A stretch of DNA of 26,747 nucleotides from a virus. Below, one piece after another: positions 1-26,747 of this stretch. Made by a program: the position numbers and the translations under genes. Within the stretch, counting starts at the first letter, position 1. Every line of letters starts with the position of its first letter. The notes under the pieces were generated by a model that was given only the letters and a program-made list of their open reading frames with translations, ran no database searches and had not been told where the DNA came from. The stretch lies in IMG/VR virus record IMGVR_UViG_3300001450_000220, positions 1 to 26,747 of that record; one strand, 5' to 3'.

Positions 1-1
1 A

Positions 2-106
2 CAATTTTCAGGTCAAATTGACGATTGTTTAATATATAACGGTAAAGCTCTAAGCACAAATGAGTTAATGAGAAACTTTAAAGCAGGTAAAAGGAGTCAC
101 AAATAA
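2..106 (+). CDS. C-terminal end of a LamG/concanavalin-like virion protein (partial)
   Basis: The frame is open from the window edge and gives 34 residues before a TAA that overlaps the ATG of the next gene (TAATG). The fragment contains GQIDDCLIYNGKALSTNEL, the usual last strand-and-helix signature of LamG-like jellyroll (concanavalin A-like lectin/glucanase) domains: G-x-I-D-D-x-x-I-Y-N-x-x-L-S-x-x-E. Such domains are common in phage tail or capsid decoration proteins that bind sugars. The N-terminal part lies outside the window, so whether this is a capsid, fibre or other protein cannot be told. The domain call rests on this short motif alone. Confidence 0.6.
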   Translation, partial: QFSGQIDDCLIYNGKALSTNELMRNFKAGKRSHK

Positions 107-459
107 TGGCACATTATGAAATGTATTTTTGTATACCTAGCAGTGCATTTGATAGTGCTGTTGGGGCTAAAATAAAAGGGTTGTACCCTATAGTAGAATC
201 AGTTAATGAAGAAACTGAAGAAGTAACTTATAAGTCAGCACCTACATGGACTGATATTATATTTAGCGGTAAAGTAGGTCCACCTAGATATTCACACGAT
301 AAATCTTATGTTATTATTAAAGGTGAATGGTCTATGAAAGATGGCGTACTAACAGAGCTTATTGAATTAGGTTATGGTTTAGCTTATCCTAACTTTAGTG
401 TATTAACTAAATCAGAAGCACAAACACTAGTAGCTAGTAATACTTTTACAGGAGAATAG
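106..459 (+). CDS. hypothetical phage protein, 117 aa
   Basis: The ATG overlaps the stop of the preceding gene (TAATG), and an AAGGAGT ribosome site lies about 9 bases upstream, so the start is secure. The product is a soluble 117-residue mixed alpha/beta protein with no membrane segment, cysteine cluster or recognisable catalytic motif. It sits between a LamG-like protein and connector-type genes, which suggests a structural or assembly role, but that is inference from position only. I do not recognise the family. Confidence 0.75.
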   Translation: MAHYEMYFCIPSSAFDSAVGAKIKGLYPIVESVNEETEEVTYKSAPTWTDIIFSGKVGPPRYSHDKSYVIIKGEWSMKDGVLTELIELGYGLAYPNFSVLTKSEAQTLVASNTFTGE

Positions 460-491
460 ATGTATAAAATAATTGGGAGAAATAAAATATA

Positions 492-683
492 ATGGCTATA
501 TTTGTATACTGTAAAGACTGTAAAAAAACGGTAGAACCAAACAGTTGTAAGCATAAAAAAGAGTTATTTCGCAATAACACAAAAAATTATGTAAATATGA
601 GAACTACATGGAGTGGACAAACTCAAGTAGAGTTTAGTACAAAAACAATGGACCAAGACATAGCAGATAGGAATAGCAGATAG
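492..683 (+). CDS. small zinc-finger-like protein, 63 aa
   Basis: The N-terminal part carries a Cys/His cluster: C7-x-x-C10, then C19-x-H21. This could form a single zinc knuckle, and the rest is polar. The TAG stop overlaps the GTG start of the next gene (TAGTG), which supports translation as part of the same operon. No strong ribosome site sits at the normal distance from the ATG; a GGGAG lies about 14 bases upstream. Its function is unknown. A virion assembly or DNA-binding role would fit the context but is not shown. Confidence 0.6.
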   Translation: MAIFVYCKDCKKTVEPNSCKHKKELFRNNTKNYVNMRTTWSGQTQVEFSTKTMDQDIADRNSR

Positions 684-1330
684 TGGCAACATTTAATGAA
701 CAATTACAAGATTTGGTAGGAGAAGCAATATCGACAGATACTAATGCTATGGACCAATTTTTAAGAGATGGTCTTAAACAGCTATATAATGTATTACCTC
801 CTGAAAAGTTATTAGAATGTGTTACACATACAGAGCTTAGTAATTCTCCTTCTACACTTTCATTAAGTACTAATACTGTTGGTCCTGTAATGGCAGTAAC
901 AAGAAAAGATTCAAGAGGGTTTAATCAAGTGTGTAGACAAATATCTCCAGTAATGGTATCAAGAGTTACCGATACAAGTGATTTAATGCACTCAAGAGAA
1001 ACAGACCCTGTATATTTTATTAAAAATTCTGTGTTAAATGTTTACCCTGACCCTACTGCTGTTCAAACTGCAGAAGTGTTATTTTTACCACTTACACAAA
1101 TAGCTCATGGCGATAGCCTTATAGCTAATTTATCTAATGATATGGAATACATTGTAGTATTATATGCTGCAATTAAAATGGCTGAATATTTACTTGCTGC
1201 AGAAGAAGATGTAGAATTGTATGTTCCTATGATAACAACTTTAAAACAAGATTATGCACAAGCAGTTCAAACTATAGGTTCAAATAAACCTCAACAACAA
1301 GTAGCTAAAGGAGGTGAGCGTGAAGGTTAA
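683..1330 (+). CDS. putative head-tail adaptor/connector protein, 215 aa
   Basis: The GTG start overlaps the upstream TAG. The product is mainly helical at the ends, with a beta-rich middle. The C-terminal helices (about residues 150-200, with a motif around EYIVVLYAAIKMAEYLL) resemble the layout of phage head-tail adaptor and tail-tube-A proteins, where a helical bundle packs against the portal. It comes just before another small connector-like gene and several genes ahead of the nozzle-like gene, as expected for the neck of a podovirus. No catalytic motif is visible. The adaptor assignment is an inference from shape and gene order. Confidence 0.5.
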   Translation: MATFNEQLQDLVGEAISTDTNAMDQFLRDGLKQLYNVLPPEKLLECVTHTELSNSPSTLSLSTNTVGPVMAVTRKDSRGFNQVCRQISPVMVSRVTDTSDLMHSRETDPVYFIKNSVLNVYPDPTAVQTAEVLFLPLTQIAHGDSLIANLSNDMEYIVVLYAAIKMAEYLLAAEEDVELYVPMITTLKQDYAQAVQTIGSNKPQQQVAKGGEREG

Positions 1331-1625
1331 AGATTTAGTACAACAAGTAGAGTATACAATGGGAAGACAACCCGAACAGTATATGTTACAACTTATAAAT
1401 GACGCATTAATGGATATGTCAGGTAAAGTGCAACATTATACTACAGAAAAAATACAAAATTTAAATTCAAAACAAAGATGGTATAAACTAGATGACTCTG
1501 TTGTAGATATAACAAGAGTTGAAATTTTGGACAATAACGATAGGTATGTGAAAGTGCCTTTATTAGCAGATTCACATAAATTATTAAAAGATGATACAGA
1601 CGAATCGTCTGATTCATTAACATAG
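1320..1625 (+). CDS. small neck/adaptor-like structural protein, 101 aa
   Basis: The frame could start at GTG 1314, but that codon lies inside a strong ribosome site (AAAGGAGGTGA, 1307-1317). GTG 1320, a few bases downstream of the site, is therefore the better start. The gene overlaps the end of the preceding one by 11 bases. The product is a 101-residue protein with an N-terminal helical part (motif QVEYTMGRQPEQYM) followed by a short beta-rich half. Its position suggests a connector or completion protein. The function is not proven. Confidence 0.6.
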   Translation: MKVKDLVQQVEYTMGRQPEQYMLQLINDALMDMSGKVQHYTTEKIQNLNSKQRWYKLDDSVVDITRVEILDNNDRYVKVPLLADSHKLLKDDTDESSDSLT

Positions 1626-1634
1626 GAGTAAGAA

Positions 1635-2114
1635 ATGGCAAGTACATTAACAGCCTCAACAATGACAGTTTCTATATCAGAATCTATCACGCTTAATGGA
1701 AAAAATCAAGGTGGAACAACAACAAAAACAATTTCATCTATTTCTGAAATAACAAAAAGAATCTTAAGTATTACTACTACTGAAGCTGTAATAGCTACAT
1801 TTAGTGCAGCTGTAGCTTCTGCTGGACATTATGTTGCAGCTAATGTAAGGTATATAAGATTTACCAATCTTGATGACGCAGCTTTTGTTGCATTAACATT
1901 TAGAAATCAAGATAATGATGAAGTATCTATTAAACTTGATTATGGGCAAAGTTTTATATGGAATGGTGATAATGGTAATGGTATGACAGCGGTTATGAAC
2001 GCAACTCAAGATGCGGATGCTTCTTCTTTTGCAAATTTTGGAAGCTTAACAAACATTCAAGCTGACGCAGAAACTGGTACCGTAGATTTAGAAATGGTTA
2101 TAGCATCAGTATAG
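1635..2114 (+). CDS. virion structural protein, 159 aa (putative)
   Basis: This Ser/Thr/Ala-rich, beta-strand-rich protein has a segment, about residues 70-115, that reads as a jellyroll-like run (RYIRFTNLDDAAFVALTF followed by YGQSFIW). Similar small proteins act as tail, spike-base or capsid decoration parts in marine phages. The ATG has a GGAG ribosome site about 7 bases upstream. It has no cysteines and no enzyme motif. It sits within the connector cluster, so a virion role is likely, though the exact part is unknown. Confidence 0.5.
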   Translation: MASTLTASTMTVSISESITLNGKNQGGTTTKTISSISEITKRILSITTTEAVIATFSAAVASAGHYVAANVRYIRFTNLDDAAFVALTFRNQDNDEVSIKLDYGQSFIWNGDNGNGMTAVMNATQDADASSFANFGSLTNIQADAETGTVDLEMVIASV

Positions 2115-2122
2115 GAGCTTAA

Positions 2123-2530
2123 ATGGCTACAGATAAAAGAAGTTTTCCAAATAATTATTTTGCATGGTATAACGATGATGATAGATTAGCTTTAGTATGT
2201 AGAGTATTATCAAATGATACAGTTGACTCTACAGAAACAACTTTAGATAAGTATGATACATATACTGGAAGTAATGTAGCAAGTGGACTTCGCATACATA
2301 CTCATTCTAAATATGGTATAGTAGAACAAATAACAGATGATTTAAAATCTAATTCAGGATTAGATACTTCATTACATGCATCTATTATAGATTATATTAA
2401 GTCAAGATTATTAGAAGATACAGGCGATTTACAAAGAGCTGCATATTATAGAAATAAATATGAAAGAACTATTAAACAATACCCTCACAGAAAAAGCGGA
2501 GTAAGGTCTTTATCAGTACCTAAATTATAA
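2123..2530 (+). CDS. hypothetical structural protein, 135 aa
   Basis: The product is 135 residues with an aromatic, acidic N-terminus and a basic C-terminal tail (RKSGVRSLSVPKL). It starts at an ATG with a GGAG site just upstream and ends one base before the next gene. I recall the C-terminal motif from small proteins in marine phage neck/tail clusters, but cannot tie it to a defined function. The helix around residues 85-120 (DYIKSRLLEDTGDLQRAAYY) suggests an oligomer interface. A virion or assembly role is inferred from neighbours. Confidence 0.55.
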   Translation: MATDKRSFPNNYFAWYNDDDRLALVCRVLSNDTVDSTETTLDKYDTYTGSNVASGLRIHTHSKYGIVEQITDDLKSNSGLDTSLHASIIDYIKSRLLEDTGDLQRAAYYRNKYERTIKQYPHRKSGVRSLSVPKL

Positions 2531-2531
2531 T

Positions 2532-2831
2532 ATGGATATATTTCAAGTAATAGAACAATTTGGCGTTCCTTTAGCCATGACAGTAGCATTTGGTTATTTT
2601 ATATGGAAACAAAACAACTGGATTCAAGATGATTTAAAAAAAGATTTAGACGATGCTAATGATAGGTTTGAAGGTATTGTTATAAAGCTTATAGACTCTC
2701 AAAAACAAATGCAATTAGAACAAAAAGATATAAAAGCAAGTTATAGAGCAATAGTAGAAATACTTGCTGCATTAAGCGGTAATGGTCTTAAAGAAAAGTT
2801 TTTACAAAACAGAAAATACGAACAACACTAG
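2532..2831 (+). CDS. holin-like membrane protein with coiled coil, 99 aa
   Basis: One membrane segment lies at about residues 9-26 (FGVPLAMTVAFGYFIWK). A charged heptad-like helix follows through residues 30-75, then a basic tail. This matches the BhlA/UviB-type holin layout, a short N-terminal anchor followed by a soluble coiled coil. Holins open the cytoplasmic membrane at the end of infection. No endolysin is adjacent, so the lysis role is unconfirmed; a membrane-tethered assembly factor is the main alternative. Its stop lies within the ribosome site of the next small gene. Confidence 0.5.
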   Translation: MDIFQVIEQFGVPLAMTVAFGYFIWKQNNWIQDDLKKDLDDANDRFEGIVIKLIDSQKQMQLEQKDIKASYRAIVEILAALSGNGLKEKFLQNRKYEQH

Positions 2832-2839
2832 GAGGTATT

Positions 2840-2965
2840 ATGCCAGGAGTAGGAAAGAAAAAATTCCCTTACACAGCTAAAGGTAAAATGGCTGCAAAAT
2901 CTTATGCTAAGAAAAAAGGTTTAAAAGTAAATGACGCATCTAAGCGTATGAAAAGGAGTTATTAA
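2840..2965 (+). CDS. 41-residue lysine-rich microprotein
   Basis: This short gene begins MPGVGKKKFPYTAKGKMAAK. It has a near-ideal AGGAGGT site (2830-2835 region) about 5 bases before the ATG, and its TAA overlaps the next ATG. About one third of the residues are Lys or Arg and almost none are acidic, so it may bind nucleic acid or membranes. I recall similar MPGVGKKKFPYT proteins in other marine phages, which supports it being real, but I know of no defined function. It sits directly after the holin-like gene. Confidence 0.65.
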   Translation: MPGVGKKKFPYTAKGKMAAKSYAKKKGLKVNDASKRMKRSY

Positions 2966-3174
2966 TGAGTTTTATTAAAGACATGGTAAGTAAATATAAA
3001 GATGAAATTGTAGAACAAATATTTACTGATGAGCTTCAAAAAAAATTAGTTGATAAATTAAATGAAAATATAAACATTCCATTTATTAATGAAAAAACAG
3101 AAGAAAAACATTTAAATACTATATATGATGTAATGGAAGACATAGTAAAGACTGCAATTCAAGAAAAACTTTAA
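2965..3174 (+). CDS. small helical hypothetical protein, 69 aa
   Basis: The start overlaps the preceding stop (TAATG), and the AAAAGGAG ribosome site lies inside the upstream microprotein gene. The product is almost entirely helical with alternating hydrophobic and charged residues (FIKDMVSKYKDEIVEQIF), so it probably oligomerises. It ends immediately before the nozzle-like gene at 3175. No known family is recognised. A scaffold or assembly role is possible but speculative. Confidence 0.6.
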   Translation: MSFIKDMVSKYKDEIVEQIFTDELQKKLVDKLNENINIPFINEKTEEKHLNTIYDVMEDIVKTAIQEKL

Positions 3175-6100
3175 ATGCCTAAACAAGTATACCATATAAA
3201 AGATTTTGAAGGTGGTATTAATAAAAAAGCTGACCCTAGAGATATAAAAAATAATGAATTAGTAGAAATTACTAACGCTAATGTTTCTAATCAAGGTAGG
3301 ATAGTAATGTCAGGTGATGGTAAATCTTCTTTTGTAACTGTTAACGCAGAAAATGCACTTGTTAGCCCTACTGATAACCAAGACGGTCAAAATAGATTTG
3401 AAAATGAAACGCCTATATCTTCAGGTCATGGGTTATTTTCATTTACGCATGATTATGATTTTAATGATACAACTAATACAATTGAACCTCAACAAATTAA
3501 CACAGAATTTATATGTGTTAATGATGGTGCAGAAATAGATATTTGGACAGATTATAAAAAATTAGAAGGCAATTACGATAACTGGAAAGATTCTATTATA
3601 TCTATGGGAACTGTACATAACACAGGTACTGATGGTAATAGTGAAAATTTATTAGATGTAAAGGGTGTAAAACCTATTTATTATAAAGCAGATAATGGGT
3701 TAAGAGTTTGTGACGCTAATTTTGGTGAAGAAGAATTAACAGTTACACTTAACACTACAATTAATTCTGACGCTACAGTTGATGTTATAGCTACAGCAGC
3801 AACGCATGGTTTAATTGCAAATGAGTATATACAAATAGATTCAGAAGTTATGAAAATTATTTCTATAAGTAACGAAACAATTACTGTAGAAAGAAAACGT
3901 TTTGGAACTAAAATAGAAAACCATGATTCTGGTGCTAAAATATTTAAAATAAATGTTCCTAAAGTATTAAGTCATATTAAAAGACCTATGCTTAAAAAAA
4001 CTGGCGCTAACGTAAATATTAATAGATGGGTACAAGACATACAAGTTCCAGAAGCTCCTAAGTATGATGCTTTAACTGTTTTTAAAACAAATATTTTAGG
4101 ATTTGATAGTACAAATCTTAATTCAAATGGTTTATACCCTGAAGAACCTGAAAAAGTAAATATTGGCATTTCATTAAATACTGTAGAAACTAATGCAACT
4201 TTAAGGCTTAAAGATGGTAGCACAATTGCTTCAGACACTACAAGTACTGAAACTGTTATTACTATTGTTTTAGCTTCTGAAACCATACCAAATGTTGCTG
4301 TTGATGTTACATCTTCAACTTACAATTTTGCTATTGGTAAATTTATATCTATAGAAGGTGCTGAAGGGTCTGGAGTACCACTAAATGGTGTACACGAAAT
4401 TGTAGGATTTGGCGATGCAATTGGTGAGGTTAAAATTGCTGCAGACACTGATACTGTAGGATATGAGCAGCTTGGAAGTGAAATAGTTATACTTGAAGAT
4501 GAGATAATAGATGATAATTTAAAAAATAAATATATATTTGGAATGTCATTTTTGTATGATGGTGGAGGTTCTACGTTGCAAGAATCTAACATTACTACAG
4601 GATTAACAAATAATTCGCCAAATTTAACACAGCCTAACAATACATTTTTAAATATAGGAAGTTCGTACCCTAAATGGCAATCTATAGCTGGTAGTGGTAG
4701 CAATATTGGTTCAGGTTCTGCTTCTGATTTGTCTGCAGTAAAAACAAATGGATGTGATTGGATAGGGCCAGGATTAGTTCAAATTGACTCAGATAATGAT
4801 TGGTTATTTTATGACACAGATATTGATAATACGGTACAAGCTGGCACAGACTACTATGTTTCAGGAGCAGTAACTTTTAATAGTAAAGTAGAGACTACTG
4901 CAGATATAAAAATATATGTAGGTATAGGTCCAGGACAATTAATTGCAGGAGGTACACCAATACCAATATCTGCTCCTTCAGCTACTTTTACAGGAACTGT
5001 TCATTTTTCAGGAATAGCAACATCTCACTCTAGCGTAGACTCAGCAGTACCTGTAGCTATACATTTTGTAAATTTTGCTGATGGGACAGAAAATGTACAG
5101 TTTCATTCAATAAATGTTACAAAAAAGAATTTAGAAATAATGTCACATACAAATGCTTTTGATTTAAGGCAAGTAAAAAATGTAGCTAAAAGCTATTTAG
5201 CTTTTTTATGTAATAATTCAAAAACAGGTGGTTATTTTGAGATTACCCCTAATAATACATGGAATGAACGTATTGAAGGTTTTAGAATATACATGAAACA
5301 AGTAGACATTATTGGTGGTGGTTTAGCAGATGAATTTACAATGTTGTATAATGTAGACTTAAAAGAAGGCACATATGTAATGCATGCTAAAGATAGCGAT
5401 GAAGAAATTTTAAGGTTAGGAGACATACCTAACTCATCTGATGGAACTGTTAATTCTTGGAATAAAATTAATTCTTCTGATAACAGAGCTATAGTAACAA
5501 ACAATATTATTGGAGATTCAATTAAAACTCCTCCAGTATCAACATATGAATCAGAAAATGGTTATAAATCAGATACTACTTTAGCTGCAAGGTATAAAAC
5601 TTCAGCAATAGTCGAAAGAAAAGTTTATATAGGCAATTTAAAAATTGCAGACAAAACATTTCCTGATAGAATGTTAAAGTCTGATATAGATAAATTTGAC
5701 ACATTTGCAGATGATGGTACACATTTTATTGATGTAGCTACATCTGATGGCGAAAGCATTATAGCTTTAGAGTCTATTGGAGATAAATTAATTCAATTTA
5801 AACAAAAAACAGCATACGGAATAAAAGTAACATCAGAAGGTGAAGAATTAATAGGTACATGGTCTGGAGCGGGTATTAAAAACTCTTCACAAATAGCAAA
5901 ATCACCTAGTGGTATTTTTTGGGTAAACTCAGAAGGTATTTATTTTTATGATGGAAATAAATTAAGTAATGTTAGTTCTAATAAATTTACAATTAATAAT
6001 TGGTTAACTAATGAAGATTTTAAAAGACCAATTATAACAGGATATGATAAATCATCTAATAAATTAATTATTTTAACAACTAATATATCAGGTGCTGCAA

Positions 6101-6222
6101 GTAGTGGTTATATTTATGATATTTCTACTGGAGCAATAACACAACATGATAATTTATTTAATTGGTATTCACTTTCTAATCCAACAGACACTATTACAGG
6201 TAATACAGAAAGCGAGTTATAA
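3175..6222 (+). CDS. tail nozzle/hub-like virion protein, 1015 aa
   Basis: The N-terminus has a motif (YHIKDFEGGINKKADP, then NELVEITNANVSNQGRI) typical of phage nozzle and stabilisation proteins related to T7 gp12 and P22 gp10. In these, this strand begins a beta-propeller. The C-terminal 150 residues contain matching blade-like repeats (LIQFKQKTAYGIKV; GIFWVNSEGIYFYDG). The middle (about 170-650) holds beta-rich inserts, including a low-complexity Gly/Ser stretch near 495-520. The predicted role is forming the distal tail channel. Upstream connector-like genes and the downstream fibre gene fit. The start directly abuts the preceding stop. The nozzle assignment is a fold-level inference. Confidence 0.6.
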   Translation: MPKQVYHIKDFEGGINKKADPRDIKNNELVEITNANVSNQGRIVMSGDGKSSFVTVNAENALVSPTDNQDGQNRFENETPISSGHGLFSFTHDYDFNDTTNTIEPQQINTEFICVNDGAEIDIWTDYKKLEGNYDNWKDSIISMGTVHNTGTDGNSENLLDVKGVKPIYYKADNGLRVCDANFGEEELTVTLNTTINSDATVDVIATAATHGLIANEYIQIDSEVMKIISISNETITVERKRFGTKIENHDSGAKIFKINVPKVLSHIKRPMLKKTGANVNINRWVQDIQVPEAPKYDALTVFKTNILGFDSTNLNSNGLYPEEPEKVNIGISLNTVETNATLRLKDGSTIASDTTSTETVITIVLASETIPNVAVDVTSSTYNFAIGKFISIEGAEGSGVPLNGVHEIVGFGDAIGEVKIAADTDTVGYEQLGSEIVILEDEIIDDNLKNKYIFGMSFLYDGGGSTLQESNITTGLTNNSPNLTQPNNTFLNIGSSYPKWQSIAGSGSNIGSGSASDLSAVKTNGCDWIGPGLVQIDSDNDWLFYDTDIDNTVQAGTDYYVSGAVTFNSKVETTADIKIYVGIGPGQLIAGGTPIPISAPSATFTGTVHFSGIATSHSSVDSAVPVAIHFVNFADGTENVQFHSINVTKKNLEIMSHTNAFDLRQVKNVAKSYLAFLCNNSKTGGYFEITPNNTWNERIEGFRIYMKQVDIIGGGLADEFTMLYNVDLKEGTYVMHAKDSDEEILRLGDIPNSSDGTVNSWNKINSSDNRAIVTNNIIGDSIKTPPVSTYESENGYKSDTTLAARYKTSAIVERKVYIGNLKIADKTFPDRMLKSDIDKFDTFADDGTHFIDVATSDGESIIALESIGDKLIQFKQKTAYGIKVTSEGEELIGTWSGAGIKNSSQIAKSPSGIFWVNSEGIYFYDGNKLSNVSSNKFTINNWLTNEDFKRPIITGYDKSSNKLIILTTNISGAASSGYIYDISTGAITQHDNLFNWYSLSNPTDTITGNTESEL

Positions 6223-7169
6223 TGGCTAGCAATGACGAATCAAGTAAACCTTTTAATTTATTAAGATTGGATGTACCAATAACAAATATGTTTACTGTTC
6301 CGCAAACTGGTTCAGATGCTGCTTCTACTATTCCTGGGCAACCGTTAGTATTGATGAGCGAAGGTTCTGATAATAATTTACCTGTAGAACCTACTAATAT
6401 ATTTAGAAGTAATATGATTATGTCTCGTAATGGTGGTCTTATTATGTATACATCTACAGACCAAACAGCTTCATTAGGAAACATATCTGTATGGGATGAT
6501 TCGCCTAGAGATTTATGGAACCATACAAAAGCTGCAGAAAAATTTAAACTAAGAACAAAAGATTTTGATTTAACAAGAACAGTTACTGGTACAAGTACAT
6601 ATTCTGGGCCTAGTAGAAGAAAAAAGATTTATAAAATATATGTAACATTTAAGTGTCAAAGTTACATGTCAGGTATTAAATTAAACTACGCAATTAATGG
6701 TTCTAATAGTTTTACAGGAAATTTTTCAAATACAACATATTATTCTGGCGCAACAGGCTTTGATTCATATAATGCTGGGTCTCCTTCAAATGAATGGATA
6801 ACGGTAGCTTTAAAGCCAACATCTAGTATCAATAATGTATATTCTATAGCTTTACAGTTTAGCCATGCAGACGCAGGTCATGTAGGTAAAGTTGTAGCCT
6901 CCCCAGAAACAAATCAAGTCCAATTAAAAAGTGGCACAAGCGCTGTTGATGATTTTTATAATGGTATGCCTATATTTTTTTACAGTGGACCTGGTCAAGG
7001 ACAAATAAGAAAAATTATTAATTATGTTGGTGACACTAAAGTTGCTACATTAAATACAGCACTAGCTACAAGTGTAACAACATCAACTGCATACGATTTA
7101 GGGTACATACATTCATCATTTCAAATAAACGATATAAGTATAGTGTATAGAGAAAAAAGTATTAAATAA
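6222..7169 (+). CDS. tail-associated structural protein, 315 aa
   Basis: The ATG overlaps the stop of the nozzle-like gene (TAATG). The product is beta-rich, with a basic strand around residues 128-150 (SRRKKIYKIYVTFKCQSYM) and an ending FQINDISIVYREKSIK. I associate that type of ending with the C-terminus of nozzle or stabilisation proteins in related phages. The protein may therefore be a separately encoded outer domain of the tail hub, or a fibre-attachment protein. It has no signal peptide or enzyme motif. The virion role is likely; the precise part is unknown. Confidence 0.5.
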   Translation: MASNDESSKPFNLLRLDVPITNMFTVPQTGSDAASTIPGQPLVLMSEGSDNNLPVEPTNIFRSNMIMSRNGGLIMYTSTDQTASLGNISVWDDSPRDLWNHTKAAEKFKLRTKDFDLTRTVTGTSTYSGPSRRKKIYKIYVTFKCQSYMSGIKLNYAINGSNSFTGNFSNTTYYSGATGFDSYNAGSPSNEWITVALKPTSSINNVYSIALQFSHADAGHVGKVVASPETNQVQLKSGTSAVDDFYNGMPIFFYSGPGQGQIRKIINYVGDTKVATLNTALATSVTTSTAYDLGYIHSSFQINDISIVYREKSIK

Positions 7170-8206
7170 TGGCTATTAAACAGTCAAGAGGAATAACTAT
7201 AGGTAAAGGTACTCCACAACGTCTTGAAGGGCAAAATGGAGACATGACTATACGCTCATCTAGAAAAGGTTTAAAATTATATGTAAAAGAATCTAATAAA
7301 TGGCATAGTTTAGACCTTGGTATAGATTTAAGACAAATAGCATCTACTGTTAGAAGGTTAGAAGACGAAGTTAAAAGATTATCTACTAAAACAAATAATA
7401 CCCCTGTTGTAGATAAATTGTTATTAAGACAGGCAGGTGGGACATCAGCAGTTGGTATACAAAATAAATCAGGAAACATAGCTTTTAGAAATTCAACTGA
7501 TACTGCAGATGGTAAATTACAATCTGTTCCATTTGATACTGGAACCAATAATTCTTCTGGAAAAGGGTGGGGCCAATTTTATTATGACTCATCTTCTTCT
7601 TCACATTATTTAGAGTCAAATGGTTTAATAATTGTTACGCAATTAAACCCACCAGATGCTACAGAACAAGCTAGTGTACTTATGATGAGCAAAGGAGATG
7701 ATTCAATAGTAAGATTTAACGAACAAGTAAATAGTAAATTTATAATGGGTTATGACCATTTAAAAGCAGATGGGTCTACTTCAGATGCTAGATTTAAAAT
7801 AGATACTGGAGGTTCATTTTCTGATAATTCTGTATTTAATTTAGATGCTAATGGAGTTAATTTACAGGGAGCAATATCTTATAAACATAGTACTCATTCT
7901 ACTGCAGGCCCTACTAATAATGTAGATGTTGCAGGAGTTTCTGTTTTAAGAGTAAATACAATTAGCAATAATGTAACTATAGGAGGCTTTACTGGTGGAA
8001 TAGAAGGACAAATATTACACATAGTTAAAACTTCTACTAATAATTTTTTACAATTAGAACACACTGAGGGTGGTGGTTCACAAGATATTTATTTAACTAC
8101 AGGTGCTGATGAAAGAGTTGTAGGGTATGGAGGATATACATTATACTGCAATGGCTCACACTGGTTTTCATTAAGCAACCCAACAGGAGCTGCAGATGCA
8201 GGATAA
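7169..8206 (+). CDS. tail fibre / receptor-binding protein, 345 aa
   Basis: The N-terminal 50 residues (ITIGKGTPQRLEGQNGDMTI, then a strand ending KWHSLDLG) look like a virion-attachment domain. A short coiled coil (about 53-75) follows, then Ser/Gly/Asn-rich beta repeats. The tip domain at about 265-335 has the pattern EGQILHIVKTSTNNFLQLEH and ends GYTLYCNGSHWFSLSN, as in trimeric fibre heads. This fits a receptor-binding fibre that fixes host range. It overlaps the preceding stop by one base and is the last gene before an 84-base gap. Confidence 0.65.
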   Translation: MAIKQSRGITIGKGTPQRLEGQNGDMTIRSSRKGLKLYVKESNKWHSLDLGIDLRQIASTVRRLEDEVKRLSTKTNNTPVVDKLLLRQAGGTSAVGIQNKSGNIAFRNSTDTADGKLQSVPFDTGTNNSSGKGWGQFYYDSSSSSHYLESNGLIIVTQLNPPDATEQASVLMMSKGDDSIVRFNEQVNSKFIMGYDHLKADGSTSDARFKIDTGGSFSDNSVFNLDANGVNLQGAISYKHSTHSTAGPTNNVDVAGVSVLRVNTISNNVTIGGFTGGIEGQILHIVKTSTNNFLQLEHTEGGGSQDIYLTTGADERVVGYGGYTLYCNGSHWFSLSNPTGAADAG

Positions 8207-8290
8207 TAAAACACTTGGAATATTAAAAAGTATTTATTATGAATATTTAATTAATTTTTATAAATTACACATAGAACTGTAAGGAGAATA
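8207..8290 (+). promoter_or_regulatory. AT-rich gap with weak promoter candidate
   Basis: This is the largest gap between + strand genes and is very AT-rich. A possible sigma70-like pair is TTGGAA (8215-8220) and TATGAA (8238-8243) with a 17-base spacer, each matching consensus at 4 of 6 bases. Such matches are frequent by chance in AT-rich DNA. No convincing hairpin-plus-T-tract terminator is visible. An AAGGAG site at its right end serves the next gene. Its place between tail and internal-virion genes makes a late promoter reasonable, but not shown. Confidence 0.2.
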
Positions 8291-9253
8291 ATGGTAACAC
8301 CTTTTTCATTAGAAGAACAATTTAGTGGCGTTAGGAATATAGCTCAAGAAAAATCAAGACAAAGAATGTTTGATAATCAGGCTGTAGAAGCTACTAATGA
8401 GTTAAAAGAAAAAATTGAAAAAATGCAAGCTAAAATCAAAAAACAAGGTGGTCTTTTTGCAAAATTTGGGAAAAATGCAGGTTTAATAAAAACATTAACT
8501 AGCATAGCTTTAAGTGCTATTCCTGGTGTTGGTCCAGCTGCAGCTCTTGCTATGAACGCAGCTGATTTAAGAAAAACACAAAATTTAAAAAAACAACAAA
8601 TTAAAGATGTTAAAAAAATGAGAACTGCTCCTAGCGCAAAATATAAAGGAACATTTTTAGAAAATTATCTTACAGGCGGTTTAATGAGTTCTCAATCTCA
8701 AGTAGGCAAATCCTTAGAATCACAAAAACAAATGGGTGCAATTATTGGTGGTTTATCTTTAATTCCTGGTTTAGTAGAAGTTGCTCAAGGAATACCATTT
8801 GCAGAAATAGCTGCTAAAGAAGCGGGTAAAAAAGCAGGAAATGTTGCTATAAACAATCTGCAAAATCAAACAATGAATTATATTCCTGAAGGGTTAGAAA
8901 GTGGTAAACCTTTAAATAATTTATTTGCTAATATAGAGCAAAATATAATGAATGCACCTTCTCGTAGATTTCAAGCTGCAGGTGAATCAATAGTAGGTAA
9001 AAGTGGTTTAGAGTCTATATCAAGTAGCTCAGCTGGCATGCAATCTAGTGCTTTTTCAAATAAAATTGCAGATTTAACAAGTAAAGTAGGAGGTATGAGT
9101 GTACCTTATACAAATGATATGTTAAAAATTAATAATTTAACAGGTCCTTTAGGCGCTGGCGCAACAACTATAGCTGAACAGTTAGCTAGACAATATTTCT
9201 CTCAAACTGAAGAAGGAAGCATGCCTCGTGCAAGTGCACCTAAGTTTTACTAA
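8291..9253 (+). CDS. putative internal virion protein, 320 aa
   Basis: The ATG follows an AAGGAG site. Residues 30-55 form a charged coiled coil. Residues about 64-92 are Ala/Gly-rich and hydrophobic (SIALSAIPGVGPAAALAMNA), with a second hydrophobic patch near 148-175. This pattern suits ejected internal core proteins, which insert into the cell envelope during DNA delivery. It is the first of four adjacent genes ending in the giant protein, as in T7-like internal core clusters. No sequence-level match to a named family is recognised. Confidence 0.5.
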   Translation: MVTPFSLEEQFSGVRNIAQEKSRQRMFDNQAVEATNELKEKIEKMQAKIKKQGGLFAKFGKNAGLIKTLTSIALSAIPGVGPAAALAMNAADLRKTQNLKKQQIKDVKKMRTAPSAKYKGTFLENYLTGGLMSSQSQVGKSLESQKQMGAIIGGLSLIPGLVEVAQGIPFAEIAAKEAGKKAGNVAINNLQNQTMNYIPEGLESGKPLNNLFANIEQNIMNAPSRRFQAAGESIVGKSGLESISSSSAGMQSSAFSNKIADLTSKVGGMSVPYTNDMLKINNLTGPLGAGATTIAEQLARQYFSQTEEGSMPRASAPKFY

Positions 9254-9275
9254 AAATTAATTTAAAAGGAAGAAT

Positions 9276-9953
9276 ATGTCATTATTAGATAGATTAATAC
9301 CTGCAGGATTCCAAAGCAATGTTTCTGCAACTTTCAGCCCTAAAACTTATGCATTAACATCAGATGAGTTTTTACCAGGGTGGGGTGAAGGAGAACATAG
9401 GTATAGAAGATTTAAAGAAATTAGAGAAATGGGCTATGAACCTACTGAAGAATTAGCTGATATTTTAATGTCTGACGAATATAAAGATAGCACCTATAAA
9501 TTAATGGATTCAGAGTTTGATAACCCAGAAAATAGCAAATATTTTGTACATAAAAGTGCCGCTTTTGGGATTAATCCTTTTTCTTCACAATCACTAGCTG
9601 AAGGTTTTAAATTAGCTGGTGTAACTGGTTACGACTCATCAATGGCTTCAACTGCAAAACTTTCTAGTCTTAGAGCTTTAGATACTGGCAGTTATGCTGG
9701 ACAAATTGCTGAACAAAGAGGTTCTTTAGCAGATACATTAGTTTCTAGAAGGCAAACAGCACAATCAGCTGGAGGTGGTTTTGCAGGTTATGGAGGCAGA
9801 GCAGCTGGGCAAGAAGCAGCTGAATTAGCATTTGAATCTGGCGTTCAAGATATTTATGGAAATGTAGGTGAGCAAAGAAGTGCAGCTATGCAAAATTTAT
9901 ATGGTCAATTAGATGATTATTCTAAACTTATTAGTCAACAACAAGGAGGTTAA
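9276..9953 (+). CDS. putative internal virion protein, 225 aa
   Basis: An AAGGAAG site precedes the ATG. The N-terminal half is acidic and helical with many aromatics. The C-terminal half (about 120-225) is Ala/Gly/Gln-rich and helical, with a Gly-rich patch (AGGGFAGYGG) and a Gln-rich end (ISQQQGG). Small Ala/Gln-rich helical proteins at this place in podovirus maps are often internal core proteins that form the ejection channel. The role is inferred from gene order and composition. The stop lies in the ribosome site region of the next gene. Confidence 0.45.
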   Translation: MSLLDRLIPAGFQSNVSATFSPKTYALTSDEFLPGWGEGEHRYRRFKEIREMGYEPTEELADILMSDEYKDSTYKLMDSEFDNPENSKYFVHKSAAFGINPFSSQSLAEGFKLAGVTGYDSSMASTAKLSSLRALDTGSYAGQIAEQRGSLADTLVSRRQTAQSAGGGFAGYGGRAAGQEAAELAFESGVQDIYGNVGEQRSAAMQNLYGQLDDYSKLISQQQGG

Positions 9954-9956
9954 TAA

Positions 9957-11759
9957 GTGGTTAAAGTATTACCTGCAGGAGCAAATGTAGATTTAGGATT
10001 AGGCAAAGACCCAATGGACAGGCTAGTTCAAACTGTTGATTTAGCTATGAAAGTTGGTGGTGCTTTTCAAAAAAATCAAGACAGAAGAAGAACTAACTCT
10101 AGCAATGAAATGAATGATTTAATGACTATGTTGACTAATGGTTCACAATTTCTTTCTGGTGATGATTATCAAAAAATTGGAAATCAAATAAAAAATGCTA
10201 CAAGTTCTGCAAGAAGCATAGGAACTCCAACATTAACTACTCAAGCTAATCTTTTAGAAAATGTTCACGAATCAATGTCACAGTCTAATACTGAGTATGA
10301 AAACTCTTTATTAACTTTTAATAATGATTTTATGAATACTGATATATTTAATCAAGCCAATTATACTGATGCAAATGGAAATCCTAACATGGCATTTTTA
10401 GATGAAATAAATGCTAAAGGTATAGATTGGTTTAATGAAACTCAATCAAAATTATCAAACTACCAAAGACAGTTATTTACTGTAGGTGCTAAAGGTGAAT
10501 TAATTCCTAAAAAAAATAATCAAGCATCAAGAAAAGCTCAAGCTGATTATCAAAAAACTCAAAATATGTTTTACAATTTATACGATTCAAGGTTAAACAA
10601 TGTTATATCTGAAGATGAATTTGTGTATATAGCTCAAAATGGTGGATTAACAAATGAGTCTTTAGACAATTACAGACAGGTTGTTCTTGAAAATGCTACT
10701 AGTAGAATAAATAATTTAGAAAGAAGCATTACTTCTAATAATAAACTTACTAGTTCTTTAAAAACAAAAAAAACTGACAAGTTGCGTATAGCTTTAAAAG
10801 ATACTGATGATGGTGAAAACGCATGGATTTTAAATTATTTAGAAGAAAATAAAGATACTTCAGACACAGAATTAAATCAAGCTCTTGATGAATACACTGC
10901 ACAAGATTATGAAGATGTGGAAAAAAACGGTGGTTTTGTTGGAGCAGACGGAGAATTTGAAGAGATGCCAGAAAAAATAAAAAGAGTGTATGATAATTTG
11001 ATAGCTGAAGCAAATAGTACTTCTATATCTTTAAATACAGAATATGACCAATTAAGAACTAGGTTTGATTTTTGGAGTCCTTTTACTTGGGATTCTAAAA
11101 ATAGCGCTAGTATAATATATCCAGGAAGTATTAAAAGTCAATTTAAAGTTGATAGTAAAGAAGAAACAGTAGAAGAAACACCAGTAGTAGAAACACCAGT
11201 AGAAGAAACCCCAATAAAAAATAATGAAAATTTAGTAGAATTAGAAAATAAAGATGATTTTCAAAAGTTAGGTATTAATATATCAGGCAATTTAACTAAA
11301 TCAAATGTAGAGCGTATAAAAGCTGAACTTATGGAAATTTTTAACAATTCAACTTCTGATACTAATTTTGTTAAATTACAATCTTTAAAAAGAGCTAATG
11401 ATGCTATAAATAAAGTAGTTCCAAAAGAGTCTGTTGAGCAGCCTGCATTAAATGAAAAACAATTAAAACAAGCAGTACCAGCATTTGCAAATTTTCAAGA
11501 CAAAACTAAAGATAAAATATCTGATATTAAAGATAAAATTAAAAATAGGAAAGCAAGTTTAGGTCGAATGACAAGCTTCAATAAAGATGTTGAAACAAAA
11601 CAAAAAAATAAACTTTCTGTAGAAATAAAATCTTTGGAAAACGAGCTTGCAAAACAACAATCTTTGCTTAACGATGTAGATATGAACACTTGGCTTAATA
11701 CAGTAGCTAATAAAAATATGGCAAAAAGAATTAAAAAAGGTCAATATTGGAAATTTTAG
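9957..11759 (+). CDS. putative internal virion protein with long helices, 600 aa
   Basis: The start is GTG 9957, supported by AAGGAGGT (9943-9950) six bases upstream. The product is hydrophilic and largely helical, Asn/Lys/Glu/Ser-rich, with coiled-coil stretches near 185-300 and 490-590. A Val/Glu/Thr/Pro linker of tandem pentapeptides (about residues 405-420) separates the two halves. It shows no membrane segment or enzyme motif. Position next to the giant protein suggests a core or ejection protein, but the family is not recognised. It also resembles a scaffold-like elongated protein. Confidence 0.45.
   Translation: MVKVLPAGANVDLGLGKDPMDRLVQTVDLAMKVGGAFQKNQDRRRTNSSNEMNDLMTMLTNGSQFLSGDDYQKIGNQIKNATSSARSIGTPTLTTQANLLENVHESMSQSNTEYENSLLTFNNDFMNTDIFNQANYTDANGNPNMAFLDEINAKGIDWFNETQSKLSNYQRQLFTVGAKGELIPKKNNQASRKAQADYQKTQNMFYNLYDSRLNNVISEDEFVYIAQNGGLTNESLDNYRQVVLENATSRINNLERSITSNNKLTSSLKTKKTDKLRIALKDTDDGENAWILNYLEENKDTSDTELNQALDEYTAQDYEDVEKNGGFVGADGEFEEMPEKIKRVYDNLIAEANSTSISLNTEYDQLRTRFDFWSPFTWDSKNSASIIYPGSIKSQFKVDSKEETVEETPVVETPVEETPIKNNENLVELENKDDFQKLGINISGNLTKSNVERIKAELMEIFNNSTSDTNFVKLQSLKRANDAINKVVPKESVEQPALNEKQLKQAVPAFANFQDKTKDKISDIKDKIKNRKASLGRMTSFNKDVETKQKNKLSVEIKSLENELAKQQSLLNDVDMNTWLNTVANKNMAKRIKKGQYWKF
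11170..11214 (+). repeat. three tandem 15-bp repeats coding V-[EV]-E-T-P
   Basis: Three in-frame 15-base units lie at 11170-11184, 11185-11199 and 11200-11214, each close to GTAGAAGAAACACCA and differing at one or two bases. They encode VEETP, VVETP and VEETP. They form a flexible, acidic, proline-spaced linker between two helical halves of the 600-residue protein. Copy number could vary by slippage without breaking the frame. Confidence 0.85.
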
Positions 11760-11779
11760 ATAAATAATATAGGAAATAT

Positions 11780-14700
11780 ATGCCATATTTAGACTACCAA
11801 AATGTTATAAAACAGGTAAGAGAACAAAACCCCAATTTAAGCAGAAGACTCCCTGATGATGATTTGTTGTATAAATATTTATATAAAAATGTAAATCCTC
11901 AACAAATGACAGGTAATCCAGACGCTGAATTTGAGCCTCCCGAAGATATATTTGAAGCAAGAAGAGAACAGCAAGAAAAGGTCCAAATACAGCAAAGACA
12001 AGACAGTAACCAAGGTAAAATTATAACTACCGATAATCCAAAAAAATGGGTTGCAGAATTTAATTTGGCAGGAGCGCTTGGAGATATATTTGACTCTAAT
12101 TATTTGCGTTACGCAGCCACTCAAGGAACTGCTGACTTAAGTAGAATGATTTTAACTGGAAAATCTGGCTATCAATTGCAAGATAAAGAAACGGGTAAAA
12201 TTATAACTCCAGAAGAATATGCTGAAGATTTAAATGTTTTTCAAGAAGTTGGAGCATGGATATTAGGTCAAGGTAATGTAGCTGATTTAGCAATTTGGGG
12301 TTTATCAGGTGGTTTGGGTAAAATTTTTACTACTACTGGAACAAAGTTAGTTGGTAAAAAGGTTGTTCCTAAAGTAGCCCTATCTGACGGTGCGCAAAAT
12401 TGGTTTCAAGATAAATGGGCTAAATCAAATGTTCAAAAATTTGCAACAAGTCAAAGGAAAAAAAATACTCCTTATTCTAATTATGTAGCAGACTGGGTTG
12501 AGGGCGCACCTGCAAGTATGGCATCTATAGGTGCTTTTAGTGCTGCCGCAGGAACTGTACATAGTGCTGTAAATCAAAGAAAAACTAATGATGATGGTAC
12601 ATCTGCATACAATCCTGAAACAGGAGCATTTGAAGGTACTGTAAGCCCAGGAAAAGTTATTTCAGAAGGTTTGTACGAAGGTATTAAAGGAACTGTATTA
12701 GGTGGAATAACTGCTGGAGTTGCTCCAGGACTTTCTAAAATGATTGGAGATGGAACAAGTAAGCTTCAAAAAAGCAACTCAAACTTTAATAAACGTCTTG
12801 CAGATTTAGCGGTAAGATTCCCAAAAACAACAGCAGGAATACCTGCAGCACCTATTGAAGGTTTTATTTTTGGTAATTTACCATATGTTATTGAAGGTGT
12901 ACCTAAAGATGAAAATGGAAACACAGATTTTGATACAGTGTGGCATGATTTTATGCATGGTACTGTTACTGTAGCTGGACTTAAAACTACAATGGGTTTA
13001 TTAGGGTCAGCTGGACAAGAGTATAAAACATACAAAAATTCTAAGAATTTGGATAAAGACATTAAAAATAATATATCCAATGAAACTATTAATAATGCAA
13101 AGAAAACTTTAAATGAAATATTACCTCCTAATGAAGTAGAAAAGTTTTTTAGAACACTTAGTAATGAAGAAAAAATAAAACTATCTAAAAAGTCATCTAT
13201 AGATTATGAGGTAGATAATTTTATTAATAATGCTGTTAGCGAAGCTCAAAAATTAAAAAAGCTAATGGAAGCTCCTGATTTTAAACTTGAAAGCTTAACT
13301 AGAGAGCAAAAAGAAAACGTACTTACTTCTTATAATACTTTACATGTAGTTAAACAAGTATTGTCAGAAAGACTTTTACCAGAAAATAACAAATCTTTTA
13401 CAGCGAACATAAAAGACTTGTACAACCAAAACAAAAGTAAAGACGCTCTTGCTTGGTCAAAACTTTCAGTAAAAGAAAAAAATAAATTTATAAAAGATAA
13501 AAAAAAGCAACTTGAATCTTTAGTAAAAAGAACAGACGAAACATTTCAATCATTTAATGATAATGTGTATAAACCTGTACATGCTAGTAAAGAAGGTCTT
13601 AAAACAAGAGCAAGAGAATTGGCTGATAAAACTAGAAATCTAGAAAAATCTAAACAAGATGAAGTTGTAAAAAGAATAAAAGCATCAAGTCTTGAAGAAA
13701 TAATAGGCTTTAATAACAAACAATTAACCAAAGCTGAAAAAATATTAAAGGAAGTTGTAGAAAGAAAAAGTCCTGAGCAGCAAATACAAAGCCTTAGAGA
13801 TGAGTTGATTGGGTTAACACTTAGCAAAAGAATGACATTACCAGAGTGGAAACAAGAAATAGAAAGTAGAGTTGTTAAGGGTAATGGGGAAGCAACTATT
13901 AAAAACCTTAGAAGTTTAAGGGATGCTACCAAAAAGTCTGGAGAACAAACAGCTGAAATTATTGATAAAGCTAACCAAGTAGACCTAGAGAAAATAAATA
14001 TTGATTCAAAAACGCCTAAAGGTGCAATAGCAAAAACTAAAGAAGGAAAGGCTAATAATCAGCTATTAAAAGAAGTTAATTTAAGTGACACAAATAAAAA
14101 AATGGCTGTTATCGGAATAGAGCAGTTTTTAAAACCAAGGAATTTAAATTCCCCAGGAAATGTTCAGAAATTATTTAAATTTTTTAAATACTTAGAAAAA
14201 AATCGTTACAATATAAATGAGGCTAATACAACTATATTTAGTAATTTTGTGATGTCTTCTAAATCTAAAGGCGGTTTAGATACTCAGAAAGCTCATGTAA
14301 TGAAGCCATACCAAGATATAGTAGCAGCTTTTTATGGCGGAAAAGCAGGAGGAGCAAAAGCTGTTGCATTTTCTGATATGTATATGGATGCTAAGGGTGT
14401 AGCTACAACACTTAGGGTACCCACAGTAGGTAAAGATAGAGCAACAATTGATACCCCAGAACAAGTTAAACTTTTTGATAAAATTGAAAGTTATGACAAA
14501 ACAGTGTCCAATACAAATCCGAGAGAAGCAAAAGCGGCTGTTGAATTGCTTTACTGGTTTGGTAGAAGAAGTACAGATGTATTGCAACACTTAAAAGTAT
14601 CAGATTTAAATATTTCAAACGGAACAATTAAATTAAGTGCAGCAAAAAAACAAGCAGGAGTAAGGGTATACTCAGAATATCCCTTAAAAGACGTATTGCC

Positions 14701-17700
14701 AAATCTTTTTAATAGACTTGTAAAGATTGCAGAAGGGAAAAACCCTAATAATATTCTTATTTCAAATAGAAGTGGAAAGATAGTTAACCACAATCCTATT
14801 ATAAAAGAAATAATGAAAGATTTAAAAATAAATTTATTTGGAGAGCAAAAAGAGTTTACAGTTAAAAGCTTTAGAAATACTATTGAAACTGATGCTTCTA
14901 GCACAAAGTTAGAATTATTTGCTACAGAACTTACTGGTCGTGGAAAAACTGTACAACAATCATATGTAGAAAAAGATTTTATTAAACAATTTAAAGAATT
15001 TAGAGATTTTAGGTTAGGTAAGAAAACTAAACAAAAAAGTCAGTTATCTGTATGGGAAGAAAAACTTAAAAAATTACAAGAATTAGGAAAACAAGAAAGA
15101 ATGACAGTAGAGCCTGGTAAACCAGTTAGGCCTGAAGCTACTCGTTCTGAAGTATCTAGATTTAAAGAAAAATTTGCTAATAAATATCCTGAATTAACAG
15201 TTGAACTAAATAAAAGTAAACTTAAAGGTGATAAAGGTGAACGTCTTCCAGAAAATGTACTAGAAACTGTTGTTGGTCTTGAAGTAAAAGTAAGACAAGG
15301 CGCTCCTATAGAGGCTGCTGTTCATGGCATGATTCACCCTATTATAAAAACATTAAGAGCTATATCTAAAACTAATAAAGGTAAAAAATTAGGCAAAGAA
15401 GCTTCAGGTCTTATGCGTGAGATTGAGCGTAGAATTGTAAAAACTAAAGAATTTAAAAAGTGGTATAAAAAATATATTACAGAAGATAAAATGAACCCTA
15501 AAGAAGCTAGAGATAGAGCTATTGAAGAAGCTACTGCTGTTAAAATGGGCGAAATTGTTTCAGGCAGGCTTGTAGATAAGACATTTTTTAACAGAATGAC
15601 TGATTGGGCTAAACGTGTATATACTAATATTAAAACATATTTTAAAGATGTAAGTGAACTTAAAGACAATGAATTATTTGACCTGTTTGGGCAAAAAATA
15701 TACAATAGAAACTTAAAAGAAATACCTTTAATGAGTTTTACTCAAGAATCAAAAGGTAAAATGCAGTTTATGACTGTTGACAAAAACATAAGTCCTAGTG
15801 ATTTAGTTGATATGGCTAAAAAACAGATAGATTTATATGCTAAACGATATAAATTAAATAAATCTAGCAAAGAAGCTTTGGTAGAACAACTATTGTTAGA
15901 GGCTGAAGTAGTAGGTAAAGATATAAATATGGTAGGCGGACCTGAAGCTGTAAAAATAATAAATGAACTTCAAAAAGTTGATTACCAAGCTATTGTAGGA
16001 AATAAAGATATTATTGAAAGATTAAAAATTAATTCTAAAATAAAACAATACAAGAAAAGTACAGATATAACATCTAAACAAGAAAAAGAATGGTTTGAGT
16101 TAAATGGGCAAACAGACGTTGTAAATGCTTCTATAGGATTGTTAAGAGATTGGAAAGATATTGTATATCAAGCTCAAGACCTTAAAGGTGCTAGACCTAA
16201 AATTAATAACGATATAGCAGAAACTTTAAACGCTAAAGATGTTAGTGGCAGAATGACCTCAACTACATTTAATAAATTAAAATTATCTGCACAATCAGGA
16301 CTTGTTGGATTTAACAGAGTAGCAAAATATTTAAAATTAGATAAACTTCATAAATGGGTTTCAACTCATTTAACTGCTGAACAAAGTCATATTGGAAGAC
16401 TGAATGGTTTTATTGCAAGAGCAGAAGGTAGAGGTTACCCTATGTTTAGTAAGGCTAGAAAACAAATATCTAAAAGCTGGAAAGCTGTTGAAGAAGTATT
16501 TGGTTTATTAGAGTCAAGTGATAAAAATGGTGCATTTAAAAGATTAAATGACCCTACAGTAGACAAAGCTGACAAAGCAAAAGCTTTGAAGTTTATTAAA
16601 AAAGCTTTTATAGTTAAGACTAAGAAAAACAAAAAAACAGGACAAACAGAGTATTTTAATGAAGGTATTAATTGGGACCCAGTAACAAAAAAAGGAACTC
16701 TTCAAGGTGAATTAATGTATTTTTTTAAAGAAGGAGTTATGAAGCATTATGTAAGAGAATTTTCTACTCTTATTGATATGCAATTTCCTAAAATTGGAGC
16801 AAGAGAAGCGTTTATAAAAGAAAATGGTATTAATTTTTTAAATAAAACTAAAAAAGGATTTTATATACCTATAAGATTTTCAGATGCGTTTGGTGAATTT
16901 TATAGCCCGCAAAGTGTGCAAAGTGCTAAAAAAATACAAAAAGTTGGTAGAGAATATGCTATAGATATGGCAAAAATAAAATACGGAGATAAATATACAA
17001 AAGCTACTACTGCAGAAAAAACTAAATTAGTAAATAAATTTTTAGAAATGGGTATAGATAGAGCTAGAATTGAGATGTATACCGCAGTTGATTTCGGGTC
17101 TGGTAAAATGACTGTTAAGAATTTAATAACTAGAAACAAATTTCAATTTGAACAAACTATTAAAGGTGAAAAAGGTGAAAAAATAAAAGTTTTTGATAAC
17201 AATTTTGAAAGTTTAATGATGCCTTACTCAACAGGAATGGCTAAGCTTCTTGCAAATATGGAATATGCGCCATGGGCTGTAGGTTTAAAAGGGTATTCAG
17301 GGACTGGTGATGTTGCAGCTATGCTTGGGCAAGCATCTAAAACTTTAGGTGTAAAAGGAAAATTTGGGCAAAAAATACAAAGAATAATCAAAGACGGTAT
17401 GATGGAAAGAACAGGGTCATCTACAACTCAAGATGTTTTACCTACAATTACTGGTATTACAAGAGAATATACAGCTACTTTAATGAGATTACAGCTTGGT
17501 GGTTTAATTCCTTTAACAGGTACTTGGAATATAATGGAGCAAAGCAAACAGATGGTAATGGCATATAAGATAATGGATGTTGCTAAAAGCTTTGTTAAAT
17601 CATTTAATTTAGCAGAAAGAATTGCTACTGAAGATGCAGGTGCTGTTTCTAGTATAGGTTTATTAGGCTATAAACCAGGTCAATTTAATTTACTTGGTAA

Positions 17701-19174
17701 AAAAGTAGAAAAAGCTACAGGTGTAAGTCAAAGATTAAGAAATGCTTCAGAGTGGCTATTTAAAAGAGGTGGTATGCCATTTACAGAATCTTTTGCTCGT
17801 ACTTGGGCTAGATTAGCTAGTGGTATGGAAATGCAAAGATTAACAGAACATTTAAATATATTACCAGAAACATCAAAAAGGCATAAATATGCTGTTGACA
17901 GGCTTAAAAGTTTTTATGAATTGTCTAATGGCGATATTGCTGTGTTAAAAAAATATGGATTAGACCCAAACCCATCAATTTTAAAAGGTAATGATGTTCC
18001 TATTGTTAAAAGAGTAATTAAAAATTCATTTAGAAAAGCAGAACTAGTAGGTAATATAAAAACTGCAGGAACTACTGTAGAATCAATGAGCGCTGGATGG
18101 ACTAATTTTAAATTAGTAAAACCTTTACTTATGTATAAAAAAATAGCTATGAGTACATCCATGAATAATATGGAGCTAATGAAATACAATCTAAAACATA
18201 AGCATTTTTTAAGAACAGGTTTATTTTTAGGTGGAACATATTTAAAAGGTGTGGCAAGAATAGCTGTGATGAAAGCTTTATTTAATCAATCTACTGCTAA
18301 TGTAGAGAATACAGATTGGTGGACATCATTTTGGGCCACTATGTATAATGGAGAATTTTTAGGTATTGGTTCAGAATTTTTAAGCCCATACAAAGAGTCA
18401 TGGTTTAGTATGCAAGACAATTTAGTAAATGAAGCTGCAATGACCCAAAACTATAAAAGAACTTTATCTTTATTGCAAGTGTTAACGCAATCTGGAGCTA
18501 ATAAAATAAATTCTGATTTTGCTAATACATTTTTTGGTGAACAGAAAATGTCTGTTGAAGATGCTGGTGTTGAATGGTTACGTTCCACTGTATCTAGTTA
18601 TAATCAATACTATAAAATTAAAAATCAATTAATGAATCCGTATAATGCTAACTCTAAACAAATTCAAGTTTGGAATAGAAATTACAACAAAAAACATTCT
18701 TTTAAAGGTCGTGAAGATTATGAAGCAACTGAGTCAAGTATGTATTTTAGAAAACTTAGAACTGTGTTTAACACAGGAACAAAACAAGAGTTTCTTGAAG
18801 AGCTTACACTAGCATATTTAGGAAAAGTTAGTGACGGGTTAGGTAAAGGATTAAGTGAGCAAGCCGCTTTAAAAGAAGCAGCTGCCATAATTAAAACAAA
18901 ATTAAAAGATTTAAACCCTATACCTTATTCTGTAGACCCTAATAATGATTATAAAATAACTCCATTTGAATCATTTTTTCTGACATTAAGTGATGAGCAT
19001 AAAAAAATAACTGCTAAAACTTACCTTGAATATTATAAAAAAATAAAAGATTATGAAAAATCTTGGCAATATTTTAAAAGAAAAAGAGGCATAGGTGACT
19101 TAATGAAAAATTTTGATTTTAAAATGGACGAAAAAGTTTTACAGTCTTATCTTAAGAAAATTAAATTAAAATAA
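11780..19174 (+). CDS. giant multidomain virion (polyvalent-type) protein with embedded tyrosine recombinase, 2464 aa
   Basis: The ATG has an AGGA site 7 bases upstream and one frame stays open for 7.4 kb. Layout: residues 1-95, charged helical start; about 95-420, Gly/Ala-rich hydrophobic segments (e.g. LYEGIKGTVLGGITAGVAPG) like membrane-active core proteins; about 430-770, charged coiled-coil-rich region. A tyrosine recombinase follows (775-1070), then a degenerate zinc-peptidase-like region (1130-1320). The last 900 residues are large helical domains with hydrophobic patches near 1900-1935 and 2150-2175. Giant proteins of this build are ejected with the genome in podoviruses (T7 gp16-type) and are called polyvalent proteins when they carry enzymes. 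The virion role is inferred from size, place and build. The gene ends 9 bases inside the opposing gene. Confidence 0.7.
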   Translation: MPYLDYQNVIKQVREQNPNLSRRLPDDDLLYKYLYKNVNPQQMTGNPDAEFEPPEDIFEARREQQEKVQIQQRQDSNQGKIITTDNPKKWVAEFNLAGALGDIFDSNYLRYAATQGTADLSRMILTGKSGYQLQDKETGKIITPEEYAEDLNVFQEVGAWILGQGNVADLAIWGLSGGLGKIFTTTGTKLVGKKVVPKVALSDGAQNWFQDKWAKSNVQKFATSQRKKNTPYSNYVADWVEGAPASMASIGAFSAAAGTVHSAVNQRKTNDDGTSAYNPETGAFEGTVSPGKVISEGLYEGIKGTVLGGITAGVAPGLSKMIGDGTSKLQKSNSNFNKRLADLAVRFPKTTAGIPAAPIEGFIFGNLPYVIEGVPKDENGNTDFDTVWHDFMHGTVTVAGLKTTMGLLGSAGQEYKTYKNSKNLDKDIKNNISNETINNAKKTLNEILPPNEVEKFFRTLSNEEKIKLSKKSSIDYEVDNFINNAVSEAQKLKKLMEAPDFKLESLTREQKENVLTSYNTLHVVKQVLSERLLPENNKSFTANIKDLYNQNKSKDALAWSKLSVKEKNKFIKDKKKQLESLVKRTDETFQSFNDNVYKPVHASKEGLKTRARELADKTRNLEKSKQDEVVKRIKASSLEEIIGFNNKQLTKAEKILKEVVERKSPEQQIQSLRDELIGLTLSKRMTLPEWKQEIESRVVKGNGEATIKNLRSLRDATKKSGEQTAEIIDKANQVDLEKINIDSKTPKGAIAKTKEGKANNQLLKEVNLSDTNKKMAVIGIEQFLKPRNLNSPGNVQKLFKFFKYLEKNRYNINEANTTIFSNFVMSSKSKGGLDTQKAHVMKPYQDIVAAFYGGKAGGAKAVAFSDMYMDAKGVATTLRVPTVGKDRATIDTPEQVKLFDKIESYDKTVSNTNPREAKAAVELLYWFGRRSTDVLQHLKVSDLNISNGTIKLSAAKKQAGVRVYSEYPLKDVLPNLFNRLVKIAEGKNPNNILISNRSGKIVNHNPIIKEIMKDLKINLFGEQKEFTVKSFRNTIETDASSTKLELFATELTGRGKTVQQSYVEKDFIKQFKEFRDFRLGKKTKQKSQLSVWEEKLKKLQELGKQERMTVEPGKPVRPEATRSEVSRFKEKFANKYPELTVELNKSKLKGDKGERLPENVLETVVGLEVKVRQGAPIEAAVHGMIHPIIKTLRAISKTNKGKKLGKEASGLMREIERRIVKTKEFKKWYKKYITEDKMNPKEARDRAIEEATAVKMGEIVSGRLVDKTFFNRMTDWAKRVYTNIKTYFKDVSELKDNELFDLFGQKIYNRNLKEIPLMSFTQESKGKMQFMTVDKNISPSDLVDMAKKQIDLYAKRYKLNKSSKEALVEQLLLEAEVVGKDINMVGGPEAVKIINELQKVDYQAIVGNKDIIERLKINSKIKQYKKSTDITSKQEKEWFELNGQTDVVNASIGLLRDWKDIVYQAQDLKGARPKINNDIAETLNAKDVSGRMTSTTFNKLKLSAQSGLVGFNRVAKYLKLDKLHKWVSTHLTAEQSHIGRLNGFIARAEGRGYPMFSKARKQISKSWKAVEEVFGLLESSDKNGAFKRLNDPTVDKADKAKALKFIKKAFIVKTKKNKKTGQTEYFNEGINWDPVTKKGTLQGELMYFFKEGVMKHYVREFSTLIDMQFPKIGAREAFIKENGINFLNKTKKGFYIPIRFSDAFGEFYSPQSVQSAKKIQKVGREYAIDMAKIKYGDKYTKATTAEKTKLVNKFLEMGIDRARIEMYTAVDFGSGKMTVKNLITRNKFQFEQTIKGEKGEKIKVFDNNFESLMMPYSTGMAKLLANMEYAPWAVGLKGYSGTGDVAAMLGQASKTLGVKGKFGQKIQRIIKDGMMERTGSSTTQDVLPTITGITREYTATLMRLQLGGLIPLTGTWNIMEQSKQMVMAYKIMDVAKSFVKSFNLAERIATEDAGAVSSIGLLGYKPGQFNLLGKKVEKATGVSQRLRNASEWLFKRGGMPFTESFARTWARLASGMEMQRLTEHLNILPETSKRHKYAVDRLKSFYELSNGDIAVLKKYGLDPNPSILKGNDVPIVKRVIKNSFRKAELVGNIKTAGTTVESMSAGWTNFKLVKPLLMYKKIAMSTSMNNMELMKYNLKHKHFLRTGLFLGGTYLKGVARIAVMKALFNQSTANVENTDWWTSFWATMYNGEFLGIGSEFLSPYKESWFSMQDNLVNEAAMTQNYKRTLSLLQVLTQSGANKINSDFANTFFGEQKMSVEDAGVEWLRSTVSSYNQYYKIKNQLMNPYNANSKQIQVWNRNYNKKHSFKGREDYEATESSMYFRKLRTVFNTGTKQEFLEELTLAYLGKVSDGLGKGLSEQAALKEAAAIIKTKLKDLNPIPYSVDPNNDYKITPFESFFLTLSDEHKKITAKTYLEYYKKIKDYEKSWQYFKRKRGIGDLMKNFDFKMDEKVLQSYLKKIKLK
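14102..14989 (+). other. embedded tyrosine recombinase domain (residues ~775-1070 of the giant protein)
   Basis: The segment starts with a helical stretch (MAVIGIEQFLKPRNL to about residue 875) that reads as a SAM-like core-binding domain. The catalytic domain follows. ArgI is R930 in FGRRSTDVLQHLKVSDL, which aligns with the usual G-x-R-x-S-E-L-x-x-L-x-W-x-D. A beta-hairpin lysine is K956 or K957 in SAAKKQAGVRV. K1029-S-F-R1032 fills the H/K-x-x-R box. ELTGRGKTVQQSYVEK ends with the nucleophile Y1062, and R1054 stands where H or W is usual. Spacing between boxes is normal for XerCD-type integrases. Five of six catalytic positions are acceptable, so activity is possible. Known chemistry for the family is strand exchange through a 3'-phosphotyrosine. 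Confidence 0.7.
15170..15740 (+). other. degenerate zinc-metallopeptidase-like region (residues ~1131-1320)
   Basis: Residues H1182-G-M-I-H1186 lie in a helix after a hydrophobic strand (APIEAAVHGMIHPIIKTL), where a zincin would have HExxH. About 63 residues later comes IEEATAVKMGEIV (E1249/E1250), a reasonable place for the third zinc ligand. A basic helical tail follows (MTDWAKRVYTNIKTYF). I recall this order from HExxH-bearing segments in other giant phage proteins. The catalytic Glu is Gly here, so peptidase activity is unlikely, though zinc binding might remain. This is a by-eye call from weak similarity. Confidence 0.4.
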
Positions 19175-19618
19175 TTCTGTTCTAGGTATTAATGCCATTT
19201 GACTAACATTAAAATCACCGCCCATTATGAGCTTTAATCTACCTTCTTTTTTAAGGTCTATTATCTTTTGTTTTAAATAATCTACACTAAATATATATCC
19301 ACCTACAATTTTTCCGTTATCAGACAGTAAGTGAATCCATATAGCAGAACCTGTAGTAGATATGCCACTAGGTTTCCCGCTACATCTTATTTCTATAGCT
19401 ATATTGCCTGTATTTTTCCATATATCTCTCTCTGTTTTTACCTCAATCATAGTGTTGCCATTTTGCAAATCTTCTACAAATTTTTCTCCCATTTGTCCAA
19501 ATTTTAAATCAAGGTCAAACTTTTTCATTTCTTCGTAATCCAATGGTATTTTCCTTCCGTCATCTGTTAATAAACTAAGGTCTCCAAAAACATCATATAT
19601 ATCAGTCAGTTTTAGCAA
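19166..19618 (-). CDS. PD-(D/E)XK superfamily nuclease, 150 aa
   Basis: The core reads FDLDLKFGQMGEKFVEDL (from about residue 34), then MIEVKTERDIWKNTGNIAIE with the E-x-K pair at about 59-61. SGISTTGSAIWIHLL follows. This is the order of a restriction-like nuclease fold: a first acidic helix, the E-x-K strand, then an N-E strand. The longest frame uses TTG 19618, which overlaps the RuvC-like gene but has no ribosome site. TTG 19543, preceded by GGAAGG, or ATG 19528 may be the true start and would still keep the whole core. It is the last gene of the leftward operon and overlaps the giant gene's 3' end. It is probably a recombination or host-DNA degradation nuclease; the specificity is unknown. 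Confidence 0.65.
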   Translation of the reverse strand: MLKLTDIYDVFGDLSLLTDDGRKIPLDYEEMKKFDLDLKFGQMGEKFVEDLQNGNTMIEVKTERDIWKNTGNIAIEIRCSGKPSGISTTGSAIWIHLLSDNGKIVGGYIFSVDYLKQKIIDLKKEGRLKLIMGGDFNVSQMALIPRTELF

Positions 19619-20099
19619 TTGCGTATTTCGCTATCATAATTGCATCAGCAGTAGCTAAAGTAGCGACTCCTTTCCATTGATATGACATATAGTTATTTGA
19701 ATTAATAAATTCTTGCGCCATTTGTTTAAGTATGTTTTTTCTTTCTTGTTTTTTCAATCCCTTTTGTACTTCGTGGTGTCTCATCCAAACGGAAGGGGTT
19801 ACATAAATAGGGATTATGTTAAATGATGCAATAACCCCCTCCCATTGGCCATAGTTTTGTCCGAAAGTAAATATCGAACTCTTACCATCATGTGGCATAG
19901 CCCATACTTTTTCTATATACAAAAACACATCTTTAGGAGAAGTATCTTGTAATATATCTTTAAATAATTCTGCCATACCTTGCACAGAATCTGGACACTT
20001 ATTCGCTCTTAATTTATTATCTTCAATAGAACATATGCCTCCAGATTTTCCTGGGTCTATACCTATATAGGTTTTAAAACGGTAATTCTTTTGTAACAT
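19602..20099 (-). CDS. RuvC-like Holliday junction resolvase, 165 aa
   Basis: The RNase H-like signature is clear: YIGIDPGKSGG with D15 on the first strand, YIEKVWAMP with E63, and TLATADAIMIAKYA with D152 in the last helix. The length is near that of RuvC (about 170). The family cuts four-way DNA junctions with two metal ions. In phages it resolves branched DNA before packaging. It overlaps the DnaB-like gene by 26 bases and the downstream nuclease by 17, so the three are co-transcribed. Only three of RuvC's four acidic residues are obvious by eye. Confidence 0.85.
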   Translation of the reverse strand: MLQKNYRFKTYIGIDPGKSGGICSIEDNKLRANKCPDSVQGMAELFKDILQDTSPKDVFLYIEKVWAMPHDGKSSIFTFGQNYGQWEGVIASFNIIPIYVTPSVWMRHHEVQKGLKKQERKNILKQMAQEFINSNNYMSYQWKGVATLATADAIMIAKYAIAKTD

Positions 20100-21420
20100 C
20101 TAGCTCCTTTGCATGCGGTATTGTCCAATTGTCATAAATAGTACAAATATCGCCATTATAGTTAAGGGTTATTTCAGAAGACTCTCCATACCTAACCTTA
20201 CTTGCAATTAGTCTAATTTCGTTTTTAGAGTGCATAGAAGGGTCAACCTTATAAGAGTAGTAAACAAAGAAAACATTCTCTGCTACCTGCTCTATAGCTC
20301 CAGATTCAGCTAAGTCAGACAATTGAGGTCTTCTAGCTTCCTTAGTTCGTGATTCTAATGACCTGTTAAGCTGAGAAGCAAGTATTACTGCACATTTTGT
20401 TTCTTTAGCTAACCATTTATACTCATTACAAATACGTTCAAGTTGTAATCTTCTTTCAGTTTCTTTACCACTTGGAGTTACAAGCTGTATATAATCATCT
20501 ATAATAACGTCTGGTTCAAACTTTTTAACTTCAGATGCAGTTTTAGGTAAGTCTCTAATATTGTCAAACATAATGAATCTATCTTCACCATATATATCAG
20601 CTATTTTCCTGGAAGCTTTTTTTAGTTCTTCAATAAAACCAATATTACTTTTATCTACTATACCTTTTCTAACATCTCTATAATTAAGTCTTGGGTTTTC
20701 AATACATATTAATTTCTTAATTACTTCACTGTTAGGTAACTCTCTATTAAACATAGCTACTTTATATCCACCTTTAACAAGAGAGGCTAAGAGGTTGACA
20801 AGAAAAGTTGTCTTACCATGACCTGGTCTACCCCCAACTATTGTTATCTCTCCTCTTGTAAGCCCTCCTGCTAAACTGTCAATTTCTTTGTAACCTGTTT
20901 TAATCATCTTTTTATTACCCTCTTGCATAGTGTTAAGGGTATCAGTCATTGCTTTATCTATAGTAAACTTTTCACCAGGCCTAACTCTTATCAACTCTCC
21001 CATAAGAGAATGTGCTTCGTTTATTAGTGTGTATACATCACCACCTTTATGAAGCGCATCTTTTTTTATATTTTCTGTCGCTTCTATTGTTTTTCTAAGC
21101 AAATACTTTTCGTATATCATCTGAGCATATGGTTCCATCATACCCATACCACACACATCTCCAGTTATATCTAAAATATACGAAGTTGTTATACCATTTA
21201 AATTATCTTCATTTGTTAATGAAGCACATAAAAGAGGAATGTCTATACTTTTTCCTTCTTTAATCATTTTAGTAAGTTTGTCCCACAAATTTTTAGCCTT
21301 TATTTGTGTAAAAACTTTTCTATCTGGTATATATTGAGCTACTCTACTATATTCTTTTGGGTAAAAGATAACACTCCCTAAAACCACATCTTCTGTGGTC
21401 ACATCAGCTATCTCCTGCAT
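20074..21420 (-). CDS. dnaB-like: DnaB-family replicative helicase, 448 aa
   Basis: An N-terminal helical domain (about 1-110) is followed by a linker and a RecA-like ATPase. Walker A is GGRPGHGKTT (196-205), Walker B VIIDDYIQLV (305-314) and the sensor ILASQLNRSLESR (346-358). The DnaB block RRPQLSDLAESGAIEQ spans 363-378, and the Arg-finger-type motif KVRYG is at 408-412. The length is usual for DnaB (about 450). It unwinds the phage replication fork as a hexamer. AAGGAG lies 6 bases before the ATG. No primase domain is fused and no DNA polymerase is seen in the window. Confidence 0.95.
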   Translation of the reverse strand: MQEIADVTTEDVVLGSVIFYPKEYSRVAQYIPDRKVFTQIKAKNLWDKLTKMIKEGKSIDIPLLCASLTNEDNLNGITTSYILDITGDVCGMGMMEPYAQMIYEKYLLRKTIEATENIKKDALHKGGDVYTLINEAHSLMGELIRVRPGEKFTIDKAMTDTLNTMQEGNKKMIKTGYKEIDSLAGGLTRGEITIVGGRPGHGKTTFLVNLLASLVKGGYKVAMFNRELPNSEVIKKLICIENPRLNYRDVRKGIVDKSNIGFIEELKKASRKIADIYGEDRFIMFDNIRDLPKTASEVKKFEPDVIIDDYIQLVTPSGKETERRLQLERICNEYKWLAKETKCAVILASQLNRSLESRTKEARRPQLSDLAESGAIEQVAENVFFVYYSYKVDPSMHSKNEIRLIASKVRYGESSEITLNYNGDICTIYDNWTIPHAKELDVTKELPF

Positions 21421-21435
21421 TTTATCTCCTTTTTT

Positions 21436-21645
21436 TTATTCTTCTTTTTGCATTTTCTTCAGTTGTTCATTTTTCATATTTATAACATGTTCATTATATT
21501 CATCAACTAATTTTTCTGTTGACACTTCACATATTTTATAAATAACACCTACATTGGTATTAATTTCTTCAAGCGGTCTACCTTTCAAATATAGACCCCA
21601 GCTATTTTCTGCTAGTATTTTTTCTAGAACTTTTTTTTCTAACAC
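21436..21645 (-). CDS. small hypothetical protein, 69 aa
   Basis: It starts at GTG 21645 with AAGGAG about 8 bases upstream, inside the end of the preceding gene (44-base overlap), and ends 15 bases before the helicase ATG. The product is acidic and helical with a charged C-terminus (MKNEQLKKMQKEE). No motif is recognised. Its place directly ahead of the helicase suggests a helicase accessory or loader-type partner, but nothing in the sequence shows this. Confidence 0.55.
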   Translation of the reverse strand: MLEKKVLEKILAENSWGLYLKGRPLEEINTNVGVIYKICEVSTEKLVDEYNEHVINMKNEQLKKMQKEE

Positions 21646-21823
21646 TAGGTTTCTCCTTCTTTATTAAATAATCTTCAAACTTTTTAGTATCTTTCTTAAA
21701 ATCTATATACTCCATAAAAGCATTAGTCAGACCCGTTATCATCTGGTTTAGACTTGACAGTTCCAGTATTAACTTTTCTATTACTGTTTGTACTTCCTTT
21801 GACGTTGGTTTTTTTCTTTTCAT
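21602..21823 (-). CDS. small helical protein, 73 aa, overlapping two neighbours
   Basis: The ATG has a GAGGT site about 8 bases upstream. The product has a long amphipathic helix (VIEKLILELSSLNQMITGL), a second segment (YIDFKKDTKKFEDYL) and a basic Lys/Arg/Ser tail. I recall small proteins with a similar IEKL...LNQ...KFEDYL build in other marine phages, but not their function. Its first 101 bases overlap the upstream gene in another frame, and its last 44 overlap the next gene. Both neighbours also have ribosome sites, so all three are kept. Confidence 0.6.
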   Translation of the reverse strand: MKRKKPTSKEVQTVIEKLILELSSLNQMITGLTNAFMEYIDFKKDTKKFEDYLIKKEKPSVRKKSSRKNTSRK

Positions 21824-21926
21824 CTTTTTTTACCTCATTTAATATTTCTTGTAATACTTTTTTTAGTTCTGATACTTCCTGTTTCAGTTTGGAAATATCG
21901 TTTTCCATATCTATTGCTCTTCCCAT
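21723..21926 (-). CDS. coiled-coil protein with disordered tail, 67 aa
   Basis: The ATG has GAGGT about 6 bases upstream and lies inside the end of the HNH gene. Residues 9-36 are a clear heptad coiled coil (ISKLKQEVSELKKVLQEIL). The remaining 30 residues are Lys/Asn/Ser/Thr-rich and probably disordered. That tail is coded by the same DNA, in another frame, as the N-terminus of the 73-residue protein, which may explain its odd composition. Function unknown; it probably forms a dimer or trimer. Confidence 0.6.
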   Translation of the reverse strand: MGRAIDMENDISKLKQEVSELKKVLQEILNEVKKDEKKKTNVKGSTNSNRKVNTGTVKSKPDDNGSD

Positions 21927-22420
21927 GCCTTACCTCTTTCTTTACGTTTGTGTGAGTGCCAATTTTGTTGCTTGGCTGTTTTTTTTCTATGACAGTTTGC
22001 GCATAGTATAATACATTTTTCGATTTCTTCTTCAATACTTTTGACCGAATATCCATGCGAAGCCATATTCGATACATCATTTCTTTTCTCTTTCGGGTTA
22101 AGATGGTGAAATTCCAGGACGATAGGGTTGCTTTCACCACAAGAAGTACAAGGATTACTAAGCTTAAATTCATAAACTAAATCTCTCCTTTCCCTTTTAT
22201 ACTTTTCAGTATTAATTTTATTACTTCTTTTATATTTTTCCCCATGTTTAAGATAATGTTTTCTAGAGTACTTATTTGTGCATTGTTTACACTTGTTACT
22301 TCTCTTATCGAGTCTCTTAATCTTCCAACTAAAATCGGATATTTTATATATTTTTTCACAATGATTGCATTTCTTAATCTTTAAACTCAAGGTTTGTGCT
22401 AATACCTGGAGCAGACTCAT
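21911..22420 (-). CDS. HNH endonuclease with N-terminal zinc finger, 169 aa
   Basis: An N-terminal four-cysteine finger (C18-x-x-C21 and C44-x-x-C47) precedes a basic linker. The HNH core has C91-x-x-C94, then VLEFHHLNP with H105/H106 as the catalytic box, N118 and C140-A-N-C143-H144. The two CxxC pairs bind a structural zinc. These are nicking or cutting enzymes; stand-alone phage copies are often homing endonucleases, while some assist packaging or restriction. The ATG at 22420 lies inside the upstream gene (47-base overlap) and has no strong ribosome site, so the start is uncertain up to about residue 15. Confidence 0.85.
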   Translation of the reverse strand: MSLLQVLAQTLSLKIKKCNHCEKIYKISDFSWKIKRLDKRSNKCKQCTNKYSRKHYLKHGEKYKRSNKINTEKYKRERRDLVYEFKLSNPCTSCGESNPIVLEFHHLNPKEKRNDVSNMASHGYSVKSIEEEIEKCIILCANCHRKKTAKQQNWHSHKRKERGKAWEEQ

Positions 22421-22736
22421 CGCTCATTGGATTTTCATTATCCTCAACCATTCCCCACATCAATACACAATAAACTATAATATCTGTAAGTCTACCCCTA
22501 ACATTCTCCCTTTGGGATTGATGCCCATCCGCATAAGCACACAATCCGTCTACATGTTTTGTCATATACGTTAACAAAACCTTCTCCCTGTTTACACCTA
22601 CAAAAGATGCAACTCTCTCAAAGTTAGCAAAAACATTATCTAAGTCTCTTGCATATTCTTTCTGGCCTGCATCTCTTGTCTCTGAGATTTTATCCATAAT
22701 ACTGCTCATAAGACTTTTCATTTCATTTCTATTCAT
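22374..22736 (-). CDS. Nmad1/DUF1599-like protein, 120 aa
   Basis: The conserved stretch runs from about residue 25 to 97: KEYARDLDNVFANFERVA, then KVLLTYMTKHVDGL, QSQRENVRGRLTDIIVY and a hydrophobic helix. This matches my memory of the DUF1599 family, named nucleotide-modification-associated domain 1, an all-helical fold related to MazG-type NTP pyrophosphatases. It may hydrolyse or handle a (modified) nucleotide. The start overlaps the end of the preceding microprotein. Conserved acidic residues are fewer than in true MazG, so the activity is not secure. Confidence 0.5.
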   Translation of the reverse strand: MNRNEMKSLMSSIMDKISETRDAGQKEYARDLDNVFANFERVASFVGVNREKVLLTYMTKHVDGLCAYADGHQSQRENVRGRLTDIIVYCVLMWGMVEDNENPMSDESAPGISTNLEFKD

Positions 22737-22875
22737 TACGCATCCTTTTGTACACTCTTGTATTAATGTATTCAGCTCCTACTATTTTACATAAAGGCCA
22801 TCCATTAGGACTTTTCTCTAATTCTTCCCTTATTTTTTGTATTTTTTTCCAAGTACTATTTTTTTTATTTTTCAT
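22729..22875 (-). CDS. small basic hypothetical protein, 48 aa
   Basis: The ATG has AAAGGA about 5 bases upstream, and the stop overlaps the ATG region of the Nmad1-like gene by 8 bases, which fits coupled translation. The product is basic (about 13 Lys/Arg), with a helix (WKKIQKIREELEKS) and a second half with GWPLCKIVGAEYI. No domain is recognised. It lies in a run of very short genes between the recombination cassette and the replication genes. Confidence 0.55.
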   Translation of the reverse strand: MKNKKNSTWKKIQKIREELEKSPNGWPLCKIVGAEYINTRVYKRMRNE

Positions 22876-22885
22876 TTTTTTCCTT

Positions 22886-22987
22886 TTAGTTTAATAAATT
22901 AATTATAAATAATATTATTACTGCCCAAATTGCAAAACTTACAACTGTTATTCCGCCCCAAGTAAAAACATTAATCCATTTTATCAT
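22886..22987 (-). CDS. 33-residue single-pass membrane microprotein
   Basis: A strong AGGAGGTC site precedes the ATG by about 5 bases and lies within the end of the zinc-ribbon gene (17-base overlap). After MIKWINVFTWGG almost the whole peptide is a membrane helix (VVSFAIWAVIILFIINLL). Membrane peptides of this size can be holin modulators, superinfection-exclusion factors or membrane anchors. Nothing here chooses between these. The ribosome site and overlap support it being real. Confidence 0.6.
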   Translation of the reverse strand: MIKWINVFTWGGITVVSFAIWAVIILFIINLLN

Positions 22988-23138
22988 CTTGACCTCCTAA
23001 TGGTAAATAACACTCGTAATATGAATCACAATCTGGACAACTGAAATTACTTACTATTCCTTCGCCTTCCTTTCCATAATCCTCATAATCATGGTCTCCT
23101 CCCCAAATCAATTCTGAACTACAATGCCAACACTGCAT
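22971..23138 (-). CDS. zinc-ribbon protein, 55 aa
   Basis: It begins MQCWHCSSELIWGGDHD and has a second knuckle SCPDCDSYYEC. The pairs C3/C6 and C34/C37 would hold one zinc, as in rubredoxin-like ribbons. I recall similar small C-W-H-C...W-G-G-D-H proteins in many phages; their function is not known to me. AAGGAG lies 6 bases before the ATG. That site can pair with the 3' strand of the upstream RNA element, so this gene is the likely target of that element. Confidence 0.75.
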   Translation of the reverse strand: MQCWHCSSELIWGGDHDYEDYGKEGEGIVSNFSCPDCDSYYECYLPLGGQDDKMD

Positions 23139-23158
23139 AATTTTCTCCTTTTAAAAAA

Positions 23159-23244
23159 GGGAGACTTGAAAGGCGGAAAAGAACTGCGGTAGAGAGGACC
23201 GCATTAAAACCCCCCATGTATTCTCACGATATACAAAGTCTCCC
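23159..23244 (-). ncRNA. structured RNA element upstream of the zinc-ribbon gene (riboswitch-like)
   Basis: On the - strand a 9-bp closing stem, GGGAGACTT (23244-23236) with AAGTCTCCC (23167-23159), encloses two hairpins. One is TGTAT/ATACA with a 9-base loop (23235-23217), directly abutting the closing stem. The other is TGCGGT/ACCGCA with a 7-base loop (23203-23185). A G6 run and a pyrimidine-rich strand lie unpaired in the junction. Immediately after the closing stem come six T and then AAAAGGAG, the ribosome site of the zinc-ribbon gene. CTCC in the stem plus the T run is complementary to that site (23145-23163), so opening the closing stem could hide it. The pairings are seen in the sequence; the regulation is inferred. 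No known riboswitch class is recognised. Confidence 0.5.
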
Positions 23245-23250
23245 ATATTA

Positions 23251-23406
23251 TTATCTTTTTATATGTCTATAAACTGTTGCTTGTGATACACCAACAATTT
23301 TACTTATTCTTCTGCCTTTCATACCAAAACCATATAAGGTGTTGATAATCAGCTCTCTAGGCCATCCTACTTTTCTGTATCTTCTTTTAGAATGGGATGT
23401 CTGCAT
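23251..23406 (-). CDS. small helix-turn-helix DNA-binding protein, 51 aa
   Basis: A strong GGAAGGAGGTG site precedes the ATG, which lies inside the last codons of the SSB-like gene (20-base overlap). The product is a single basic HTH: a first helix in GWPRELIINTLYGFGMK, then RRISKIVGVSQATVYRHIKR, matching the resolvase/Hin-type pattern G-x-S-x-x-x-I-A-x-x-x-G-V-S-x-x-T-V-Y-R. With no other domain, it is probably a small regulator or a recombination-complex accessory. It ends 6 bases before the RNA element. Its target is unknown. Confidence 0.7.
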   Translation of the reverse strand: MQTSHSKRRYRKVGWPRELIINTLYGFGMKGRRISKIVGVSQATVYRHIKR

Positions 23407-24010
23407 CTTTCTTAACACCTCCTTCCCACTGTTTTACGAATTTAACAATAAAAGGTGTTCTCTCTTCACCTTCTTTGTTTTTGTATGGTTTTCCAGCATC
23501 TATAAGTGCTACAGCAGGCGCACCATCAATATCAGTTCCTTTAAGTGGCGGTAATACTTGGACTTCAACATCTTGTCCTTTCATTTTAACCACTTTTCTA
23601 GGTATCTCTACACCGATAGTTTCACAAAACTGAAAATATCTTTTGTTGCCTGTAGAATTTGATTCAAATTTATCACCTTTTTGAGGCTCTAAGAATCTAA
23701 AAATACCATTAGACCTGTAAGTTCTACCAACATACTCTTCACCTTTAATCTCCCCATTTTTACCTTCATAGGACTGTTCTGAGTTTTTAGCATCAACAAC
23801 AAACTCGTAGTTATAAACTAAAGCCTTAAAAGTTTTACCATCTTTTGTCCACTCTACTTCTCTACTTGTTGCATTTTGCATATGACCATAAAACTCACCT
23901 CTTACATTTGGTGCGTTCTTAGGTTTTGTATCTGTCTCTTCGCCTGGAACAAAGAAACTTTCTGTATCATTTAACATGTCGTCAAACATTTTAGCTGTTT
24001 CAGTAGCCAT
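23387..24010 (-). CDS. single-stranded DNA-binding-like protein, 207 aa
   Basis: The protein is beta-rich in the middle (about 36-160), and its last residues are KKDADIPF. This is close to the D-D-D-I-P-F tail that SSB proteins use to recruit partners. An OB-fold core is plausible but cannot be proven by eye. The ATG overlaps the stop of the annealing-protein gene (TAATG), and AAGGAG precedes it. Its setting between an annealing protein and an HTH gene fits a role in coating single strands during recombination and replication. DUF669-type phage proteins are the main alternative. Confidence 0.65.
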   Translation of the reverse strand: MATETAKMFDDMLNDTESFFVPGEETDTKPKNAPNVRGEFYGHMQNATSREVEWTKDGKTFKALVYNYEFVVDAKNSEQSYEGKNGEIKGEEYVGRTYRSNGIFRFLEPQKGDKFESNSTGNKRYFQFCETIGVEIPRKVVKMKGQDVEVQVLPPLKGTDIDGAPAVALIDAGKPYKNKEGEERTPFIVKFVKQWEGGVKKDADIPF

Positions 24011-24561
24011 TACTTATCTCCTTCTTTTTGTTTTTTTATGATTGTTTTACAATGTTCCAAACTTTTTGCATAGTTTGATTCGTTTATTCTACCGCTATCA
24101 AGAGCGCTTAACATAGCCTTTTTAGCTTTTTCATCTTTAACTTGATTAGCAAGCTTAGTAAACTCTTTTTCTTGCTTATCTGTTATGTTATCTGGTAAAT
24201 CCTCACCAGCAAACAATGAAAGACCAAGACCATGTAATGCTATTGCCTTTGCTAAACACCTTTGAATTGATGTGTTTATTTGAAAAGCATTAGGTGTATC
24301 AATAGTCTGATTCTTATTATCAAGAACAGGATGTATCTGAGTTCTTGTAATATCATCAATCGTTACACTTACTTTTACATAGTAGCCTGTAGTTGTTTGC
24401 ATATAAGGCATACTATCATATTCGTGTACTTCCCAAGTTGCCTCTGGAAATACTTTTAACATCTCTCTTACAGCATGCGCCCAAGACAAGTAATCAAACT
24501 TACCTTTTTGCTCTGCTAATTTAGAGATGTCAACGTCTTTTAGTTTTTGAAATACACTCAC
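24010..24561 (-). CDS. DUF1071/Sak-type single-strand annealing protein, 183 aa
   Basis: It starts at GTG 24561 with AAGGAG 6 bases upstream. The conserved core reads GKFDYLSWAHAVREMLKVFP (about 20-39), then HPVLDNKNQTI, AFQINTSIQRCLAKAIALHG and LGLSLFAGEDLP. This is the pattern of DUF1071 phage recombinases, a group of Rad52/ERF/Sak-like annealing proteins. It would pair complementary single strands made by the neighbouring exonuclease. A charged helical tail follows residue 125. Exonuclease, annealing protein and SSB in a row is the standard phage recombination order. Confidence 0.8.
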   Translation of the reverse strand: MSVFQKLKDVDISKLAEQKGKFDYLSWAHAVREMLKVFPEATWEVHEYDSMPYMQTTTGYYVKVSVTIDDITRTQIHPVLDNKNQTIDTPNAFQINTSIQRCLAKAIALHGLGLSLFAGEDLPDNITDKQEKEFTKLANQVKDEKAKKAMLSALDSGRINESNYAKSLEHCKTIIKKQKEGDK

Positions 24562-24572
24562 GTTTATCTCCT

Positions 24573-25394
24573 TTACTTTTTCTTAAAAAAAGGTGGTTTA
24601 CAATGGTCTAGAAATCTACAATAGTTACAAGCCCAATCTTCTACAGGACTTATCTTTTCTCTAAACATTGGAAGACCTTTTTTATGTTCTTCGTTTACGT
24701 TAGCCCAAAATGCTTTTGCCCTATCGAGCATATGCATTGGAACTTGGTAAGACCTCATTTGTGAATTGTCTTTATTATAATAGTACAACCACATACTATC
24801 AAGTCTACCAAATTTTTCTTTTATAGCTAACCCATAAGTAGCTAATTGCAATTCTTGATGCACAGAAGCATGTGGGTCTTTATTCTTATAGCCAAACTTT
24901 CTTGACCAAGAATAGCTAGCCATAGTTTTAAAATCAATCAAATGAACACTACCATCAACATCACTTACCGCCACTAAATCATAAAAACCTCTAACGTTTA
25001 AAGATTCAATAAACACTTCGCCCTCAATATGATATTTAAAAGTTTCTTTTTGTATATTATATATATCTTTTTCTTTACTATATATAGATTCTTCATATGT
25101 AGTATTACTACTTATAGTATTACTATATATAGTAGTATCGGAAAGAGCTTGTTGCAAATCATCATGTACAATTGTACCTAAACGCATAATTCTAGATGAT
25201 TTTTCATTAGCTGGGTTTGTAGTAGGGATTACTTCAACAGATTCGTAATACAACTTCCTTGAACAAATACCCGCTCCAGAAGCATGATAATGGTTTTCTT
25301 TACCATCATATCTTTCTTTGTAGTTTTCTTCATTTTTTCTTACAATATGGTCGTTGTAGATAGATTCTACATCAACAGGACATTTATATTTCAA
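24573..25394 (-). CDS. Cas4/RecB-like PD-(D/E)XK exonuclease with Fe-S cysteine set, 273 aa
   Basis: The start is TTG 25394, five bases after AGGAG. Motifs: ASGAGICSRKLYYE with C44; RLGTIVH with H77; NVRGFYDLV with D139; HLIDFKTMAS with D154 and K156; HQELQLATYGL with Q180. The C-terminal CNYCRFLDHC gives C256, C259 and C265. One early plus three late cysteines is the 4Fe-4S pattern of Cas4 and AddB-type nucleases. It would resect DNA ends for the annealing protein. Residues 84-113 are a Ser/Thr/Tyr-rich insert coded by palindrome-rich DNA. No CRISPR genes are present, so a recombination role is preferred. Confidence 0.85.
   Translation of the reverse strand: MKYKCPVDVESIYNDHIVRKNEENYKERYDGKENHYHASGAGICSRKLYYESVEVIPTTNPANEKSSRIMRLGTIVHDDLQQALSDTTIYSNTISSNTTYEESIYSKEKDIYNIQKETFKYHIEGEVFIESLNVRGFYDLVAVSDVDGSVHLIDFKTMASYSWSRKFGYKNKDPHASVHQELQLATYGLAIKEKFGRLDSMWLYYYNKDNSQMRSYQVPMHMLDRAKAFWANVNEEHKKGLPMFREKISPVEDWACNYCRFLDHCKPPFFKKK
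25075..25134. repeat. cluster of AT-rich palindromes and direct repeats inside the exonuclease gene
   Basis: TTACTATATATAG occurs at 25075-25087 and 25120-25132. TAGTATTACTA, itself a palindrome around a central base, occurs at 25100-25110 and 25115-25125. A perfect 14-bp palindrome, TACTATATATAGTA, lies at 25121-25134. The cluster codes the Ser/Thr/Tyr-rich insert of the exonuclease. It could be a protein-binding array, an unwinding region, or the result of local duplication. Function is not shown. Confidence 0.7.
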
Positions 25395-25402
25395 GGATTC
25401 TC

Positions 25403-25570
25403 CTAATTTTCAGAAACAAATGATTCGATAAGCTCTGCTATAGCTTTATTCATGGAAGTTCCACGAGAATAGCACGTTCCTTTGAATTTATTCCAAAGAT
25501 TCTTATCCATATTTGTTATGATTACGTTCTTTTTTGTTTTATTCTGGTCTTGATTCTCAAGATTTCTCAT
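25403..25570 (-). CDS. ribbon-helix-helix (Arc/CopG-like) DNA-binding protein, 55 aa
   Basis: After a polar N-terminus, the segment NVIITNMDKNLWNKFK (strand, then helix A) and SRGTSMNKAIAELIESFV (helix B) match ribbon-helix-helix repressors, where the strand pair enters the major groove. The length is typical of Arc/MetJ-like proteins. GGAGAG lies about 12 bases before the ATG, a little far. A 22-bp dyad overlapping a promoter lies about 75 bases upstream and is a natural operator candidate, so it may repress the recombination operon it heads. A role as an ssDNA-coating or relaxosome-type RHH is possible. Confidence 0.65.
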   Translation of the reverse strand: MRNLENQDQNKTKKNVIITNMDKNLWNKFKGTCYSRGTSMNKAIAELIESFVSEN

Positions 25571-25633
25571 TATTTAATTACTCTCCTTTTTTTTTGTATA
25601 TGTAGGGCAATCTAAGTAATTACCCCACATATT

Positions 25634-25662
25634 GTTATACATCTTATTAATGCTTAAGTTAA
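25634..25662 (-). promoter_or_regulatory. candidate sigma70 promoter for the recombination operon
   Basis: On the - strand, TTAACT (25662-25657) and TATAAC (25639-25634) are separated by 17 bases; they match consensus at 4 and 5 of 6 bases. The site lies in the only sizeable gap of the leftward module (25571-25672), upstream of the RHH, exonuclease, annealing protein and SSB genes. A dyad overlaps the -35 and spacer. AT-rich DNA yields chance matches, so this is moderate evidence only. Confidence 0.4.
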
Positions 25663-25665
25663 TAA
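25644..25665. promoter_or_regulatory. 22-bp dyad, candidate operator
   Basis: TTATTAA (25644-25650) and TTAATAA (25659-25665) form perfect 7-bp inverted arms around TGCTTAAG, which itself contains the palindrome CTTAAG. The dyad covers the -35 and most of the spacer of the candidate promoter at 25634-25662, so a bound protein would block polymerase. The RHH protein encoded just downstream is the simplest candidate binder, as such repressors often control their own operon. Confidence 0.45.
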
Positions 25666-25672
25666 ACAACAT

Positions 25673-25744
25673 TTATTTTAGTGAATTAATTATTGCTTCA
25701 GTAAGTAAGAAAAAAATAAAAAATATTAATAATGTTTCTATCAT
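25673..25744 (-). CDS. 23-residue membrane microprotein
   Basis: AAAGGAG lies 5 bases before the ATG, which overlaps the stop of the preceding gene (ATGA), so coupled translation is likely. The peptide is one hydrophobic helix (IETLLIFFIFFLLTEAIINS). Its size leaves room for chance, but the ribosome site and overlap are both good. A membrane function is probable and nothing more can be said. Confidence 0.5.
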   Translation of the reverse strand: MIETLLIFFIFFLLTEAIINSLK

Positions 25745-25944
25745 TTAGTCTCCTTTACTTTTTTCTTTGGTATATAAGCTGTTCCAAATGTTGCTATAAA
25801 CATATCCATAATATCATCATCTGAAATCTCTGCATATGGCTTAGTTCCAAACAATAATATTTCTTGTATGTCTCTGTATGTCATATCTTCTGCTTCCCTA
25901 AAAGATAGCATATCTCTCATTTCTCTGTAGTCTGGTACTCTCAT
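25741..25944 (-). CDS. hypothetical acidic protein, 67 aa
   Basis: AGGAGGT lies 4-5 bases before the ATG, which overlaps the upstream stop (ATGA). The product is acidic and helical with clustered Met/Asp/Glu (ISDDDIMDMFIATFG) and a basic C-terminus (PKKKVKETK). No motif is recognised. It belongs to a run of small coupled genes entering from the right edge, typical of phage early regions that hold host-takeover proteins; that role is only a guess from place. Confidence 0.6.
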   Translation of the reverse strand: MRVPDYREMRDMLSFREAEDMTYRDIQEILLFGTKPYAEISDDDIMDMFIATFGTAYIPKKKVKETK

Positions 25945-26165
25945 TTTACCTCCTGTATTTTATGTATTAATGATAATGATTCATTAATTTCTTCTTCAAA
26001 ACCATCTGTAATAGATTGTAATCCATCTAAAATAAATTGCTCTTTTGGTATTGAATAATCAAGTATATTATTTATTTCTGTAAAAATATCTTTATAGTCT
26101 GAAACAATATCATGATAAGCTCCAACTTCGTCCATAATCATCTTTTTTTGTTTTTTATTCATCAT
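25941..26165 (-). CDS. hypothetical helical protein, 74 aa
   Basis: The start has two adjacent ATG codons after AGGAGGAAA; the first is used here. The product is helical and acidic with hydrophobic spacing suitable for a helical hairpin (IVSDYKDIFTEINNIL and a later GFEEEINESLSLIHKI). It overlaps both neighbours by a few bases. No known family is seen. Confidence 0.6.
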   Translation of the reverse strand: MMNKKQKKMIMDEVGAYHDIVSDYKDIFTEINNILDYSIPKEQFILDGLQSITDGFEEEINESLSLIHKIQEVK

Positions 26166-26310
26166 TTTCCTCCTCTTCTTCTTCTTTTATAAATTCAACA
26201 TTTACATTATCAAATGTCCACATAAATGGCTCTCTACCATGATGTACTAACTCTTGGAACATTCTTATATCTTCTTCTGTTATAGGTATTTGTATTGACT
26301 TATATTCCAT
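26155..26310 (-). CDS. hypothetical acidic protein, 51 aa
   Basis: AAAGGAG lies 6 bases before the ATG, which overlaps the preceding stop (TAATG). The product starts MEYKSIQIPITEEDIRMFQE and ends in a run of glutamates (KEEEEEEND). The Glu tract is coded by GAA/GAG repeats that also provide the AGGAGG ribosome site of the next gene, so its composition may partly reflect that dual use. The strongly acidic tail could mimic DNA or bind a basic partner, but this is speculation. Confidence 0.6.
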   Translation of the reverse strand: MEYKSIQIPITEEDIRMFQELVHHGREPFMWTFDNVNVEFIKEEEEEENDE

Positions 26311-26501
26311 TACTTTCTCCTTTCGTGTGTTTCTTCTATGTGTGATGAAGCTAAATCTGCATTAGCCTCATTAAAATATTTTGTTGGTATTATGATTATA
26401 CACTTGTCATCTATGTAGTCTTTAACAAGTTCTAAATCAGTACCTGTTAAGGCTACTAATCCACTTTTTTCTAGCCATTCTGATAGTTTATTAATATTCA
26501 T
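26310..26501 (-). CDS. hypothetical protein, 63 aa
   Basis: GAGGTAGG lies upstream of the ATG, and the stop overlaps the next start. The product has an N-terminal helix (INKLSEWLEKSGLVALTG), a helix then strand (ELVKDYIDDKCIIIIPTKYF) and a charged tail. It looks like a compact small domain but matches no family I know. It is part of the coupled string of short early-type genes. Confidence 0.55.
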   Translation of the reverse strand: MNINKLSEWLEKSGLVALTGTDLELVKDYIDDKCIIIIPTKYFNEANADLASSHIEETHERRK

Positions 26502-26507
26502 TTTAAC

Positions 26508-26747
26508 CTACCTCTCTATTAACCAATTGTGATTATCTTCATTTATCCAACCTATTGCTTTTGCATACTTTCTCAGTTCAAGATATGAAAACATAGGCAC
26601 ATCAAGCAATGAACTAACTTCAGTCCACTCTTTTGAATCCATAGTTTGCGTTGCTCTTTTTGTCCATAAAGCATAATCAGCTCCATGATATATAAACGCA
26701 TATAGCATTTTATTTGAATAGATTAGTTTCTTTGGCTCACTATCCCA
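26508..26747 (-). CDS. hypothetical protein, 5' end beyond the window (partial)
   Basis: The first in-window ATG is at 26708, but no ribosome site precedes it. The frame stays open to the window edge, adding the plausible residues DSEPKKLIYSNK. A longer gene that starts outside the window is therefore more likely. The visible part has aromatic-rich helices (YAFIYHGADYALWTKRA and SYLELRKYAKAIGWI). No family is recognised. Confidence 0.5.
   Translation of the reverse strand, partial: WDSEPKKLIYSNKMLYAFIYHGADYALWTKRATQTMDSKEWTEVSSLLDVPMFSYLELRKYAKAIGWINEDNHNWLIER

Follow-up and report, generated by a model that had tools for sequence, protein, structure and literature searches.

A tyrosine-recombinase module in predicted ejection-type giant proteins of an uncultivated podovirus group

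Does a giant protein encoded among the late genes of a virus carry a genuine tyrosine recombinase, and what might such an enzyme do there? The question arises from a viral record of 26,747 bases (IMG/VR record IMGVR_UViG_3300001450_000220; this whole stretch is referred to here as the window), in which one open frame at 11780–19174 (+) encodes 2464 residues. The initial annotation had described a complete tyrosine recombinase inside this protein, and its reading of a single uninterrupted frame holds, with 14102–14989 corresponding to residues 775–1070. The gene closes the plus-strand late block, with replication genes converging from the opposite side, in the following setting:

8291–11759 (+): three upstream ORFs (320, 225 and 600 residues), in the position of podoviral internal or ejection proteins and in an order common to relatives
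11780–19174 (+): predicted giant ejection-type, polyvalent-like protein of 2464 residues, closing the late operon; relatives share ~20–26% identity in the N- and C-terminal parts
12056–12907 (+): conserved N-terminal part, residues 93–376, with a tblastn match to relative L008
17147–19099 (+): C-terminal region, residues 1790–2440, the most conserved of the family (alignment A6, with which 41 loci were retrieved)

Residues 93–376 include Gly/Ala-rich hydrophobic stretches which, judged by eye, are of membrane type. Searches of Pfam and PHROG gave no convincing family match for the three upstream ORFs and none for homology to T7 gp14, gp15 or gp16, the assignment to ejection proteins being by gene order only. 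In a relative, terminase, portal and head protein are encoded on the same strand as its giant, and the terminase is ~25% identical to its counterparts in podoviral Zobellviridae. No cultured member of the giant-bearing phage group was found, and the large proteins of the cultured Zobellviridae MEP401 and P12053L are without the module. From gene order, the late-gene strand and terminase likeness to Zobellviridae, we infer that the giant would be packaged and ejected.

Searched alone, the segment matches the phage integrase profile PF00589 (Phage_integrase), with an E-value of 2.2e-5 and 24.7 bits over residues ~908–1037, just short of the curated cut-off of 27.1. A scan of the record with PF00589 gave this region as its sole match (14501–14890, E 1.6e-7), and the match was missed when the whole 2464-residue protein served as query. 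Individual residues were placed with the aid of two alignments, A7 (the window and 13 family members, giving a 14-sequence profile with the window first) and A8 (the ten members of group I, defined below):

14045–14455 (+): putative core-binding (SAM-like) half, residues 756–892, helical in a low-confidence model
14456–15001 (+): tyrosine-recombinase catalytic domain, residues 893–1074, from the PF00589 match, alignment A7 and the retrieval of XerA by the A7 profile
14567–14569 (+): R930, the box I arginine (R-I), an invariant column of A7
14645–14650 (+): K956/K957, β-hairpin lysine, placed by alignment; the lysine is nearly invariant in group I
14864–14875 (+): K1029-x-x-R1032, box II, KxxR instead of HxxR; R1032 (R-II) is invariant in A7
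14936–14941 (+): G1053/R1054, R-H in relatives by alignment; the H/W residue is missing in the window
14963–14965 (+): Y1062, presumed nucleophile, nearly invariant in A7 and invariant in A8
15323–15337 (+): HGMIH, residues 1182–1186, read at motif level as a degenerate zincin motif; HExxH in relatives, with the glutamate lost in the window

R930, K956/957, K1029-x-x-R1032 and Y1062 are present as annotated and at normal spacing (102 residues from R-I to R-II, and 30 from R-II to the tyrosine), which resembles that of XerD and lambda Int. R1054 had been assigned to the H/W position; it lies at Y−8 and aligns with a conserved arginine adjoining H/W in the relatives, and the H/W position itself, Y−9, is occupied by G1053. 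This residue, nine positions before the tyrosine, is an accessory catalytic residue that varies within the tyrosine recombinase superfamily; it is histidine in nine of the ten group-I relatives, from which the window differs in this respect. Although the profile match supports a catalytic domain, the word complete was too strong for a protein that lacks H/W and has K1029 at the position of the box II histidine. Similarly, of the two domains first proposed, the catalytic one stands, whereas Pfam gives no match for the core-binding half in the window, and weak Phage_int_SAM matches (E 0.0085–0.06) are confined to relatives.

AlphaFold gave a poor model for the window segment (pLDDT 41), and the best five Foldseek matches to it were Cre or its variant Tre, none of them significant; VIA-align on the same model was uninformative. 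With the window alone as query, phmmer found no recombinase in the PDB; among the relatives, it matched the window domain to L094 with a domain E-value of 1e-5. HHalign of the window domain against four relatives was not significant. Overall, the recombinase domain in the window is real, and it is secure for the catalytic half alone.

Relatives were not reached by the most direct route. As single queries, the window's giant or its domain retrieved none from viral contigs or GenBank phages, and the 600-residue neighbour retrieved nothing. Close relatives were reached through the window's DnaB helicase and a 1015-residue tail protein, and the alignment of the giants' C-termini (A6) was then used as query. 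Some relatives encode a single giant in the corresponding position (2219, 2245 and 2261 residues among those read complete), and others have two ORFs instead, of ~1200 and ~1020 residues (split lineages). A tyrosine-recombinase-like module occupies the same position in approximately 25 related giants from IMG/VR. When records retrieved with A6 were scanned with PF00589, 8 of 26 matched, all below the cut-off, and seven of these eight matches, with E-values from 1e-7 to 1e-3, coincide with the giant's recombinase region. The eighth, in L065, falls at the giant's C-terminus (2021–2087) and is probably spurious. Outside the giants, no PF00589 match occurs in 45 records (the window and 44 others); the earlier observation that no separate integrase is visible therefore extends, for PF00589-type enzymes, to this whole set.

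The modules are of several types. Group I comprises ten members (L055, L059, L064, L065, L066, L082, L008, L009, L012 and G013) with 18–54% identity to the first sequence; all ten retain R-I, R-II and the tyrosine, and nearly all retain the lysine and H/W histidine. The second type (the window, L078, L063, L076, L094 and L041) retains R-I, and in L094 and L041 the C-terminal half is degenerate, including box II and the tyrosine. In a third type (L088, L089 and L095) box II is a canonical HxxR. Group II (L056, L057, L069, L079, L090, L092 and the split lineages) has lost the box I arginine and retains R-II and mostly the histidine and tyrosine. Conservation of R/K/R/Y among homologues, a check suggested earlier, is seen in group I, with the lysine in nearly all members, and breaks down at box I in group II.

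Across A7 the columns of R930 and R1032 are invariant, and that of Y1062 nearly so. The invariant columns of A8 are R, E, G, R and Y, four of which correspond to R-I, E, R-II and the catalytic tyrosine; G, K and H columns are nearly invariant. The 14-sequence profile retrieves archaeal XerA (E 3.2e-12), with mostly other tyrosine recombinases ranking below, and also recovers L093 (E 3e-12), which lies outside the profile. An AlphaFold2 model of the L055 domain (pLDDT 72.7) superposes best on XerA by VIA-align (Z 11.3), and all 50 matches listed have the tyrosine-recombinase or topoisomerase IB fold, the latter with Z up to 9.2; Foldseek E-values for this model were weak (best 0.04, Cre). The structural check suggested for the window therefore succeeds with a relative, for which the model predicts the catalytic-domain fold, and not with the poor model of the window itself. 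The recombinase active site makes up nearly all of the conserved columns of A7 and A8, and its retention across much of a highly diverged family favours chemistry over mere DNA binding at the level of the family. The association between a tyrosine recombinase and a giant ejection-type protein is a family-level one, broader than first stated.

To trace the module's history, a tree of the giants' C-termini was used, in which full catalytic sets occur in both main clades. The well-supported branches indicate that the box-I-lost state changed at least three times. In addition, L071, which has no module, is sister to the module-bearing L066 (support 100/100), its alignment covering the C-terminal part and skipping the recombinase/HExxH stretch; the module is wholly missing in L071 and L073. 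The repeated loss of the box I arginine and these whole-module losses indicate that the module is dispensable. L041 and G013 share 62% identity before the module, ~20% within it and 83% after it, a pattern that cassette replacement would leave. By these comparisons the module is old within the family and can be both exchanged and lost. The window sits on a long branch, and its own place in the tree is unsure.

A zincin-like HExxH domain is common, though not obligatory, in phage polyvalent proteins. Of 25 non-redundant single-ORF giants with the module, 23 have HExxH after the recombinase region, where chance would give 0.011 per giant; the exceptions are the window (HGMIH) and L093 (none). 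In the split lineages it occurs in neither ORF, and the gene break may stand in for the zincin cut. Profile searches gave no match to a zincin domain, and this evidence is at motif level. Iyer et al. (2017, PMC5512222) describe how zincin-like peptidases recur as processing elements in injected polyvalent proteins. The pairing of the module with HExxH, and the lack of the motif in the split lineages, suggest a processing route for proteins of this kind.

What, then, might the module do? In the reading we prefer, to which we give a little less than an even chance, the giant is polyvalent-like and of ejection type, comes from an uncultivated podovirus group, carries a Xer/Cre-type recombinase cassette with a degenerate zincin cassette behind it, and acts on incoming DNA. 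The giant would be packaged in the virion and enter the cell alongside the DNA. Where a member has an intact HExxH, the zincin would cut the polypeptide and free the recombinase part. The recombinase would then break and rejoin incoming phage DNA ahead of any gene expression. Its likeliest task would be closing a terminally redundant genome into a circle, or resolving multimers. In two records of ~45–48 kb the ends overlap exactly (by 77 bp in G013 and 74 bp in G041), possibly as assembly artefacts, and further records have end repeats in common; both features would be expected of circular or terminally redundant genomes, in which a circularising enzyme would have its substrate. An ejected giant would bring the enzyme to the DNA at the very start of infection, when circularisation or protection is needed, and the phage may in this way carry a ready-made recombinase into the cell. 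In favour of this sequence-based proposal we count the PF00589 and XerA matches, active-site conservation, the predicted fold of L055, the HExxH pairing, the lack of another PF00589-type integrase in the 45 records, the late-gene strand, the terminase likeness to Zobellviridae, and the end overlaps and shared end repeats. Against it we count the lack of a recombination site in the window and of a cultured member, the window's loss of H/W and of the zincin glutamate, its long branch, and the dispensability of the module. In the window, the best dif-like 28-mer matches at 20 of 28 positions, with shuffled sequences reaching 21, and core-type palindromes with 11-bp arms do not rise above chance. 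A wider proposal, more tentative than the first, is that a widespread uncultivated podovirus lineage packages a swappable recombinase cassette with a freeing protease inside the giant. The recombinase might be delivered as an active site-specific enzyme and process the phage genome before transcription, swaps between phages changing its specificity.

Several other explanations compete with an ejected, active recombinase. The one we take most seriously, while considering it unlikely, is that a former recombinase survives in the virion core only to bind or pack DNA, or is delivered as a DNA-binding protein. This alternative, already raised in the initial annotation, has gained weight from the losses of the box I arginine (at least three in the tree, with R-II and the histidine persisting), from the degenerate C-terminal half of L094 and L041, including box II and the tyrosine, and from the missing H/W residue of the window; the SPbeta repressor MrpR (YopR) is moreover a precedent for a recombinase fold without recombinase activity (PMC10516654). 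However, the window and all ten group-I members keep R-I, R-II and the tyrosine amid near-total divergence, and binding alone needs none of these. A DNA-binding remnant fits group II and perhaps the window, and does not fit group I. A topoisomerase IB-like swivel, or an effector acting on host DNA (host dif or plasmids) in place of a phage site-specific recombinase, seems to us considerably less probable again. Poxvirus topoisomerase IB has K-x-x-R in box II, as does the window, the fold matches include topoisomerase IB (Z up to 9.2), and a recombination site was not found in the window. Host-directed domains are also frequent in polyvalent proteins (PMC5512222). Nevertheless, the best profile and fold matches are to Xer/Int enzymes, and no topoisomerase IB-specific domain was found in the giants.

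The remaining two explanations we consider very improbable. That the module is a temperate-phage integrase gene fused to a structural gene and serving lysogeny would agree with the lack of any other PF00589-type integrase in the 45 records; it fits poorly with a domain internal to a late protein, present in many lineages and subject to swapping and loss, and with the lack of a tRNA gene in the 26,747-base window. Since there is neither a separate integrase nor a tRNA gene and the protein is of a late structural type, rapid integration, offered earlier as one role, is the least supported of those proposed. An equally slim chance attaches to a fortuitous motif in a lysine-rich helical protein. 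In leave-one-out HMM/profile tests, the window's domain was indeed not recovered above shuffled copies, some of which scored as well. Its membership of the family rests instead on the PF00589 match (E 2e-5), the L094 match (1e-5), its position, shared with the relatives, and the R/K/R/Y spacing, to which the fold predicted for relatives may be added.

The preferred reading, an ejected recombinase acting on incoming DNA, joins parts of known kinds in a combination that is not described in the open-access literature searched. Injected phage proteins bring RNA polymerases, ADP-ribosyltransferases, peptidases and peptidoglycan hydrolases into the cell; a tyrosine recombinase in this role is not reported in that open-access literature, which is not the whole. 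The modules resemble Xer/Cre/lambda-type recombinases (XerA 4a8e, XerH, Cre) in R-I, K, R-II and Y, in the modelled fold of a relative (Z up to 11.3) and, for most group-I members, in the H/W histidine. They differ from these enzymes in being internal to proteins of 2100–2900 residues, in the window's lack of H/W and its lysine for the box II histidine, and in that the site was not found. As large multidomain proteins encoded beside virion genes in the late block, the giants are like polyvalent proteins such as N4 virion RNA polymerase with its zincin-like peptidase, and most relatives likewise place HExxH beside a DNA-acting enzyme (PMC5512222); in contrast, the whole giants searched contain no Pfam large-polyvalent-protein domain. 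The words recombinase and integrase are absent from the main text of Iyer et al. 2017 (PMC5512222). Podoviral ejection proteins (T7 gp14, gp15 and gp16; PMC8954989) are likewise encoded where the late operon ends and have a hydrophobic N-terminal part, and the gp16 transglycosylase is a precedent for an enzymatic domain within an ejected protein (PMC8954989), although no sequence match to the T7 proteins was detected and the enzyme is of a different type. MrpR also has the tyrosine-recombinase fold outside an integrase role; it is a free repressor that has lost R-I and other catalytic residues, whereas the window retains R930 and R1032 and many giants retain R-I, R-II and the tyrosine. The intact domains of group I are open to expression and testing now.

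A zincin-like protease motif, HExxH, directly follows the recombinase module in 23 of the 25 single-ORF giants that bear this module, the giants being homologues of the 2464-aa putative ejection-type protein of the window. Representative positions, with the degenerate form found in the window, are:

Window 15323-15337: degenerate zincin-like motif, HGMIH, where relatives have HExxH
L009 giant, residue 1073: zincin-like HExxH
L082 giant, residue 1061: zincin-like HExxH
L055 giant, residue 1138: zincin-like HExxH

In nine related loci (L002, L003, L005, L006, L007, L010, L011, L014 and L032), two adjacent ORFs of ~1200 and ~1020 aa replace the single giant and HExxH is absent, as if the gene break stood in for a protease cut. 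Both the recombinase module and the motif are missing from two single-ORF giants:

L071 7010-11875: giant, 1620 aa, without the recombinase and HExxH module
L073 7013-11875: giant, 1620 aa, without the recombinase and HExxH module

This absence is a secondary loss, since their sister L066 carries both elements. Elsewhere the recombinase cassette was apparently replaced within the giant gene: between L041 (3938-7258) and record G013 (L039/L047/L045), the giant flanks are 62% and 83% identical, versus ~20% for the recombinase region. The L095 copy (residues 990-1103) is probably dead, its tyrosine being substituted (QRRKE) despite a canonical box II, TPHTIRH.

The window also encodes a homologous-recombination set, which could accomplish end joining by itself alone:

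Window 19166-25394 (-): early module, whose products include a Holliday junction resolvase (RuvC-like), a helicase (DnaB-like), an annealing protein (Sak-like) and an exonuclease (Cas4-like)

A 169-aa ORF (21911-22420, -), overlapped by other short ORFs, resembles by reading an HNH endonuclease with CxxC pairs.

Among related records, the ends of G013 (45462 bp) and G041 (48014 bp) overlap exactly, by 77 and 74 bp respectively, and G003, G001, G027, G035 and G038 have end repeats in common, of variable extent. Together with breakpoints that differ across records, falling inside the giant gene in G013, this suggests that the genomes, 44-49 kb long, are either circular or terminally redundant.

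Follow-up and report, generated by a model that had tools for sequence, protein, structure and literature searches.

The manA and wcaG motifs, found in marine metagenomes and cyanophages, are structured RNAs of marine phage operons that lie in the 5′ UTRs of metabolic genes and are candidate riboswitches (PMC2864571). The put RNA of phage HK022 consists of two tandem stem-loops close to the early promoters (PMC9378689). At the border between two cistrons, predicted structure directly downstream of the stop codon is reported to lower the translational coupling between them, and the folds described in this setting are simple and inhibitory (PMC12548453, a review).

The RNA analysed here separates two small genes in an operon of replication genes from an uncultivated phage. 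It is part of the sense transcript and lies within a stretch of 26,747 nucleotides that is referred to below as the window. It resembles manA and wcaG in general kind, and their Rfam models give no match to the window. Like put, it is a phage RNA in the range of about 70–90 nt and, on the function we infer for it, would act in cis within an early operon, but it forms a single three-way junction where put has two stem-loops. It shares with the structures at cistron borders a fold right behind the stop and perhaps the ability to mask the ribosome site that follows, and differs from them in being a conserved junction with specific loops. It is a new RNA family, absent from Rfam, of a known kind, namely the cis-regulatory structured RNAs of phages.

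To our knowledge, structured RNAs from uncultivated phages are little catalogued, and elements that couple or insulate translation behind the stops of tight operons are expected but have rarely been seen as conserved families. The RNA described here combines strong covariation and absence from Rfam with a position directly behind a stop codon in a tightly packed operon, and it allows a direct reporter test of whether phages uncouple neighbouring genes by conserved RNA folds.

In the window, 112 bases separate the stop codon of the HTH gene from the zinc-ribbon gene, and most of them fold into a three-way junction of about 90 nt (Table 1). This is made up of a 9-bp closing stem (P1), a hairpin with a GNRA loop (P2) and a stem with a U-rich internal loop (P3/P4). 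The RNA is assigned to the minus strand because the zinc-ribbon gene is on that strand. The minimum free energy structure of the 100-nt stretch is exactly the three-way junction (−32.3 kcal/mol, z = −3.2), and one of 200 dinucleotide shuffles matches its stability. The fold of the plus strand is less specific (z = −1.6). A preliminary description of the locus had proposed a 9-bp stem closing a three-way junction with two hairpins, and was right in both coordinates and fold, apart from a G.G mismatch at the centre of P3. The mismatch is seen in this phage only; in relatives P3 reads GGCGG/CCGCC, GGTGG/CTACC or GGTGG/CCACC. The 3′ strand of P1 is followed by six T (23158-23153), the ribosome-binding site of the zinc-ribbon ORF and its ATG (23138-23136).

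Table 1. Features of the intercistronic RNA and its surroundings. Positions are those of the window unless a contig is named.
Feature	Position	Strand	Remarks
Upstream gene, 51-aa stand-alone HTH protein	23251..23403	-	nearest HTH_7/HTH_23, sub-threshold in this member
Whole conserved RNA element	23156..23247	-	covariance-model match 1-93 of 93, 98.9 bits; no Rfam match
P1 5′ strand GGGAGACTT	23236..23244	-	SD-like purine strand; begins 6 nt past HTH-gene stop; from fold and alignment
P2 hairpin	23217..23235	-	4-5 bp and an internal loop, capped by UC-GUGA-GA; GNRA tetraloop, either GUGA or GCGA among close relatives
P3/P4 stem	23172..23214	-	enclosed by P1; from MFE fold
P3 5′ strand GGGGG	23210..23214	-	from alignment
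P4 hairpin TGCGGT-CCTCTCT-ACCGCA	23185..23203	-	from fold and alignment
U-rich 3′ side of P3/P4 internal loop, GUUCUUUU	23177..23184	-	conserved; faces UUUUAA at 23204-23209; from alignment
P3 3′ strand CCGCC	23172..23176	-	from alignment
P1 3′ strand AAGTCTCCC	23159..23167	-	anti-SD-like; 9 bp with GGGAGACTT; from fold and alignment
Ribosome-binding site of zinc-ribbon ORF, AAAAGGAG	23145..23152	-	alternative partner for P1 3′ strand
Downstream gene, 55-aa zinc-ribbon-like protein	22971..23138	-	follows element in 14 of 25 tabulated members
Second structured RNA	L119:2814-2880, L121:2475-2570, L122:4240-4325, L123:3320-3390, L126:3700-3770

The same fold was found in 25 further IMG/VR contigs, which gives 26 contigs and 18 distinct sequences, with one copy per phage. 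A scan with the zinc-ribbon protein returned 80 loci, and the element is present only at the eleven closest of these (L002-L012) and at the more divergent L026. L090 and L107 were contributed by a scan with the neighbouring 207-aa protein, and L119 and L121-L126 by a scan with an alignment of the HTH protein (L122 shares a contig with L026). In L119 and L121-L126 the fold lies right after the HTH stop despite a strongly diverged sequence. A covariance model (R1), built from 17 members before the L127 type was included, identified a more diverged copy behind another gene in L127 and L130, and the same copy is present in L128, L129 and L131. The L127-type copies score 44 bits with a model that includes the diverged copy (R2), L127 itself being in the training set. 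A further candidate, L100, was rejected, as the letters of P2 alone matched. The annotated phages in the collection, searched by DNA and by HTH protein, contain no detectable relative. No match to the element was obtained in a sample of 299 Bacillota genomes, a search run without a positive control, and the HTH homologs in bacterial genomes are weak matches.

No family of Rfam 15 reaches threshold with the window or with thirteen relatives, at gathering or relaxed settings, in agreement with the earlier impression that the RNA belongs to no known class. The best sub-threshold match to the window is the freshwater-2 RNA (RF02980), which scores 17.9 bits where its gathering score is 49.9. The likeness consists of a small GC hairpin followed by UUUUUUAAAGGAGAAAA, the letters in common being mostly ribosome site, and freshwater-2 has no counterpart to P1 or to the three-way junction.

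The element is a real, evolutionarily conserved structured RNA, and its structure is well supported by the pattern of substitution. In an alignment of the 18 distinct sequences fitted to the model, changes on both sides are seen at 19 of 27 pairs and 92.9% of cells pair, compared with 42–57% when the pairing is slid by 1–3 nt. A MAFFT alignment, which is not fitted to the fold, gives both-sided changes at 14 of 27 pairs, with 90.2% of cells pairing. There are 27 branch events in which both partners change and the pair is kept. In a tree-aware null, the inferred substitutions of each branch were replayed at columns drawn at random from within their class, and for each of the three measures none of 1000 runs reaches the observed value. 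Compensatory changes, which the preliminary description had named as the check on its stems, are present in every one of them. Cells with G-U outnumber those with A-C by 33 to 2, and the selected molecule is therefore the minus-strand RNA and not a DNA palindrome. An inverted repeat acting at the DNA level as a site for the HTH protein was ruled out on this ground, and by the covariation of the arms.

P1 has a constant GGNAG/CUNCC, P2 a constant GYGA tetraloop, and P3/P4 a constant UU(UU) facing UYCUUU. The 3′ strand of P1 is preceded by UUCA (UUCG in L004), with the exception of the most diverged copy, that of L127. The loop of P4 shows no conservation between clades.

The genes on either side of the element behave differently. 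The gap from the upstream stop codon to the start of the element is 5–7 nt in all 25 tabulated members, and a fixed short distance of this kind is expected of a coupling or insulating element. In 21 of the 25 the preceding gene is the HTH gene (the homolog in L119 clears the HTH_7 cut-off); the other four, of the L127 type, have in its place an unrelated gene for a 99-aa protein. Downstream, the distance to the next start codon ranges from 20 to 116 nt, and the genes that begin there, at least seven and unrelated to one another, do not show the functional coherence expected of genes behind a translational riboswitch. The link to the zinc-ribbon gene suggested at the outset was checked by the conservation of the gap, and it fails in both directions: most relatives of the gene lack the element, and L107, L119, L121 and L123-L131 keep the element without the gene. 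Elsewhere, the plus strand of the window (11780-19174) codes for a protein of 2464 aa, perhaps a phage polyvalent protein, one stretch of which (..ELLYWFGRRSTDVLQHLKVSDL..) looks by eye like a tyrosine recombinase.

We hypothesise, tentatively and with less than even confidence, that the new family is one of cis-acting intercistronic RNAs, in which the closing stem is opposed to the ribosome that terminates on the upstream gene and translation is coupled or insulated. The element would act in cis at the border of two cistrons, where the terminating ribosome would cover or open the 5′ strand of P1. With P1 closed, scanning ribosomes would be barred, and the anti-SD-like 3′ strand (UCUCCC) would be occupied, leaving the next ribosome site free; with P1 open, the 3′ strand could fold over that site. 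The stability of P1 may be set by the arms P2 and P3/P4, whose loops are conserved, through a tertiary contact or through binding of a protein or ligand. The net effect would be that translation of the rear half of the operon is coupled to, or insulated from, the front half.

This proposal is favoured by the constancy of the spacing from the stop across two unrelated upstream genes, while the distance to the next start varies. In addition, where an HTH-gene relative has no junction behind it, a different strong hairpin stands 6–11 nt past the stop; 11 of the 12 checked combine a purine 5′ strand with a pyrimidine 3′ strand, as in TGGGAGGGCGGAG...CTCTGCTCTCCCA. The lower coupling reported for cistron pairs with structure just behind the stop (PMC12548453) also speaks for it. 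Against it, the 5–7 nt spacing could be mere genome compaction, conservation of the loops points to something beyond a mechanical stem, and the copies in L127-L131 lie behind another gene.

Folding predictions for 10 tested members with a ribosome site within 24 nt also bear on the cistron-boundary proposal. Blocking the 5′ strand of P1 is predicted to let the next gene's GGAG pair with the 3′ strand, at a probability of 0.65–0.98, in eight of the ten (the exceptions being L002, 0.31, and L107, 0.09), and when P1 is intact the GGAG is predicted to be partly to fully free. Opening of P1 is thus predicted to mask the site in most members that have one nearby. For the window, P1 is the preferred state by 8.6 kcal/mol. 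Evidence against the proposal comes from the second clade (L119, L122, L123 and L126), in which the ribosome site is 67–91 nt from P1 with the second structured RNA of Table 1 in between, and masking is mixed (0.16–0.90). Furthermore, because P1 reads GGGAG/CUCCC, complementarity between CUCC and GGAG is almost automatic. The competition between the 3′ strand of P1 and the ribosome site, as put forward in the preliminary description, is thermodynamically possible. A pairing of the internal-loop UUCUUUU with the ribosome site AAAAGGA, noticed by eye only, was discarded as being no better than that of any pyrimidine stretch with an SD sequence.

The alternative pairing to the ribosome site would also suit a translational switch that senses a ligand or protein, in which the junction is an aptamer and binding locks P1 and frees the next site. 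The conserved single strands (the GYGA loop, the UUUU/UYCUUU internal loop, and UUCA before the 3′ strand of P1) point in the same direction. We nevertheless regard such a switch as rather unlikely, since the downstream genes, at least seven, have no common function, no Rfam ligand class matches, and the ribosome site is far from P1 in one clade. It is more doubtful still that the element is a new phage RNA switch in which the junction and U-rich internal loop sense a ligand or a phage or host protein and are read by ribosomes terminating 5–7 nt upstream; if true, the riboswitch would be tied to the gene in front of it and not to the one behind, and it may be spread more widely than this phage group (see the look-alikes L188/L199 and L197 below). 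A stand-alone or processed small RNA, with trans targets among host or phage RNAs or a role as protein decoy, would account for the single copy per phage, the compact and stable fold, and the fact that neither neighbouring gene is constant. To this we also attach a low probability, of the same order as that of the aptamer, as the element is always in sense with the operon and 5–7 nt behind a stop, has no upstream promoter clearly above shuffle background and no conserved terminator, and has a P4 loop that is not conserved between clades.

The single copy per genome, the position inside an operon and the indifference to flanking genes also recall a mid-operon element acting on RNA polymerase by processive antitermination, like HK022 put or EAR. 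This is improbable, in that put has two tandem stem-loops by the early promoters (PMC9378689), and the element forms one three-way junction and lies well within the operon. The region might instead be a small protein gene: in 16 of the 18 distinct sequences an AUG stands 2 or 4 nt ahead of the GGG of P1, and the frame that it opens, of 31–53 codons, runs across the element in all 16. In the window this frame spans 23246-23151 (-). However, relatives differ in the frame (MGD... or MWE...) and in length by amounts that are not multiples of three, and base-pair covariation is strong; because the peptides are not conserved between frames, a protein gene is very unlikely. Ribosomes that reinitiate at the upstream stop may still translate through the element, and this would fit one at a cistron boundary. 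An intrinsic terminator or attenuator, which had been suggested from the six T after P1, is hardly credible: the T run is confined to the window and its nearest relatives and is replaced in most others (e.g. CCCACAATATT in L005 and CCCAAAATTTAGG in L119), and a U run that is not conserved argues against termination. A recoding signal that stimulates readthrough or frameshifting was also considered and rejected, as spacings of 5, 6 or 7 nt place the element in all three frames, with no constant frame past the stop.

Several other structured regions were seen in related contigs. In the clade of L119 and L121-L126, a second conserved structured RNA (Table 1) lies between the element and the next gene. 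It comprises, in this order, a GGTARC..RTGTTACC hairpin, CTCGTCGAAAAGAGAAC, a GC hairpin that varies, and GACTC; its fold z is −2 to −5.3, and it has no Rfam match at the gathering threshold. GC-rich inverted repeats, unrelated in sequence, also stand in front of other zinc-ribbon genes of the family, in L039 (CTTGGGGGGTG...CATCCCCCAAG, within the roughly 70 nt ahead of 4001) and at L026:3904-3990. The alternative hairpins behind the HTH stop, of the TGGGAGGGCGGAG...CTCTGCTCTCCCA type, are found at L127:4148-4215, L132:2854-2915, L136:2851-2910 and in L139-L142, and often have a second copy of CTCCC behind them that could swap pairing.

A pattern scan of the whole viral collection returned look-alike junctions in other viral contigs, at L188:5361-5450(-), L199:3072-3155(+) and L197:534-619(+). 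They score 26–31 bits, may be due to chance, and were kept out of the evidence. All three have P1 and P2 in the same register as the element, with a bulged A before UCC-GYGA-GGA. Between L188 and L199 a C-G pair in P2 is swapped for G-C, and the look-alike in L197 lies 3 nt past the end of a predicted tRNA.
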